DNA of 64,000 nucleotides from Rubrivirga sp. SAORIC476 (GTDB taxonomy: Bacteria > Bacteroidota > Rhodothermia > Rhodothermales > Rubricoccaceae), in NCBI RefSeq assembly GCF_002283555.1, contig NZ_MVOI01000003.1, forward strand, positions 783,070 through 847,069. Reading direction: 5' to 3'. A program made the translations under genes and the position numbers. How positions within the stretch are numbered: position 1 is the first letter of the stretch; each line of letters opens with the position of its first letter. The notes beneath the pieces were generated by a model. The model was not told the origin of the DNA. It made no database searches and saw only the letters and a program-made list of their open reading frames with translations. This document shows positions 1 through 64,000 of the stretch, one piece after another.

Positions 1-50
1 GGTGCGCGGTGCCTTCGATCGGGTGCGCGGTGCCTTCGATCGGGTGCACG
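1..50. repeat. 21-bp tandem repeat, cut by the left window edge
   Basis: Two exact copies of a 21-bp unit beginning GGTGCGCGGTGCC lie at 1-21 and 22-42. A third, diverged and partial copy starts at 43. The array reaches the window edge, so its true length is unknown. It lies about 145 bp before the start of the PIG-L gene and probably in intergenic DNA. Confidence 0.75.
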
Positions 51-195
51 GCGTTTGACGAGAGAGGGCGGCGTCCGGCTTCCTCCGCCCGTTGGCAACG
101 CGGGCCTCACGACTCTCATTCCTCCGTTCCCCATCTGCCGCATGGATCGCTGCCCATGCCCCGGCGGTACGTTTCGGCGAACGACTTGCCTCCTC

Positions 196-2514
196 ATGCA
201 GACCTCGTCGACCTCTCGGCTCCGACTCGTCCCCGTCCTCGCGGCCCTCTTCGTGCTGATCGGTCCGGCCAGCGGGCAGTCGGCGCCGCCGCGCGGGCTG
301 GACGCGCCCGACCGGCCGCTGGTGGTGATGAACCTCGCCGCCCACCCGGACGACGAGGACGGCCTGACGATGGCCTACTACCGCGGCAACCAGGACGCGG
401 TGGTCTACTCGGTGATCTACACGCGCGGCGAGGGTGGCCAGAACGAGGCCGGGCCGGACCTCTACGAGCGGCTGGGGGCGATCCGCACGGCCGAGACCGA
501 GGCTGCGGCGCGCATCCTGGGCACGCGCGTCGTCTTCCTCGACCGGTTCGACTTCGGGTTCTCGAAGCACGCCGCGGAGGCGTTCACCGAGTGGAGCGGC
601 GGCCGGACGGGCTTCTGGCAGGCCATCGACCCCGCCGGCCTCGACGCCGAGGCGGGGCGGGACGCTCTCGTGGCCGACGTGGTGTACCAGATTCGGCGCC
701 TGAAGCCGGACGTGCTGTTTACCAACCACGACACCACGACGGCGTGGCCGAACGCCCAGCACGGGCACCACCAGGCGGTCGGCCTCTCGTCGTTCGAGGC
801 GTTCTCGCTCGCGGCCGACCCGACGTACCGGCCGGAGCAGTTGGAGGAGGACGGCGTCGACGTGTGGCAGCCGTCGCGGCTGTTCCTGCGCGTGGGCGGC
901 TTCTCGTCGGCGAATCCCGACGAGATCGACGTGACGGTGCCGGTCGGGGACGACTGCGCCGCGACGGCGGTCCGCCCGGCGGAGTCGTGCGCCGACCGCG
1001 CCGTGGCGGGCGTCTCGAAGCACGTCAGCCAGGGCTTCGACCTGTGGGCGCCGCGCTTCCGCCGGGAGACGACGACGTTCCGCCTGATCGCGTCGGCCGA
1101 GGGCGTGCCGCCGCTGCCCGCGGGCGCGACCGACCTCGCCGCGGGCCTCCGCCCCAACCCGACCGCCGCCGACCTTCCGCTGGCGACGCTGGTGGACAGC
1201 GGGCGCCTGCCGACGCTCGACCTCGGCGTCTCGTCGCCGACGGTCGTGCCCACGCAGTCGGTCTACGTGGACCTGGGCGCGCTCGCGCCGGGCCAGACGG
1301 TGACCGTGTACCCGCCGCCGGGCGCCCCCACGCAGGGCCTCTTCGCCGCCGAGCCCGTGACCGGGACCGCGGGCGCGGGCCGCCTCCGCGTGCCCGTGCC
1401 GTCCGGCACCACGCCGACGGCCCCGGCCTACCGGTCGCAGTACGGCACGTCGGTGGGGACCGCGCCGCTGCTCTACGCCGTCCGCGACGCCGCGGGCGCA
1501 CTGGTGGCAGGCGGCCGCCTGCCGGTCGAGATCGTGCCTCCGGCGACGGTGGACCTTTCCCCCGACCCTATCCGCCTCGTGCCGGGCGTCAACGAGATCC
1601 CGGTGCAGCTGACCGTCTTCGAGGCGCTCCGCGACACCGTCAACGTCGGCCTGACGCTCTACCGGGGCGACGCCGCGGTCGCCTTCGCGGTGCAGGGCAT
1701 CGCCGCGGCCGACGGGCAGGGCGTGTTCGAGATCGACCTGGGCGACGCTGCGCCGGGCGACTACCGCATCCAGGCCGCCGCGCAGACGAGCGGCTGCGGG
1801 CTGCCGTGGTTCATCGTCGAGCGCCCCGCGACCATCCTGCCGGACGTGGCCGTCGCGCCAGGCCTGCGGGTCGGCTTCGTGCGCAGCTATGACGGCACCA
1901 TGGCCGAGGCGCTGGCCGTCATGGGCGCCGACGTGGTGGACCTCGACAGCACGGCGCTCGCCGCGGGCGACTTTTCCGGCCTCCAGACCATCGTGGTCGA
2001 CATCCGGGCGATGCTGGAGCGGCCCGACCTCGTCGCTCACAAGGACCGTCTGCTGGCCTGGGTCGAGCGCGGCGGGCACCTCGTGGTCGGCTACCACAAG
2101 TCGTTCGAGTGGAACGACAACGACGGGCTGGCGCCGTACCCGCTCGTCCTCGGCCGCGACCGCGTGACCATGGAGGACGCCCCGGTGACGGTTCTCCTGC
2201 CCGACCACCCGCTCTTCCAGGCCCCCCATGCGCTCACCGAGGCGGACTGGGACGGCTGGGTCCAGGAGCGCGGCCTCTACTTCCCGTCCGAGGCCGACGC
2301 CCGCTACCAGCGCCTGCTGTCCGTCGGCGACGCAGGCGAGGCGCCGCTGACGACGGGCCTGCTGTTCGCCGAGGTCGGCCAGGGGACGTACGTCTACTCG
2401 CCGCTGGTGTGGTACCGCCAGCTGGCCGCCCTGACGCCGGGCGCGTGGCGGGCCTTCGCCGACCTCGTCTCGCTGCCGCTGACGGACGGCCGCGGCGCGG
2501 TGGGCGCGCGATGA
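196..2514 (+). CDS. Secreted PIG-L (LmbE-like) deacetylase family protein
   Basis: The product is 772 residues. The start at 196 is chosen because it begins a signal peptide (basic residues, then a hydrophobic stretch, ending near ASGQ at residues 25-28); frames further upstream code for no such sequence. The metal-binding signature AHPDDED at residues 49-55 is typical of the PIG-L/LmbE fold, which removes acetyl groups from N-acetyl sugars using zinc. A second His-rich motif, HGHHQAVG, around residue 190 fits the third metal ligand. The middle is beta-rich. The last 200 residues resemble a ThuA/glutamine-amidotransferase-like fold (GLRVGFVRSYDGT onward), an arrangement seen in other Bacteroidota PIG-L proteins. 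It probably acts on glycans or glycoconjugates in the periplasm or outside the cell. The substrate cannot be told from sequence. Confidence 0.88.
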   Translation: MQTSSTSRLRLVPVLAALFVLIGPASGQSAPPRGLDAPDRPLVVMNLAAHPDDEDGLTMAYYRGNQDAVVYSVIYTRGEGGQNEAGPDLYERLGAIRTAETEAAARILGTRVVFLDRFDFGFSKHAAEAFTEWSGGRTGFWQAIDPAGLDAEAGRDALVADVVYQIRRLKPDVLFTNHDTTTAWPNAQHGHHQAVGLSSFEAFSLAADPTYRPEQLEEDGVDVWQPSRLFLRVGGFSSANPDEIDVTVPVGDDCAATAVRPAESCADRAVAGVSKHVSQGFDLWAPRFRRETTTFRLIASAEGVPPLPAGATDLAAGLRPNPTAADLPLATLVDSGRLPTLDLGVSSPTVVPTQSVYVDLGALAPGQTVTVYPPPGAPTQGLFAAEPVTGTAGAGRLRVPVPSGTTPTAPAYRSQYGTSVGTAPLLYAVRDAAGALVAGGRLPVEIVPPATVDLSPDPIRLVPGVNEIPVQLTVFEALRDTVNVGLTLYRGDAAVAFAVQGIAAADGQGVFEIDLGDAAPGDYRIQAAAQTSGCGLPWFIVERPATILPDVAVAPGLRVGFVRSYDGTMAEALAVMGADVVDLDSTALAAGDFSGLQTIVVDIRAMLERPDLVAHKDRLLAWVERGGHLVVGYHKSFEWNDNDGLAPYPLVLGRDRVTMEDAPVTVLLPDHPLFQAPHALTEADWDGWVQERGLYFPSEADARYQRLLSVGDAGEAPLTTGLLFAEVGQGTYVYSPLVWYRQLAALTPGAWRAFADLVSLPLTDGRGAVGAR

Positions 2515-2975
2515 CATCCAGGCGCCGCTAAAATATTAGCGCCCGCTCGTAACCCGCGGGCGGTCGCCTCCGTGTAGGGAGCACTTCACGCCCTCCCCCC
2601 GGGCATTTCGCCAGGCTCCCGAGGCCCGTCCGATGACGCGCCCGAGCCCCCGTTTCCGACGGCTCGTGCCGCAGTCTGGAGACGTGCGTCCCTGCGGCAC
2701 CTCGCTCCCCGGAGTCATGTTCAGCACCCCGATCCCCCGCTCCTCGATCCTCGACTCGCCGATGCGCCACTGCAGCCGCGAGCGCCGCCGCCTGGCCCAC
2801 GCCACGCGCCCGAGCCCCTCCCCTCTCGGCCACGGCACGCGGACGCCCCGCTCCGCCCGAATGGCACAGTCAGGCCGGCGCACCACGCCGACGACGTAGT
2901 TCTCTCGCAAACGCCTCCAGACAGGGGGAGGGGCCCGGAGCATGACTAGTCTCCGGTGCCCGTCCCCTTGCTGCG
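2515..2975. other. Gene-free interval with an AT-rich hairpin
   Basis: This stretch of 461 bases holds no convincing gene. Small open frames exist on both strands but have no family features and overlap each other. Just after the PIG-L stop is a perfect 16-base hairpin, CGCTAAAATATTAGCG, at 2526-2541 (6-bp stem), notable in such GC-rich DNA. It could be a terminator without a T-run or a promoter-region dyad. Nothing else is recognised. Confidence 0.6.
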
Positions 2976-4004
2976 TTGACCGCCCTCCGTCCCCCCGCCC
3001 GCTACGACACCGCCCGCCTCGACAGCTACGTGCCCCAGACCGACGGGCAGGCCGAGGCGCGCGACAAGGCCCGGTCGTTCGTCCGCCTCGTCCGCATCCG
3101 CGAGGGGCGGCCGTCGTGGATGCGCCTCTTCAAGCGCGACGACGGGCTGCGCGGCGGCCTCTACCTCGTCGGGCCGGTCGGGACGGGCAAGACGCACCTG
3201 CTGGCGTCGATCTTCCACGCGCTGAACAGCCCCGAGGACGGGTCGAAGCCGGTGCCGTGCGCCTACACCCACTCGTCGGCGCTGCTGCGGGCGCAGGAGC
3301 CGCCGGAGGCCTACGCCGACCGCATCGCCGAACAGGCGCGCGTGCTGTGCCTGGACGAGGTGGAGTTGGACGACCCCGCCGGGGAGGTCCGCCTGATCGC
3401 GGTGCTGAAGGCGCTCCGCGAGCGCGGCGTGACGCTGGCGGCGACCTCCAATGCCGAGCCCGAGAACTTCGTCTCGGCGCGGCAGGGCCGGGAGCGGCTG
3501 GAGCGGTTCATCTCGGAGGAGTTCGCGGCGCAGTACCACGTCGTGTTCGTCGGCGGCGACGACTTTCGGCAGCGGCTCGACAAGGAGGGCCAGGCGTGGG
3601 TGGGCGACGCCGAGGCCACGCGGGCGGCGATGCGGACGGCCTACGACGCGGCCCCCGAGCCCAAGCGCTGGCTCGGGTTCGACGAACTGATCCGCCTGAC
3701 GACCGAGGTGGAGCGGACGCGCCTGACCGAGCACCTGGCCGAGGCCCGCGCCCTCTTCCTCGACGGCATCGACGTGACCGACACCGACGACGCCCTGCGC
3801 CTGCTCCGCGTCGCCGACGACCTGTACGGCCTTCCGTCCCCGCCGACGCTCTACTTCACGTCCGCGACCGCCCCGGCGGACTGGTTCGCGGCGGACGGGC
3901 GGCGCGGCATCGAGGCGGCCATCGCAGAGAAGTTCACCCGGACGACGAGCCGCCTGACGGCACTCGCGGAGGTGACGCACGTCGGGGAGGCGGCGCATCG
4001 GTAG
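2976..4004 (+). CDS. zapE: AFG1/ZapE-family AAA ATPase
   Basis: A 342-residue P-loop ATPase. Walker A is GPVGTGKT at residues 66-73, and Walker B is the VLCLDEVELDD segment near residue 126. The sensor-like TSNAEP that follows matches the AFG1/ZapE family. In proteobacteria ZapE acts at the division ring, and in mitochondria AFG1 is linked to protein quality control. Which role applies here is unknown. The chosen start is TTG at 2976, since no in-frame ATG lies upstream; the ATG at 2942 is out of frame. The family's usual length is about 350-370 residues, so the protein looks complete. The next gene is 132 bp downstream on the same strand, with a small hairpin between. Confidence 0.85.
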   Translation: MTALRPPARYDTARLDSYVPQTDGQAEARDKARSFVRLVRIREGRPSWMRLFKRDDGLRGGLYLVGPVGTGKTHLLASIFHALNSPEDGSKPVPCAYTHSSALLRAQEPPEAYADRIAEQARVLCLDEVELDDPAGEVRLIAVLKALRERGVTLAATSNAEPENFVSARQGRERLERFISEEFAAQYHVVFVGGDDFRQRLDKEGQAWVGDAEATRAAMRTAYDAAPEPKRWLGFDELIRLTTEVERTRLTEHLAEARALFLDGIDVTDTDDALRLLRVADDLYGLPSPPTLYFTSATAPADWFAADGRRGIEAAIAEKFTRTTSRLTALAEVTHVGEAAHR

Positions 4005-4025
4005 GTCGGGGAGGCGGTAGGACGT

Positions 4026-4046
4026 GGGCAGATCGGTGACCTGCCC
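4026..4046 (+). terminator. Possible hairpin terminator after the ZapE-like gene
   Basis: The arms GGGCAG (4026-4031) and CTGCCC (4041-4046) are complementary with a 9-base loop, 22 bp after the stop. No T-run follows, so intrinsic termination is uncertain. Confidence 0.3.
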
Positions 4047-4136
4047 CACCTCGGCCCTTCTCCGGAGCGTGCCCGCCAGCCTCCCCCCGAACCCCGCCCG
4101 CGGCCCGGCGTCCATCCCGCCCCGCTCTCCCCTGGC

Positions 4137-5789
4137 ATGGCCGACGCCCCGAAGAACCCCGTCCTCCTCTGCGTCGACGACGACCCGGACGTGCTGCGCG
4201 CCGTCGCACGCGACCTCCGCCGCCACTACGGCGAGCAGTACCGCGTCCTCCGCGCCGACTCGGGCGCCGAGGCACTCGACGCCGTCCGCGAGTTGGTCCA
4301 GCGCAACGAGCCGCTCGCCCTCGTTCTCTCCGACCAGCGGATGCCCCAGATGGACGGCGTCGGCCTGCTGGCGCAGGTCGCGCAGGTCTCCCCGGCCACC
4401 AAACGCGTCCTTCTGACGGCCTACGCCGACACCGACGCGGCCATCTCGGCCATCAACGACAGCCGCGTCGACTACTACCTCCTCAAGCCCTGGGACCCGC
4501 CCGAGGAGACCCTCTACCCGACCCTCGACGACCTCCTCGCGGACTGGAAGAACGCCTACCGGCCCGGCTACGGCGGCCTCCGGCTCATCGGCGACCGCTG
4601 GAGCGCCGAGGGGCACCGGCTCCGCGACTACCTCTCGCGCAACAACGTCCCGTACCGGTTCGAGGACGTGGAGCGCGACGAGGACGCCCGCGCGACGGCC
4701 GAGGGCGCTGCGCTCCCGCTCGTGATCCTGGAGGACGGCACGCGCCTGGAAGCCCCCGAGCCCCGCGACGTGGCGGCCCGCATCGGGATCCGCCAGGAGG
4801 CCGAGCGCGAGTTCTACGACCTCGCCATCGTCGGCGGCGGCCCGGCCGGGCTGGCGTCGGCGGTGTACGGGGCGAGCGAGGGGCTCAAGACGGTGCTCCT
4901 CGAGCGGGAGGCGCCGGGCGGGCAGGCGGGCACGTCGAGCCGCATCGAGAACTACCTCGGCTTCCCCGCCGGGCTCTCCGGGGCCGACCTCGCGCGCCGC
5001 GGCGTCGCCCAGGCGGAGCGGTTCGGGGTCGAGATCCTCTCTCCCATCGAGGTCACGAGCGTCCGCGTGGACGGGCCGTACAAGATCCTGACTCTGGACG
5101 ACGGCCGCGAGCTGTCGTGCCACGCGCTGATGCTGGCGACCGGCGTGGACTGGCGCAAGCTGCCCGCCGACGGCGCCGAGGCGCTCGAAGGCAAGGGCGT
5201 GTTCTACGGCGCGACCATGTCCGAGGCGATCGGGTGCGAGGGCGAGCACGTGCTGGTCGTGGGCGCGGGCAACTCGGCCGGGCAGGGGGCGCTCCACTTC
5301 GCCAACTACGCCGACCGCGTCTCCATCATCGTCCGCGGCGACGACCTCGCGAAGAGCATGAGCCAGTACCTCGTCGACCGCATCGAGGCGCACCCGAGCA
5401 TCGACGTGCGCCTGAACACCGAGGCGACGGCGTGCACCGGCGACGACCACCTGGAGTGCGTCACGCTGACCGAGCGCGGCACCGGCGAGGCGGAGAGCGT
5501 CACGTCGAGCTACCTGTTCGTGTTCATCGGCGCCGCGCCGGACACCGACTGGCTGCCGGAGGCCGTCGCGCGGGACCGCAAGGGCTTCGTCCGGACCGGC
5601 CCCGACCTCACCGAGGCGGACCTGGCCGACTGGCCGCTGGAGCGAGACCCGTATCTGCTGGAGGCCAGCGTCCCGGGCGTCTTCGTCGCCGGCGACGTCC
5701 GCGCCGACTCGGTGAAGCGGGTCGCCTCGGCGGTGGGCGAGGGCTCCGTGGCCGTCGCGTTCGTTCACCAGCACCTCGCGTCGCTCTAG
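4137..5789 (+). CDS. Response-regulator receiver fused to a thioredoxin-reductase-like flavoprotein
   Basis: A 550-residue, three-part protein. Residues 8-125 are a REC domain with acidic D14-D16, phospho-acceptor D66 in SDQRMP, T94 and K117. Residues 145-220 look like a glutaredoxin/thioredoxin-fold linker without a CxxC pair. Residues 228-550 are a class II pyridine-nucleotide-disulfide reductase fold with an FAD-binding GGGPAG at 233-238, an NAD(P)H-binding GAGNSAG at 376-382 and a second FAD motif, VFVAGD, at 515-520. The redox-active CATC of true thioredoxin reductase is replaced by GATM at 358-361, so it cannot reduce thioredoxin by the normal route. Related REC-flavoprotein fusions occur in other bacteria. 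The arrangement suggests phosphorylation-controlled NAD(P)H oxidation or redox sensing, with electrons passed to an unknown partner. No histidine kinase is adjacent. Confidence 0.85.
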   Translation: MADAPKNPVLLCVDDDPDVLRAVARDLRRHYGEQYRVLRADSGAEALDAVRELVQRNEPLALVLSDQRMPQMDGVGLLAQVAQVSPATKRVLLTAYADTDAAISAINDSRVDYYLLKPWDPPEETLYPTLDDLLADWKNAYRPGYGGLRLIGDRWSAEGHRLRDYLSRNNVPYRFEDVERDEDARATAEGAALPLVILEDGTRLEAPEPRDVAARIGIRQEAEREFYDLAIVGGGPAGLASAVYGASEGLKTVLLEREAPGGQAGTSSRIENYLGFPAGLSGADLARRGVAQAERFGVEILSPIEVTSVRVDGPYKILTLDDGRELSCHALMLATGVDWRKLPADGAEALEGKGVFYGATMSEAIGCEGEHVLVVGAGNSAGQGALHFANYADRVSIIVRGDDLAKSMSQYLVDRIEAHPSIDVRLNTEATACTGDDHLECVTLTERGTGEAESVTSSYLFVFIGAAPDTDWLPEAVARDRKGFVRTGPDLTEADLADWPLERDPYLLEASVPGVFVAGDVRADSVKRVASAVGEGSVAVAFVHQHLASL

Positions 5790-5853
5790 GTACCCGGCAC
5801 GGCCCCCGCCTGGCCGCCGTCCTCAGCTCCCCCGCCTCCCGCTCCCTCGCCCC

Positions 5854-6786
5854 ATGCTCCTCGGCCTCCACCACGTCACCGCCATCTGCGGGCCCGCGCA
5901 GGCGAACGTCGACGCGTACGCGGGTGCGCTCGGGCTGCGGCTCGTCAAGCAGACCGTCAACTTCGACGACCCCGGCACCTACCACCTCTACTATGCCGAC
6001 GGCGACGCCCGGCCGGGCTCGGTGCTGACGGTCTTCCCCTGGCCCGCCGACGGCCTGCGCGGGCAGATCGGCGCCGGGCAGGCGACGGCGACGGCCTACG
6101 CGGTCGCCCCCGGCGCGTTGTCGCGGTGGCTCGATCGCCTCCCCGGCGCCCCCTTCGAGGTGGCGATGCCGACGGTCCGCTTCGGGCAGAGCGTGCTCAC
6201 CCTCCGCGACGCCGACGGGCTGGTGATCGAGTTGATCGAGACCGACGACGCCAGCGGCGCCTGGGCTGACGGGCCGGTCCCCGAGGCGATGGCGCTCGGT
6301 GCGTTCCACAGCGTCACGCTCTGCTCCCGCGACCCCGACGCCACCGCCCACGTCCTCACCGAGGCTTACGGCTACGCCGAGCACGGCCAGGAGGGCGACC
6401 GCCTCCGCCTCGTCAACCCCGCCGCCGACCGCGCCCGGTTCGTGGACCTGTTCTGCTCGCCGCAGATGCCGACCGGCCGGATGGGCATCGGGACCGTCCA
6501 CCACGTCGCCTTCCGCGCGCCCGACGATGAGGCCGAGTTGTCAGTCCGCGAGACGCTCCTGTCGATGGGCCTCCGCCCGACGCCCCAGATCGACCGGCGG
6601 TACTTCCACTCGGTCTACACCCGCGAGCCGGGCGGCATCCTGTTCGAGATCGCCACCGACCCACCGGGGTTCGCGGTCGACGAGTCGGCGGACGCACTCG
6701 GCCACGCGCTCCAGTTGCCGCCCCAGTATGAGCCCCAGCGGGCCGCCATCGAGGCCCGCCTGACGCCCCTCCGCCTGCCCGCCTGA
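5854..6786 (+). CDS. VOC-family ring-cleaving dioxygenase / glyoxalase-like protein
   Basis: A 310-residue protein with two vicinal-oxygen-chelate repeats. It begins LLGLHHVTAICG, the typical start of the MhqO/MhqA-like group, with metal-ligand candidates HHVT near residue 6 and VHHVAF near residue 214, and a Glu near the C-terminal IEIATDPPG-type segment (here FEIATDPPG). Family members open aromatic rings such as hydroquinones or catechols, or detoxify quinones and electrophiles, using Fe2+. It follows the REC-flavoprotein gene by 64 bp on the same strand, so the two may be co-transcribed. A role in quinone or redox stress would fit both, but that is inference. The exact substrate is unknown. 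Confidence 0.85.
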   Translation: MLLGLHHVTAICGPAQANVDAYAGALGLRLVKQTVNFDDPGTYHLYYADGDARPGSVLTVFPWPADGLRGQIGAGQATATAYAVAPGALSRWLDRLPGAPFEVAMPTVRFGQSVLTLRDADGLVIELIETDDASGAWADGPVPEAMALGAFHSVTLCSRDPDATAHVLTEAYGYAEHGQEGDRLRLVNPAADRARFVDLFCSPQMPTGRMGIGTVHHVAFRAPDDEAELSVRETLLSMGLRPTPQIDRRYFHSVYTREPGGILFEIATDPPGFAVDESADALGHALQLPPQYEPQRAAIEARLTPLRLPA

Positions 6787-7157
6787 CGGTGCGCTCGCTC
6801 CTCGCGTCCCATTGCGAGGGAGATCCCGCCCACCTCGGGCCCGAGGTGGACACGGTCGCAGGCTCGCTGTCGCGTCCTGCGCCGTCGGTGAGGTGTGGGG
6901 ACGGTCGTGAGCGGTTGCGGACGATGGGCCGGATCGGAATCCCGCTCTTGAGGATCGAACGCCACCGCGCCAGTGGACCGAGGACCGGCGGAGCGCGTCG
7001 CGCGAGGGCAGAGCAGCGGTAGAAGGTCGCCGTGGGGCCGCGCTCGGCCGGTTTCCCGATCCAGCGCGCCTGCCCCGCGCGTGCAGGTGTGAGCCGCTTT
7101 CGCGGAAGGGTTCGTTTCAGGAGGCACACCCTCGCTCTGCCACTGCTCGCGTCCGCC
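6787..7157. other. Gene-free interval carrying one dispersed palindrome
   Basis: These 371 bases lack a credible gene; the short open frames show no family features. Its only clear structure is the perfect 20-bp palindrome at 6830-6849. The right part should contain the promoter of the HAF-repeat gene, but no clear motif stands out. Confidence 0.6.
6830..6849. repeat. Dispersed palindrome, copy 1
   Basis: A perfect palindrome, CCACCTCGGGCCCGAGGTGG, 43 bp after the stop of the VOC gene. It belongs to the intergenic family CCGCCTCGGNNCCGAGGCGG found at many 3' ends in this window. It can fold as a hairpin but has no T-run. Confidence 0.75.
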
Positions 7158-8447
7158 ATGCTGTGCCGTCTGCTCGCCCTCTCCCTCCTCACAGGCCTGA
7201 CCGTCCAGGCGCAGTCCCTCGAATGGGTCGGAGACGGCGCGCTCGTCGAGGCGGTGTCGGCGGACGGATCGGTCGCCATGGGACGGCTCACGTCTCCCGC
7301 TCAAGCCTTCCGCTGGACGGCGGCGGGGCTGGAGCTGCTCGGGAATCCGCCAGGCGCGTTCACGAGCCGCGCGCTGGATGCCTCGGCCGACGGCTCCGTT
7401 CTGGTGGGGGCCGCGCAGCTCACCGCGACGGGGGGAAGCGACGCCTTCCGGTGGACCGAGGGGAACTATCAACTCCTCGGCCTCCCCAACGGCACCGCCT
7501 CCAGCGTCTCCGCCGACGGAACCGTGGTCGCGGGTCAGGCCCTGTTCGACGGCCGCGGTCGGGCGACACGCTGGGTCGGGGAGACGGCGGCCAGCCTCGG
7601 GACCCTCGGCGGCGACTTCAGCTCGGCCACAGGCCTCTCTGCCGACGGGTCCGTCGTGGTCGGCGGCGCGTTCGACATCACCGGGACCCTCCGCCCGTTC
7701 CGCTGGGAGAACGGTAGCATGATCGACCTCAGAACGCTCGGCGGGACGGGGCTCGCTCGCGCCTACGCCGTCTCGTCGGACGGGCGGGTCGTCGTCGGCT
7801 CGGCGCCCGATGCCTCTGAACGGGTGCGCGCCTTTCGCTGGGAGGCGGGCAGCATGGTCGACCTCGGCCCGGCGCCGGGCTACCCCGACGGCGAGTACCT
7901 CGCCGTCGATGTCTCGGCCGACGGCTCGGTCATCGCGGGGTCCTACGGAGGGGCTGACGGCGTCGAGCGCGCGATCGTGTGGCAGCAGAGCGTGGGGTGG
8001 CGCCCCCTCCGCGACCTGCTGACGGACGCCGGGCTGGACGTGAGCGGCTGGACGTTCGCCGGCATCACAGGCATCTCGGACGACGGGTTGGTGTTCGGCG
8101 GCCAGGGGCGGAACCCGTCCGGTGTGTTCGGGGGCTGGGTCGCCTCGCTCCGACCGTCCACCCCGGCCGAGCCCGCGCCCGCGCGGGCGTCGCCACGCCT
8201 TACGGTCGGCCCGAACCCCATGACGACGGCGGGGGCCGTTCGCCTGACCGTCCCCCAGGCGGGCCCGGTGCAGGTCCGGGTGGTCGACCTGCTGGGGCGC
8301 ACGGTCTCGGTCGTCCTCGACGGCGCGGTGGCAGCGGGTGACCACGCCCTCTCGCTCCACACGTCTGGACTCGCCCAGGGAGTCTATCTCATCCGCGTCG
8401 AGAGCCCGGGCGGCGTCCTCGTTCGCCCGTTCGTCCTCGCTCGCTAG
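7158..8447 (+). CDS. Secreted HAF-repeat protein with T9SS-type C-terminal domain
   Basis: A 429-residue exported protein. The start at 7158 gives a signal peptide (MLCRLLALSLLTGLTVQAQ). The body is made of HAF-type extracellular repeats built on S-A/S-D-G-S-V-x-V-G followed by A/PFRW and a short strand, about seven to eight copies between residues 30 and 330; such repeats are expected to form a beta-propeller-like fold. The last 80 residues (PNPMTTAG, VVDLLGRTV, GVYLIRVE) match a type A-like sorting domain that directs export by the type IX system. It is probably cell-surface or released, with no enzymatic motif seen. The next gene shares the same HAF module, suggesting local duplication. 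Confidence 0.85.
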   Translation: MLCRLLALSLLTGLTVQAQSLEWVGDGALVEAVSADGSVAMGRLTSPAQAFRWTAAGLELLGNPPGAFTSRALDASADGSVLVGAAQLTATGGSDAFRWTEGNYQLLGLPNGTASSVSADGTVVAGQALFDGRGRATRWVGETAASLGTLGGDFSSATGLSADGSVVVGGAFDITGTLRPFRWENGSMIDLRTLGGTGLARAYAVSSDGRVVVGSAPDASERVRAFRWEAGSMVDLGPAPGYPDGEYLAVDVSADGSVIAGSYGGADGVERAIVWQQSVGWRPLRDLLTDAGLDVSGWTFAGITGISDDGLVFGGQGRNPSGVFGGWVASLRPSTPAEPAPARASPRLTVGPNPMTTAGAVRLTVPQAGPVQVRVVDLLGRTVSVVLDGAVAAGDHALSLHTSGLAQGVYLIRVESPGGVLVRPFVLAR

Positions 8448-8520
8448 GGTGCGGCGTGAGCCGGTCGGGCGGCAGAGTTCGTTTGACTCTTCGACCTCCG
8501 ACTGCACCGCCTGCGTCCTC

Positions 8521-11500
8521 ATGCGTTTCTGGTTTCTCCTTCCTGCCCTGGTTCTCCTGACAGCGATCCCTGCGTCCGCCCAGTTCATCCGCGTCGACAG
8601 CGTCTTCGTCCGCGACATCAACAGCACGGGCAGCACGTTCATCGGCACCAAGCAGGGCGACGGCACCTTCGAGTCGCTCCGCTGGACGCAGGGCATGCTC
8701 GGCCCCCTCGTGGGCATCCCCGACTCCGTGGACTTCTCCGCAAGCCTCATCTCGGGCGGCGGGGACATCATCGTCGGCGGAGACGGCAACACGGACCCGC
8801 GGGTGATCGGCACGCTGATCGGGAACGAGTACTCGCCGATCGATCTCCCGGGGACCGAGGACGAGTTCGGGACCACCGTGATCTCGGACGACGGGAGCAC
8901 GGTCGGCGGGGACTTCCAGCAGCTCCAGCCCAGCGGCAACCGGATGCGTCAGGCGGCCGTCCTCGACCTCGCGAGCGAGACGGTCACCATCCTTCCGCTG
9001 CCCGAGGGCGCCAACCGGGAGTTGCGGTCGGAGGTGCTCGGGCTCAGTCTCGACGGCAGCGTCCGGGTCGGGTTCCAGTTCCAGAGCCCTGGCACCGCCC
9101 TCCGGTGGGACGGCATGACGGTCTCCAAGGCCCCTCTCGCGACCGTCGGCGGGGTCGAACCGACGAGTGCCGCCGCTGTCTCCGTGTCGGCCGACGGGAG
9201 CGTGGTTCTGGGCGAGAACACGCGCTTCGTCCCGTCGAGCGGCGCCCTCGCCAAGGAGCTCTGGCTGTGGTCCGGGACCACGGTCACGCAGATCCCCCCC
9301 TATCCGGGCTACGTGGTCGACAACTTCAACCGCTGGGACGCGATCGACCTCTCGGCGGACGGCACGATCGTGCTCGCGGACTGCAGCGCCGCTGACGAAG
9401 GTCCCCTGTGCCTCTGGGACGCTGAGAACGGCTGGCGCTTCGTCAAGGACCTCGTCCGCGAGACCGGCACTGACGTCAGCACGATCAACTTCACCGACGA
9501 CGGCTGGCTCTCCCAGGACGGGCAGGTCGTCGTCGCCCGCGCGACAGACACGACGACGGGGGTCCGGTTCACGTTCGTGCTCGGCCTCAAGGACGACCGC
9601 ATCCGCGTCACGTCGACGGGCGACCAGGAGGACCTCGACGACACGGACGACGAGTGCGACGTGAGCGGCTCGGAAGGCCTCCAGTGCACCCTCCGGGCGG
9701 CCATCCAGACGGCCAACGCACGCACCGGGGCCGACGAGATCCTGTTCGAGATCGGCGAGGGCGGAGCCCACGTGATCACCGTCTCCAGCCCCCTCCCGTC
9801 CCTGACCGGGCCGACCGTGTTCGACGGCACCACGCAGCCAGGGTACACGGACCGGCCGCTGATCACGGTGCGCGCGACCGGCGTGTCCGGCGACGGGTTC
9901 GTGCTCAACCAGCCCGACAGCGCCGTGCTGGGGCTCGCCGTCGGCGGGTTCGGCGGGGCGGGCATCCGGATGTCGGGCCCCGGCGGCGGACGCGTCGAGG
10001 CGAGCTACGTCGGCGTGGCGCGGAACGGGACCACGCCGCTCCCGAACGGCCAGGGCATCGTGGTGGACGGCTCCCCGACCCACACCATCGGCGGCGAGGA
10101 AGCGGGGCTGGGGAACGTGGTGTCGGGAAACACGGGCGCGGGCGTGGTGGTGCGCGGTGCCGCGTCGGCGGGCGTCGTGATCGCAGGCAACCGCATCGGG
10201 ACGACCGGCGACGGGACCGCCGCGCTCGGCAACGGCGCGGAGGGCATCCTCGTGGAGGGCGCGCCGGGCGTGCGCATCGGGGGAAACAGCGAGGCCGAGC
10301 GCAACCTGATCGCGGGCAACGCCACCCACGGCCTCCGCATCGAAGGCGCCGAGGCGGACGGGGTGGAGGTCCTGGGCACCTGGGTGGGGCTGGCCGCCGA
10401 CGGCACCACGGCGCTCGCCAACGGCACCGACGCCACCGAGCGGACCGGCCACCACGGCATCTCGGTCGTCTCCGCGCCCAACGTCGTCATCGGGGGTGAG
10501 ACGGCCACGCCGGGCCGCGCGCCGGGCAACGTGATCGCGGCCAGCGCGGCGCACGGCGTCGCGATCACGGGCACCCCGGACGCGCCCGCCGACGGCGCGC
10601 AGGTCCTCGGCTCGCTCATCGGCACCGACCGGTCCGGCACGACGGCACGTGTCGGCGGCGCTGCCGCGGTGTACCTCTACGGCGCCGCGCGCGGCGCGCA
10701 GATCGGCAAGGCCGGGGCCGGCAACGTGGTCGTCGCGGGTGCGTCGGGCGAGGGCAACTCTCGGGGCGGCGTCTGGTTGCTCGACCTCGGCGAGGCGGGG
10801 GGCGCCCCGGACCGCGCCACCGTCGCGGCCAACACCATCGGCCTGAACGCGGCCGGGAGCGCTGTCCTGGGCGAGATCAACACCGGCGTCGCCGTCCTGA
10901 GCGACGCGGACGGCGGAGGTGTCGCCGATGTCACCGTCGGCGGGCTCACCCTCGCCGACGGCAACCGCATTCGCAGCAGCCTGGGGACGGCCCTGTTCGG
11001 GCCGAAGACGGCGAACGCCGTGGTGGCGTCCAACTCCATCGGGCTGCTCGCGAGCGGGCAACTCGCGAGGACGGAGCGCGATCCGTTCGGGATCGCGCTG
11101 CTGGGCGCCCCGGGCGTCCAGATCGTGAACAACACCATCGGCGGGCAACTCATCGGCGTTGCGCTGGCGAGCGATGAAGCGGTGCTGACCGGTAACCGCA
11201 TCGGCACGAACCGGGCGGGAACGGCGGCGCGCCCCAACACGATCGGTATCTACGTCCCGGGCCGTCTGGACGGTGGGCCGGACGTGGGCGACCGGACCGT
11301 GATCGGGGCGCCGGGACTGGGCAACGTGATCTCGGGCAACCAGTTCGACGCCATCCGGATCGGTGGCGACCTCGACCTCGGCAGCCCGGAGGACGGACTT
11401 CGTCCCGGGGGCGCCGGAGCGGCGCGCGTCGCAGCGCGGCCCGCCACCCTCCGCGCCGGGGCCGAGGCGGAGGCCGCCCGAGACGGGCGCCTCGCGGCGC

Positions 11501-13128
11501 TCCTCGCCCCCGGCCGCACCGTCCTCCGCGACACCGCAGCGGCCGCCCGCCGTCACCTCGCCGGCACGCCCGACTCGACCGTGATCGCGTTCAACCGCAT
11601 CGGGACGACCCTCTCCGGGACGCGAGAGCTCGGCAACGGCCGGGGCTCGCCGACCTCTGCACGCGCCGCCATCTGGGTCACCGACGGCCGCGGAACCCTG
11701 ATGCTCGGCAACGTCATCTCCGGCAACGGCGGCGGCGTGCTCGTGACCGCGCCGGAGGACGAGGACCGCGACCCGAGAGAGACCGTCATCGCGGGGTCCC
11801 TCATCGGCGGCGCGATCGGGTCGGGCGCGGCGATCCCGAACCAGTACGGGGGCGTGTTCTACTTCGGCAGCGAGGGCAACCGGATGGAGGCGCGCCCGGT
11901 GGAGGAAGGCGGCGACCCGGTCGGCAACATCGTGCAGGGCAACGGCGAGGTGGGCGTCGCGATCCGCCCGATCGACGGTGAGACGAGCAACCGCATCCGC
12001 GCGACCAGTTTCCTGAACAACCGTGGCGAGTCGCTCCTGCTGCTCAACGGCGAGTTGGAGTACCCGTCGAACGCGCCCTCGCCGCCGACCGTGCTCTCGG
12101 CGGTCCGCACCGAGGACGGGGCCCACCTCCGCGCCACGGTCGGCGTGGCCGGAGCCATGGACGTGTTCGCATCCCCCCGCTGCGACAGCGGGAACGCCGA
12201 GGGCCTGCTCGTCGGCAGCGCCACGGTGTCGGCGGGACGCGTCGAGGTCCCGGTGACGAGCCTCGCGCCGGGCGCCTCCCCGCTGAATCAGTATCTCGCG
12301 CTCACCCTGACCCCGACCGCCACCGACCGCACCACGAGCGCCTTCAGCGACTGCATCCGCATCACGCGGGCCCGCGACGCCGCCGAGGTGGACGTGACCG
12401 AGGGGGAGACCGGCCCGGTCCTGACCGACGTGGGCATCGACGTGGAGGTGACCGAGAACGGACTGCGAGCAGGCGCGACCGGCGGCACGCTCTACGCAGC
12501 GCGCTACGGACCCACCATTCCGCCCATCCCGAGCCCACTCGACTCGCAGGCCCGCACGCCCGCCGGCCCTCAGCTTCGCCCCAACACGGTCGCCCGTGAC
12601 CGCCACTGGACCCTCCGCGCCGATGGTCTCGAGGGCGTCACGTACGACGCCTGCCTCGACGTGGACGGGGTCGAGGGCGTGCTCGCCCCCGACCAGCTGG
12701 TGGTGGTCCACCGACCACGCCCGGACACCGCCTGGACGGCATACGACTCGTCGCTCGACGGCTCCCGCCTGTGTGCCTCGGGGCTGACCGCCTGGGGCGA
12801 CCTCGGGCTGGGTGCGGACTCCCTCGCCAACCCGGTGCCCGCTGAGCCGGGCGTCGCCCTTCCCGCGACGGCAGCGTTGGCCGCGCCCTTCCCCAACCCG
12901 GCTCGCGGCGTGGTCTCGGTGCCGTACGCGCTCCCCGCCCCGGCGCCCGTCCGCCTGACCGTGATCGACGCCCTCGGGCGTGAGGCGGCCCGGCTGGTGG
13001 ACGGCCCTCGGCCCGCCGGGCACCACACCGCCCGCCTCGACACCGGCCCCCTGCCGAGCGGCGTCTACCTGGTGCGAGCGGAGATCGACGACGCGATCCT
13101 CGTCGGCTCGCTGGTGGTGGCCCGCTGA
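8521..13128 (+). CDS. Giant secreted HAF/beta-helix composite protein with sorting domain
   Basis: A 1535-residue protein. The start at 8521 yields a clear signal peptide ending ASAQ. Residues about 25-360 carry degenerate HAF repeats (for example SADGSVVLGE and LSADGTIVLAD), like the preceding gene. A segment CTLRAAIQTANA near residue 393 is typical of CSLREAI-type surface proteins. Residues about 420-1180 form a long right-handed beta-helix rich in GNVISGN, ANTIGLNAAG and NRIGT repeats, as in polysaccharide lyases and adhesins. The C-terminal about 85 residues (PFPNPARG, VIDALGREAARL, GVYLVRAE) are a T9SS type A-like sorting domain. It may bind or degrade carbohydrate, but no catalytic residue can be assigned. 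It lies 73 bp after the HAF gene and may share its transcript. Confidence 0.85.
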   Translation: MRFWFLLPALVLLTAIPASAQFIRVDSVFVRDINSTGSTFIGTKQGDGTFESLRWTQGMLGPLVGIPDSVDFSASLISGGGDIIVGGDGNTDPRVIGTLIGNEYSPIDLPGTEDEFGTTVISDDGSTVGGDFQQLQPSGNRMRQAAVLDLASETVTILPLPEGANRELRSEVLGLSLDGSVRVGFQFQSPGTALRWDGMTVSKAPLATVGGVEPTSAAAVSVSADGSVVLGENTRFVPSSGALAKELWLWSGTTVTQIPPYPGYVVDNFNRWDAIDLSADGTIVLADCSAADEGPLCLWDAENGWRFVKDLVRETGTDVSTINFTDDGWLSQDGQVVVARATDTTTGVRFTFVLGLKDDRIRVTSTGDQEDLDDTDDECDVSGSEGLQCTLRAAIQTANARTGADEILFEIGEGGAHVITVSSPLPSLTGPTVFDGTTQPGYTDRPLITVRATGVSGDGFVLNQPDSAVLGLAVGGFGGAGIRMSGPGGGRVEASYVGVARNGTTPLPNGQGIVVDGSPTHTIGGEEAGLGNVVSGNTGAGVVVRGAASAGVVIAGNRIGTTGDGTAALGNGAEGILVEGAPGVRIGGNSEAERNLIAGNATHGLRIEGAEADGVEVLGTWVGLAADGTTALANGTDATERTGHHGISVVSAPNVVIGGETATPGRAPGNVIAASAAHGVAITGTPDAPADGAQVLGSLIGTDRSGTTARVGGAAAVYLYGAARGAQIGKAGAGNVVVAGASGEGNSRGGVWLLDLGEAGGAPDRATVAANTIGLNAAGSAVLGEINTGVAVLSDADGGGVADVTVGGLTLADGNRIRSSLGTALFGPKTANAVVASNSIGLLASGQLARTERDPFGIALLGAPGVQIVNNTIGGQLIGVALASDEAVLTGNRIGTNRAGTAARPNTIGIYVPGRLDGGPDVGDRTVIGAPGLGNVISGNQFDAIRIGGDLDLGSPEDGLRPGGAGAARVAARPATLRAGAEAEAARDGRLAALLAPGRTVLRDTAAAARRHLAGTPDSTVIAFNRIGTTLSGTRELGNGRGSPTSARAAIWVTDGRGTLMLGNVISGNGGGVLVTAPEDEDRDPRETVIAGSLIGGAIGSGAAIPNQYGGVFYFGSEGNRMEARPVEEGGDPVGNIVQGNGEVGVAIRPIDGETSNRIRATSFLNNRGESLLLLNGELEYPSNAPSPPTVLSAVRTEDGAHLRATVGVAGAMDVFASPRCDSGNAEGLLVGSATVSAGRVEVPVTSLAPGASPLNQYLALTLTPTATDRTTSAFSDCIRITRARDAAEVDVTEGETGPVLTDVGIDVEVTENGLRAGATGGTLYAARYGPTIPPIPSPLDSQARTPAGPQLRPNTVARDRHWTLRADGLEGVTYDACLDVDGVEGVLAPDQLVVVHRPRPDTAWTAYDSSLDGSRLCASGLTAWGDLGLGADSLANPVPAEPGVALPATAALAAPFPNPARGVVSVPYALPAPAPVRLTVIDALGREAARLVDGPRPAGHHTARLDTGPLPSGVYLVRAEIDDAILVGSLVVAR

Positions 13129-13180
13129 CGGATCGGGAGGTAGACGTGGAGCGTGCATACAGTCCTTGCCTCCGCTCCCG

Positions 13181-13864
13181 ATGACCGGTCCTCACGACGC
13201 CCTGCCCCCCGTTTCCTTCGGCACCCCGCTGGCCGAGGCCACCGCCGCGATGGTGCTGGTCCACGGCCGGGGCGACAGCGCGCGCGGCATCCTGGGGCTG
13301 GCGCCCGAGTTCGGACGGCCCGACCTGGCGTACCTCGCGCCCCAGGCGGCAGGCTGGGCGTGGTACCCGAACAGCTTCCTCGCGCCGCTGGACGCCAACG
13401 AGCCCGGCCTGTCGAGCGGCATCCGCGCGGTGCTCCGCGCCGTCGCCGAGGCGGAGGCCGCGGGCATCCCGCGCGAGCGGATCGTGCTGGCAGGCTTCAG
13501 CCAGGGCGCCTGCCTCGCCTCCGAGACCGCCGCCCGCACCGGCGGACGCTGGGGCGGCGTGGTCGTCCTCTCCGGCGGCCTGCTCGGCACCGGCGAGGGC
13601 CCACCCGACGCGCCCCGCGTCCGCGGCATGGGCGGCAGCTACGCCGAGAAGGCGTTCGACTACGACACGTCGCTCGACGGCACGCCCGTGTTCGTGGGCT
13701 GCTCGGACGTGGACCCGCACATCCCGCTCTCGCGCGTCGAGACGACCGCCGCCGTCCTCGCCCGCCTCGGCGGCGTCGTGGACGCCCGCGTCTACCCGGG
13801 CATGGGCCACACCGTCAACCGCGACGAGATCGACGCGGTGCGCCAGATGCTCGGCCGGTCGTGA
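13181..13864 (+). CDS. Carboxylesterase / phospholipase family alpha/beta hydrolase
   Basis: A 227-residue cytoplasmic alpha/beta hydrolase. VLVHGRGDSARG near residue 26 is the oxyanion region, GFSQGA near residue 106 carries the nucleophile Ser, the Asp in SDVDPHIP and the His in MGHTVN complete the catalytic triad. This is the family of small acyl-protein thioesterases and carboxylesterases, active on short acyl esters. The start at 13181 follows the local CCCGATG pattern; the frame is open upstream, but that part overlaps the preceding gene and reads as nonsense. Its length matches the family. It is not obviously linked to the neighbouring antiporter, which starts 54 bp later. Confidence 0.88.
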   Translation: MTGPHDALPPVSFGTPLAEATAAMVLVHGRGDSARGILGLAPEFGRPDLAYLAPQAAGWAWYPNSFLAPLDANEPGLSSGIRAVLRAVAEAEAAGIPRERIVLAGFSQGACLASETAARTGGRWGGVVVLSGGLLGTGEGPPDAPRVRGMGGSYAEKAFDYDTSLDGTPVFVGCSDVDPHIPLSRVETTAAVLARLGGVVDARVYPGMGHTVNRDEIDAVRQMLGRS

Positions 13865-13918
13865 CTTCGGGCGCTCCGTAGCATGCGACGGAGCCACGCC
13901 CAACCGGACCTCGCATCC

Positions 13919-16273
13919 ATGCCGTTCATCCTCGCCGCCGGTGCCGTCCCCCCGTTCCTCGTCGAGGTCGTCGCCATCGTGCTGGCGGCGGCGGTCGTGG
14001 CGTACATCAGTCAGCGGGTCGGGCTGGTGCCCATCGTGGGCTTCCTTCTGGCGGGCGTGCTGATCGGGCCGAGCGGGCTGGGCCTCGTCACCGACCCCGA
14101 GTTGATCGACGCGGCGGCCGAGATCGGGGTGCTGCTGCTGCTGTTCACCATCGGCATCGAGTTCTCGCTCGACAAGCTCCAGAAGATCCAGCGGCTCATC
14201 TTCGTCGGGGGTGGCATCCAGGTGGGGCTGACGACGGCGCTGGTGGCCGGCGCGTGCCTCGCGTTCGGCGTCGGCTGGCGCCCGGCGGTGTTCACCGGCT
14301 TCCTCGTCGCGCTCTCGTCGACGGCCATCGTGACGAAGCTGCTCGGCGACCGGGGCGAGACGAACACCGAGGTGGGCCAGGGCGCGGTCGGGCTGCTCAT
14401 CTTCCAGGACCTCGTCGTCATCCTGATGGTGCTGCTGGTGCCCGCGCTCGGCGGCGGAGACGTGTCGGGCGGCGAGCTGGCGTGGGCGCTCACGAAGGCC
14501 GCGCTGATCATCGTGTTCGTGCTGGTGGTCGCGCGGCGCGTGCTGCCGCCCGTCCTCGAGCACGTGGCGCAGACCTGCTCGCCCGAGCTGTTCCTGCTGA
14601 CCATCATCGCGATCTGCTTCGGGACGGCCTACGCGGTCGGCCTGGCGGGCGTGTCGATCTCGCTGGGCGCGTTCCTGGCCGGGCTGGTCGTGAGCCAGAG
14701 CCGGTTCTCGGAGCACGCGCTGTCCGAGATCCTGCCGCTCCAGATCCTGTTCTCGGCGACGTTCTTCGTGTCGGTCGGCCTCTTGCTCGACCTCGGGTTC
14801 GTGTGGGACAACCTCGGGCTGGTGGTCCTCGCGCTGGTCACCGTGACGCTGCTGAAGTTCGGGACCACGTTCGTGGCCGTCCGCGCGGTGGGCCGGGCGA
14901 CGCCCGCGGCGGCGGCGACGGGGTTGTGGCTGGCGCAGGTGGGCGAGTTCTCGTTCGTGCTCGAACGCTCGGGCCGCGAGGCCGGGCTGGCGCCGCTGGG
15001 CATGGACGACGTCGGCGCGCCGCTCTTCATCGCCGCAACGGTCGTGTCGATGGCGCTGACGCCGGTCGCGGCGCCGTACGCGGGCCGGCTGGCGCAGAAG
15101 CTCCGGGGGCTGTCGGACGCGAAGGAGCCGGACGCGCCCGCGGTGGAGCCGGAGCACTTCGCGGACCTGGAAAACCACACCATCGTGGCGGGCTACGGCG
15201 ACGCGGCGAAGAAGCTGGTCCACGTGCTGGAGGGCTCCGGCGTGCCGTTCGTGGTCGTGACGCTGTCGCCGCTCGGCGCGCGAGAGGCCGAGGCGGACGG
15301 ACTCCGCGTGCTCCGGGGCGATTATGCCAAACAGCACATTCTGAACGCGGTCGGGCTGGACCGCGCCAAGCTGCTCGTCGTGCCGGACGACAACCCGCAG
15401 ATGGCCCACCGCGTGGTGTCCGTCGCCCGCGCACTCGCGCCGACCGCGCGCATCGTCGCCACTGCGCCCACGCCCGCCGACGCCGAGGAACTGGTCCACG
15501 CCGGGGCCGACCGCGTGATCGCGGTCGAACTGGAAGCGGTCATCGGCCTGTTCGACGACATCCTGCGCCACTACCGCGTCGACGCCGAGGACATCCTGCG
15601 CCACGAGGAGACGCTCCGCCACGGCACCTACGAGGCCTTCGACCAGGAGGTCATGGACACGCCCGCGGTCCGCTGCGAGCTCGACGGGGACTGCTTCTCG
15701 ACGCGCACGGTCACCATCCGGGAGGGCACGCGCGCCGCCGGGCAGTCGCTCGCGGCCCTCCAACTCGACGAGCGGCTCGTCCATGCCATCGAGGTCACCC
15801 GCGACGGGGCGGTCACGAGCGAGCCCTCGGGCGCCTTCGTCCTCCAGCCCGGCGACGAGGTCCTGTTTGGCGGCACGCCCCAGTCGTTCATCGACGCCGC
15901 CGACCTGTTCCGCACGTCCGACGCCGGGACGCCCTCCCTCCCTGCTCTTCCTGCCATGCCCACCCAGCGCGCCGACTGGATCGACACGTCCCAGACCGTC
16001 CACCTCACGCCCGACCCCAAGGCCGACTGCTCACATGGCGACCACGTCCACGACGTGAGGCCGGGCACGCAGGGCTGCGCGGAGTGCCTGGAGAAGGGCG
16101 ACCGATGGGTGCACCTGCGCGTCTGCATGGAGTGCGGGCACGTCGGCTGCTGCGACTCGTCGCCGGGCAAGCACGCGACGGCGCACTACCACGCGACGGG
16201 CCACCCGGTCGTGCGGAGCATCGAGCCCGGCGAGTCCTGGGGCTGGTGCTACGAGGACGAAGTGATGCTGTAG
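13919..16273 (+). CDS. CPA2 cation:proton antiporter with TrkA domains and a C-terminal UBP zinc finger
   Basis: A 784-residue inner-membrane protein. Residues about 5-385 form a KefB-like exchanger of some 12 helices, with the family's VGFLLAGVLIGPSGLG and ALSSTAIV motifs. A TrkA-N/RCK-like domain follows (TIVAGYGDAAKKLVHVLE), then a TrkA-C domain, so transport is probably gated by nucleotides. The last about 100 residues are a UBP-type zinc finger (CSHGDHVHDV, CAECLEKGDRWVHLRVCMECGHVGC split by Cys/His ligands, HATGHPVVRS), a fold that in eukaryotes binds free ubiquitin C-termini. An in-frame Met at the head of this domain (15956) is preceded by a gene-start-like leader, suggesting the fusion of two once-separate genes. 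An alternative start at 13883 adds 12 residues. Confidence 0.88.
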   Translation: MPFILAAGAVPPFLVEVVAIVLAAAVVAYISQRVGLVPIVGFLLAGVLIGPSGLGLVTDPELIDAAAEIGVLLLLFTIGIEFSLDKLQKIQRLIFVGGGIQVGLTTALVAGACLAFGVGWRPAVFTGFLVALSSTAIVTKLLGDRGETNTEVGQGAVGLLIFQDLVVILMVLLVPALGGGDVSGGELAWALTKAALIIVFVLVVARRVLPPVLEHVAQTCSPELFLLTIIAICFGTAYAVGLAGVSISLGAFLAGLVVSQSRFSEHALSEILPLQILFSATFFVSVGLLLDLGFVWDNLGLVVLALVTVTLLKFGTTFVAVRAVGRATPAAAATGLWLAQVGEFSFVLERSGREAGLAPLGMDDVGAPLFIAATVVSMALTPVAAPYAGRLAQKLRGLSDAKEPDAPAVEPEHFADLENHTIVAGYGDAAKKLVHVLEGSGVPFVVVTLSPLGAREAEADGLRVLRGDYAKQHILNAVGLDRAKLLVVPDDNPQMAHRVVSVARALAPTARIVATAPTPADAEELVHAGADRVIAVELEAVIGLFDDILRHYRVDAEDILRHEETLRHGTYEAFDQEVMDTPAVRCELDGDCFSTRTVTIREGTRAAGQSLAALQLDERLVHAIEVTRDGAVTSEPSGAFVLQPGDEVLFGGTPQSFIDAADLFRTSDAGTPSLPALPAMPTQRADWIDTSQTVHLTPDPKADCSHGDHVHDVRPGTQGCAECLEKGDRWVHLRVCMECGHVGCCDSSPGKHATAHYHATGHPVVRSIEPGESWGWCYEDEVML

Positions 16274-16284
16274 CGCGAGTCCGT

Positions 16285-16304
16285 CCGCCTCGGCGCCGAG
16301 GCGG
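16285..16304. repeat. Dispersed palindrome, copy 2
   Basis: The perfect consensus CCGCCTCGGCGCCGAGGCGG sits between two convergent genes, 11 bp after the antiporter stop and 2 bp before the stop of the GIY-YIG gene. A bidirectional hairpin terminator is the simplest reading, although no T-run is present. Confidence 0.8.
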
Positions 16305-16306
16305 GG

Positions 16307-16600
16307 TCAGCCGGGAGCGTCGCGGAGGTCGCGCCACGTGGGGTTGACGGCGTTGATGAGCGACACCTTTTTCGAGCGCCGCCAGCCCTTCAACTGCTTC
16401 TCCCGGGCGATGGCGTCGCGGATGTCCGGGTACGGCTCGGCGTAGATCAGTCGATCGAGAGTGTAGCGTCCCGTGAACCGCTCATCGCCGCTGGCCGCGT
16501 GCTCCGCCATCCGCCGCTCCAAGTCGTTCGTCACGCCGACGTACAGCGTGCCGGAGCGGTTCGTGAGGATGTAAACCCAGTAGGTCTTACGCTGACTCAT
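16307..16600 (-). CDS. GIY-YIG (URI/YhbQ-like) endonuclease
   Basis: A 97-residue single-domain nuclease. The GIY-YIG signature is VYI at residues 9-11 and LYVG at 19-22, with the catalytic Arg in NDLERR (29-30) and the metal-binding Glu in AREKQLKGWRR (about 67). These small stand-alone proteins belong to the UvrC N-terminal-like group and cut DNA using Mg2+; their cellular role is poorly known. The start at 16600 is the Met just before the conserved domain; an open extension upstream merely translates the adjacent inverted repeat. The repeat element lies 29 bp upstream of the start codon, an association discussed separately. Confidence 0.9.
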   Translation of the reverse strand: MSQRKTYWVYILTNRSGTLYVGVTNDLERRMAEHAASGDERFTGRYTLDRLIYAEPYPDIRDAIAREKQLKGWRRSKKVSLINAVNPTWRDLRDAPG

Positions 16601-16629
16601 ACCGAAAGATGACACCCGCCCGCCCATCC

Positions 16630-16773
16630 TGTCATCCTGAGCGAGCGCAGCGAGTCGAAGGATCTGTACCGAGTGGGACGCTCCGGGCAGCGCTCTCGTC
16701 TCCGAGAGGAGAGACCGTCGCACCAGAGATCCTTCGACTACGGTCGCTGGCGCTCGCTCCGCTCAGGATGACA
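16630..16773. repeat. 144-bp inverted-repeat element (TGTCATCCTGAGC type)
   Basis: Left arm 16630-16665 (TGTCATCCTGAGCGAGCGCA onward) and right arm 16727-16773 are imperfect inverted copies ending in TCAGGATGACA. The right arm has about 11 extra bases. The interior is about 60 bp. It encodes no protein. The arms match a repeat class known from many unrelated bacterial genomes, recognisable by its translation containing HPER...EGS and ILRLR...LRMT. It resembles a MITE or REP-like mobile element. No other copy is in the window. Confidence 0.85.
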
Positions 16774-16850
16774 ACGGGGAGTGAGGCAGAATCAAAGCGG
16801 GACCGTGTGCCCAATGCTACCATCTGGTGACCACTCTCATCCGTGCACGC

Positions 16851-18302
16851 ATGGAGACCACCGAACCCAACGACGACCAGCCTGACGACGTGGACGCGCT
16901 TCGAGACCGAGTGCGAGCGCTGGAAGCGGAGATCGCGCGACGCGACGAGGCCGACGCGGCCTTCCAGTCCCGCAAGAAGAAGGCCGCGACATTCGCGGGT
17001 GAGGTGGCCGTCCGCGCTGTCGCAGGGACAGACGTTGAGCGCCGGACGCGGAGTCTCTGGGATGCATGGCGCTTGTATGGGAAGAGCCCTCGGACTGAGC
17101 CCTTTCCAGAGGTGGAGACGCGTGAGTTCGCCGTATCGCTCCTCGCGCGGCTGACGAGCGTGCGGCTGTGGTACCTGCTGGCTGCGGCGATCCCGTCCGC
17201 GTTCATCGCGGCGCAGACGGTTCTGCTTTACCAGCAGAATGCCCGGTTCGACCGGCAGAACAACCTGATCGCCTTCGAGCAGACCTCCTCTCTCCGAAGT
17301 CTCCTCTTCCTGCCGCCCTACGACTCTCTTGGACGACCGGTCGCCGACTATCTCACGATCCCGGACTCGCTTCTCTACGACGACGCGCTGTACCGCTGGC
17401 CCCAGCCCAACACGTCCAGCGTCGACCAGATCCTCGCCTTTGCCCGGAACGAGCCGGAGATCGCCTTCGATGCGCTCCTTCCGCTCCTGAGTGATGATGC
17501 CCCGCCTGTTGCAATCGGGGCGCTGATCGTGCTCGGCCGACTCCGCCAATTGGGCCTGTCGGACGCGAGAATAATCGCCACTGGCAGCCATCTTGCGGGC
17601 GCCGACCTCTCCGACCTCAACCTTCGCCTTGCCTCTCTGCCCAGGGCTGACCTGCGTGGAGCGAATCTATCGGGGGCGGACCTGACTGGCGCAGATCTGA
17701 ACGGCGCTTTCCTCGATCGGGCTTCGCTCGAGGGCATAAGTCTCGAGTTCACCAATCTTCGGCTGGCGAGTCTGAAGGGAGTCCGTGGAGATCAAATCTC
17801 TTTTTCCCACGCTGACCTCCGGCAGGCTCGCTTCGATGATGCAGAGCTCAATCAAGCTTTGTTTTCTGAGGCGTGGCTGTTCGAAAACTCGTTTGACGGC
17901 GCAAAGTTGAGCTTTGCTAACTTCCAAGGTTCGAGGCTAGATAATTCTAGTTTTCGCGGAGCAGACTTCGCAGGAGCGAACCTGTCGGGAGCAAGCTTTC
18001 TCGACGCACACCTTGACGATGCCGACCTGACCTTCGTCCAGCTTGACTCCATCCGCGGACTCCGGCAAGCAGCCTCTATTCGAGGCGCTGTTTTATCTCG
18101 GCACGGCGACAACGGCGCCAATCGGCTGGTCGAGAATTCCTATGAGATCCTGAGCTGGGCGCAGTCCCAAGGGGCAGAAATAGGTCGGCCACCAGGATCG
18201 GACTCATTGTGTTGCGAGCCCACTGGGCCACCCAGGGCCCCTGATGACTTTGCGCCACCACCACCGCCGCCGGGATGGCGAAGAAACCCTCCGAGCCAAT
18301 AA
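16851..18302 (+). CDS. Membrane-anchored pentapeptide-repeat protein
   Basis: A 483-residue protein. Residues 11-45 are charged and likely coiled coil. One transmembrane helix lies at about 106-127, followed by QQNARFDRQNNLIAFEQ (128-144), a Gln/Asn-rich juxtamembrane motif seen in other membrane-linked pentapeptide proteins. Residues 246-400 are pentapeptide repeats of the A(D/N)LxG type, which fold as a right-handed quadrilateral helix. The tail is Pro-rich. Codon and base use are clearly less GC-rich than the neighbours, especially at 17,740-18,150, and the gene follows a mobile-type inverted repeat, so recent transfer is likely. The function is unknown. An upstream GTG at 16827 would add eight residues. 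Confidence 0.8.
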   Translation: METTEPNDDQPDDVDALRDRVRALEAEIARRDEADAAFQSRKKKAATFAGEVAVRAVAGTDVERRTRSLWDAWRLYGKSPRTEPFPEVETREFAVSLLARLTSVRLWYLLAAAIPSAFIAAQTVLLYQQNARFDRQNNLIAFEQTSSLRSLLFLPPYDSLGRPVADYLTIPDSLLYDDALYRWPQPNTSSVDQILAFARNEPEIAFDALLPLLSDDAPPVAIGALIVLGRLRQLGLSDARIIATGSHLAGADLSDLNLRLASLPRADLRGANLSGADLTGADLNGAFLDRASLEGISLEFTNLRLASLKGVRGDQISFSHADLRQARFDDAELNQALFSEAWLFENSFDGAKLSFANFQGSRLDNSSFRGADFAGANLSGASFLDAHLDDADLTFVQLDSIRGLRQAASIRGAVLSRHGDNGANRLVENSYEILSWAQSQGAEIGRPPGSDSLCCEPTGPPRAPDDFAPPPPPPGWRRNPPSQ

Positions 18303-18351
18303 GCGCCCCCGATCCCAAAGGAACCGGGGGCGCCCGCCTCGGTGCCGAGGC
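18303..18351. terminator. Paired hairpins between convergent genes (includes dispersed palindrome, copy 3)
   Basis: The first hairpin has arms GCGCCCCCG (18303-18311) and CGGGGGCGC (18325-18333), starting directly after the pentapeptide gene's stop. The second, GCCTCGGTGCCGAGGC (18336-18351), is a member of the dispersed palindrome family. Together they separate two convergent genes and probably end transcription from both sides, although no T-run is seen. Confidence 0.6.
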
Positions 18352-18374
18352 CGAGGGAGTCAAGACGGCGGGGC

Positions 18375-21300
18375 TCAGCCGCAGCCGGTGGACGAGCCGC
18401 AGTTCGGGCAGCTGTAGCAGCTTCCGGCGCGGACCGTGATGCCGCCGCAGTTGGGGCAGGCCGGCGAGTCGTCCTGGTTCTGGAAGGCGCCCAGCTGGCC
18501 GTTCGCGTCGGCCTCCAGGACCGCCTCGACGGAGCCGCCGAGGTGGCTGGCCTGCGTGCCGTCCACGGCCGCCTGCGCGGTCGCGAAGAGGTCCGCCTGC
18601 GACTGGTCCTCGGCCGGGCCGTGGCGGTCCGCCTCAGACGCCACGGCCACCGTAGGGTCCACCGACACCTCCTCCTCGGCCAGGTCGGCCTCGGCGCCGT
18701 CGCCGCCGCCCAGGAACTTGAGCGACAGGTAGCGGAAGATGTAGTCCGTGATCGACTTGGCGATCGGGATCTTGGGGTTGTTGGTGAACCCGGCCGGCTC
18801 GAAGCGGACGTGGCCGAACTTGCTCACCAGGTCCTCCAGCGGCACGCCGTACTGGAAGGCCAGCGAGATCGCGGTCGCGAAGCTGTCCATCAGCCCGGCG
18901 ATGGTCGAGCCCTGCTTGGCCATCGTGATAAAGATCTCGCCCGGGCGGCCCGCGTTGCGGTGGCCCTCCGGGTAGAGGCCCACGTGGAGGTAGCCCTCGT
19001 GGCCGGCGACCGAGAACTTGTGCGTCACCGACGGCCGCTCGTCCGGCAAGCGCTCGCGGTGCGGGCGGTAGACCACCTTCTCGACGATCGTCTCGACGAT
19101 GCGCTCCGAGATCTCGGGCGTCCCGTGGGCCGCGCCGTCGCCCGAGGCGCCGTCGCCGGCGGCCCCTGACAGGGACGGCGAAGCCAACTCGGCCTCCGCC
19201 GTCTCCGTCTTGCCCGCCGTGTTACCGCCCGACTGGGTCGAGAGCGGCTGGCTGCGCTTGGAGTTCTCACGGTAGATCGCGACCGCCTTCAGGCCGAGCT
19301 CCCAGCTCTTCGTGTAGGCGTCCGCGATGTCCTCGATGGTCGCGCTCTCCGGCAGGTTGACCGTCTTCGAGATCGCGCCCGAGATGAACGGCTGGCAGGC
19401 CGCCATCATCCGGATGTGGCCCATGTGCGAGATGTAGCGCTCGCCGTTGTGGGGCTTGAAGGCGCAGTCGAACACCGGCAGGTGGGCGTCCTTGAGACCC
19501 GGCGCCCCCTCGATGGTGTCGTTCTCGTCGATGTAGCGGATGATCTCGGCCACCTCGGCGTCCGAGTAGCCGAGCCGCGAAAGCGCCTCCGGGACCGTCT
19601 GGTTGACGATCTTCATCAGGCCGTCGCCCTTGCCCGCGAGCAGCTTGTACTTGACGAGCGCGAGGTCGGGCTCGATGCCCGTCGTGTCGCAGTCCATCAT
19701 GAAGCCGATGGTGCCGGTCGGCGCGAGCACCGTCGCCTGGGCGTTGCGGTAGCCGTACTGCTCGCCGAGCGTGACCATGCGGTCGGCGCTGGCCTGGGCC
19801 GCCTCGGTGAGGTAGGCGGGGCAGGACGCGTCGATCTCCTTGACCGCGTCGCGGTGCATCCGCATCACGTCCAGCATCGGCTCGGCGTTGTCGGCGTAGC
19901 CGTCGAACGGGCCGATGGCCGGGTTGGCGGCGATCTCGGCGGAGCGGGCGTACGCCTCGCAGTGCTCGATGGCCATCAGCGCCGCCGCGACCGCGCGGCC
20001 CTCCTCCGAGTCGTAGGGCAGGCCCATGCTCATCAGGAGCGCGCCGAGGTTGGCGAAGCCGAGGCCCAGCGGGCGGTACGTGTGGCTGTTCTTGGCGATG
20101 GTCGCCGACGGGTAGCCCGCGTTATCGACCAGGATCTCCTGCGCCGTGATGAACAGCCGCGAGGCCGCGCGGTAGCGCTCGACGTCGAACCGGCCGTCCG
20201 CCGTCTTGAACTTCATCAGGTTCAGAGACGCCAGGTTGCAGGCGCTGTCGTCCAAGAACATGTACTCCGAGCAGGGGTTGCTGGAGTGGATCGGGCCGTG
20301 GTTCTTGCAGGTGTGCCAGCGCTGGATCGTGTCCTCGTACTGCGCGCCCGGGTCGCCGCAGATGTGCGTGCCCTCGGCGATGGTCAGCAGCAGGTCCTGC
20401 GCGTCGACCTCGTCCACCACCTCGCCCGAGGTGACGGCGGTCAGGCCGAACCGCTCGCCCTTGTTGGCGGCTTCCATGAACGCGTCGTTCAGGCGAACCG
20501 ACTGGTTCACGTTCTGGAAGGCGACCGAGCCGTAGGCGTCGCCGTTGAACGAGCCGTCGTAGCCCTCCTCGATGAGCGCCCACGCCTTGCGCTCCTCCGT
20601 CTGCTTGGCGCGGACGAACTCCAGAATGTCCGGGTGCCAGACCTTGAGCGTCTGCATGATGGCCGCGCGGCGCGTCTTGCCGCCCGACTTGATGGTGCCG
20701 CCGGTCGCGTCCTGCACCTTCATGAAGGACACCGGGCCGGACGGGATGCCGCCGCCCGACAGCTTCTCGTGCGACGAGCGCAGCTTCGACCAGTCGGCGC
20801 CGACGCCCGACCCGAACTTGAACAGCCGGGCGCTCTCGCCCATCAGCTGCCAGATGTCGTCCACGGAGTCCTCCACCGAGATGATGAAGCAGGCCGACGC
20901 CTGGGGCCGCTCGTACGGATCCACGTCGACGATCTGCTGCGTCTCGAAGTCCCACCCGGAGATCGTCTTGCCGCCCGAATCGCGGATGCCGTACTGCTGC
21001 CCGAGCCCGACGTTGAACCACACCGGCGAGTTGAACGCGCCGAACTGGTTCGTGCAGAGCCAGGTCAGGTCGTCGTAGAACGTCTCGGCGTCGGTGTCGG
21101 TGGCGAAGTAGTTCTGCTCGCGGCCCCAGTCCGTGATCGTGCGCGTGACGCGGTGGACGAGCTGCTTGAGGCTGTACTCGCGCTGGCCCTCGGCGGGCGT
21201 GCCGTTGCCGGTCTCTACGTCGCCGTAGAAGTACTTGCTCGCGACCACGTTGACGGCGAGCGGGCTGAACGCCTCCGGGAACTCGACGCCCTTCTGCTCG

Positions 21301-21443
21301 AAGATGGCCTCCCCGCTGAAGTTCTTGATGGCGGCGTCGCGCGTCGTCCAGGAGACGCTGTCGAACGGGTGCTGGCCCTCGGTGGAGAAGACACGGTCGA
21401 TGGTGAGCCCGCCGGACGTGGCGGGGGCCTTTTTCTTGGCCAT
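18375..21443 (-). CDS. nrdJ: Class II (adenosylcobalamin-dependent) ribonucleoside-diphosphate reductase
   Basis: A 1022-residue enzyme that makes deoxyribonucleotides using an adenosylcobalamin radical and no oxygen. Visible signatures are FKFGSGVGADWSKLRS in the N-terminal third, NPCSEY with the active-site Cys and Glu, and APTGTIGFMMDCDTTG near the substrate phosphate site. The C-terminus holds a zinc-ribbon-like CPNCGG...CPNCG and ends in Cys-Gly-Cys-Gly, as in other long NrdJ proteins, where terminal cysteines re-reduce the active site. Length is normal for the long form. It is preceded by a 484-bp gap containing a DnaA-box match. No cobalamin riboswitch or NrdR box was recognised, so regulation is unclear. 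Confidence 0.96.
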   Translation of the reverse strand: MAKKKAPATSGGLTIDRVFSTEGQHPFDSVSWTTRDAAIKNFSGEAIFEQKGVEFPEAFSPLAVNVVASKYFYGDVETGNGTPAEGQREYSLKQLVHRVTRTITDWGREQNYFATDTDAETFYDDLTWLCTNQFGAFNSPVWFNVGLGQQYGIRDSGGKTISGWDFETQQIVDVDPYERPQASACFIISVEDSVDDIWQLMGESARLFKFGSGVGADWSKLRSSHEKLSGGGIPSGPVSFMKVQDATGGTIKSGGKTRRAAIMQTLKVWHPDILEFVRAKQTEERKAWALIEEGYDGSFNGDAYGSVAFQNVNQSVRLNDAFMEAANKGERFGLTAVTSGEVVDEVDAQDLLLTIAEGTHICGDPGAQYEDTIQRWHTCKNHGPIHSSNPCSEYMFLDDSACNLASLNLMKFKTADGRFDVERYRAASRLFITAQEILVDNAGYPSATIAKNSHTYRPLGLGFANLGALLMSMGLPYDSEEGRAVAAALMAIEHCEAYARSAEIAANPAIGPFDGYADNAEPMLDVMRMHRDAVKEIDASCPAYLTEAAQASADRMVTLGEQYGYRNAQATVLAPTGTIGFMMDCDTTGIEPDLALVKYKLLAGKGDGLMKIVNQTVPEALSRLGYSDAEVAEIIRYIDENDTIEGAPGLKDAHLPVFDCAFKPHNGERYISHMGHIRMMAACQPFISGAISKTVNLPESATIEDIADAYTKSWELGLKAVAIYRENSKRSQPLSTQSGGNTAGKTETAEAELASPSLSGAAGDGASGDGAAHGTPEISERIVETIVEKVVYRPHRERLPDERPSVTHKFSVAGHEGYLHVGLYPEGHRNAGRPGEIFITMAKQGSTIAGLMDSFATAISLAFQYGVPLEDLVSKFGHVRFEPAGFTNNPKIPIAKSITDYIFRYLSLKFLGGGDGAEADLAEEEVSVDPTVAVASEADRHGPAEDQSQADLFATAQAAVDGTQASHLGGSVEAVLEADANGQLGAFQNQDDSPACPNCGGITVRAGSCYSCPNCGSSTGCG

Positions 21444-21927
21444 AGCAGGGTGGGTGTGGGGGGAACGAAGCGCGACACCAGGGCCTCGATCAGGGTCCGT
21501 GACCCCGACCGGCTCGTGCCGCCGGACTTCAACGCTGGGGGACGGGGGCGAGCCGGGCCGCCCTCCTCGGACGCGCGGCGGCTCAAGCCCGAAGGCGTGG
21601 AAGCGCTAGATGCGAATCCCAAGTAACCCGTGCGCCAGAGGGGGCGCAACCGTCCTCCGTCCACGGGTTATCCACACCGTCGAGAATCGGCCCTCCAGGC
21701 CCGACGAAGGGCCTTTCGAGCCCCGACCGTCGAGGAGGCCTCACATGCACCGTTTCGAAAGCCGTTATACAGAAGCACGCCCCAATAGCGGCTCTACATG
21801 CACCCTCTGTGCACACATCGCGACCCATGCCAGGCCCGATCCAAGTCCGCCATAACGGCCCACCGCCTACAGAGGCGACGGGCTCTCTCCATCGGCGACG
21901 GGCATCCCCCGCCACGCCGCTCGCGGT
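21444..21927. other. Gene-free interval upstream of nrdJ
   Basis: These 484 bases are less GC-rich than the flanks and hold no credible gene. They contain a perfect DnaA-box sequence at 21668-21676, the self-complementary TGTGCACA near 21808-21815, and two opposed GCCGTTAT sequences (21761-21768 on plus, 21852-21859 on minus). It is probably the nrdJ control region. I looked for a cobalamin riboswitch and saw none of its conserved boxes. Confidence 0.55.
21668..21676 (+). promoter_or_regulatory. DnaA-box match TTATCCACA upstream of nrdJ
   Basis: TTATCCACA matches the strict DnaA consensus, about 225 bp upstream of the nrdJ start. A weaker TTATACAGA lies at 21765-21773. DnaA regulates ribonucleotide reductase in E. 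coli, so a similar link is possible. A single 9-mer may also be chance, though it is unlikely in DNA this GC-rich. Confidence 0.4.
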
Positions 21928-22104
21928 CTAGAAGTCGTCGTCGTCGGGCTCGAAGTCGATCTCCTCGTCGAGGTCGAGGTCGTCGTCGTCCAGTTCGAGA
22001 TCGTCGAGGTCCAGATCATCATCGTCGAGATCGAGATCGTCGTCGTCCAGATCCAGATCGTCGTCGAGGTTCAGGTCGAGGTCGTCGTCGGAGAAGTCGT
22101 CCAT
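21928..22104 (-). CDS. Asp/Leu-repeat acidic microprotein
   Basis: A 58-residue protein made almost entirely of Asp, Leu and Glu in DLDLDDDD-like units, with no Lys, Arg or His; its pI must be extremely low. Asp uses both GAC and GAT and Leu uses both CTC and CTG irregularly along the repeat, which argues for selection on the protein rather than simple DNA repetition. The leader is C-rich right up to the ATG, as for other genes here. It is divergent from the acidic hypothetical at 22285 (180 bp apart). The function is unknown. Calcium or divalent-metal binding, or nucleic-acid mimicry, are possibilities only. Confidence 0.6.
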   Translation of the reverse strand: MDDFSDDDLDLNLDDDLDLDDDDLDLDDDDLDLDDLELDDDDLDLDEEIDFEPDDDDF

Positions 22105-22250
22105 GACGGGGGGCGTTTGGAGGGACTGCGGGAAGTCTACCGCGTGCGCCGGGACGGGGGCAAGCCGAACCGGCCACGCACGTGGGGTGAATCGGACGGG
22201 AAAGCCGCGATCTGAAGGCCCGGTTCCGGAGCCTCGCGGGTTCCGCCTCG

Positions 22251-22258
22251 TACCTTCG
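22251..22258 (+). promoter_or_regulatory. Promoter-like motif TACCTTCG
   Basis: This is a match to the recurrent YANCTTGC-type element, 26 bp before the start of the acidic hypothetical gene. It resembles the Bacteroidota -7 element TAnnTTTG. No clear -33 element is paired with it. Confidence 0.4.
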
Positions 22259-22284
22259 CTCCTTCCGACTTCCGACCGCTCCCC

Positions 22285-22692
22285 ATGTTCGACGACCGCA
22301 GCGCGTACCCCCACCCCGACGAGTTCAAGGTGGTCCGCCCCGAGTACTCCGACCCCGAGGACGAGGGCGACGACGTGATCGCGATCATCGAGATCGCGCC
22401 CTTCAAGGTCCTCGGCTACAGCGCCACTCGCCCCGGCGCCCGCCGCGCGGCCCTCTACGAGGCCGCCAAGAAGTACCGCAGCTACCACCCCGGCTACCGC
22501 ATCGAGAGCCCGTTCCCGTCCGAGTTCGAGGACGCCGACGGCAAGACGTGGACGCGCGTCCCCGCGGGCAAGCGCGACGAGCTGGGCGACTACACGTTCG
22601 AGGACGAGGAGGGCGAGGACTCGGCCGACATCGAGCAGATGCTGCTCTGGGACGTCCGCCCGGAGCCCGTCTTCGAGGACGAGGACGAGTAG
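22285..22692 (+). CDS. Hypothetical acidic protein
   Basis: A 135-residue protein without signal peptide or membrane segment. An acidic N-terminus (DPEDEGDD) precedes a folded-looking centre with strand VIAIIEIAPFKVLGYSA and basic helix ARRAALYEAAKKYRSYHPGYRI, and it ends in a run of Glu/Asp (FEDEDE). I do not recognise the family. The codon use and the strong terminator 24 bp after its stop indicate a real, separately transcribed gene. It is divergent from the Asp/Leu microprotein, and both are highly acidic, so a shared role is possible but unproven. Confidence 0.75.
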   Translation: MFDDRSAYPHPDEFKVVRPEYSDPEDEGDDVIAIIEIAPFKVLGYSATRPGARRAALYEAAKKYRSYHPGYRIESPFPSEFEDADGKTWTRVPAGKRDELGDYTFEDEEGEDSADIEQMLLWDVRPEPVFEDEDE

Positions 22693-22715
22693 TCCCGCCT
22701 CGGTGCCCCTCTGCG

Positions 22716-22751
22716 ACGCCGCGCCCCGTCACTCGGGGCGCGGCGTTTTTT
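22716..22751 (+). terminator. Rho-independent terminator
   Basis: A perfect 13-bp stem, ACGCCGCGCCCCG (22716-22728) with its complement at 22734-22746, has a 5-base loop and is followed directly by a run of T (22746-22751). It ends the acidic hypothetical gene's transcript. It is the only textbook terminator seen in the window. Confidence 0.92.
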
Positions 22752-22867
22752 GATGAGATCCCTGGGAGCGTGGGCCGAGGCGTGCGGCGATCCGCGCCGC
22801 CGCTTCGTGCGAGCTTGTGCTCCTGCCCTCTTCCCGACCGCGCCGCCCACCACGCCCGTACCGCCCC

Positions 22868-24358
22868 ATGACCGTCCGCGCCTCTCTCCTCGTCGCCGCC
22901 CTCGCCCTGCTGGGCAGCGGATGCGTGCCCGCCCTCACCGCCGCCTCGTCCACGCCTGCCGGGCAGGCGGCGATGGAACGCGCCGTCCAGACCGCCCTCG
23001 TGCGGGCCGGGCTCGCCGAGGCCCCCGCGACCGGCCTCGACGGCCTCCCCCTGACCGACGCGGTCGCCGAGCGGGCGACGCTCGTTTCCGGCCCGATGCT
23101 GGCGGACGTGACCCACCGCGGCGCCGCCATCTGGGTCCAGGTCGACCGCGACGCCGAGGTCCGCGTCGAGGCGGTCGGCCCCGACTCGCTCGGCGCGGCG
23201 GCGACGGTCGCCACCGACGCGCGCGGCATCGCAACGGTGGTTCTCGACGGGCTGGAGCCGGGCACGGACTACGCCTACACGGTCCTCGTCGATGGGGTCG
23301 CCCTCCAGCCGTCCTACCCGACCGCGTTCACCACGCAGGCGCTCTGGCAGTGGCGCACCGACCCGCCCAGCTTCACGGCGGCCCTCGGCTCGTGCTTCTA
23401 CGACAACGAGCCCGCCTACGACCGCCCCGGCAACGCCTACGGCGGCTCGACGGCCATCTTCGGCGAGATCGCGGCCCTCCGCCCGGACCTGATGCTGTGG
23501 CTCGGCGACAACACGTACCTCCGCGAGGTGGACTGGTGGAGCGCGGGCGGCATCGACCACCGCTTCCGCCACAGCCGCGCCACGCCGGACCTCCAGCCGC
23601 TGCTGGCCTCCACGGCCCACTACGCCACCTGGGACGACCACGACTTCGGCCCCAACGACGCCGACCGGTCGTACGTCCTCAAGGGCGAGACGCTGGACAC
23701 GTTCTCCGCCTACTGGCCGTCCGCCACGCGTGGGATGCCCGGCGTCCCCGGCGTGTTCACCCACTTCCAATGGGCCGACGTCGAGTTCTTCCTCCTCGAC
23801 GACCGCTACCACCGCGCGCCCAACGACGCGCCCGCGGCCGAGCGCACCATCCTCGGCGCCGAGCAGCGCCAGTGGCTCCTCGACGCGCTGACCACCAGCC
23901 GCGCGCCCTTCAAGGTGATCGCCGTCGGCGGCCAGTTCCTCAACCCGCTCGCCGTGTTCGAGACCTTCTCCGCCGTCGCCCCGGCCGAGCGGCAGACGCT
24001 GCTGAACCAGATCGCGGCGCGGCGCATCGAGGGCGTCGTGTTCCTCTCCGGCGACCGCCACCACACCGAGCTGATGCGGCTGGAGCGCCCTGGCCACTAC
24101 CCGCTCTACGAGTTCACCTCCAGCCCGCTCACGGCCGGCGCCTCGACCTACGCCTTGCGCGAGGACTCGCCCGAGTACACCAACCCGCTCCGCGTGGACG
24201 GCACGCTGGTCGCGGGCGTCCACAACTTCGGGACGCTCACGGTGACCGGCCCGCGCACCGACCGCACGATGCGGATGCGGACGTTCGACGCCGACGGCGC
24301 GATGCTCTGGGAGCACACCGTCCGCGCCCGCGACCTGCAGTACCCGCGCGGCGAGTAG
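22868..24358 (+). CDS. PhoD-like metallophosphatase lipoprotein
   Basis: A 496-residue protein. The start at 22868 gives a lipoprotein signal with lipobox LLGSGC. A fibronectin-like N-terminal domain precedes a PhoD-type phosphatase core: GSCFYDNE, LWLGDNTYLREVDW, TWDDHDFGPND and FLSGDRHHTEL supply the metal ligands expected for a calcium/iron alkaline phosphatase D. It probably releases phosphate from phosphodiesters or phosphomonoesters at the outer face of a membrane. It sits 93 bp before the TonB receptor on the same strand and could work with it in phosphorus scavenging, although no Pho box was recognised. Length and motif order match the family. Confidence 0.88.
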   Translation: MTVRASLLVAALALLGSGCVPALTAASSTPAGQAAMERAVQTALVRAGLAEAPATGLDGLPLTDAVAERATLVSGPMLADVTHRGAAIWVQVDRDAEVRVEAVGPDSLGAAATVATDARGIATVVLDGLEPGTDYAYTVLVDGVALQPSYPTAFTTQALWQWRTDPPSFTAALGSCFYDNEPAYDRPGNAYGGSTAIFGEIAALRPDLMLWLGDNTYLREVDWWSAGGIDHRFRHSRATPDLQPLLASTAHYATWDDHDFGPNDADRSYVLKGETLDTFSAYWPSATRGMPGVPGVFTHFQWADVEFFLLDDRYHRAPNDAPAAERTILGAEQRQWLLDALTTSRAPFKVIAVGGQFLNPLAVFETFSAVAPAERQTLLNQIAARRIEGVVFLSGDRHHTELMRLERPGHYPLYEFTSSPLTAGASTYALREDSPEYTNPLRVDGTLVAGVHNFGTLTVTGPRTDRTMRMRTFDADGAMLWEHTVRARDLQYPRGE

Positions 24359-24404
24359 CTCCGCCTCGGTCAGGCGATTCGCCAATCCGCCGCGAAGGGG
24401 GAAC

Positions 24405-24434
24405 GCCGCCTGCGGGCTCCGGCTAGCAGGCGGC
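24405..24434 (+). promoter_or_regulatory. Hairpin in the leader of the TonB receptor gene
   Basis: The arms GCCGCCTGC (24405-24413) and GCAGGCGGC (24426-24434) pair perfectly around a 12-base loop, ending 17 bp before the receptor's ATG. It may be a terminator for the phosphatase gene or an RNA element influencing receptor translation. There is no T-run. Confidence 0.4.
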
Positions 24435-24451
24435 CGATCCCCCTGGCCCCC

Positions 24452-26767
24452 ATGCGTTTCGCCTGCCTCCTGGTCGCCCTCACGGCGCCGCTCGTCTCCG
24501 CCCAGACGCTCACCGGCCGCGTCGTCGACGCGGTGACGCAGGCGACGCTGCCCGGCGCGAACGTGGCCGTCCTCGGTGCCGATGACGCCCTCATCGGCGG
24601 CGCGGCAGCCGACCTCGACGGCGCCTTCGCCATCGAGGGGCTCGCGCCCGGGACGTACCGCGTCCGGGCGTCGTTCGTCGGCTACGACACCCGGGTCCTG
24701 GCCGATGTGGTGATCCAGGGGAGCCGGCCCACGTTCGTCCTGTTCGAACTGCGCGAGGCGGCGGCCGGTCTGGAAGACGAGGTGGTGGTGACGGCGGGCT
24801 TCTTCGAGGACGAGCCCGACGCGCCGGTCTCGGTCGCCGTGCTCGGGCCGGAGGAGATCCGCCGGACGCCCGGCGGGCAGAACGACATCTCGCGCTCGCT
24901 CCTCGCGCTGCCGGGCGTGTCGAGCGGCGTCGACAACCGCAACGACCTGCTGGTGCGCGGCGGCGGGCCGAGCGAGAACGCCTACATCGTCGACGGCATC
25001 GAAATCCCGCAGATCAACCACTTCGCGACGCAGGGCGCGGCGGGCGGCGCCCTCGGGCTCTTGAACGTCGACTTCATCCGCGAGGCGACGTTCTACACGG
25101 GCGGCTTCCCGGTCCGCTACGGCGACGCCGCGTCGTCGGTGCTCGTGGTCGAGAACCGGCCCGGCAGCCCGGAGACGCTGGCGGGCGACTTCACCGTGGG
25201 CGCGACCGAGGCGGCGCTGTCGCTCGACGGCGCGTCCGGCCCCGACTTCAACTGGACGTTCTCGGCCCGCCGGAGCTACCTCCAGCTGCTGTTCGAGCTG
25301 ATCGGCCTGCCCATCCGCCCGGCCTACTGGGACTTCCAGAGCCGCGTCGAGTACACGCCCACCGACGCCGACCGACTCGTCTACTTCGGGATCTGGGCCG
25401 TCGACGACTTCGGCATCATCCAGCCGACCGACCCGGACGACTTCGAGGGGCGGGAGATCGCGTCGCGCGTGCTCGACAACGACCAGCGGAGCTACACGCA
25501 GGGCGTCTCGTGGCGGCGCCTCTTCAAGAACGGCTTCGTCACGACGGCCGTCAGCCGGAGCTACCAGGAGTTCTTCTTCGACGACCTGGACGAGGCGGGT
25601 GTCCCGCTGCTCTCCAGCGACGCCGAGGAGGCCGCCTGGCGGCTCCGCTCGGACGCCGACCTGCGCCTCGCGCCCGGCCTGACGCTGGGCGTCGGCGGCG
25701 GGGCCTCGCGCGAGACCGTCGCCTCGGAGTTCTTCCAGCGCGCCACGCCCGCGACGCCCTTCCCCACCGACCTCACGTTCTCGACCGACCTCGGCCTGTG
25801 GAAGGGGTTCGGCTACGGCCAGATCACGGCCCAGGCCCTCGACGGGCGGCTGGCGCTCACCGCCGGCGTCCGCGCCGACGCGACGGACTTCCTGGACGAG
25901 ACGGCGGTCGTGTCGCCCCGTGTCAGCGCGTCGTTCGACCTGACGGACAAGCTGGAGGTGAGCGCGGCCGTCGGCCGGTTCACCCAGTCGCCCGAGCTGG
26001 TGTCGCTGGCGGTGCAGGAGGACGGCGCGTACGTCAACCGGTCGCTGCGCTGGATCGACGTGGGGCAGGTGGTCGGCGGGCTGGCGGTGACGCCGGTGCC
26101 GAGCCTGCGGCTGGCGGCGGAGGGCTACTACAAGGCCTACGGCGACTACCCGGTCTCGGCGAGCGACCCGCGCGTCTCGCTCGCCAACCTGGGCGGCGAC
26201 TTCGGCGTGGTCGGCGCGGAACCGCTGACCTCGGAGGGCGACGGCCGCGCCTACGGCCTGGAGGTGTCGGCCCAGAAACGGCTCACGTCGCGGTTCTACG
26301 GGCTGGGCAGCTACACGCTGGGCTGGAGCGAGTTCACCGGCGCCGACGGCGTCTACAAGCCGAGCGCGTGGGACGTGCGCCACAGCGTCTCGATGTCGGG
26401 CGGCGTGCGGCTCGGCGGCTGGGAGGTCGGGACGCGCGTGACGGCGCAGTCGGGGCGCCCGTTCACGCCGTTTGACCTGGCGGCCTCGGAGGCCGAGTAC
26501 GCCCTGTCGCGGCGCGGCGTCCCGGACTTCGACCGCCTCAACTCGGAGCGGACGCCCGCCTACGCCCGCATCGACCTGCGCGTGGACCGCCGGTTCGCGC
26601 TGGGACGCCGCGTCAACGGCGTCGTCTACCTCGACATCCAGAATGTGCTCGACCGCGAGAACGTGTTCGCGCTCCAGTACACCGAGGACCCGGCCGTGCC
26701 CGACCGCCTGCGCGAGCAGACCAACGTCGGCCGCCTGCCGACTATCGGATTCAGCGTCGAGTTCTGA
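24452..26767 (+). CDS. TonB-dependent outer-membrane receptor
   Basis: A 771-residue protein. The signal peptide ends VSAQ (residue 18). A carboxypeptidase-regulatory-like domain follows (LTGRVVDAVTQATLPGANV, residues about 20-105). The plug domain holds LLVRGGGPSENAYIVDGIEIP, split here only by description, around residue 165, followed by a 22-strand beta-barrel ending in the aromatic GFSVEF, a typical BamA recognition end. It imports a large substrate with TonB energy. The ligand is unknown and no SusD partner is adjacent; the preceding PhoD-like gene hints at a phosphorus compound. Its stop overlaps the tail of the convergent M23 peptidase gene by 17 bp. Confidence 0.9.
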   Translation: MRFACLLVALTAPLVSAQTLTGRVVDAVTQATLPGANVAVLGADDALIGGAAADLDGAFAIEGLAPGTYRVRASFVGYDTRVLADVVIQGSRPTFVLFELREAAAGLEDEVVVTAGFFEDEPDAPVSVAVLGPEEIRRTPGGQNDISRSLLALPGVSSGVDNRNDLLVRGGGPSENAYIVDGIEIPQINHFATQGAAGGALGLLNVDFIREATFYTGGFPVRYGDAASSVLVVENRPGSPETLAGDFTVGATEAALSLDGASGPDFNWTFSARRSYLQLLFELIGLPIRPAYWDFQSRVEYTPTDADRLVYFGIWAVDDFGIIQPTDPDDFEGREIASRVLDNDQRSYTQGVSWRRLFKNGFVTTAVSRSYQEFFFDDLDEAGVPLLSSDAEEAAWRLRSDADLRLAPGLTLGVGGGASRETVASEFFQRATPATPFPTDLTFSTDLGLWKGFGYGQITAQALDGRLALTAGVRADATDFLDETAVVSPRVSASFDLTDKLEVSAAVGRFTQSPELVSLAVQEDGAYVNRSLRWIDVGQVVGGLAVTPVPSLRLAAEGYYKAYGDYPVSASDPRVSLANLGGDFGVVGAEPLTSEGDGRAYGLEVSAQKRLTSRFYGLGSYTLGWSEFTGADGVYKPSAWDVRHSVSMSGGVRLGGWEVGTRVTAQSGRPFTPFDLAASEAEYALSRRGVPDFDRLNSERTPAYARIDLRVDRRFALGRRVNGVVYLDIQNVLDRENVFALQYTEDPAVPDRLREQTNVGRLPTIGFSVEF

Positions 26768-27707
26768 GCTCGCCCGGCTCGGCGCCGAGATCGAGTGGCC
26801 GGGCAGTTCGCGGCGCCGGACGCCGCCCGACGACGAACGGCTCGGGGTCGACGGCCCCGTCGCGGCCGTAGATGCCGAAGTGGAGGTGCGGCGGCGTGGT
26901 CTCCGCGTTGCCCGTGTTGCCGATCTCCCCCAGCGTGTCGCCGACCGCCACGCGCGTCCCGGCCTCGACGAGTTGGCGGTCGAGGTGGGCGTAGTAGAGC
27001 GACCCGAGGTCGGTCTGGAGCCAGACGACGCGCCCGCCGATCGGCGTCTCCTGCACACGCGAGACACGTCCTGCCAGCCCCGCGACCACCGGCGTCCCCC
27101 GCTCGGCGAAGATGTCGATGCCCTCGTGGCGACGCGCGCCCCCGTCGCGGTCGGCCCCCCACCGGCTTCGGATGGCCCCCTGGTCGACGCCCGCGACCGG
27201 AAAGGCGAGCGACGGGTCGGTCCGCACGGCGACGGAGACGGTGCCCTCGGCGAGCAGTTCGGCCCGGACCAAGAGCACGACGGCCTCGTCGCGCTCTGCC
27301 CGCCACTCGATTCGGAGCGTATCGCGTGAGACCTCCCATCCCCCCAGCCGCTCGCGCGTGGAGTCGGCCGCGAACAGGTCCACGAAGGCCCGGGCGGAGT
27401 CGGCGAGCGCGGGCGCGACCTCGATGGCCAGCACCTCGCCCTGCCGCAGGTCGAGTTCCCAGCCAGCGGCCGCGACGGCCCCGGCCTCGGCGGTGAGCGC
27501 CGGACCGGAGGGCAGGTCCAGGGCGACCGGCGCGTCGAGCGCAGTGGCCTCCGCCTCGGCCCAGGCCCGACCGAGGCGGGTCGAGTCGAGCCCGGCCTCG
27601 CGAAGCGACTCGGCGTAGCGCACGGACGGCGCAGGCGCCGGGCCCAGCGGGGTGAGGTCGGGGCCGCAGCCGACGACGGCGAGCAGGAGAGGGAAGAGCA
27701 CGCGCAT
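26751..27707 (-). CDS. M23-family metallopeptidase lipoprotein (LytM-like)
   Basis: A 318-residue protein with lipobox VVGC at residues 11-14. The N-terminal 150 residues are a beta-rich region of unknown type. The C-terminal LytM domain shows HEGIDIFAERGTPVVA, with the first ligands His and Asp, and PHLHFGIYG with the HxH pair. GSLYYAHLD and GEIGNTGN also fit. Family members cleave peptidoglycan cross-links or activate amidases. Because the zinc ligands appear intact, it is probably catalytic. Its 3' end overlaps the TonB receptor gene tail to tail and contains a degenerate copy of the dispersed palindrome (CTCGGCGCCGAG, 26778-26789). Confidence 0.88.
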   Translation of the reverse strand: MRVLFPLLLAVVGCGPDLTPLGPAPAPSVRYAESLREAGLDSTRLGRAWAEAEATALDAPVALDLPSGPALTAEAGAVAAAGWELDLRQGEVLAIEVAPALADSARAFVDLFAADSTRERLGGWEVSRDTLRIEWRAERDEAVVLLVRAELLAEGTVSVAVRTDPSLAFPVAGVDQGAIRSRWGADRDGGARRHEGIDIFAERGTPVVAGLAGRVSRVQETPIGGRVVWLQTDLGSLYYAHLDRQLVEAGTRVAVGDTLGEIGNTGNAETTPPHLHFGIYGRDGAVDPEPFVVGRRPAPRTARPLDLGAEPGELRTRR

Positions 27708-27770
27708 GGCCGCTCGGACCCGGCCGGGTTCACGCGAGATCCGCGAGTGCGACCAATCGGGGCTCCCCCC

Positions 27771-27799
27771 TTGGTGTGCGTCCAGGGACGGACTAGCTT
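27771..27799 (+). promoter_or_regulatory. Candidate promoter of the recombinase-like gene
   Basis: TTGGTG at 27771-27776, a 17-bp spacer, then TAGCTT (27794-27799, continuing as TAGCTTGC) 26 bp before the start codon. This is the best -35/-10-like pair in the window and supports the start at 27826. Confidence 0.55.
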
Positions 27800-27825
27800 G
27801 CGATAGCCGTTATGTAGCTCCCACC

Positions 27826-28755
27826 ATGCCCGACGCGCCCGCCTCTCCCCTCCGCCTGACCGTCGCCGAGCTGGACAAGCGGCTCGCGACGTTCGTGAGC
27901 GACTACCTCAAGGACAAGAGCCCCGAGACGCGCGGCACGTACCGCCGCTCGCTCAACGAGTTCGAGCGCTACCACGCCGTCCGCGCCCAGCGCCCGTCGA
28001 GCCGCTTCCGGTTCGTCGAGGCCGATGTCGAGGCCTACAAGACGTACCTCATGCAGGAGCGCGAGCTGAGCCAGGTCTCGGTGAGCACCTACCTGACGGC
28101 GCTCCGTCGCCTCTGCGACTACCTCGTCGCTCGGGGCGACCTCGACGAGAACCCGGCCCGCGGCGTCAAGGGCAACCGCCGCCCGCAGTCCCACACGCGC
28201 GGCGTCCTCACCGCCGACGACGTGTCGACGCTGTTCGACGCCGTCCCCCGGATGACGCCGATCGGCCGCCGCGACCGCGCGATGGTGGCGCTCATGGTGT
28301 ACGCCGGCCTGAGCGAGGTCGAACTCGTCCGCGCGGACCTCGGCGACGTGGACCGGACGCTGATGGGCACGTTCCTACGCGTCCAGGGCAAGGGGCGCCA
28401 GACCAAGGACGAGTCGGTCCCGCTGGACCCCGAGGCCGTCGATCCGTTGGAGATCTACCTCATGGAGCGCGACGACGCCGACCCGGCCGCGCCGCTCTTC
28501 GTGTCCCACGGCCACCGGAGCACGGGCACGCGCCTGAACACGCGCTCGGTCCGCGGGCGGATCAACACGCACCTGCGGGCGGCGAAGCTCAAGAAGCGCG
28601 GCATCAGCCCCCACAGCCTGACCCACACGGCGGCCCTGATCTGGCTGACCTCGGGGATGCCCGTCGAGGAAGTCCGCCGGCGGATGCGCCACGGGACGCT
28701 GGAGACGACCATGATCTCGTTCAAGAAGCAGGGACTGCTGAAGGCGGGCGAGTAG
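27826..28755 (+). CDS. Tyrosine-recombinase (XerC/D-like) family protein lacking catalytic residues
   Basis: A 309-residue protein with a SAM-like N-terminal DNA-binding domain (residues 15-105) and a phage-integrase catalytic fold (125-305). The fold is clear, but key residues are changed. The first catalytic Arg (GLRxSE in XerC/D) is Ser163 in AGLSEVEL. The HxxR motif is HSLT (263-266), with Thr for Arg. The nucleophile Tyr position reads TTMISF, with Ser298/Phe299. Lys189 and His289 remain. It therefore probably binds DNA without recombining it. The open frame, length and codon use are intact, so it is a maintained protein rather than a decaying pseudogene. The true XerC/D proteins should be elsewhere in the genome. 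Confidence 0.85.
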   Translation: MPDAPASPLRLTVAELDKRLATFVSDYLKDKSPETRGTYRRSLNEFERYHAVRAQRPSSRFRFVEADVEAYKTYLMQERELSQVSVSTYLTALRRLCDYLVARGDLDENPARGVKGNRRPQSHTRGVLTADDVSTLFDAVPRMTPIGRRDRAMVALMVYAGLSEVELVRADLGDVDRTLMGTFLRVQGKGRQTKDESVPLDPEAVDPLEIYLMERDDADPAAPLFVSHGHRSTGTRLNTRSVRGRINTHLRAAKLKKRGISPHSLTHTAALIWLTSGMPVEEVRRRMRHGTLETTMISFKKQGLLKAGE

Positions 28756-28877
28756 GCGTCGGCGGACGCGCAGCCCGAGAGCGTCGGACTGCCCAGCGCG
28801 TTCCTGCCTTCCTGCGTTCTTCCGGTGCCGCTGGCCATCCAGGCTGCACCTTGGGCTGACTCCCGCCTGCTCTCCCC

Positions 28878-29438
28878 ATGACCCCCATCCCCCTCCCCAA
28901 CGCGGACCTGAACGTCGGCGCCCCCCTCAGTGCCCGGTTTGCGGCGCAGGGGGCGTGGACCTACCGCGACGCCGCGCGGCTGGTGTGGGATCTGCCCGTC
29001 GCCCCGACCCGCCACGCGGGGCTGGAGGCGGTGTTGCGCGACCGCTGCGGCACGCCGAGCACGAAGCACGGCCTGCTGGCGGCGCTCGCCGAGGAGAACA
29101 GACTGCCGGTGGATCTGTGGATCGGCCTCTTCCTGATGTCGGACGCGACCACACCGGGCGTCGGCACGGTACTGAAGCGGCACAAGATGACAGCCGTGCC
29201 CGAGGCGCGCGTGGTGCTGGGGGTCGGCGACGAGCGGATCGACCTGACGTGGCCCGGCCACCTGCGGCCCGTGCCAGACTTCCTGGTCGAGGAGCAGATC
29301 CAGCCCCGTCAGGTCGGCTCCGTCGAGGCCGTCTGGCACCGCCGCCAGTCCGACGCGTGGGCCGAGGCGGGCGGCCTCGACGCGGACGCGGTCTGGGCGG
29401 CGCGCGAGGCCGCCATCGCGGCCATCACGCGACGCTGA
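28878..29438 (+). CDS. Hypothetical protein, possibly transglutaminase-like
   Basis: A 186-residue cytoplasmic protein with no signal peptide. A central segment, RDRCGTPSTKHGLLAALAEEN (residues about 49-69), recalls the Cys-containing helix of transglutaminase-like proteins, and a later WPGHLRP could supply a His. The match is weak and no complete triad can be assigned, so I make no functional claim. A CACCTTGG motif 24 bp before the start resembles the recurrent promoter element. It converges on the lipoprotein gene at 29442, with only 3 bp between the stops. Confidence 0.7.
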   Translation: MTPIPLPNADLNVGAPLSARFAAQGAWTYRDAARLVWDLPVAPTRHAGLEAVLRDRCGTPSTKHGLLAALAEENRLPVDLWIGLFLMSDATTPGVGTVLKRHKMTAVPEARVVLGVGDERIDLTWPGHLRPVPDFLVEEQIQPRQVGSVEAVWHRRQSDAWAEAGGLDADAVWAAREAAIAAITRR

Positions 29439-29441
29439 GCG

Positions 29442-29900
29442 CTATCCGGCCGTGACGACGAAGACGGCCTGGATCGGCTCCTCCGCCTCGTCCGCCGCGC
29501 TGCCCGGGTAGGGAAGCAGGTCGGTCGCCTCCACCAGCGCCTCGCCGACGCGGACGACCGCCGTGTCGCCGTCGCGCGCCATGGCCGCGGGAAGGGTCAG
29601 TACGACCGCTTCGCCATCCACCTCGACCTGGATGCGGGCCTCGCCGGCTCGGATGCAGTCGACGCCCTCCGGGCAGCGGCTGTCTTCGGTGACCGCGACG
29701 AATGTGACCGTGTGGCCCTCGATCCGGGCAGCCTCCCCGATTCCGAGGCGGAAGGGGGCATCCATAGCGGGCGTCTGGACGGTCGCCTCGTCCCCCTCTG
29801 TCGCAGCCGTCTGCGCCGTCGCGCAGCCAGCGGCAGTGAGAGGCAGCAGCAGGGCGGCAGCGAGAAGGACGCGGAGGCGGGAGACTGAGAGGAAGGGCAT
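29442..29900 (-). CDS. Hypothetical lipoprotein, paralogue 1 (DSRCP motif)
   Basis: A 152-residue protein with a lipoprotein signal ending LTAAGC. The mature part holds the motif DSRCPEGVDCIRAGEA, two cysteines likely to form a disulfide, within a small beta-sandwich-like domain (VTFVAV, ARIQVEVDG, AVVRVGEAL). The same motif recurs in the next gene upstream, so the pair is a tandem duplication. Such proteins are common in Bacteroidota, but their function is not known to me. A GTTCTTGC sequence 20 bp before the start resembles the local promoter motif. The start at 29900 begins the signal peptide; a longer frame adds only 11 residues. Confidence 0.78.
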   Translation of the reverse strand: MPFLSVSRLRVLLAAALLLPLTAAGCATAQTAATEGDEATVQTPAMDAPFRLGIGEAARIEGHTVTFVAVTEDSRCPEGVDCIRAGEARIQVEVDGEAVVLTLPAAMARDGDTAVVRVGEALVEATDLLPYPGSAADEAEEPIQAVFVVTAG

Positions 29901-29951
29901 GGGTCCGAGAGAGGTGGGCTGCAAGAACGCCACAGCCCCTCGGAGCGTGCC

Positions 29952-30356
29952 CTACGGCGCCGGGTAGGCGGCGAGCGTGAGCGTCGGCGGCACGCCGGCT
30001 GGCGCGCTGACGCGCGGCTCTGGGGTCAGCGCGACGGCGAACACGATCCGGTCGCCGATACGAACGCCTTCCTCGGAGCGCGTCTCGGGATCGACCACCC
30101 GAAGGTCGCGCGCGACCTCGCCGAGGGCGACCGACACGATCGCCTCGCCTGCCCAGACGCACTCGGCATCCGCGGGGCAGCGAGAGTCGGTGACGACGGA
30201 CGCGAACGTCACGGAGAGGCCGTCGAGGGAGGTCGTGCCGCCGAGCGCGACGGTGGCCTCGCCGGTGCGCGACTCCGCGGCGTACGGCACCGGATCGGCG
30301 GAGTCGCAGGCCGTGAGGCCGAGGGCGAGGAGCAGGGCGAGAGCAGAGATCCGCAT
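29952..30356 (-). CDS. Hypothetical lipoprotein, paralogue 2 (DSRCP motif)
   Basis: A 134-residue protein with a lipoprotein signal ending LGLTAC. It carries DSRCPADAECVWAGEAIV, closely matching the downstream paralogue, in the same beta-rich context (LSVTFASVVT and DRIVFAVALTPEPR). The two genes are 51 bp apart on the same strand, and each has its own promoter-like motif (CATCTTGC on minus, 30385-30392). It probably faces the periplasm or cell surface. No enzyme motif is seen. Confidence 0.78.
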   Translation of the reverse strand: MRISALALLLALGLTACDSADPVPYAAESRTGEATVALGGTTSLDGLSVTFASVVTDSRCPADAECVWAGEAIVSVALGEVARDLRVVDPETRSEEGVRIGDRIVFAVALTPEPRVSAPAGVPPTLTLAAYPAP

Positions 30357-30384
30357 GGGGTCGCGACGGGGAACGTGGAGGGGT

Positions 30385-30392
30385 GCAAGATG
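30385..30392 (-). promoter_or_regulatory. Promoter-like motif CATCTTGC
   Basis: On the minus strand, CATCTTGC lies 28 bp upstream of the lipoprotein start at 30356. It is identical to the motif before the secreted-repeat gene at 39874. Confidence 0.4.
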
Positions 30393-30481
30393 CGGCGATC
30401 CGCCTCGGAATCCACGCCTCGCGACGCAGACGGTCGTTTTTCGCGGCCGACGTGACGCGCGTTGGCGCCCGGCGGTGTGGC

Positions 30482-30501
30482 CCGCCTCGGCGCCGAGGTG
30501 G
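30482..30501. repeat. Dispersed palindrome, copy 4
   Basis: CCGCCTCGGCGCCGAGGTGG starts 16 bp beyond the porQ stop on the minus strand. One G-U wobble replaces a perfect pair. Confidence 0.75.
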
Positions 30502-30517
30502 CCGAGCCGCCTCCTCG

Positions 30518-31504
30518 TTAGAGCTTCGTCCGCACGCCGAACTGGTGGAGGCCGCCGAAGGCGCCCCAGTTGGAGAACGCGTAATCGACCGCGACGCGCC
30601 GCAGCGTGATGCCCGCGCCGATGTTGACGCCCGCCAGGTCGAGGCGTCCGCCCGAGCGCAGGTCGTCGCCGCGGCGGCCGTTGTAGCCCGCGCGGACGGC
30701 GAACGACGGACCGAGTTGGAGTTCGCCACCGAGCGCGAGGTGGTCGAGCGTCCGGGTCACCAGCGACGAGTCGCTGCGGGCGCCCTCGAAGCGGTTCAGG
30801 TCGATGCCCGCGACCGAGAGCGTCAGCGGGACGTAGCGGAGGCGCTTCGAGGCCACCACGCGCACGTCGAGCGGGAGGCGGTCCGCCTCGGTGCCGAACG
30901 ACGACAGCATGGCGCCGACGTGGTGGACGCTCGCGCCGAGCACGACGCCCTGCTCCGGGACGGCCAGCGAGACGCCGAGGTCGCCCGCGAGCGCCTCCGC
31001 CCCGGCGTCGTCGAGAGAAGCGAACAGGCCGTGGAGCGCGAGCCCGACGCGCAGGTCCGGCAGCACCTCGCGTGAGGCCGCCACCGTCACCGCGGCCTCG
31101 CTGGCGCCGAACGTCCCCAGCGTCTCGCCCTCGGTCTCGGCGCCCGTACGCCGCTCGAAGTCGCCGTAGGAGAGGTAGCGGACGCCGCCCGCGAGGCTCA
31201 TCCCGCCCAGCCACGACACGTCACGGGCATACGTCGCCGTGCCCGCGTTCACGTCCAGCAGCAGGTTCGAGTAACTGAGCGCGGCGCGGCGGTCGGCCTC
31301 GGAGGACAGGAAGGCCGGGTTGGCGAACAGCGCCGACGGGTCGTCGCCGACGAAGGCGGCCGGGCCTCCGAGTGCGGCCGTCCGCGCGGAGGCGTCGAGG
31401 CGGACGAGGTCGAAGGCCGTCTGGGTCCGCGACTGGGCGAACGCCGGGGCGGCGGCGAGCACCGCGGCGCTCAGGCCGACGGCGAGGAGACGGAGGGCGC
31501 GCAT
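30518..31504 (-). CDS. porQ: Type IX secretion system outer-membrane protein PorQ
   Basis: A 328-residue predicted outer-membrane beta-barrel of the PorV/PorQ (FadL-like) group. The signal peptide ends APAFAQ. The mature N-terminus, TAFDLVRLDASARTAALGG, with DDPSALFANPAFL following, is diagnostic, as is the closing HQFGVRTKL. PorQ works in T9SS cargo handling at the cell surface. Four secreted proteins in this window end in T9SS-type sorting domains, so the system is in use here. TAGCTTGG on the minus strand (31585-31592) is a possible promoter element about 80 bp upstream. The start at 31504 is set by the signal peptide. It is divergent from the SLC13 transporter. Confidence 0.88.
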   Translation of the reverse strand: MRALRLLAVGLSAAVLAAAPAFAQSRTQTAFDLVRLDASARTAALGGPAAFVGDDPSALFANPAFLSSEADRRAALSYSNLLLDVNAGTATYARDVSWLGGMSLAGGVRYLSYGDFERRTGAETEGETLGTFGASEAAVTVAASREVLPDLRVGLALHGLFASLDDAGAEALAGDLGVSLAVPEQGVVLGASVHHVGAMLSSFGTEADRLPLDVRVVASKRLRYVPLTLSVAGIDLNRFEGARSDSSLVTRTLDHLALGGELQLGPSFAVRAGYNGRRGDDLRSGGRLDLAGVNIGAGITLRRVAVDYAFSNWGAFGGLHQFGVRTKL

Positions 31505-31764
31505 GGGCTGGGCCCGGGGGGGCGTCGTGCGGGCGAAAACGGGACCGTCTCGAAGGGGCGTCGCGGGTGTCGGCGGGTGCGCCCCCAAGCTACGCCGCGC
31601 CGCCCCCGATCGCAGGGCACGCCGCACGCCCCCTCCGCTGCGAGTTGCAGCCTCGGCCTCCGCACGGTGGCCTCACGAAATCGACGAGCGGACACGGCAA
31701 CACCCCGATTCGTGGGTATCTGCCGCCGCTCCCCTCCGCTCCCCGTTACCGGGGCACACGCCGC

Positions 31765-33528
31765 ATGTTCACTGCCCTCTCCTGGGAGGCCTGGCTCACA
31801 CTCGCCATCGTCCTCGGCCTCATCGTGGCGCTCGCGCGCGACGTGGCGCGGCCCGAACTGCTCCTGTTCGCCAGCCTCGCCCCCCTGCTGGCGACCGGCG
31901 TGCTGACGGCCGACGAGGCGTTCGCAGGCTTCTCCAACTCGGCGCCCCTCGCCGTCGGCGCGCTGTTCGTGGTCGCGGCGGGCGTCCAGGCGACCGGCGC
32001 GCTGGCGTTCACCGACCGGCTCCTGTTCCGCCGGTCCGGCCCCCTCGGGGCGACGCTGGGCCAGATGATGCTGACGACGGCCGCCCTCTCGGCCTTCCTC
32101 AACAACACGCCGCTCGTGGCCATGCTGATGCCGCGCGTGCAGGCGTGGTGCGAGCGCAGTGGCGTGTCGCCGTCGAAGCTGATGATCCCGCTCTCGTACG
32201 CCGCCATCGTCGGTGGCATGACGACGCTCATCGGCACGAGCACCAACCTGCTGGTGGCCGGGCTGATGGAGGACGCGGGCCTGCCCCCGCTCGGCCTGTT
32301 CGACCTCGCCGCAGTCGGCCTCCCGGCGGCGGGCGCCGTGATCGTGTACTTCGCGCTGGTCGGCCACCGCTGGCTGCCCGACCGTGGCGCCGACGATGCC
32401 ACGCCGGTCCCGGCGGACTGCCTGTTCGAAGTCCGCCTCGCGCCCGGCTCCCCGCTGGCCGGGCAGACGGTCGAGGAGGCCGATCTCCGCGCGCTGGGCG
32501 ATGCGTTCCTCGTCCACGTCGAGAGCGGCGCCGACGTGGTCCCGGCCTCGCCCGAGACGGTCCTGCGGGCGGGCGACGTGCTGCTGTTCACGGGCACGCT
32601 GGACGCGCTCGACCGGCTCCTCGCCCGCCCCGGCGTCGAGCGCGCCCACGACGCGGCCGAGGCGGAGGGGCTCCCGGTGTTCGAGGCGGTCGTCGCGGGC
32701 CGGTCGCCGCTGGCCGGGCGCACGCTCCGCGAGGTCGACTTCCGGGAGCAGTTCGGGGGCGTCGTGCTGGGCATCCGCCGCCGCGACGGCGCGGTCCACC
32801 AGGCACTCGGACGCACGCCGCTCCGCGAAGGGGACCTCCTGCTGGTCGAGGCGCCTCCGGCGTTCGCCGACCGCTGGGGCCGCGACCGGGACACGTTCTA
32901 CGTCGTCGCGCCGGTGCGCCCCCCCCGGGCCGTACCGCACCCGGCCCGCGCCGCAGCCTCGCTGGTGATCCTCGTCGGCGTGATCGGGGTCGCGGCCCTC
33001 TTCGGCGTGTCCATCGTGACCACCTCGTTCCTGGGCGCGCTCGCGATGGTGGCGACGCGGTGCCTGACGTGGGCCGAGGCGCGGCGCTCGGTGGACCTCT
33101 CGGTGCTGCTCGTGATCGTGGCCGCGCTCGGGCTGGGCAAGGCCATCGAGGGGAGCGGGCTCGCGGCGGCACTGGCGACCCACGTGACCAGTATGTCGGC
33201 AGCGTTCGGGCCCGTCGCCGTCGTCGCGGCCGCCTACATCGCGACGAGCCTGCTGACCGAGATCATCACCAACAACGCCGCCGCAGTGCTGATGCTGGGG
33301 GTCGGGCTGGAAGCCGCCGCGGCGACCGGGACCCCGCCCGAGGCGTTCGCCGTGGCCGTCGCCATCGCGGCCTCGGCCAGCTTCCTGACGCCGGTCGGGT
33401 ACCAGACCAACATGATGGTGATGGCCGCCGGGCGGTACCGGTTCGGGGACTACCTGCGGAGCGGGACCGTCGTGAACCTCCTCGTGGCGGCCGTCGCGCT
33501 GGCGATGATCGCGCTTCTCTGGCTGTAG
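31765..33528 (+). CDS. SLC13/DASS-family anion:Na+ symporter with two RCK-C domains
   Basis: A 587-residue inner-membrane transporter. The first half carries helices with FSNSAPLAVGALFVVAAG, FLNNTPLVAMLMP and MTTLIGTSTNLLV, the family's Na+/anion-binding hairpins. Two TrkA-C-like cytoplasmic domains follow (about 215-300 and 305-385). The last half repeats the fold with LLTEIITNNAAAVLMLG and LTPVGYQTNMMVM. Members move sulfate, dicarboxylates or related anions; the substrate is unclear. The start at 31765 begins the first helix. A short hairpin, CCCCGTTACCGGGG (31741-31754), lies just before it. Confidence 0.9.
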   Translation: MFTALSWEAWLTLAIVLGLIVALARDVARPELLLFASLAPLLATGVLTADEAFAGFSNSAPLAVGALFVVAAGVQATGALAFTDRLLFRRSGPLGATLGQMMLTTAALSAFLNNTPLVAMLMPRVQAWCERSGVSPSKLMIPLSYAAIVGGMTTLIGTSTNLLVAGLMEDAGLPPLGLFDLAAVGLPAAGAVIVYFALVGHRWLPDRGADDATPVPADCLFEVRLAPGSPLAGQTVEEADLRALGDAFLVHVESGADVVPASPETVLRAGDVLLFTGTLDALDRLLARPGVERAHDAAEAEGLPVFEAVVAGRSPLAGRTLREVDFREQFGGVVLGIRRRDGAVHQALGRTPLREGDLLLVEAPPAFADRWGRDRDTFYVVAPVRPPRAVPHPARAAASLVILVGVIGVAALFGVSIVTTSFLGALAMVATRCLTWAEARRSVDLSVLLVIVAALGLGKAIEGSGLAAALATHVTSMSAAFGPVAVVAAAYIATSLLTEIITNNAAAVLMLGVGLEAAAATGTPPEAFAVAVAIAASASFLTPVGYQTNMMVMAAGRYRFGDYLRSGTVVNLLVAAVALAMIALLWL

Positions 33529-33670
33529 GCACGGCCTGCTGCGCGCGTGCGTTCTGCCCAGACGCAGGCACATCGCACCCAGGGCGGGAAGAACGCGCGG
33601 AAACCGCCGGAGCAACGAAACGGACCCCGCCCCGGCACCGTCTCTGGCCGGATCCGCGGACGACGGCACG

Positions 33671-33678
33671 TACCTTGC
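33671..33678 (+). promoter_or_regulatory. Promoter-like motif TACCTTGC before secA
   Basis: TACCTTGC lies 40 bp upstream of the secA start, matching the recurrent element found before other genes. No good -35 partner is seen. Confidence 0.4.
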
Positions 33679-33718
33679 CCGTGGCTGAACGCCCCCCATT
33701 GCTCGACCCTCCGACTCC

Positions 33719-37141
<3,423 letters not shown>

Positions 37142-37459
37142 CACCGCATCGCCGGAGTGACGATCGGGGGACCGGGCAGCCGCTCGGTCCCCCGATCTCG
37201 TTCCGCCTGCCTCGGAGACCTGTGGAGTCACCCGCCGGAGTCCCCCAGCGGGCGGAGTCGGCCCTCGGGCGACGCCGTCGGTGCTGGCCGGACGAGGCAC
37301 AGACCGAGGGAAAGCACCGAGGGAAAGCACCGAGAACGCCGACGGCGACACCGAGGCCGACCGATCTTCGCGCCCGCCGCCGCGACAGTTCACCGCCTCC
37401 GGGATCTCTTGCACCCGAGTCGGGCGTAGCCTACAGCCTCACCCGCCGCCTCCGCTGCC
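37142..37459. other. Gene-free interval between secA and recN, with a 13-bp tandem repeat
   Basis: These 318 bases contain the secA hairpin, then two exact 13-bp units ACCGAGGGAAAGC (37303-37315, 37316-37328) plus a partial third copy to 37334. The right end must hold the recN promoter; no motif is convincing. No gene is seen. Confidence 0.65.
37163..37196 (+). terminator. Hairpin terminator of secA
   Basis: A perfect 12-bp stem, ATCGGGGGACCG (37163-37174) with its complement at 37185-37196 and a 10-base loop, lies 21 bp after the secA stop. No T-run follows, as with most 3' hairpins here. Confidence 0.6.
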
Positions 37460-39184
37460 GTGCTCCGCAGCCTCACCATCCGCGATTACGCGCTCATCGA
37501 AGCGCTCGAGGTCGAGTTCGACTCGGGGCTCAACATCATCACGGGCGAGACCGGCGCGGGCAAGTCGATCCTGCTCGGCGCGCTGAAGCTGCTCCTCGGC
37601 GAGCGCGCCAGCACCGAGGCGCTGCGGACCGGCGCCAAGAAGGCCGTCGTGGAGGGGGTCTTCGACAACGCGGACGAGGGGCGGCTCCCGGCACTCCTCG
37701 CGGAGCACGAAATCGACCCGTCGGAGGGCGGCTATCTCGTGATCCGCCGCGAGATCTCGGCGCGCGGCAGCCGGGCGTTCGTCAACGACACGCCCGCCAC
37801 GCTGGAGGTGCTGCGCGAGGTGGCGTCCAACACCATCGACTTACACGGCCAGCACGAGCACCAGTCGCTCCTGCGGACCGAGACGCACGTCGAGTTGCTC
37901 GACAACTTCGGCGGGCTGGGCGGCCTCGTGGCGACCTATCGGGCGGCCTACAAGACGGTCGCCGCGCTGACGACCGAGCGGGCCGACCTCGTCCGCCGCG
38001 AGTCGGACCTGCAGAAGCAGAAGGAGCTCTACGGCTTCCAGATCGAGGAGATCGACGCTGCTGCGCTGCTGCCCGGCGAGGCGGACTCGCTGGAAGCAGA
38101 GCGCCGCGTGCTGGAGAACGCCGAGCACCTCTACGAGGCGACGGCCGAGCTCTACGCCCAGATCTCGGAGTCCGACGACGCGCTCTACGACCGCCTCGTG
38201 CTGGTCCGCAACCAGCTCCAGGACCTCGCCCGCATCGACGCGGCCTTCGAGGACACGCTCGCCGACATCCGCTCGGCCGAGATCGGGCTCAAGGAGGCGA
38301 CGCAGTTCCTCCAGGGCTACAACGCCGAGATCGAGTTCAACCCGGAGCGGCTGGACGAAATCCGGGAGCGCATGGGCGAGATCGACTACCTGGAGCGCAA
38401 GTATGGCGGCACGGTCGAGGCCGTGCTCGCCTACCGCGCCGACATCGGCCAGACGTACGACCTCGCCAAAGACTTCGAGGGCGCCATCGCGCGCCTCGAC
38501 GGCCAGATCGAGGCCGCCCAGGAGATGCTCTCACAGGCGGCCTACCGGCTCTCGCAGAAGCGCCACGAGGTCGCCCAGCGGATCGAGGAGGCCGTCGGCG
38601 TGGAGCTGGCGACGCTCGGGATGCCGCACGCCCGCTTCGAGGTCCGCTTCGGCTTCCAGGACGCGCCCGACGGCTGGGTGCACCTGCCCGAGGGCCCCCG
38701 TCAGCGCCGCGTGCAGGCCTTCCCCGCGGGCGCCGACCTCGTCGAGTTCCACCTGTCGGCCAACCTCGGCGAGGACCCGAAGCCGCTCGCCAAGGTGGCG
38801 TCCGGCGGCGAGGTCTCGCGCATCATGCTGGCGCTGAAAGCCATCCTGGCCAAGAGCGAGCGCCTGCCGATCCTGGTGTTCGACGAGATCGACACGGGCA
38901 TCTCGGGGCCCATCGCGCGGCGCGCGGGCGAGTCGATGCACCGGCTGGCCCAGTTCCACCAGATCATCGCCATCACGCACCTGCCGCAGATCGCGAGCCT
39001 GGGCGACGTCCACTTCCTGGTCGAGAAGACGACCGAGGACGGCCGCACGCGCACCCGCATCCGCCGTCTCGACGAGGCCGAGCGCGCCGAGGCCGTCGCC
39101 GAGTTGCTGGCGGGCGACCAGATCTCGGAGGCGGCCCTCCAGAGCGCCCGCGAGATGATCGAGGGCGGGCGGCTGGACGGCTAG
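37460..39184 (+). CDS. recN: DNA repair ATPase RecN
   Basis: A 574-residue SMC-like protein that helps repair double-strand breaks. The N-terminal ITGETGAGKSILLGAL (Walker A) lies at about residues 29-44. Coiled-coil arms span about 155-365, with HEHQ at the head-coil junction (DLHGQHEHQSLL). The C-terminal signature VASGGEVSRIMLALK and Walker B LVFDEIDTGISG complete the ABC head, followed by ITHLPQIAS. The start is a GTG at 37460, the only in-frame start just before the conserved MLRSLTIRDYAL-type beginning. Length is normal. It converges on the CBS-domain gene across a palindrome. Confidence 0.97.
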   Translation: MLRSLTIRDYALIEALEVEFDSGLNIITGETGAGKSILLGALKLLLGERASTEALRTGAKKAVVEGVFDNADEGRLPALLAEHEIDPSEGGYLVIRREISARGSRAFVNDTPATLEVLREVASNTIDLHGQHEHQSLLRTETHVELLDNFGGLGGLVATYRAAYKTVAALTTERADLVRRESDLQKQKELYGFQIEEIDAAALLPGEADSLEAERRVLENAEHLYEATAELYAQISESDDALYDRLVLVRNQLQDLARIDAAFEDTLADIRSAEIGLKEATQFLQGYNAEIEFNPERLDEIRERMGEIDYLERKYGGTVEAVLAYRADIGQTYDLAKDFEGAIARLDGQIEAAQEMLSQAAYRLSQKRHEVAQRIEEAVGVELATLGMPHARFEVRFGFQDAPDGWVHLPEGPRQRRVQAFPAGADLVEFHLSANLGEDPKPLAKVASGGEVSRIMLALKAILAKSERLPILVFDEIDTGISGPIARRAGESMHRLAQFHQIIAITHLPQIASLGDVHFLVEKTTEDGRTRTRIRRLDEAERAEAVAELLAGDQISEAALQSAREMIEGGRLDG

Positions 39185-39225
39185 GCTCGACCCTGCGTCG
39201 CTCGCCGGGGATGGATAGGCTGTCT

Positions 39226-39245
39226 CCACCTCGGCGCCGAGGCGG
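39226..39245. repeat. Dispersed palindrome, copy 5
   Basis: CCACCTCGGCGCCGAGGCGG lies midway between the convergent recN and CBS-domain genes (41 bp and 37 bp from the two stops), a natural site for a two-way terminator. Confidence 0.78.
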
Positions 39246-39282
39246 CGGGACCCGGCATCGAAGGACCGGGCTGCGGCCCCCC

Positions 39283-39720
39283 TCAGCCCGTGTAGCCGCC
39301 GGTGACGAAGTGCTTCAGGCCCTCGGCCTCGTCGACGGCCTCCTCCAGCCGCGCTCGCACGAGGTCGCCGATGGACACGACTCCCAGCAACTCGCCGTCG
39401 CGGAGCACGGGCAGGTGGCGGATCTTGCGCTCGGTCATCGTCGCGAGGCAGCGGTCGACGGTCTCTTCGGGGCTCACCGTGACGAGGTTGGCCGTCATCA
39501 CGTCGCCGACGCGCGTCTCACGCGAGGTCCGGCCCTGGAGCGCGATCCGGCGGAGGTAGTCACGCTCGGTGAAGATGCCCTGGAGCGCGTCGCCCTCGGT
39601 GATGAGGATGGAGCCGACGTTGGCGTCGACCATCCGGCCGATGGCCTCGAAGACGGTGGCGCCCGGGCCGATGGCGACGATCTCCGTGCGGGAACGGGTG
39701 ACGAGGGAAGCGACAGTCAT
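39283..39720 (-). CDS. Two-CBS-domain protein
   Basis: A 145-residue cytoplasmic protein made of a pair of CBS motifs (residues about 10-62 and 72-125), which fold together as a Bateman module and usually bind adenine nucleotides. GSILITEGDALQGIFTERDYLR and the parallel RHLPVLRDGELLGVVSIGDLVR are the two signature strands-and-helix units. Stand-alone pairs like this regulate partner enzymes or sense energy charge; the partner is unknown. The ATG at 39720 is preferred over a GTG nine bases upstream. Confidence 0.9.
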   Translation of the reverse strand: MTVASLVTRSRTEIVAIGPGATVFEAIGRMVDANVGSILITEGDALQGIFTERDYLRRIALQGRTSRETRVGDVMTANLVTVSPEETVDRCLATMTERKIRHLPVLRDGELLGVVSIGDLVRARLEEAVDEAEGLKHFVTGGYTG

Positions 39721-39841
39721 GGGACACACCGGATGGGACCCCTCAACATAGGGCTCGCCCGAACTCTTTCAAGGACAGGGCACTGAGGCCTCACACAGGC
39801 CGGGTGCGAAACCCGCGGTGGAGAAACCACGCGCGGCGCTC

Positions 39842-39849
39842 CATCTTGC
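39842..39849 (+). promoter_or_regulatory. Promoter-like motif CATCTTGC
   Basis: CATCTTGC lies 24 bp before the secreted-repeat gene at 39874, with TGGAGA at a 17-bp spacing upstream (39819-39824). It belongs to the recurrent YANCTTGC set. Confidence 0.42.
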
Positions 39850-39873
39850 CGCCCCCCAGACTCACCGCCCACG

Positions 39874-42456
39874 ATGCCGTCTCTCTTCCGGCCCGCCCTT
39901 CTCACGCTGCTGCTGGCCGCTTTCGCGTCTCCGGCCACCGGACAGGGCACGGCATCGCTCATCGCCGACCTCGACCCCGGCCCAGCGGGCTCGTCACCGC
40001 TCTCCTTCAGCGAGATCGACGGCAACCTCTACTTCACGTCGATCCTGCCCGAGACCGGGCGCGAGCTCTTCGTCCACGACCCGGCCGCAGGCACCACCGT
40101 GCTCGCCGCCGACATCCGCCCCGGTACCGTCGGGTCGAGCCCGGCCGACCTCACGGTGTTCGACGGTCGCCTGTACTTCAGCGCGTCCACCGACGCGACG
40201 GGGTTCGAGCTCTTCGTCTACGACCCGGCCACGGAAACGGCCTCGCTCGTCGCCGACCTGACCCCCGGTGCCGCCAACGGGGCCCCGTCGGGGTTCACGG
40301 CTCTCGGGGGGCGCCTCTACTTCTCCGCCACCACGCCTGCGACCGGCTACGAGCTCTTCGTCTATGACCCGGCGACAGGCTCGGTCACGCTCGCGGCCGA
40401 CATCCGCGCCGGGAGCAATAGCTCCTTGCCCTCGGACTTCGAGGTGCTCGGCGACCGCCTGTACTTCCGCGCGACCCTGCCCGCCCGAGGGACTGAGCTG
40501 TTCGTGTACGACCCGGCCACGGGAGCGGCCTCGCTCGCGGTCGACATCGAGCCCGGAAGCGGCAACTCGAGCCCGACCGAGCTCACGACAATCGGGGACC
40601 GCCTCTACTTCCGCGCATTCTCGGGCTCGTCTGGCGCCGAGCTCTTCGTCTACAACGCCACGCTGGGGGTGGCGGAGATGATCGCCGACGTCGAGCCCGG
40701 AGCCGAGAGTTCGTTCCCGGTCGGCCTCGCGGAGTACGACGGCCTCCTCTACTTCAGCACGATCTCCGCGGGCACCCGGGACGATTTCTGGACCTACGAC
40801 CTGAACACCAAGCTGGTCGCGAGCGACGACGTCGTCACCGGGACCGGCATCTCGCTGGACGGCTTCACGAAGGTGTGGATCGACGGCCGCCTGTACTTCC
40901 GCGGGACGACGCCGGCGACGGGGTCGGAGATCTTCGTCCACGACCCGGCGATGGGCACGACCCAGCTCGCGGCGGAGGTCAACCCCGGACCCGAGAGCTC
41001 GGCGCCGAACTCCATCACGGGGATCGGAGACCGTCTCTACGTCACCGGCTACACGGAGGAGACCGGCTACGAGCCGTTCGTCATCGTGCCGAGCCCCTCG
41101 TCTCTGGAGATCGCCATTGACGGCCCTGCCGGGTTCCGCTTCCTCGGTGCCCCCACCGACGGCCTCACGGTCGACGACCTCGCCGCTCAGGCCCTGGTCC
41201 GCGGCGTGCCCGGCTACCGCCCGGCCATCTCGCCCAACTTGTGGACGCGCTACGACGCCGCCACGAGCACCTGGGTGGCGTCGGACGGCACCGGCGAGGT
41301 GCTTCAGCCGGGCCATGCCTTCCGGTGGTTCTTCGCGGGCGACCCGGCGACCGGCGACATCGCAGATCCGTTCACGCTCTCCGCCGACCCGCCTGCTCAC
41401 ACGACGCCCGTGGAGGTCACCCTCGACACGGCAGGCGACCGGTACAACTTCCTCGCCAACCCGTTCGGGAGGCCGCTCGACCTGTCGACGCTCGCCTCGT
41501 GGCCGGGGTCGCGCAACGTCGTGCCGGTGACCTGGGCCTACGACCCGGCGACGCGCGGCTGGGTCGCCGACCCCGGCGTGATCGCCCCCTGGGTCGGCTT
41601 CCGGGTCCGCGCGCGCATCCCGCGGGCCAACGGCGCCCCGCGGACGCTCCAGATCCCGACGGACGCGGCCCGGGGGCGCACCGACGCGAGGCCTCGCTCG
41701 GAGGCCGCCCTCGCCTTCACCCTCACCGGCACCACCCCCGACGGCACGCCGCTCGCCGACCGCGCGCTGACGCTCGTCTTCTCGGAGGACGCCCGGGCCG
41801 CCTTCGACGCCGACGAGGACGCCCGGAAGTTCCAGGTGCCCGCCGAGCGCTACGCCCTGATCGGCGCCCGGACGGGCGACGCGTTCGTCGGCTACGACGT
41901 GCGTCCGTTCGCCGACGCCGAGATCCCGCTGGCCATCGAGGCGCGCGGCACGGCCGCGACAGTCACGCTGGCGTGGGACGCCTCGGCGCTGCCCGACGGC
42001 CTGCCCGCCGTGCTGGTCGACCTCGTGACCGGCGCCGAGACCGACGTGCGGGCTCAGTCGGCGGTGACGATCGAGGTCGCGCCCCTCGCAGCCCACACCG
42101 AGGTGCCGGAGACCGACTTCGCGGACGGCACGGAGGCCACGGACCGCTTCGTGCTGCGGATCGGCACGCCGCGCCTCTCCGCCCAGGCGCCGATCTCCGA
42201 GGTCGCGCTGACCGGCATCGCGCCGAACCCGTCGGCAGGCGAGGCTCGGGTGACGTTCGCTGTCCCCGAGGCGGGCCCGGTGCGGCTGACGGTGCTCGAT
42301 GTGCGCGGCCGCGCGGTGGCGACGCTGGCGGACGGCCCGATGGCGGCCGGACCGCACGAGGCGCGGCTGAGCGGGGCGCTGGCGGCGGGCGTGTACGTGG
42401 TGCGCCTGGAAGCCGCCGGGACGGTCGTCACGCGACAGGCCGTCGTCGTGCGCTGA
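39874..42456 (+). CDS. Secreted ELFxxDP-repeat protein with T9SS-type sorting domain
   Basis: An 860-residue exported protein; the signal peptide ends ATGQ. Residues 25-395 hold about eight repeats of roughly 46 residues built on DGRLYFSA, TGFELFVYDPA and LVADLTPGAA, a variant of the ELWxxDGT repeats of Bacteroidota surface proteins, likely forming a beta-propeller. The middle (about 410-640) is a beta-rich region of the kind seen before sorting domains. The last 85 residues (GIAPNPSAG, VLDVRGRAVATL, GVYVVRLE) form a type A-like sorting domain. No enzymatic site is seen; attachment or structural roles are likely. Confidence 0.85.
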   Translation: MPSLFRPALLTLLLAAFASPATGQGTASLIADLDPGPAGSSPLSFSEIDGNLYFTSILPETGRELFVHDPAAGTTVLAADIRPGTVGSSPADLTVFDGRLYFSASTDATGFELFVYDPATETASLVADLTPGAANGAPSGFTALGGRLYFSATTPATGYELFVYDPATGSVTLAADIRAGSNSSLPSDFEVLGDRLYFRATLPARGTELFVYDPATGAASLAVDIEPGSGNSSPTELTTIGDRLYFRAFSGSSGAELFVYNATLGVAEMIADVEPGAESSFPVGLAEYDGLLYFSTISAGTRDDFWTYDLNTKLVASDDVVTGTGISLDGFTKVWIDGRLYFRGTTPATGSEIFVHDPAMGTTQLAAEVNPGPESSAPNSITGIGDRLYVTGYTEETGYEPFVIVPSPSSLEIAIDGPAGFRFLGAPTDGLTVDDLAAQALVRGVPGYRPAISPNLWTRYDAATSTWVASDGTGEVLQPGHAFRWFFAGDPATGDIADPFTLSADPPAHTTPVEVTLDTAGDRYNFLANPFGRPLDLSTLASWPGSRNVVPVTWAYDPATRGWVADPGVIAPWVGFRVRARIPRANGAPRTLQIPTDAARGRTDARPRSEAALAFTLTGTTPDGTPLADRALTLVFSEDARAAFDADEDARKFQVPAERYALIGARTGDAFVGYDVRPFADAEIPLAIEARGTAATVTLAWDASALPDGLPAVLVDLVTGAETDVRAQSAVTIEVAPLAAHTEVPETDFADGTEATDRFVLRIGTPRLSAQAPISEVALTGIAPNPSAGEARVTFAVPEAGPVRLTVLDVRGRAVATLADGPMAAGPHEARLSGALAAGVYVVRLEAAGTVVTRQAVVVR

Positions 42457-42462
42457 CTCATG

Positions 42463-42500
42463 GCCCGCCTCGGTCGCCTCGTCGGCGAATCGAGGTGGGC
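42463..42500. repeat. Interrupted dispersed palindrome (long-loop variant)
   Basis: The arms GCCCGCCTCG (42463-42472) and CGAGGTGGGC (42491-42500) match the palindrome family but are split by an 18-base insert, 7 bp after the stop of the repeat protein. Confidence 0.55.
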
Positions 42501-42509
42501 ACTCAGGAG

Positions 42510-42538
42510 TTGCGCGCGAGCGTTCGCGTCGTCACCTT
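42510..42538 (+). promoter_or_regulatory. Candidate promoter, TTGCGC-17-CACCTT
   Basis: TTGCGC (42510-42515), a 17-bp spacer and CACCTT (42533-42538) end 23 bp before the small exported protein at 42562. The spacing equals that of the recombinase-like gene's promoter. Confidence 0.5.
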
Positions 42539-42561
42539 GACGGGCGACGCCCCCGACTCCC

Positions 42562-42963
42562 ATGCGCCTCCTCCTCTGCTCCGCGCTGCTCGCCCTGCTG
42601 GCGGCCCCCGCCGTCCACGCCCAGACCGAGGCGGGCGGCCTCGGCACACTGGCGGGCCGCGTCACCGACGCCGAGACCGGGATGCCGGTCATGGGCGCGG
42701 GCGTCGTGCTCCCAGAGCTGGGCATCGGCGCGGTGTCGCAGCGCGATGGGAGCTACACGATCGCGGACGTGCCCGCGGGAACGCACGCGGTCCGCGTGGG
42801 CGCCTACCGCTACCACCTCGACCCGACCACCGAGGTCGTCGTCGCGGGCGAGACGACCCTCGACCTGCCGATCCGGCCCGGCGCGGGCGTCGGCTGCGAG
42901 GTCGTCCACGAGCACGGCGAGGACGGCAGCCACATGGAGCGGCCGGTCGAGGACGCGGAGTAA
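42562..42963 (+). CDS. Small exported carboxypeptidase-regulatory-like domain protein
   Basis: A 133-residue protein with a signal peptide ending AVHAQ. The rest is one carboxypeptidase-regulatory-like (CarboxypepD_reg) beta-sandwich: LAGRVTDAETGMPVMGAGVV, SQRDGSYTIADVPAGTHAVRVG and TTLDLPI. This is the module normally fused to the front of TonB receptors, but here it stands alone. The His-rich end (VVHEHGEDGSHME) might bind metal. It could be a remnant of a receptor or an independent adaptor. The next gene converges on it 31 bp away. Confidence 0.82.
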   Translation: MRLLLCSALLALLAAPAVHAQTEAGGLGTLAGRVTDAETGMPVMGAGVVLPELGIGAVSQRDGSYTIADVPAGTHAVRVGAYRYHLDPTTEVVVAGETTLDLPIRPGAGVGCEVVHEHGEDGSHMERPVEDAE

Positions 42964-42994
42964 GCACGCTCGGCAGAGACCGACGCGCCACGCC

Positions 42995-44185
42995 CTACGC
43001 CTCCATCCCGTCCAGCGCCTGCCCGAGGTCGGCCACGAGGTCGTGGGCGTGCTCCAGGCCGACCGAGATGCGCATCGTCCCGGCGGCGATGCCGAGCGCG
43101 GCGAACCGCTCCGGCGGCAGCTCCTTGAGGTAACTGATCGCGGGCGCGTAGACGAGGCTCTCGTGCCCGCCCCAGCTGACGCCCAGTTGAAACACGCGGA
43201 GCCCGTCCACGAACCACTTGATAGCGCCGAGGTCGTCGGTGGCGAGTTCGAAGCCCATCAGGCCGGTCGTGCCCGACATCTGCTTCCGGGCGAGCGCGTG
43301 CTGCGGGTGGCTCTCCAGGCCGGGGTAGAACACGCGGTGGACGCCCAGGTGGCTTTCCAGGAAGCGCGCCACCTGGATCGCGTTCGCCTCGTGCTGCCGC
43401 ATACGGACTGGCAACGTGCGCAGGCTGCGGATCAGGAGCCACGCCTCGAACGGCGCCATCGTGCCCCCCAGCAATTCCCCCTCGGCGACGGCCAGCGCGT
43501 CCATCGCCGCGGTCGTCCCGATCACCGCGCCACCCAGCAGGTCGCTGTGCCCGCCGAGGTACTTCGAGCACGAATGGACCTCCAGGTCGATGCCCAGCGC
43601 CAGCGGCTGCTGGAAGAGCGGCGTCGCCCACGTGTTGTCGATCACGGTCCGGATGCCGCGCGCCCGCGCGATCTCGGCGACCGCCGCCAGATCCTGCAGC
43701 GCGAACACGGCCGACGAGGGGCTTTCGAGGTAGATCAGCCGCGTCCGGTCCGTGATGGCCGCCTCCACCTCGGCGGGGTCCTCGCCCGAGACGAACGTGG
43801 TGGTGACGCCCATCTTCCGGGCGAGGTAGACGTTGAGCAGGTTGTTGGCCGGCCCGTAGATCGTCCGCACGGCGACGACGTGGTCGCCCGCGTCGACGCT
43901 CGACAGGATGGCGGCCGAGATGGCGGCCATGCCGGAGCCGAACAGCCGCGCCCGCCCGCCGCCCGCCAGACGCGCCAGCTTCTCCTCCGCGAGGCGCACC
44001 GTCGGGTTGCCGAGGCGGGAGTACAGGTACGCGCCCGTGCGGTCGTCGAAGGCGGCGTCGATGGCGTCCCAGTCCTCGAAGGTGAACAGCGAGTTCTGGA
44101 ACAGCGGCGGCACGACGGCGCCGTGGTACCGCGCGCGGTCCTCGCCGTGGTGCATCAGGTCGGTCTCGGGGCGGCGCTCGGGCAT
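42995..44185 (-). CDS. Trans-sulfuration family PLP enzyme (cystathionine lyase/synthase-like)
   Basis: A 396-residue PLP-dependent enzyme of the Cys/Met metabolism family. SRLGNPTVRLAEEKLA, GSGMAAISA, IDNTWATPLFQQP and the Schiff-base Lys in SCSKYLGGHSDLLGG are all present, as is a C-terminal RISVGLEHAHDLVADL. Members split or join cystathionine, homocysteine or methionine. MetC-, MetB- and MGL-type activities cannot be told apart by eye. The start at 44185 is one base after the nhaC stop, so the two genes are surely co-transcribed and probably translationally coupled, an unusual pairing; an ATG 18 bp upstream would overlap nhaC. Confidence 0.9.
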   Translation of the reverse strand: MPERRPETDLMHHGEDRARYHGAVVPPLFQNSLFTFEDWDAIDAAFDDRTGAYLYSRLGNPTVRLAEEKLARLAGGGRARLFGSGMAAISAAILSSVDAGDHVVAVRTIYGPANNLLNVYLARKMGVTTTFVSGEDPAEVEAAITDRTRLIYLESPSSAVFALQDLAAVAEIARARGIRTVIDNTWATPLFQQPLALGIDLEVHSCSKYLGGHSDLLGGAVIGTTAAMDALAVAEGELLGGTMAPFEAWLLIRSLRTLPVRMRQHEANAIQVARFLESHLGVHRVFYPGLESHPQHALARKQMSGTTGLMGFELATDDLGAIKWFVDGLRVFQLGVSWGGHESLVYAPAISYLKELPPERFAALGIAAGTMRISVGLEHAHDLVADLGQALDGMEA

Positions 44186-44186
44186 G

Positions 44187-45626
44187 TCAGGGGGCAGACG
44201 CATCGGACGCGGAGGGTGCCTCGGCGGAGGTGTAGAAGCACCCGACGCCCAGGACCGCCAGCGTCGGCGCGACGACGAGGTTGACGAGCGTGAGGAGCTG
44301 CCAGGGCGCGTAGGCGGCGTAGGGGACGCCCAGCGTCGCGATCATGAACACCGCGCTGGGGGTCCACGGGACGACCGTCTCGATCATCGTCCCGTAGTCC
44401 TCCAGCGACCGCGAGAGCACCTTCCGGGGGATGCCGAGCCGGTCGTAGCGCGCCTTGAAGGCGTCCGCGACGATGAAGCTGGTGGCGTACTGGTTCGAGG
44501 TGAGCGCATTCGTGACGCCCGCCGCGGCGAGCGTGGCGAGGATGGCCGCCCGGCGCGTCCGCGCGAAGCGCACCGCCCGGCTGACGACCGTGTCCAGCGC
44601 GCCGACGTGGTCCATCGCCCCGATGAACACGAACACCAGCAGCGCGATCACGACCGCGTCGATCAGCGCGAACAGGCCGCCGCGGTTGAGGAGCGTCGTC
44701 ACGTTCTCGGGCAGGCCGGCCGCCCACGGCGCCATCGAGACGTCGAACCCGCGCGCGACCGACTGGGCCACGTCGCCCAGGGTGAACGGCTGGACGATCA
44801 GCGCGAGCGCACACGCGACGAGGGTCGACACGACCAACACCGGGACGGTCGGCATCCGGCGGATGGAGCCCACGAGCACGATCAGCGGCGGCAGCACCAG
44901 CAGGACGTGGAACGAGAACACGGCGTCGAGCGCGTCGAGAAACGGCACGAGCGAGTCCGCCCCGGCGGTCGTCATCGTGGGCGGGACGACGACCCCGAGG
45001 ACCGCGTAGGCCGTGCACGCGACGAGCGCCGAGGGGACCGTGGTGACGAGCATCGACTGGATGTGCTCGTAGACCGTCACGTCGGCGGCCAGCGCCGCGA
45101 TGTTGGTCGTGTCGGAGAGCGGCGAGAGCTTGTCGCCGAAGTAGGCGCCCCCGATCACTGCGCCCGCCGCGATGCCCAGGTTCGCCCCCATCGCGCCCGC
45201 GATCCCGAGGATGACCACGCCGACGGTCCCCGCCGAGCCCCACGACGTGCCGGTCAGCGTCGAGAACACGACCGGGATCAGGAACGCAGCCAGATAGAGC
45301 ACCGACGGGTGGAGCAGCGTCAGCCCATAGTAGACGAGCATCGGGATCGTCCCGGCCACCATCCAGCTGCCGATGATCATGCCAATGGCGAAGAAGATGA
45401 AGAAGGCCGGCAGCGCCCGAGTCAGCTTCTGGACGACGGCCTCCTGGATCTCGGCCCAGCCGTGCCCCAGCGCCATCAGTTCGCCGATCGCGAACGTGGC
45501 CGCGAGCACGAACACGACCTCCAGCGGCAGCGCGGCCTGCCCGAACACCTGCGGCCGCAGGATCAGCCCGTAGACGACGAGCCCGAGCAAGAACAGGATC
45601 GGCGCGAGCGCCTGCCCAAACGTCAC
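44187..45626 (-). CDS. nhaC: Na+/H+ antiporter NhaC family
   Basis: A 479-residue inner-membrane protein with about 11-12 helices. The conserved GAYFGDKLSPLSDTTNIAA near residue 150, TGTSWGSAGTVGVV and TSNQYATSFIVADAF mark the NhaC group, which exports Na+ in exchange for H+. The start is a GTG at 45626 directly before the first helix. The frame is open further upstream, but that part runs through a dispersed palindrome and reads as low-complexity sequence, so I exclude it. The gene lies upstream of, and coupled to, a trans-sulfuration enzyme. Sodium handling fits a marine origin. Confidence 0.88.
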   Translation of the reverse strand: MTFGQALAPILFLLGLVVYGLILRPQVFGQAALPLEVVFVLAATFAIGELMALGHGWAEIQEAVVQKLTRALPAFFIFFAIGMIIGSWMVAGTIPMLVYYGLTLLHPSVLYLAAFLIPVVFSTLTGTSWGSAGTVGVVILGIAGAMGANLGIAAGAVIGGAYFGDKLSPLSDTTNIAALAADVTVYEHIQSMLVTTVPSALVACTAYAVLGVVVPPTMTTAGADSLVPFLDALDAVFSFHVLLVLPPLIVLVGSIRRMPTVPVLVVSTLVACALALIVQPFTLGDVAQSVARGFDVSMAPWAAGLPENVTTLLNRGGLFALIDAVVIALLVFVFIGAMDHVGALDTVVSRAVRFARTRRAAILATLAAAGVTNALTSNQYATSFIVADAFKARYDRLGIPRKVLSRSLEDYGTMIETVVPWTPSAVFMIATLGVPYAAYAPWQLLTLVNLVVAPTLAVLGVGCFYTSAEAPSASDASAP

Positions 45627-45640
45627 GCGGCGCGCAGGTC

Positions 45641-45660
45641 CCGCCTCGGCACCGAGGCGG
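45641..45660. repeat. Dispersed palindrome, copy 6
   Basis: CCGCCTCGGCACCGAGGCGG lies 81 bp after the stop of the EamA gene and 14 bp before the nhaC start, both on minus. Confidence 0.75.
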
Positions 45661-45741
45661 GCGGGGTCGGGGGGCGGGGCGTCAGGCAGGATCGGCGGGG
45701 GCGAGGAGCCCGAAGCTACCCGGCAGACGCGTCGCCGACGG

Positions 45742-46668
45742 CTACTCGCTCTGCGAGACCGCAATGACCGGCGTCTTCGCCGCCCGCGCGGTGGTGATGA
45801 GCGCGACGGCTGCCACGACCGCCACCGACGCCGAGAGCACGCGCGGCCCCAGCGGCTCGTCCGCCAGCGCCCACCCCAGCAGCACCGCCACGATGGGGTT
45901 CACGTAGGCGTAGGTCGACGCCTTCGCCGGCGTCGACACCTTCAGCAGCCACACGTACGCCGAGTAGCCCACGATGGCACCGAAGAACACGAGGTACGCC
46001 AGCGCCCCGGCCGACTTCGCCGACACGTCGGCCAGCACCAGCCGCTCGCCGAGCACGACGCCCGCGAGCAGGAGCAGCGCGCCGCCCGCCAGCATCTGCA
46101 TGCCCACGTTGAGCAGCGTCGCCTCGGCCTTCGGCGCCCCCCGCTGGTAGATCGAGCCGACGGCCCAGAAAAACGCCGCCGCGCCGACCGCCAGCGCGCC
46201 GACCGGATCCACCGGGTCGCTGCCCAGGTCGCTCGGGCCGACCAGCAGCCAGATCCCGACGAGCCCGAGCAGGAGGCCCGCGATCACGGCCGGGCGCGGC
46301 CACGCGCGCAGGCGGACGGCGTCCAGCAGCACCATCCACATCGGCGTGGAGGCCACAATGAGCGCCGCGACGCCCGACGGGACGTACTGCTCGGCCCACG
46401 TCACGCCGCCGTTGCCGCCCAGCAGCAGACACGCCCCGACGACGACCGCCGTCCGCCACTGGGGCCGGGTGGCGGGGACGGCGCCGCGCGCCCGCGACCA
46501 CGCGTAGAGGATCGCGCCCGCGGCCACGAAGCGGACGCCCGCCATCGTGAACGGCGGCATCGTCTCGATGGCGAACCGGATGCCGAGGTAAGTCGACCCC
46601 CAGATGACGTAGAGCGCCGCGAAGGCGGCGAGGACGGCGGCCAGCGGGGGCGTCTTGTCGTTGGTCAT
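45742..46668 (-). CDS. EamA (DMT) family transporter
   Basis: A 308-residue membrane protein of ten helices in two EamA repeats (residues about 12-145 and 155-295). LYVIWGSTYLGIRFAIETMPPF at the first helix, and GNGGVTWAEQYVPSGVAALI later, resemble YedA-like drug/metabolite exporters. STYAYVNPIVAVLLGWAL is the classic C-terminal signature. The exported compound is unknown (amino acids or other metabolites are typical). A degenerate palindrome lies just upstream, between this gene and the luciferase-like gene. Confidence 0.9.
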   Translation of the reverse strand: MTNDKTPPLAAVLAAFAALYVIWGSTYLGIRFAIETMPPFTMAGVRFVAAGAILYAWSRARGAVPATRPQWRTAVVVGACLLLGGNGGVTWAEQYVPSGVAALIVASTPMWMVLLDAVRLRAWPRPAVIAGLLLGLVGIWLLVGPSDLGSDPVDPVGALAVGAAAFFWAVGSIYQRGAPKAEATLLNVGMQMLAGGALLLLAGVVLGERLVLADVSAKSAGALAYLVFFGAIVGYSAYVWLLKVSTPAKASTYAYVNPIVAVLLGWALADEPLGPRVLSASVAVVAAVALITTARAAKTPVIAVSQSE

Positions 46669-46714
46669 GCGACAAGCTCGCTCTCCCCACAGAGCCCCGG
46701 CTCGACGAAGTGAC

Positions 46715-46730
46715 GCTCGCTCAGTCCGGC
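46715..46730. repeat. Degenerate member of the dispersed palindrome family
   Basis: GTCCGGCGCCGAGAC is an imperfect dyad around GGCGCC, 20 bp after the stop of the luciferase-like gene (minus). It keeps the core CGGCGCCG but has lost the full arms. Confidence 0.4.
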
Positions 46731-46749
46731 GCCGAGACGGGCAGGTCGG

Positions 46750-47787
46750 CTAGCCAACCACCGACGTACCCACCTCCCGCCGTACCACCGGCGCGACCTC
46801 CGTCCCGAACAGCTCGATCGCCCGCAGCACGTCCGCGTGCGGGATCGGGCCGACGGTAAGCTGCAGCAGGTGCCGGTCGTGGCCGAACAGCTCGTGCTGG
46901 TACAGGATCTTGTCGATGGCCTCCTGCGGGCTGCCGAGCACGAGCGCGCCGTCGAGCGCGATCTCGCCGTCGAACTGGGCGCGCGACGGCGGCGGCCAGC
47001 CGCGCTCCTTCCCGATGCGCCCCATCGTCGCCATGAACGGGTCCACGGCGATGTCACGGGCCGCCTCGGGCGTGTCAGCGAGGAAGCCGTGGCCGGAGAT
47101 CGCCACCTTGAGCGTCGCCGGGTCATGGCCCGCCTCGGCGCCCGCCTGGCGGTAGAGGTCGATGAGCGGCGCGAACCGGTGCGGCTGCCCGCCGATGATG
47201 GCCAGCGCCAGTGGCAGGCCCAGCCGCCCCGCGCGGACCACCGAGGCGGGCGTCCCGCCGACCGCGATCCACACCGGCAGGGCCTCCTGGATCGGGCGCG
47301 GGTACACGGGCTGGTCCTTCAGCGCCGCCCGATGGCGACCGCTCCACGTCACGCGCTCGGACGCGCGGAGCGCCAGCAGCAGGTCCAGCTTCTCGGCGAA
47401 CAGCGCGTCGTAGTCGCGGAGGTCGTACCCGAACAGCGGAAACGATTCGATGAAGGAGCCGCGGCCGACCAGGACCTCAGCCCGGCCGTTCGACAGCAGG
47501 TCGAGCGTCGCGAAGTCCTGAAACACGCGGACCGGGTCGTCGGACGACAGGACCGTGACGGCGCTCGTCAGGCGGATGCGCTCTGTGCGCGCTGCCGCCG
47601 CTGCCAGCACCATCGCAGGCGCCGACGCCGCGTAGTCGGCCCGGTGGTGCTCGCCGACGCCGAACACGTCCAGTCCGACCGCGTCGGCGAGGGCGATCTC
47701 TTCGAGCAGGTCGCGGAGGCGGGTCGTGTCGGTGCCGTCGGGCGGCACCTCGGCGAAGGAGAAGAGGCCGAGTTCCATCGGGGTCAT
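46750..47787 (-). CDS. Luciferase-like (LLM class) flavin-dependent oxidoreductase
   Basis: A 345-residue protein of the bacterial luciferase-like monooxygenase superfamily. [15 protein letters not shown] at the start, [19 protein letters not shown], and [26 protein letters not shown] identify the FMN-binding TIM barrel. [24 protein letters not shown] binds the flavin phosphate in relatives. It uses reduced FMN or F420 to oxidise an unknown small molecule. Starts at 47787 and 47778 are both possible. A dyad-symmetric site overlaps the first start. It is divergent from the osmolyte-type ABC transporter. Confidence 0.9.
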
Positions 47788-47804
47788 TTGGTTGTTGCAC
47801 CAAA
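47787..47804. promoter_or_regulatory. Operator-like dyad TTTGGT-N6-ACCAAA
   Basis: A perfect 6-bp inverted repeat with a 6-base gap overlaps the possible start codon of the luciferase-like gene, in AT-rich sequence unusual for this DNA. MarR/HxlR- or TetR-type repressors use such sites. No regulator gene is adjacent. Confidence 0.4.
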
Positions 47805-47833
47805 CAAACGTCTGCGCGGCCCGCCGGATCCGC

Positions 47834-47853
47834 CCGCCCCGGCGCCGAGGTGG
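47834..47853. repeat. Dispersed palindrome, copy 7 (between divergent genes)
   Basis: CCGCCCCGGCGCCGAGGTGG is a slightly diverged copy. It is the only member not placed after a stop codon: it lies between the divergent starts of the luciferase-like and ABC genes. A TACCTTCG promoter-like motif follows at 47865-47872. Confidence 0.6.
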
Positions 47854-47895
47854 ACCGGGCCGGGTACCTTCGCGCATGGCCTCCCCCCTCCCCTC

Positions 47896-48627
47896 GTGAT
47901 CCGGCTCCGCGGCGTCGAAAAACGCTATGGAGCGGACGTGGCGCTCCACCCGACCAACCTCGACGTGGCGCGCGGCGAAGTGGTCGCCCTGCTGGGCACC
48001 AGCGGCGGCGGCAAGTCGACCCTGCTGCGCATGATCCTCCGGCTGGTCGTCCCCGACGCCGGGACGGTGACGGTCGACGGCACCGAGGTGGCCGCAGTCA
48101 CGGCCGACGCGGTCCGGCGGCGCACCGGCTACGTGGTCCAGGGCGGCGGCCTGTTCCCGCACCTGACCGTCCGCGACAATGCTGCGCTCGTGGCCCGCCA
48201 CCTCGGCTGGGACGATGCCCGCATCGAGGCGCGGCTGACCGAGTTGGCGGACCTCACCGCGCTCGCGCCCGCCCTCCTCGACCGGTTCCCTGGCGAACTG
48301 TCGGGCGGCCAGCGGCAGCGCGCGGCCCTCTTGCGCGCCCTCGTCCTCGGCCCCGACCTCCTCTTGCTCGACGAGCCCCTGGGAGCCCTCGACCCTGTCA
48401 CGCGGGACGCGCTCCAGACCGACCTCCGGCGCCTCGTCGCCGACCTCGGCGCGACCGTCATCCTGGTCACCCACGACCTCCGCGAGGCGGCCGTCCTCGC
48501 CGACCGCGTCGCGGTGATGGACGCCGGGCGGATCGTCCAGCAGGGCGCGCTGGCGGACGTGGCGGAGGCCCCGGCGACGCCGTTCGTGGAGGCCTTCGTC
48601 GAGGCCCAGCGGTACGCGTTGCCGTGA
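47896..48627 (+). CDS. Glycine-betaine/choline-type ABC transporter ATP-binding protein
   Basis: A 243-residue ABC ATPase. Walker A is GTSGGGKST near residue 35, the Q-loop sits in [11 protein letters not shown], the signature is LSGGQRQR and Walker B is [12 protein letters not shown], then VTHD. It lacks the C-terminal CBS domains found in many OpuCA/ProV proteins, so gating by ionic strength through CBS is not expected. The start is a GTG at 47896, since the ATG at 47877 is out of frame. Its stop overlaps the start of the next gene by four bases (GTGA), so the two subunits are translationally coupled. It powers uptake through the fused permease/binding protein. Confidence 0.9.
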
Positions 48628-50132
48628 GTCTCTGCCTCCACCGCCGACACTGGACAGGGGCATACGGCCACACGTCCCTACGGGTAGCCCTCCTCATGCT
48701 GCTGGCGGTCTCCGCCCATGCGCAAGACACCGCAGTCACGGTCGGGTCGAAGACGTTCACCGAGGGCGTCGTGCTGGGCGAGGTCGCGACGCAGGCCGCA
48801 CGGTCCGCCGGGGTCGACGCCATCCACCGGCGCGAGATCGGCGGAACGCGGGTCCTCTGGAGCGCGCTCCTCCGGGGCGACGTCGACGCCTACCCCGAGT
48901 ACACGGGCACGCTCACCGAGGAGATCTTCGCCGGCGAGGCCATCGACTCGGACGCTGCGCTGGCGGCGGCGCTCGCGCGGGAGGGCGTCCGCATGACGGA
49001 GCCGCTCGGCTTCAACAACACGTACGCCATCGGCATGGTCGAAGCCCGCGCCGAGGCGCTCGGCATCGCGGCGATCTCCGACCTCGCCGCCCACCCCGAC
49101 CTGCGCGTCGGCGTCTCCAACGAGTTCCTCGACCGTGCCGACGGCTGGCCCGGCCTCCGTGCCGCCTACGGCCTTCCCCAGGCCGACGTGCGGGGCCTCG
49201 ACCACGACCTCGCCCTGCGCGCCCTCGCCGCGGGCGATCTCGACGCCACCGACCTCTATTCCACCGACGCCGAGATCGCCGCCTTCGACCTCCGCGTCCT
49301 CGTCGACGACCGCGCCTTCTTCCCCCGCTACGACGCCGTGATCCTGTACCGGGACGGCACCGCGCCCGCCGCCGTCGCCGCGTGGGACGCCCTCGCCGGA
49401 ACGCTCTCGGCCGACACGATGGCCGCACTCAACGCCCGCGTCCGCCTGGACGGCCAGCCCGAGGCCGTCGTGGCGGCCGGGTTCCTCGGCGACCGTCCCG
49501 CAGGCGAGATGGCCGTGGCCAGTCGCGCCGAGCGGGTGTGGACGCGCACGAAGGAGCACCTGTCGCTGGTGGGCCTGTCGCTACTGGCGGCGATCCTCGT
49601 CGCGATCCCGCTCGGCGTGCTGGCGGCGAAGGTGGCGTGGCTGGAGGCACCCGTTCTGGGCGTCGTCAGCGTGGCCTACACGATCCCGTCGCTGGCGCTG
49701 CTGGTGTTCATGCTGCCGCTGCTGGGCATCGGCGCGGCGCCCGCCCTCGCCGCCCTGTTCTTGTACTCCCTGCTCCCCATCGTCCGCACCACGCACGCGG
49801 GGCTGACGGGCATCGCGCCGGTGCTGCGGGAGAGCGCGGCAGCGCTGGGCCTGCCCGCCCCGGTGCGCCTGTGGCGGATCGAACTGCCGCTCGCGTCGCC
49901 GTCGATCCTGGCGGGCGTCCAGACCAGCGCCGTCATCAACGTGGGCACGGCGACGCTGGGCGCGCTCGTCGGCGCGGGCGGCTACGGGCAGCCCATCCTG
50001 ACCGGCATTCGCCTGGACGACCTCGGGCTGATTCTGGAGGGCGCGGTGCCGTCGGCGCTGCTGGCGCTCGCGGTGCAGGGCCTGTTTTCGCTGGCGGGCC
50101 GATGGGCCATCCCGCGCGGCCTGCGCCTGTAG
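48624..50132 (+). CDS. ABC transporter substrate-binding domain fused to permease (OpuAC-ProW type)
   Basis: A 502-residue fusion. The GTG start at 48624 supplies a basic stretch and a signal-like helix ending VSAHAQ; the later ATG (48696) would leave too short a signal. Residues about 36-290 are an OpuAC-type binding domain ([46 protein letters not shown]). Residues about 300-500 are a six-helix permease with [14 protein letters not shown] and the EAA-like loop [23 protein letters not shown]. Ligands in this family are glycine betaine, choline, carnitine or ergothioneine. The order, binding domain first, is the reverse of the better-known EgtU/OpuFB fusions. It works with the preceding ATPase, giving a two-gene importer for osmolyte-like compounds. 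Confidence 0.88.
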
Positions 50133-50135
50133 CCG

Positions 50136-51503
50136 CTACGGGTGCTGCTCCTCGGGCAGGATCCGGCCGAGGACCCGGAGGAGGTCGTCTCGAATCTCCG
50201 CGTCGTCCTCGGTGCGCCACTGCGCGACGAGCGCCGCCCGCGCGATGGGGAGGTCGATCCGCCGGAGCGCCTGGACCACCTGCCACCGGACGTGCGGCTC
50301 AGGACAGGCGAAGTACGCGGCCAGCGCGGGCACAGCATCCTCGGCTGGCGCGAGCATCACGACAGCGTGCAGTTCCGTGTCGAACGCTCCGTCGCCTGTG
50401 CAGTCGACGGGCGGGAGACGGTCGAGGGCCACCTGGGCGTACCGCCGATCGCGGCTCAGGGCGAGGAGCCGGAGGCCCGTGTCCTCTTCCCAACCGGTCT
50501 CAGCCGTGGCGAGGCCCCGAGCGGCTTCGTCGGCAGCGGCGTCTGCGCCGGTCTGGACCCAAACGTCCAGCACGGCAGGGGCCTCGTCGGCAGGCGAGTG
50601 GTAGTACATCGCCTCCAGCGCCTCCGCGTGATCGGTGCGGACCACGGGAGCGAGGGCCTGCAGCAGGCTCCACCGGCGGTCCGGGTCGCGCGTCTCCCGT
50701 GCGAGCGCGAGGATAGCGTCGGCGGCGCGGGGATCTCGGCGGAGGGAAAGAGACCGGGCCGCGGCATACGCCAGGTCCGCGTCGGGCGACGCCGCGGCGG
50801 CGACGAGCGCCTGCGTGACGGACAGCGATGTCCGGCGGGACGGCCCGAGCGCGGCAGCGGCGGCGACCCGCACGGCGAGGCTCGGGTCGCCACGGAGGCG
50901 GTCGCCGAGCGGCTCCGTCAGCAGGTCGACCGTCCGCTGGTAGACGGCGACGCGAGGCTCGGTGCGCGGGCCGGAGAGCGTCAGCCAGGGATCGGCGGCG
51001 CGGGCGGCCTCGCGGCGCCACGCCGGACGCTGGTCGACGAGCAGCGCCGTGAGCGCGGCCGCACGGATCTCGGCGACGTCGTCCGGGAGAGCGAGGAGAG
51101 ACCGCGCCAGCCCGACCGCGTCGTCCGTGAGGGGCGCCCGCGAGTGCACCGGGTAGCCGCTCTCGCGCAGCCCCTCGCCATCGTGGGCGAGCAGGAGGAG
51201 GAGCCGCTCACCCGGCCGGTACGTTCGGTCGAGGCACGTCGAGATGTAGGAGGGGACGCCGTCCGGCCCCGGCTCGTTGCAGCGGACGACCGGCAGCGCG
51301 AGCGTCCGCCCCACCAGGCCCGGGTCGCCCGAGAGGACTCCCTCGACGCGGAACGCCGCGCGGTGCCGCGAGACCTCGCCCACCTGCCCCGTAACGACGG
51401 CCTCCGCATCGACGAGGAGGCCCGCGTAGGAGCGCTCGATCCACGACGCCGCCTCGGCGGTGGACGCAGACCCGAGCAGGAGCAGGACGAGGAGGAGGCG
51501 CAT
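50136..51503 (-). CDS. Exported HEAT-repeat-like protein
   Basis: A 455-residue protein with a signal peptide ending STAEA. Residues about 20-150 form a small beta-rich domain with two Cys (RCNEPGPDGVP and STCLDRTYRPGER), resembling domains in exported Bacteroidota/Myxococcota proteins that also carry a GERLLLLLAHDGEG strand. From about 170 to the end the sequence is helical repeats with alternating AAAAAL, LVAAAAS and ARSLSLRRDPRAADA, typical of HEAT/Armadillo solenoids, which mediate protein contacts. The partner is unknown. It converges on the transporter fusion with 3 bp between the stops and is divergent from the M32 peptidase. Confidence 0.78.
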   Translation of the reverse strand: MRLLLVLLLLGSASTAEAASWIERSYAGLLVDAEAVVTGQVGEVSRHRAAFRVEGVLSGDPGLVGRTLALPVVRCNEPGPDGVPSYISTCLDRTYRPGERLLLLLAHDGEGLRESGYPVHSRAPLTDDAVGLARSLLALPDDVAEIRAAALTALLVDQRPAWRREAARAADPWLTLSGPRTEPRVAVYQRTVDLLTEPLGDRLRGDPSLAVRVAAAAALGPSRRTSLSVTQALVAAAASPDADLAYAAARSLSLRRDPRAADAILALARETRDPDRRWSLLQALAPVVRTDHAEALEAMYYHSPADEAPAVLDVWVQTGADAAADEAARGLATAETGWEEDTGLRLLALSRDRRYAQVALDRLPPVDCTGDGAFDTELHAVVMLAPAEDAVPALAAYFACPEPHVRWQVVQALRRIDLPIARAALVAQWRTEDDAEIRDDLLRVLGRILPEEQHP

Positions 51504-51611
51504 GGGCCGACGAGGCGAGTCCCAAGCACGCGTCACGGGCGCGTCGGCGCAAGGCGACTCTGGATCCCCGCCTCCCGTCCGCCGTTGGCCCGGCGCCTCC
51601 CTCCCGCCCCG

Positions 51612-53135
51612 ATGCCCGACGCCCTGCCCGCCCTCCGCACCCGACTCGCCGAGGTGGCCGACCTCGGCCACGCCGCCGCCGTCCTCGAATGGGACCAGGA
51701 GACCTACATGCCGCCCGGCGGGGCAGAAGGACGCGGGCGGCAGGTCGCCACGCTCCGACGGATCGCGCACGAGCGGTTCACCGCCCCCGAGGTCGGCGAG
51801 TTGCTGGACGCGGCGGCGCCCGAGAGCGACCTCGACGCCGCGCTCGTCCGCGTGACCCGGCGCGACTGGCAGCGGGCGACGCTGCTGCCGGGCCGCCTCG
51901 TCTCCGAGAAGGCCGAGGCCTCGTCGCGGGCGATGGAGGCGTGGAAGGCGGCCCGCGAGTCGGACGCGTTCGCCCTCTTCGCGCCGCACCTGGAGCGCAT
52001 CCTCGGCCTCGCCCGGGAGGAGGCCGACCTCGTCCGCCCCCTCGTGGCCGCCGAGCGCGGTCCCGACTACGCGCCGTCTGAGGCCGACGCCCGCTACGAC
52101 GCCTTGCTGGACGAATTCGAGCCCGGCGCGTCCACGGCCTCCGTCGCCGCCACGTTCGCCCGGTTGAAAGAGGGCCTGGTCCCGCTCGTCGCCGCCGCTG
52201 CTGAGGCACCCGCCCCCGACGACGCCTTCCTCCGCGCGCCCTTCGACGCCGACGCCCAGTGGGCCTTCGGGCTCGACGTCGCGCAGGCGCTCGGCTACAG
52301 CCTCGACCACGGCCGCCAGGACCGCTCTGCCCACCCGTTCACGACCTCGTTCGGGCAGACCGACGTGCGCATCACCACGCGCGTTGACCCCGACTTCTTC
52401 CCGACGGCCTTCTTCAGCACCGTCCACGAGGCGGGGCACGGCATCTACGAGCAGGGCTTCGCGCCCGACCTGGCGGGCACGCCGCTCGCAGACGGTGCCT
52501 CGCTGGGCATCCACGAGAGCCAGTCGCGGCTCTACGAGAACCTCGTCGGCCGCGGCGAGGCGTTCTGGACGTGGGCCTACCCCATGCTCCAGGCCCGTTT
52601 TCCGCACCTCGCCGACGTGCCGCGCGGCGCCTTCCTCCGTGCCGTCAACCGCGTCGAGCCGTCCCTCATCCGCGTGGAGGCGGACGAGCTGACGTACCAC
52701 CTCCACGTCCTGCTCCGGTTCGAGTTGGAGCGCGCGATGCTCGCGGGCGACCTCGCCGTGGCCGACCTGCCCACCGCCTGGGCCGACGGCATGCGCGGCC
52801 TCCTCGGCGTCACGCCGCCGTCCGACGCCGACGGTTGCCTGCAGGACATCCACTGGTCGCTCGGGGCCGTCGGCTATTTCCCGACCTACACCCTGGGCAC
52901 GCTGATGAGCGTCCAGCTCTGGACCGCCGCCGACGCCGACCTCGGAGGGCTCGACGCCCAGATCGCCGCGGGCGACTTTGCGCCGCTGCTCGGCTGGCTC
53001 CGCGAGCACGTCCACCGCTGGGGCCGCGCGAGGACGGCGGACGAGATCCTGCGGGACGCCACGGGGACCGGCCTCGACGCCGCCCCGTGGCTCGCCTACG
53101 CCGAGACCAAGGTCGCCGCGTTCTACGGGGGCTAG
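51612..53135 (+). CDS. M32 family carboxypeptidase (Taq-type)
   Basis: A 507-residue cytoplasmic zinc carboxypeptidase. The HExxH site is HEAGH at residues 272-276 (in STVHEAGHGIYEQG), with the third ligand Glu in GIHESQSRLYENLVGR some 25 residues later. DVRITTRVDPDF and YHLHVLLRFELERAM are further family signatures. It removes C-terminal residues from peptides, except proline, in peptide turnover. Length is as expected. The start at 51612 follows the local CCCGATG pattern. Its TAG stop shares the four bases CTAG (53132-53135) with the stop of the opposite gene. Confidence 0.95.
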   Translation: MPDALPALRTRLAEVADLGHAAAVLEWDQETYMPPGGAEGRGRQVATLRRIAHERFTAPEVGELLDAAAPESDLDAALVRVTRRDWQRATLLPGRLVSEKAEASSRAMEAWKAARESDAFALFAPHLERILGLAREEADLVRPLVAAERGPDYAPSEADARYDALLDEFEPGASTASVAATFARLKEGLVPLVAAAAEAPAPDDAFLRAPFDADAQWAFGLDVAQALGYSLDHGRQDRSAHPFTTSFGQTDVRITTRVDPDFFPTAFFSTVHEAGHGIYEQGFAPDLAGTPLADGASLGIHESQSRLYENLVGRGEAFWTWAYPMLQARFPHLADVPRGAFLRAVNRVEPSLIRVEADELTYHLHVLLRFELERAMLAGDLAVADLPTAWADGMRGLLGVTPPSDADGCLQDIHWSLGAVGYFPTYTLGTLMSVQLWTAADADLGGLDAQIAAGDFAPLLGWLREHVHRWGRARTADEILRDATGTGLDAAPWLAYAETKVAAFYGG

Positions 53136-56100
53136 CGCGCGACGGTGAGGACCTCGGTGACGGTTTCGCCACTCTCGACGTGGCGGACGCGGGCGACGTA
53201 GGTCCCGGCCCCGAGCCCGCTCACCCCCAGCGGCAGGGGGAGGTAGCGAAGCTCGGTCATCGAGACCGGCGCGCCGGTCCACACGACGCGGCCCAGCACG
53301 TCGACGAGGTCGACGGCGTAGGTCCCGGAGCGGCCCGCGTCGAGCACCAGCACAGCGGCCTCGCGGCTCGGGTTGGGGTAGACGCCGCGAATGGCGAACG
53401 GCCCCGTCGGTGTCACCTCCGGGTACTGCCCGGCACCTGTGACCGCCACGTCATCGAACCAGCCGACGGCGACGAGGCCGAGGCTGTCGCGGTCACCCGC
53501 AGCCACGGCCGGCCCGGCCAGCAGGTCCGTGGGCAACGAGAGCAGGCGGGTATCGAGACGCGTCCAGGCCTCGCCGTCAGACGACGCCTCGGCCGCCAGC
53601 CGGGCCTCGTCGCGGCGCAGGCGGAGCCAGGTCGGCCCGTCCCACGTGCCAACCTCCGTGCGGACAGAGCGCCCGTCGGCGCCATGGTTCCACAGCGCGA
53701 GGGTGCCGTCCGGCTCGGCCAGGAGCGTCGCCCCGAGGGCGTCCGACGCGGTGCTCGCCCGCATCGCCACGCCCGCCCCCGCGGTCGGCGTCGTGCCCGT
53801 GACCGCAGAGACCCGCGCCATCACGCCGCCGTCGCCGGAGACCACCTGCCGGACCATGTGGAACGCGCCATCGCGGACGGCCCCGCCCCCGACGACGACC
53901 AGCGCGCCCTGCACGCCCACCCCCGCCCGGCCCGTTGCGACCGGCGCTCCCACATCGAGCCCCTCGCCGCCACCCGGCAGCACGGCGTCCGGATCCACCT
54001 GCCCGTAGACCGACAGCCGGTCGGCCCCTACGACGCGGACCCCGTCCGCCTCGGCCTCGACGAAGAGCACCTGGAGGGTGTCCCCCTCGGCGAGGACGCT
54101 GGGGAAGCGGACCGGCGCCCAGGCGCCGTCCTGTCGCACCTCCACGGCCAGCCCGTCCGGCGCCTCCGAGAGGCCCGGCAGCCCGACGCGGCCGACGCGG
54201 AACGGACGCGGGAACGTCACCTCGACGCCGTCCTCGATCTCCATCGGCAACGCCGCCGGCACCACGTCGATCTCGGCCGGGACGACCGTCCGCAACGTCC
54301 GCGAGGCCGATGACACGAGGCCCTCGCCGTCGGTCACAGTCACCGTCGCGCGGTAGTGCGTCGTCTCCCCCGGCCCCCCGTGCGGGTCGAGGATGAACTC
54401 GCCCACGGCCTCCTCGGTGTAGAAAAACCGCCGGTGGATGTGGTCGTTGTGGAGCAGGTCCACGGCCCACTCGAACGCGAAGGTCTCGGCGGCGTCGATC
54501 GGGTCGGTGGCGGACGCCTGGAGGCGGACCCGCCCGTTGGCCGGGATGACGTACGCCGTCGGGCTCTCGATGGTCACCACCGGGAGCGCCCCGCCGATGC
54601 GGATGGAGAGCGACGCGCGGCTCTCCTGCCCGTCGGAGTCGGTCACAACCACCGTCGCCGGGAAGACGCCCTGCGCCACGTACGTGTGGGAGACCTCCGG
54701 CCCTTCCGCCGTCGCGCCGTCGCCGAACGTCCACTGGTAGGCGAGGTCCCCGCCGTCGGGGTCGAGCGAGGCGGTGGCGTCGAAGTCGAAGCGCGTGCCC
54801 ACCGCGCCCGTCCGCGCCGAGGCGGTCAGCCGCGCGACCGGCGGGCTCCCCCCGCTCCCCGCATACCGCAGCCGCACGATCTGGTTGTGGATCACGTCGG
54901 CCCCAATCAGCTCCCCCGTCGCCGGCTCCGGCGTCAGGTCGACGATGTGCCCGACGTCCTCGCCGATGAACGCGACCCCCTCCATGCCCTCCGCCCCGAG
55001 GCGAGCCGACCGGATCCACTGGTTGGCGTAGTCGGCGAAGAAGAGCGCGCCCTGGTACGCCTCCGGGTAGGCGGTGCCCGTGTACACCACGCCGCCGGTC
55101 ACGGAGTAGGCCGTCACGCCCGCCGGGGACGACCGCTCCGGGTAGCTGTGGCTGAAGTAGGCGTAGGGCTCCGTCGGGACGCCCGCGCGCGGCTCGGAGC
55201 ACGCCAGAGGCCCGGTCACCGACTGGCCGACGGCGTACTCCTCCGGCCCCTCGTAGCACGGCCAGCCGAAGTTCTCGCCCCCCGTCGAGCGGTTGATCTC
55301 CTCCCAGTTGGCCTGTCCGACGTCGCCGATGAGGAGCGTCCCCGGGCCGGCCTCGCCGGGCTCTGCCGGCACCACCGTGAACCGGAACGGGTTGCGGAAG
55401 CCTAGCGCCCACACCTTCGAGGCCGTGTCCGCCGGGTCGCCGGTGTAGAACGGGTTGTCGGGGTAGCCGTCGCCCGTCTCCGGGTCGATCCGCAGGATCT
55501 TGCCCCCCAGGCTCTCGAGCGACTGCGACCGGAAGAGGCCGATGTCCTCGTCGGGGTGGACCCCCTCGTCGGGGTTCTCCGAGAAGCACTCGTCGTACTG
55601 GCCGCCAATGTCGGGCTGGACCGGCGCGCCGGAGCCGTCGCCGCTGCCCACGAACAGCGAGCCATCGTGCCCGAACGCGATCGTGCCGATCGAGTGGTGG
55701 TTGTAGCACGACGGGATGCCGTCGTGGAAGTTCTCGCCCAGCACGACATGGCGGCTCGCCAGGTCGGCGCGGTTGGGGTCCGCGGGGTCGGCCGAGTAGC
55801 GGGTCACGCGCCCGTAGGCTCGGCTATAGCTCGGGGTCTGAGGCAGCGGTGAGTCGTCGACGGTGTAGACGAAGTAGATGTCCGGCGTCGCCGGGAAGCC
55901 CGGGTGGAGCGCGAAGCCCAGCAGGCCGCGCTCCGCCACGTTGAGGACCTCCCCGCCGAAGTACAGCCAGGGCTCGTCGAGCAGCGTGCCGTCCGGGAGA
56001 ACCACGCGGAGCCAGCCGCCCTTCATGAGGACGAAGATGCGCCCGTCGGCCGCGACCTCGACGTCGACGGCGTCGAAGATGGACCCCGGCGGCGTGATGG

Positions 56101-56209
56101 GCTCGATGTAGAAGCCCGTCTCCTGCGCCCGAGCCGCTCCGCTCAGCAGACTGACGGCGAGAAGGAGCAGGAAAAACGCAATCGGCCGGACGCGGAAGGC
56201 AGCGTACAC
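53132..56209 (-). CDS. Secreted PQQ-type sugar dehydrogenase with PKD and T9SS-type sorting domains
   Basis: A 1025-residue exported protein. The start is a GTG at 56209 giving a signal peptide ending GAARAQ. Residues about 35-455 are a soluble glucose/sorbosone dehydrogenase-like six-bladed propeller: RGLLGFALHPGF, NHHSIGTIAFGHDGSLFVGSGDG, KILRIDPETGDG, ALGFRNPFRF and GENFGWPCYEG. A PKD domain follows (about 465-545), then further beta domains. The C-terminal 85 residues (GVYPNPSRE, LVDVLGRVVW, GTYVARVR) are a T9SS-type sorting domain. It probably oxidises a sugar or polyol at the cell surface with PQQ. No PQQ biosynthesis gene is nearby. TAGCTTGA lies 22 bp upstream. Confidence 0.9.
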   Translation of the reverse strand: MYAAFRVRPIAFFLLLLAVSLLSGAARAQETGFYIEPITPPGSIFDAVDVEVAADGRIFVLMKGGWLRVVLPDGTLLDEPWLYFGGEVLNVAERGLLGFALHPGFPATPDIYFVYTVDDSPLPQTPSYSRAYGRVTRYSADPADPNRADLASRHVVLGENFHDGIPSCYNHHSIGTIAFGHDGSLFVGSGDGSGAPVQPDIGGQYDECFSENPDEGVHPDEDIGLFRSQSLESLGGKILRIDPETGDGYPDNPFYTGDPADTASKVWALGFRNPFRFTVVPAEPGEAGPGTLLIGDVGQANWEEINRSTGGENFGWPCYEGPEEYAVGQSVTGPLACSEPRAGVPTEPYAYFSHSYPERSSPAGVTAYSVTGGVVYTGTAYPEAYQGALFFADYANQWIRSARLGAEGMEGVAFIGEDVGHIVDLTPEPATGELIGADVIHNQIVRLRYAGSGGSPPVARLTASARTGAVGTRFDFDATASLDPDGGDLAYQWTFGDGATAEGPEVSHTYVAQGVFPATVVVTDSDGQESRASLSIRIGGALPVVTIESPTAYVIPANGRVRLQASATDPIDAAETFAFEWAVDLLHNDHIHRRFFYTEEAVGEFILDPHGGPGETTHYRATVTVTDGEGLVSSASRTLRTVVPAEIDVVPAALPMEIEDGVEVTFPRPFRVGRVGLPGLSEAPDGLAVEVRQDGAWAPVRFPSVLAEGDTLQVLFVEAEADGVRVVGADRLSVYGQVDPDAVLPGGGEGLDVGAPVATGRAGVGVQGALVVVGGGAVRDGAFHMVRQVVSGDGGVMARVSAVTGTTPTAGAGVAMRASTASDALGATLLAEPDGTLALWNHGADGRSVRTEVGTWDGPTWLRLRRDEARLAAEASSDGEAWTRLDTRLLSLPTDLLAGPAVAAGDRDSLGLVAVGWFDDVAVTGAGQYPEVTPTGPFAIRGVYPNPSREAAVLVLDAGRSGTYAVDLVDVLGRVVWTGAPVSMTELRYLPLPLGVSGLGAGTYVARVRHVESGETVTEVLTVAR

Positions 56210-56231
56210 ATCTCAGACTGTAGGTGTCTGA

Positions 56232-56239
56232 TCAAGCTA
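56232..56239 (-). promoter_or_regulatory. Promoter-like motif TAGCTTGA
   Basis: On minus, TAGCTTGA lies 22 bp before the sugar dehydrogenase start, in a local AT-rich stretch (about 56,205-56,275). It matches the recurrent element. Confidence 0.48.
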
Positions 56240-56308
56240 TCGACCGACATAGAGCGGACATATTGAGTTCTCTGTGCCCTCTCGGCCGCGTCCGGCTCTC
56301 CTTGGCCC

Positions 56309-57172
56309 TCAGGACGCGTCGTGGAGATGGGAGACGGCCGTCATGTTGCGGTCGCCCAGCCCGGCGTCCTGGGCCTGCTGGAACGCCGCACGCGCCGCCT
56401 CCACGACGGGCGCCGCCACGCCCGCCTCGGCGGCCATGCCGAGCGCGTAGCGGAGGTCCTTCTCCAGGAGATCGACGGGGAAGAGCGGCGCGTGCTGGTC
56501 GGCCGCCATCAGCCGCATCGCCGTCGTCCCGACGGGGCTGGCAGCGGGCGTGCCCCCGATGATCTCGGCGGCGGTGGCCGGGTCGATGCCCTGGCGGCCG
56601 AGCGCCGCAAGCAACTCGGCCGCCGCCGCCACCTGCACGCCCATGAACGCGTTGACGGCCAGCTTGGCGAGCGCGCCGTGGCCCGTGGGGCCGACGTGGT
56701 GGACGGCCGAGCCCATCGCCTCGAACGCTGGCCGCGCGGTCTCCAGCGCCTCGGCGTCCCCGCCGACGAGGTAGACCAGCGACGCGGCCTCGGCCTGGGG
56801 CGTGGAGCCGGAGACAGGCGCGTCCAGGAACGGGGTGCCGCGCTCGGCTGCCAGGGCCGCCAGCTCGCGGACCCAGCCGGGCGTCAGCGTGCTCGACTCG
56901 ACCGCCACGGCGGCCGGGCTCAGGCCCGCCAGCGCACCAACCGGGCCGGTCCACACGGCGCGCGACGCCTCGTCGTCGGTCACCATCACGATCACCACGT
57001 CGGCGCGGTGGGCCGCCTCGCGGGGCGTGTGGGCTACGACGGCGCCCAGCAGCTCCAGGTCCTCGGCGGGGCCGGGCGAGCGGTTCCAGACCGTCAGGTC
57101 GTGGCCGGCGTCGAGGAGGTGGGCGGCCATTCGGGCGCCCATGGCGCCGAGGCCGAGAAAAGCGATGTGCAT
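56309..57172 (-). CDS. NAD(P)-dependent beta-hydroxyacid dehydrogenase (3-hydroxyisobutyrate dehydrogenase family)
   Basis: A 287-residue enzyme. The Rossmann GLGAMGARMA is at residues 7-16. The substrate motif is FLDAPVSGSTPQAEAASL near residue 116. The catalytic Lys sits in GHGALAKLAVNAFMG near residue 170. Members oxidise 3-hydroxyisobutyrate, tartronate semialdehyde or related acids, or reduce glyoxylate and succinic semialdehyde. The acceptor here is unknown. It lies downstream of a Crp-like regulator and upstream of the PQQ-type sugar dehydrogenase on the same strand, so a joint role in sugar-acid metabolism is possible. The gap to the dehydrogenase is 99 bp with its own promoter motif, so they may be separate units. 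Confidence 0.88.
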   Translation of the reverse strand: MHIAFLGLGAMGARMAAHLLDAGHDLTVWNRSPGPAEDLELLGAVVAHTPREAAHRADVVIVMVTDDEASRAVWTGPVGALAGLSPAAVAVESSTLTPGWVRELAALAAERGTPFLDAPVSGSTPQAEAASLVYLVGGDAEALETARPAFEAMGSAVHHVGPTGHGALAKLAVNAFMGVQVAAAAELLAALGRQGIDPATAAEIIGGTPAASPVGTTAMRLMAADQHAPLFPVDLLEKDLRYALGMAAEAGVAAPVVEAARAAFQQAQDAGLGDRNMTAVSHLHDAS

Positions 57173-57232
57173 GTCAGTCGGGAGAAAGGGATGCCGGAGG
57201 ATCGGGCGCAGGCCCGGGCCGCGCCTGAACCT

Positions 57233-57808
57233 TCATTCAGAAGCCGCCTGCCGACGCACGCGCGACAGGTGAACATCGGTGACGCCGAGGTAACTGGCCA
57301 GGTGGTACAGCGGGACCCGCTGGAGAAGGTCCGGGCGCTCGCGGACGAGATCGGCGTAGCGCTCGGCGGCACTCTGGAGCAGCAGGCTCCGCGTCCGGAG
57401 TTCCTTGCGCGCCAGGATCCGCTCGGCCAGCTTCCGCCCCAACCGGTCGAAGGCGGGGTCGCGGTCCATCAGGTCGGCGAAGGCGTCGACCGGCGCGGCC
57501 AGCACGACGGTCGGTTCGAGCGCCTCGATGCCATAGAGGATCGGCAGACGGAGGTGGGCCGCCGCCAGCGCGCCGGCGAACTCGCCCTCGACCACGAACG
57601 CCTTGTTGGACTCGCGCCCGTCGTCACCCGGGTAGTAGAACCGGAGCAGGCCGCGCTCGACGAACAGGATCTCGTGCGCGGTCGAGCCCGGCAGCGCGAC
57701 CGGCTCGCGGGCCCCCACCTCACGCCGGACGAACAGGCCGCGGAGCGTGGCCAGCCGGTCGGCGTCGAGGTCGGCCCAGTGGGCGACAGCGGTGGCGAAC
57801 AAGGACAT
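57233..57808 (-). CDS. Crp/Fnr-family transcriptional regulator
   Basis: A 191-residue protein. Residues about 20-115 are a cyclic-nucleotide-binding-like beta-roll (AHEILFVERGLLRFYY and NKAFVVEGEFAGAL). The C-terminal helix-turn-helix is in RVPLYHLASYLGVTDVHLSRVRRQ, the form found in Bacteroidota Crp-like proteins. The phosphate-binding residues of true cAMP receptors are not evident, so the signal is unknown. The start is 12 bp after the stop of the FtsX-like permease gene on the same strand, indicating co-transcription. It may control the following dehydrogenase gene, 60 bp away. Confidence 0.88.
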   Translation of the reverse strand: MSLFATAVAHWADLDADRLATLRGLFVRREVGAREPVALPGSTAHEILFVERGLLRFYYPGDDGRESNKAFVVEGEFAGALAAAHLRLPILYGIEALEPTVVLAAPVDAFADLMDRDPAFDRLGRKLAERILARKELRTRSLLLQSAAERYADLVRERPDLLQRVPLYHLASYLGVTDVHLSRVRRQAASE

Positions 57809-57820
57809 GACGCGAGTCTA

Positions 57821-60445
57821 CTACCCCTCCCGCATCGCCAGCGCCGGGCTCGTCCGCGACGTCTTCCACGCCGGGTACACGCCCGCCAGCAGCGCCGCGC
57901 CGACCGCCAGCCCGACCGCCTGCAGCAACACGCTCGGCGAGACGGTGAACGCCAGCGTCCACCCGAACGAGCGGACGTTGACCACGAACACCAGCACCGC
58001 CGCCAGCGCCAGCCCCAGCGGGACCGCCAGCAGCCCGGCCCACAGGCCCATCAGCCCGGTCTCGGCGAACACCATCCGCCGCACCTCGCCCGGCGTCATG
58101 CCCTGCGCGCGGAGCATCGCCAGCTCGCGGCGGCGCTCCAGTTGCAGCGCCATCAGCGCCGAGAGCACGCCCACGAACGCCACCGCGACGGCCAGCAGCC
58201 GCAGCACGCTCGTGACCACGAACGTCTGGTCGAAGATCTCCAGGCTCGCCTCCCGCAGGTCGCGGTTCGAGCGCACGATCACCTCCTGCCCGCTCGCGTC
58301 GGCCAGCGCCAGCGCCTGCTGCACCAGCGTCGCCGCGTCTATTCCCTCGACGGCCGTCAACGCCGTCCCCGCGAAGCCGGGGTCGCGGAACGCCTCCAGG
58401 AACGGCCCCTCGTCCATCAGCACGACGCCCAGGTCGTTGCCGTAGTCGAAGTAGACGCCCGTGATCGGATAGCGCCGCTCGCCCCGGTCGGTCGGCAGCG
58501 TCAGCGTGTCGCCCGCAGTCACCCCGAACCGGAACGCGAACGGCTCGCTCACCGCCACCCCGCCCGACGGCGCCGCCTCGGCGACGGCCTGGGCCGAGCC
58601 CGCCTTGTAGCGGTAGATGCCCGCCCGTGTCGCGTCCACGCGCGAGGCGACCAGGTCGAACGGCCCGGAGCCGGTGTCGAGCGTCCGCAACCGGATCGCG
58701 TCCGCTCGGGCGACGCCGGGCAGGCCGGCCAGTCGCAGCGCCAGCGTGTCGTCCAGCACCGCCCCGCCGCGCCGGAACACGGTCGACGGCGGCTGCACGT
58801 ACACGTCGGACACCAGCACCGCGCCCAGCCAGTCGGCCACGGTCGTCCGGAACGACGACACCATCGTCGCCACGCCGACCGTCGCGGCCACGGCCACGGC
58901 CAGCGCCGCCACGGCCACCGCCGTCCGGCTCAGGCTGGCCGTGATACCGCGCGCCGCCATCCGCCCGACCGGGCCGAGCACAGCCCCGAGCACCGGCCGT
59001 GCCAGCGCGGCCCAGGCGCGCGTCACCCACGGGATCGCGAGCGCGAACCCGCCCAGGATGCCCAGCATCCCCACGTACGCACCGGGCACGCCTGCCGGAA
59101 TCCACAGCGACGCGACGCCGAGCACGAGCACGGCCGCGCCCCACGCGGCCAACCGACCTGCACCCCGCGCGAGCCTGTCCTCCTGGGTCGACCGCCGCAG
59201 CGCGCTCGCGGGCGTGGTCGAGGCGGCTTCCCAGCCCGGACGCAGCGCCCCTACCACGGTCGCCCCGAGGCCGAGGGCTACGCCTTTCAGCAGCGCCACC
59301 GGCGACAGCGCCAGCTCGCGGACGCGCACCACGAAGTAAAGATCGCCGATGGTCTGCGTCACCAGCCGCACCAGCCCCGTCCCCATCAGCACGCCCAACG
59401 CCAGGCCCAGCACGGTGCCCACCAGCCCGATCACCAGCGCCTCGCCGAGCACGGCGCGGAACACCTCGGCGCGTGTCACGCCCAGCGCCCGGTACGTCCC
59501 CAGTACCCGCCGCCGCTGCACGACCGCGAACGTGACCGTGTTGTAGATCAAGAACACGCCCACCACCAGCGCCAGCAGCGACAGCGCCGTCAGGTTGAGC
59601 CGAAACGCCGCCGTCATCGTCTCCAACGTCTCGGCCTGCGTCGACGCCGGGCGCACGTCCACGCCCTCCGGCAACAGCGCCTGCACCGCCGCCACCGCCG
59701 CCGGGTCGTCCGGCAAAATCAGGTCGATGCGGGTCAGGCTCCCTGCGGTCGCGGCGAGGGGCGACGGCCTGGGAAGGTCACTCGCGGCCCCTTCTGGAGT
59801 CGGCTCCCCGCCCCGTGCCCTGTGCCCCATGCCACGTGCCCTCCCGAACCACTCCTGCGCCGTCGCCACGTCGGCCACCAGGAGGTTCTGGAGGGCGCTC
59901 GCCGAGCGCTCGTCGTCCGGCTGCAGCAGCCCCACCACCTGCGCCACCTCGGGCCGGCCGTCGACGCGCAGCCCCAGCGTGTCACCCACGGCCACGCCCA
60001 GCTCGGCCGCCGTCTGCTCGGAGACCAGGACCGCGCCGGGGACCGTCAGGAAGGTGTTCGCGTCCAGCCCCCCGCCCGGACCGCCGACGAACGACCGGAA
60101 GGCGGGCTCCGCGAACGGGTCGATGCCCAGCACCGACACCACGCGCATCCGGTCGCGCGCCACCCGCGCGTCGCCCTGCACCACCGGCGCGACGGCCTCC
60201 ACGCGGGGCTGGACCACCAGGTCGGCCACCAACCCGCCGTCCACCCCGCCCGGCCCGCCGATCACCTGATGCGTCGCCGTGCCCGTCACGGCCTCGCCGG
60301 ACAGTTCGAAGGCCCGCAATGCGCTCGTGTTGGCCAGATCTACGGCCACGCTCACGGCCACGCCCAGCGCGACCCCCAGGATCGACAGCGCCGTCAGCAG
60401 GGGGTGCCGCAGCAGGTACCGGCGGCTGGAACGGAGCAGGGGCAT
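57821..60445 (-). CDS. FtsX/MacB-like ABC transporter permease
   Basis: An 874-residue inner-membrane protein with the duplicated FtsX arrangement. A first helix (LTALSILGVALGVAVSVAVD) precedes a large periplasmic domain, then three helices near residues 285-400, a second set starting near 500, and a final FtsX module (LRLLAVAVAFVGVLSALMAL to SPALAMREG). Relatives (LolCE, MacB, YknZ types) extract lipids or lipoproteins or move peptides. No ATPase partner is adjacent. Residues 201-236 are a low-complexity Gly/Arg/Pro-rich insert whose DNA contains a degenerate heptamer repeat (59815-59842, TGCC every 7 bp), which looks like a recent insertion in the periplasmic domain. Confidence 0.88.
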   Translation of the reverse strand: MPLLRSSRRYLLRHPLLTALSILGVALGVAVSVAVDLANTSALRAFELSGEAVTGTATHQVIGGPGGVDGGLVADLVVQPRVEAVAPVVQGDARVARDRMRVVSVLGIDPFAEPAFRSFVGGPGGGLDANTFLTVPGAVLVSEQTAAELGVAVGDTLGLRVDGRPEVAQVVGLLQPDDERSASALQNLLVADVATAQEWFGRARGMGHRARGGEPTPEGAASDLPRPSPLAATAGSLTRIDLILPDDPAAVAAVQALLPEGVDVRPASTQAETLETMTAAFRLNLTALSLLALVVGVFLIYNTVTFAVVQRRRVLGTYRALGVTRAEVFRAVLGEALVIGLVGTVLGLALGVLMGTGLVRLVTQTIGDLYFVVRVRELALSPVALLKGVALGLGATVVGALRPGWEAASTTPASALRRSTQEDRLARGAGRLAAWGAAVLVLGVASLWIPAGVPGAYVGMLGILGGFALAIPWVTRAWAALARPVLGAVLGPVGRMAARGITASLSRTAVAVAALAVAVAATVGVATMVSSFRTTVADWLGAVLVSDVYVQPPSTVFRRGGAVLDDTLALRLAGLPGVARADAIRLRTLDTGSGPFDLVASRVDATRAGIYRYKAGSAQAVAEAAPSGGVAVSEPFAFRFGVTAGDTLTLPTDRGERRYPITGVYFDYGNDLGVVLMDEGPFLEAFRDPGFAGTALTAVEGIDAATLVQQALALADASGQEVIVRSNRDLREASLEIFDQTFVVTSVLRLLAVAVAFVGVLSALMALQLERRRELAMLRAQGMTPGEVRRMVFAETGLMGLWAGLLAVPLGLALAAVLVFVVNVRSFGWTLAFTVSPSVLLQAVGLAVGAALLAGVYPAWKTSRTSPALAMREG

Positions 60446-60488
60446 GAGCGGCGTCGCGGGGGTGGGAGCCTACTCCGCCCCGCGCGTC

Positions 60489-60575
60489 GCGGATTCGGAC
60501 CGCCGATGGGGACAACCCCTGACCTCGAGTCCCGTGCCAGCCTGCGGATTCGGCCCCCCGACGGAGACGCCCCCT
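60489..60575. repeat. Imperfect 32-bp direct repeat
   Basis: GCGGATTCGGACCGCCGATG onward (60489-60520) and GCGGATTCGGCCCCCCGACG onward (60544-60575) agree at roughly 26-27 of 32 positions, 55 bp apart, in the gap upstream of the FtsX-like gene. The function is unknown. Confidence 0.55.
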
Positions 60576-60611
60576 CACGTAGGGGCACGCCGGTGGACTC
60601 CCCTCATGCAT

Positions 60612-60625
60612 CCTCGGCCCCGAGG
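60612..60625. repeat. Dispersed palindrome, copy 8 (short)
   Basis: CCTCGGCCCCGAGG lies 31 bp after the stop of the LVIVD-repeat gene (minus). Confidence 0.65.
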
Positions 60626-60656
60626 CGGCCCGACCCGACGGCCCCCGCTCCGCCCC

Positions 60657-61733
60657 CTACGAGTCCACCGGTGGCGACCACTTGAGCACCGTCAGTTGGC
60701 CCGTCCCGTCGCTGCCGTACACGTAGCCCCCCGGCGAGGGCAGCGTCGCGCCCCAGTTGCCGTCCATCGCCACGTCGTCGTTCCGCCCGTACGTGTCGTG
60801 GTGCGCCACCACCGTCGGGGTCGTCAGGTCCGCCAGGTCCAGCACGTAGACACCCGCCGTGTAGTGCGAGAGGAACGCGTAGCGCCCCTGGATCAGCACG
60901 TTGTGCGCGATCCGGTTGGCCCCCAGCCACTCCCCGATCAGCTCCGGGTTGTTCGGGTCCTCGATGTTCCACACCTTGACCGTCTTCTCGGCCGTCTCCT
61001 CGGTCGTCAGCACGTGGCGGCCGTCGTCCGTCGGCCAGATGTTGTGGACGTAGCCCGCGTTCGGCACCGACACCCGCGTCACCAGCACCGGGTTCGCCTT
61101 GTCCGACAGGTCCCAGATCGAGTACGTCGGGTTGCGGCCCTCCGCGATGTAGACGCGGTCCTCGAACGCGACCACGTCGTGCACGTCGCCCACGTCCAGA
61201 GTCGCGACCACGACCGGCGCGAGCGGATCGGCGAGGTCCAGCACGAGCACCGCCGAGCCGTCCGAGTTGAGCACGTAGGCGTGCCCCGTCGCCACGTCGA
61301 TGGACAGGTTGTGGGACGACACCAGCGCGTCGTCCGGCCCTCGGATCACCGCCACCTCCTCCGCGCTCTCCGGCAGGTTCGACAGGTCGATGATCTGGAG
61401 CCCCTCGCTGCGCCCCGTCGCCTCGGAGACGGCATACGCGTAGTGCCCGTACGTCTTGATGTCGCGCCAGTACCAGCGCGCGTCCTCGGTCGGCCCGGGG
61501 ATGCGGGCCACCACCTCCAGGCTCGGCACCGCCACGATGGACACGCCCTCGATGTCGCCCATGATGGCATACTCCGCGCCGTCGGGCGCCACGTAGCCCC
61601 ACACGTCCGAGCCGCCCGTCTCCAGCGAGTCCGTCGCGATGGCAGGCAGGTCCACGGTCCCGATCAGGTCGAGCGTCTGGGCACTGGCAGACGAGACCAG
61701 CAGAACGGCGGCGAGGAGCGACAGGCGGGTCAT
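60657..61733 (-). CDS. Exported LVIVD-repeat (choice-of-anchor-B-like) protein
   Basis: A 358-residue protein with a signal peptide ending SSASAQ. The body is repeated beta blades of the LVIVD type: GVSIVAVPSLEVVARIPG, GLQIIDLSNLPESAEEV, AVLVLDLADPLAPVVVATL, YSIWDLSDKANPVLVTR, VKVWNIEDPNNPELI and GVYVLDLADLTTPTVVA. Seven or so copies should form a propeller. Such proteins are cell-surface or periplasmic, without a known enzymatic site. Unlike its usual relatives, it has no sorting domain at its C-terminus, so it may stay in the periplasm. The ATG at 61733 is preferred to a GTG nine bases earlier. A TACGTTGC sequence lies 21 bp upstream. Confidence 0.85.
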   Translation of the reverse strand: MTRLSLLAAVLLVSSASAQTLDLIGTVDLPAIATDSLETGGSDVWGYVAPDGAEYAIMGDIEGVSIVAVPSLEVVARIPGPTEDARWYWRDIKTYGHYAYAVSEATGRSEGLQIIDLSNLPESAEEVAVIRGPDDALVSSHNLSIDVATGHAYVLNSDGSAVLVLDLADPLAPVVVATLDVGDVHDVVAFEDRVYIAEGRNPTYSIWDLSDKANPVLVTRVSVPNAGYVHNIWPTDDGRHVLTTEETAEKTVKVWNIEDPNNPELIGEWLGANRIAHNVLIQGRYAFLSHYTAGVYVLDLADLTTPTVVAHHDTYGRNDDVAMDGNWGATLPSPGGYVYGSDGTGQLTVLKWSPPVDS

Positions 61734-61790
61734 GGCAATCACGGTGGGGAGGAGGCAACGTACGGCAGCCCGTCGGGGCGACGATGCGCT

Positions 61791-61808
61791 CGCCTCGGCA
61801 CCGAGGCG
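61791..61808. repeat. Dispersed palindrome, copy 9
   Basis: CGCCTCGGCACCGAGGCG lies 48 bp after the fmt stop (minus), between fmt and the LVIVD-repeat gene. Confidence 0.75.
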
Positions 61809-61856
61809 GGAAGAGCCGTCTGCCCGTGCCCTATTCCCCGCGAGCGTCAGCGAGCC

Positions 61857-62792
61857 CTACCCCAGCACCGCCCCGTCCACCTCGGCGCCGTTGAGGAAGT
61901 CCGCCGTCTCCATGCGCCGCTTGCCCTGCCGCTGGACACGCGTCACCTCCACGACGCCCTCCCCGCAGGCGACGAACAGGCGTCCGTCCACCACCGCGAC
62001 CGTCCCCGCCGGACCGAGGCCCTCGGGTGCCTCGTCGGGGAGCCGGGTCCCGAAGATCTTGAGCGTCTCCCCCTCCCACGTCGTCCACGCCCCCGGGTAC
62101 GGCGTCAGCGCGCGGACGTGGTCGTGGACGGCCTTCGCCGGGCGGCCCCAGTCGATGGCGAGGTCCTCGCGGAACAGCTTCGGCGCCGGGCTCGCGAGCG
62201 CGTCGTCCTGCGGCTGCGCGTCCGCCGTCCCGTCCGCGATCCGGCGGACCGTCTCCACGACGGCCTCCGCGCCGACGGCCATCAGCCGGTCGTGCACGTC
62301 GCCCCCCGTGTCGTCCGGCCCCACCGGGATCGACCGCCGCAGGATCACGTTGCCCGTGTCCACGGTCCGCTGCAAGAAGAACGTCGTCACGCCGGTCTCC
62401 ACGACGCCGTCCATGATGGCGCGCTGGATGGGCGCCGCGCCGCGGTACGCTGGCAGCAGCGACCCGTGCAGGTTGAACGCCCCCAGCCGCGCCGTCTCGA
62501 AGGCCGCCGGCGGCAGGATCCGGAACGCGACCACGGCCAGGATGTCGGGCGCCAGCGCCGCCAGGTCCTCGGCGAATGCCGGGTCTTTGACCGACTCCGG
62601 CTGCAGCACCGGGAGTCCGTGCCGCTCGGCGGCCAGCTTCACCGCCGACGCGCGCACCTTCTGGCCGCGCCCCGAGGGCGTGTCGGGCACGGTCACCACG
62701 GCGACGGGCGACAGGCCCGCCTCGACGAGTGCGTCGAGCGACGGCACGGCGAAGTCGGGCGTGCCCATAAACACGATGCGAGGCGGGGTCAT
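61857..62792 (-). CDS. fmt: Methionyl-tRNA formyltransferase
   Basis: A 311-residue enzyme that formylates initiator Met-tRNA with 10-formyltetrahydrofolate. RIVFMGTPDFAVPSL opens the protein. The folate-binding and catalytic region FNLHGSLLPAYRGAAPIQRAI (near residue 106) has the Asn/His pair, and GVTTFFLQRTVDTGNVI supplies the catalytic Asp. The C-terminal OB-like domain (PYPGAWTTWEGETLKIFG) binds tRNA. Length is standard. def (peptide deformylase), its usual partner, is not in the window. Palindromes lie on both sides, suggesting single-gene transcription. The start at 62792 is the Met directly before the conserved Rossmann strand. Confidence 0.97.
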   Translation of the reverse strand: MTPPRIVFMGTPDFAVPSLDALVEAGLSPVAVVTVPDTPSGRGQKVRASAVKLAAERHGLPVLQPESVKDPAFAEDLAALAPDILAVVAFRILPPAAFETARLGAFNLHGSLLPAYRGAAPIQRAIMDGVVETGVTTFFLQRTVDTGNVILRRSIPVGPDDTGGDVHDRLMAVGAEAVVETVRRIADGTADAQPQDDALASPAPKLFREDLAIDWGRPAKAVHDHVRALTPYPGAWTTWEGETLKIFGTRLPDEAPEGLGPAGTVAVVDGRLFVACGEGVVEVTRVQRQGKRRMETADFLNGAEVDGAVLG

Positions 62793-62903
62793 GCGGTCTT
62801 CGGTGGTCTGGCCTGAAAGGTCGCACCGGGAGGCGGCGAGGATGCGGCCAGCGCGCCCCACACTCCGAGCGTCCGACCGGCCCCGCCCCTCTGCCGGTGT
62901 GCC

Positions 62904-62921
62904 CGCCTCGGCCCCGAGGCG
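62904..62921. repeat. Dispersed palindrome, copy 10
   Basis: CGCCTCGGCCCCGAGGCG lies 10 bp after the stop of the DUF4249-like gene (minus). Confidence 0.75.
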
Positions 62922-62931
62922 AAGCGCGGCC

Positions 62932-63765
62932 TCACCGCTCGGGGACGCACGGCACGAATGGCAGGCCCGAGTACGGCGGCGGGAACGGCCCCACGCCGGG
63001 GATGAACGGAAACCGCTTCGTGACCACGCCGCCGAGAAACCCGACCCCGCCCTCGATGCGTCCGCGTCCGGCCAGCGCCAGCGCCGCCTCCAGCGACAGG
63101 TCACCCACCGACACCCAGTCGTCCGTGCCGACCGCGACCACGATCTCGGCCGACACCGCCGGGTCTGGCAGCAGGTCGATGTCCATGGCGTCCGCATCGG
63201 AGCCGTAGTAGATCGAGGCACCGATGGCGCCGTCGTTCAGCACGGCGAACGACGCGGCCTTCGAGAACCGGAACGGCCGCCCGTCGGGCGTGACGTAGCG
63301 GGCCTGCACGTCCACCAGGAACTCCGCCCCCGAGACCCGCACCACCGTCGGGCAGTGGATCAGACCGTCCACGAGGTCGATCTCCAGCGCCGAGTCGTCG
63401 GGCACGTCCACCGGGGCCACGGCCATCGTGCCGTCGGCGCCGCGCACCTCGATGCGGTACGAGGCCGCGGGGACCACGTCCTCGGTGGACCAGAACAGGT
63501 GCGCCGGACCGGTCTCGAACGTCCGCACCTCCTGGGTCATCGGCCGCACCGTGCCGTCGGGTTTGACGAGCGACACGACCGCGTCGAGCGGGCCGGGCGT
63601 CGGGGCGTTGACCCTCCCGAACGGCTCGACGCGCACCCACTGGGTGTCCGCCGAAGCGTCCAGGTAGCCGCTGAACGAGTACGCCAGGTCCGACTCCGCG
63701 ATGGGGTCGAGCGGCGCCTCGCAGGCGGCGAGGCCGAGCAGGAGCAGGACCGCAAGCCGCCTCAC
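62932..63765 (-). CDS. DUF4249-like lipoprotein, paralogue A
   Basis: A 277-residue protein. The GTG at 63765 is chosen because it overlaps the upstream gene's TGA by four bases and opens a short lipoprotein signal (MRRLAVLLLLGLAAC). The mature part resembles the DUF4249 family of Bacteroidota: an early beta-sandwich (SFSGYLDASADTQWVRVEPF) and a conserved end (GGVVTKRFPFIP). Family members sit beside TonB receptors and are thought to assist outer-membrane uptake. The end matches the truncated upstream gene, so the two are a tandem duplication, translationally coupled. A receptor gene is expected beyond the right edge. Confidence 0.78.
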   Translation of the reverse strand: MRRLAVLLLLGLAACEAPLDPIAESDLAYSFSGYLDASADTQWVRVEPFGRVNAPTPGPLDAVVSLVKPDGTVRPMTQEVRTFETGPAHLFWSTEDVVPAASYRIEVRGADGTMAVAPVDVPDDSALEIDLVDGLIHCPTVVRVSGAEFLVDVQARYVTPDGRPFRFSKAASFAVLNDGAIGASIYYGSDADAMDIDLLPDPAVSAEIVVAVGTDDWVSVGDLSLEAALALAGRGRIEGGVGFLGGVVTKRFPFIPGVGPFPPPYSGLPFVPCVPER

Positions 63766-64000
63766 AGCCGCCCCGACATGCACGACCGTCCGAAGGAGAT
63801 CACGGGCGTGAACGGAACGCGTCGCGTTACCACCCCTCCCACGAAGCCGCCGCCGCCCTCCACCGCCCCGTCGAACACGAGGGCCTGTTCGATCGTCAGC
63901 CCGACCGTCTCCGGCCAGTCCGCCTCGGCGCCTGCCACGACCAACTCGGCCGAGACGACCTGATGCCCCCGGTCGAGCGCGAGTCGGCTGGTGTCGTCGC
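63762..64000 (-). CDS. DUF4249-like protein, paralogue B (3' part only)
   Basis: The C-terminal 78 residues of a gene whose start lies beyond the window. VSAELVVAGAEADW and GGGGFVGGVVTRRVPFTPV align with VSAEIVVAVGTDDW and EGGVGFLGGVVTKRFPF in the next gene, showing close paralogy. Its stop overlaps the start of paralogue A by four bases (GTGA). Confidence 0.75.
   Translation of the reverse strand, partial: DDTSRLALDRGHQVVSAELVVAGAEADWPETVGLTIEQALVFDGAVEGGGGFVGGVVTRRVPFTPVISFGRSCMSGRL

Follow-up and report, generated by a model that had tools for sequence, protein, structure and literature searches.

Results

Features of the locus

The stretch of DNA analysed here (64 kb, referred to below as the window) carries the gene for a catalytically degenerate Xer-type protein, which we call dead-Xer, together with nrdJ, encoding a class II ribonucleotide reductase (RNR). 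Copies of the heptamer CCGTTAT lie upstream of both genes, and these three boxes, at 21762(+), 21852(-) and 27807(+), are the only ones in the window. The features are listed in Table 1.

Table 1. Genes, active-site codons and upstream sequence elements of the locus, with positions in the window.
Feature	Position	Strand	Evidence and remarks
nrdJ, class II (B12-dependent) ribonucleotide reductase	18375..21443	-	PF02867 7e-129, PF08471 4e-19
TTATCCACA, DnaA-box-like, upstream of nrdJ	21668..21676	+	also in relatives without the dead-Xer family
CCGTTAT box upstream of nrdJ	21762..21768	+	
CCGTTAT box upstream of nrdJ	21852..21858	- (reverse strand)	
TAGCTTG, resembles the Bacteroidota -7 element TAnnTTTG	27794..27800	+	conserved directly ahead of the box among close relatives; alignment by eye
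ATAGCCGTTAT, with CCGTTAT box at 27807-27813	27803..27813	+	likely operator of the dead-Xer gene; no binding data
Gene for catalytically degenerate Xer-type protein, 309 aa	27826..28755	+	translation, Pfam, alignment, structure model
Codon of Ser163, Arg-I position	28312..28314	+	S, A, T or G in 47/47 orthologues
Codon of Thr266, Arg-II position (HSLT)	28621..28623	+	T in 47/47 orthologues
Codon of Ser298, Tyr nucleophile position	28717..28719	+	Y in 39/47, S in 8/47 orthologues

An Xer/Cre-type fold without the residues needed for DNA cutting

The dead-Xer reading frame contains no internal stops. It matches the Pfam Phage_integrase family (4.4e-18), and its N-terminus matches SAM-like core-binding domains. 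We built a structure model from four sequences (mean pLDDT 73, pTM 0.53), which Foldseek matched to XerA, Cre and XerH with probability 1.00 over nearly the whole length, although TM-scores reached only 0.4-0.6. By domain matches and model, the protein therefore has the core-binding plus catalytic architecture of active tyrosine recombinases. Its best profile matches are TIGR02224 and TIGR02225, and it does not reach the XerC and XerD equivalog cut-offs (119.8 versus 335 and 102.5 versus 330 bits).

Active-site positions were assigned by alignment to XerD (1A0P) and XerA (5HXY). Ser163 aligns with the first catalytic arginine (Arg-I, GLR..E), Thr266 aligns with the arginine of HxLRH (Arg-II) within a local HSLT motif, and Ser298 occupies the position of the tyrosine nucleophile immediately after the aligned TT.I. 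The active-site lysine and the two His/Trp positions are retained as Lys189, His263 and His289. Thus, dead-Xer shares the two-domain fold and the active-site Lys and His with XerC, XerD and XerA, but differs from them in lacking Arg-I, Arg-II and Tyr. A sequence-only reading of the gene had claimed a conserved tyrosine recombinase fold, an intact frame and substitutions at Ser163, Thr266 and Ser298 with Lys189 and His289 kept; the alignments to XerD and XerA, Pfam and Foldseek bear out all of this. No displaced Arg or Tyr was found in the alignments of orthologues. The loss of these residues is shown; that the family cannot cleave DNA is inferred.

A conserved family with stepwise losses

Of the 60 genomes of the order, 57 encode an orthologue, as a single copy in each and with 33-86% identity, and the close named relatives of the window protein are from Rubrivirga and Rhodothermales. 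We counted residues in 47 distinct orthologues, excluding the diverged family f15, in which the Tyr region has no clear counterpart. Replacement of both arginines is fixed throughout the order; all 47 sequences keep Lys and the two His residues, and the motif PHSLTHTA is invariant as well. None of the orthologues retains the full catalytic set. The tyrosine behaves differently: its loss is not a trait of the whole family but specific to a few lineages, and its retention in 39 of 47 sequences indicates that the loss in the window protein is recent.

Fifteen further members (38-49% identity) belong to other families within the class and phylum. Arg-I is missing from all 15 of these proteins, Arg-II is kept in 11, and Tyr is widely kept. 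Because Arg-I is lost everywhere, Arg-II partly and Tyr variably, the losses came in steps: Arg-I in all members, then Arg-II in the ancestor of the order, then Tyr in some lineages that include the window's. The family is monophyletic (support 100/99), separate both from the XerC/XerD clade and from the order's intact L002-type enzymes, and dN/dS values of about 0.03-0.28 indicate purifying selection. Together, these data show a conserved family of single origin that is vertically inherited and reaches other classes, and the combination of lost catalysis with conservation across the lineage is well supported.

Ten proteins encoded by the window's genome match Phage_integrase, dead-Xer included. 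Several of the others keep their catalytic residues, among them two L002-type enzymes and an integron integrase (L001 236-1246; TIGR02249, 429 bits). No canonical XerC or XerD scored above cut-off in any of the 60 genomes of the order, whereas the XerD cut-off was passed in 7/7 tested genomes outside it; FtsK gamma was present in 19/19 genomes tested. The single-contig genomes G010 and G032 have just two recombinase-type proteins, dead-Xer and an intact L002-type enzyme. A possible structural precedent, PDB 9i5v chain 14 (named RaiA, 401 aa), was set aside: it begins with an Xer-like domain whose motifs are intact, so it is no precedent for a dead one. That chain is perhaps an Xer-HPF fusion.

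The gene resides in a housekeeping context

In 34 of 41 loci the gene directly upstream, on the same strand, is one that we take to be a 2-oxoacid dehydrogenase E2 gene, named by eye from its sequence. This place is occupied in the window by an M23 peptidase gene, which lies on the opposite strand. Outside the order the neighbours vary and are housekeeping genes; in G182 (L132), from another class, the gene adjoins recF-, dnaN- and dnaA-like genes. The best plasmid and phage matches to the protein are distant (about 27-34% identity). With such neighbours and such remote plasmid and phage relatives, a mobile element or phage integrase was rejected. Control of the adjacent E2 gene is also unlikely, because the CCGTTAT box stays with the dead-Xer gene even at loci that have lost E2, the window among them.

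A CCGTTAT box precedes the dead-Xer gene

The sequence-only reading had also credited this gene with the best promoter-like sequence in the window. That claim failed: a sigma-70 scan of positions 18000-37900 found no promoter-like site, and the conserved TAGCTTG and CCGTTAT elements were found upstream instead. The Bacteroidota -7 consensus is TAnnTTTG. Within the window's family, a TAGCTTG-like sequence immediately precedes the box, which is 13-35 bp upstream of the start codon. Aligned upstream regions place CCGTTAT before most orthologues of the order in constant orientation; it was found before none in families f4 and f15, the latter having few boxes overall. An unbiased word count upstream of the gene returned CCGTTATT in 34/52 and CGTTATTG in 33/52 regions. 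CCGTTAT occurs 36 times in 8.4 kb upstream of the family gene, versus 43 times (both strands) in 535 kb elsewhere. The longer pattern ATANCCGTTAT has a single match in the whole genome, namely the element upstream of the dead-Xer gene.

Boxes cluster upstream of ribonucleotide reductase genes

Eight genomes were scanned for CCGTTATTGA, which gave 38 matches versus 8 for the reversed control, with clusters upstream of ribonucleotide reductase. With nrdJ start codons placed by rule, CCGTTAT is the most widespread heptamer upstream of this gene in the order (35/36 genomes, 106 copies; shuffle mean 3.5, maximum 10). In other families, genomes with a dead-Xer member carry boxes at nrdJ in 8 of 14 cases (12 copies versus 1.2 expected), and 12 genomes without the dead-Xer family have none (0 versus 1.2 expected). 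The DnaA box TTATCCACA served as a built-in positive control, as it is frequent before nrdJ within the order and occurs there in all 12 of these relatives. Fourteen neighbouring box pairs at nrdJ are spaced 23-24 bp apart, and the boxes are not arranged like dif, as two inverted copies around a 6-bp centre. Two genomes encode a second RNR that is likewise preceded by three boxes, and in G175, from another class, about 130 bp separate the dead-Xer gene itself from an ATP-cone RNR gene downstream of it. These box counts come from related genomes, which are not independent samples. The family-less genomes belong mainly to one sister group with a distant nrdJ (about 45% identical), and the absence of boxes there may reflect one evolutionary event rather than twelve. 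The link between box and gene is statistically strong in the order and weak outside it.

No NrdR box was found at nrdJ (the best match has 5-7 mismatches of 16), and no known RNA element of any weight was found around nrdJ or the dead-Xer gene. An origin of replication at nrdJ was considered and rejected, with at most two TTATNCACA per locus among 14 examined. Beside nrdJ, positions 22285-22692 encode a small protein without a Pfam family (MFDDRSAYPHPDEFKVVRPEY...), and other families of the order have a similar gene next to nrdJ. In two families (L238, L253), a pair of boxes with a spacing of about 55 bp adjoins a rhomboid-like gene.

Discussion

We propose that dead-Xer is an Xer-derived, non-cutting DNA-binding protein that controls its own gene and RNR, a reading for which the evidence is evenly poised in the absence of binding data. 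The earlier suggestion of a fold repurposed for DNA binding or architecture is supported, and control of these two targets is a likely narrower form of it, although binding remains untested. In our model, the family would have split from Xer-like tyrosine recombinases and lost strand-cleavage chemistry, while keeping the C-clamp DNA-binding fold. The protein would then bind CCGTTAT boxes as a sequence-specific regulator that does not cut. One or more boxes at its own promoter would provide autoregulation, and the array upstream of nrdJ would place dNTP supply under its control beside DnaA. The sign of regulation is inferred; we guess at repression, since the region where transcription of the dead-Xer gene presumably starts overlaps the box.

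Although the boxes and their placement are shown, that the window protein binds its own boxes is inferred and could as well prove wrong as right. The Cre mutants R173A and R292A do not recombine loxP but still bind and synapse it (PMC4381057), so by analogy a protein lacking both arginines would still bind DNA. In dif, the inner arms have the sequence TTATG (PMC2731167); CCGTTATGCAA shares this inner TTATG, and CCGTTATGCAA and CCGTTATTGAC both carry TTAT. Self-binding is therefore plausible, though the match is short. A bolder reading, towards which we lean a little less than we lean away, is that a tyrosine recombinase has become a transcription factor, with the whole order controlling RNR, and the protein its own gene, through a single half-site-like CCGTTAT box and without cutting; here too, binding is inferred.

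Our main doubt is whether dead-Xer or another regulator sits on the boxes, since that no other protein binds them is itself inferred. It is possible that the dead-Xer gene is a member of the regulon rather than its master, with another transcription factor binding CCGTTAT at nrdJ and at the dead-Xer gene, and with dead-Xer performing a co-regulated task of DNA metabolism, for example chromosome organisation or the binding of intermediates in replication or repair. In line with this rival and against our proposal, three draft genomes of the order without a detected family member (G005, G023 and G030; 85-96% complete) still have nrdJ boxes, and in families f4 and f15 no box precedes the dead-Xer gene. 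Single copies of CCGTTATTGA before topoisomerase IV/GyrA-like, smc and rpoD genes (L247, L249, L251, L240), in one or two genomes, are also consistent with it and hint at a wider regulon. However, no candidate factor was found, nrdJ lacks an NrdR box, the box contains the inner TTAT of Xer arms, and boxes are absent where the family is missing. This last point is tempered by the distant type of nrdJ in the family-less genomes, so that box absence may possibly follow the enzyme.

A role in resolving chromosome dimers, as the non-cutting half of a heterodimer with an intact, active Xer-like recombinase at a dif-like site, is unlikely. The failure of all 60 genomes of the order to pass the XerD cut-off, the retention of FtsK gamma and the wide distribution of an intact L002-type enzyme would fit such a partnership. 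Yet the L002-type enzyme is present in only 37 of 60 genomes and falls outside the family clade, genomes elsewhere encode full XerC and XerD alongside a family member, and the boxes are not arranged as dif-like sites. A recombinase still active through replaced residues is very unlikely. Invariant Lys and His residues, Tyr in most orthologues and an invariant PHSLTHTA speak for one, but both arginines are absent, no mobile element surrounds the gene, and several lineages, the window's included, have dispensed with Tyr and conserved everything else. Finally, a decaying pseudogene or old integrase remnant would explain the loss of active-site residues, but this alternative is all but excluded: conservation refutes it, given the open frame, the purifying selection across the order, the conserved place and the operator-like box.

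If our reading of dead-Xer as a regulator is true, its job would resemble that of NrdR, which controls RNR and often NrdR itself. NrdR consists of a zinc ribbon and an ATP cone and binds acaCwAtATaTwGtg (PMC4009431), whereas dead-Xer has neither domain and nrdJ here has no NrdR box. The domesticated Crypton-type recombinases of eukaryotes are likewise recombinase domains kept by their hosts for new roles (PMC3212892). Those proteins are eukaryotic and of transposon origin, whereas dead-Xer is bacterial, Xer-like and chromosomal. We found no paper on the dead-Xer family in the literature searched.

An order without canonical XerC and XerD raises the question of how its chromosome dimers are resolved. 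If dead-Xer is indeed a regulator, a bacterial host would have retained a recombinase fold for non-cutting control, with its losses laid out stepwise, and an RNR regulator would be named for a lineage whose nrdJ shows no NrdR box.
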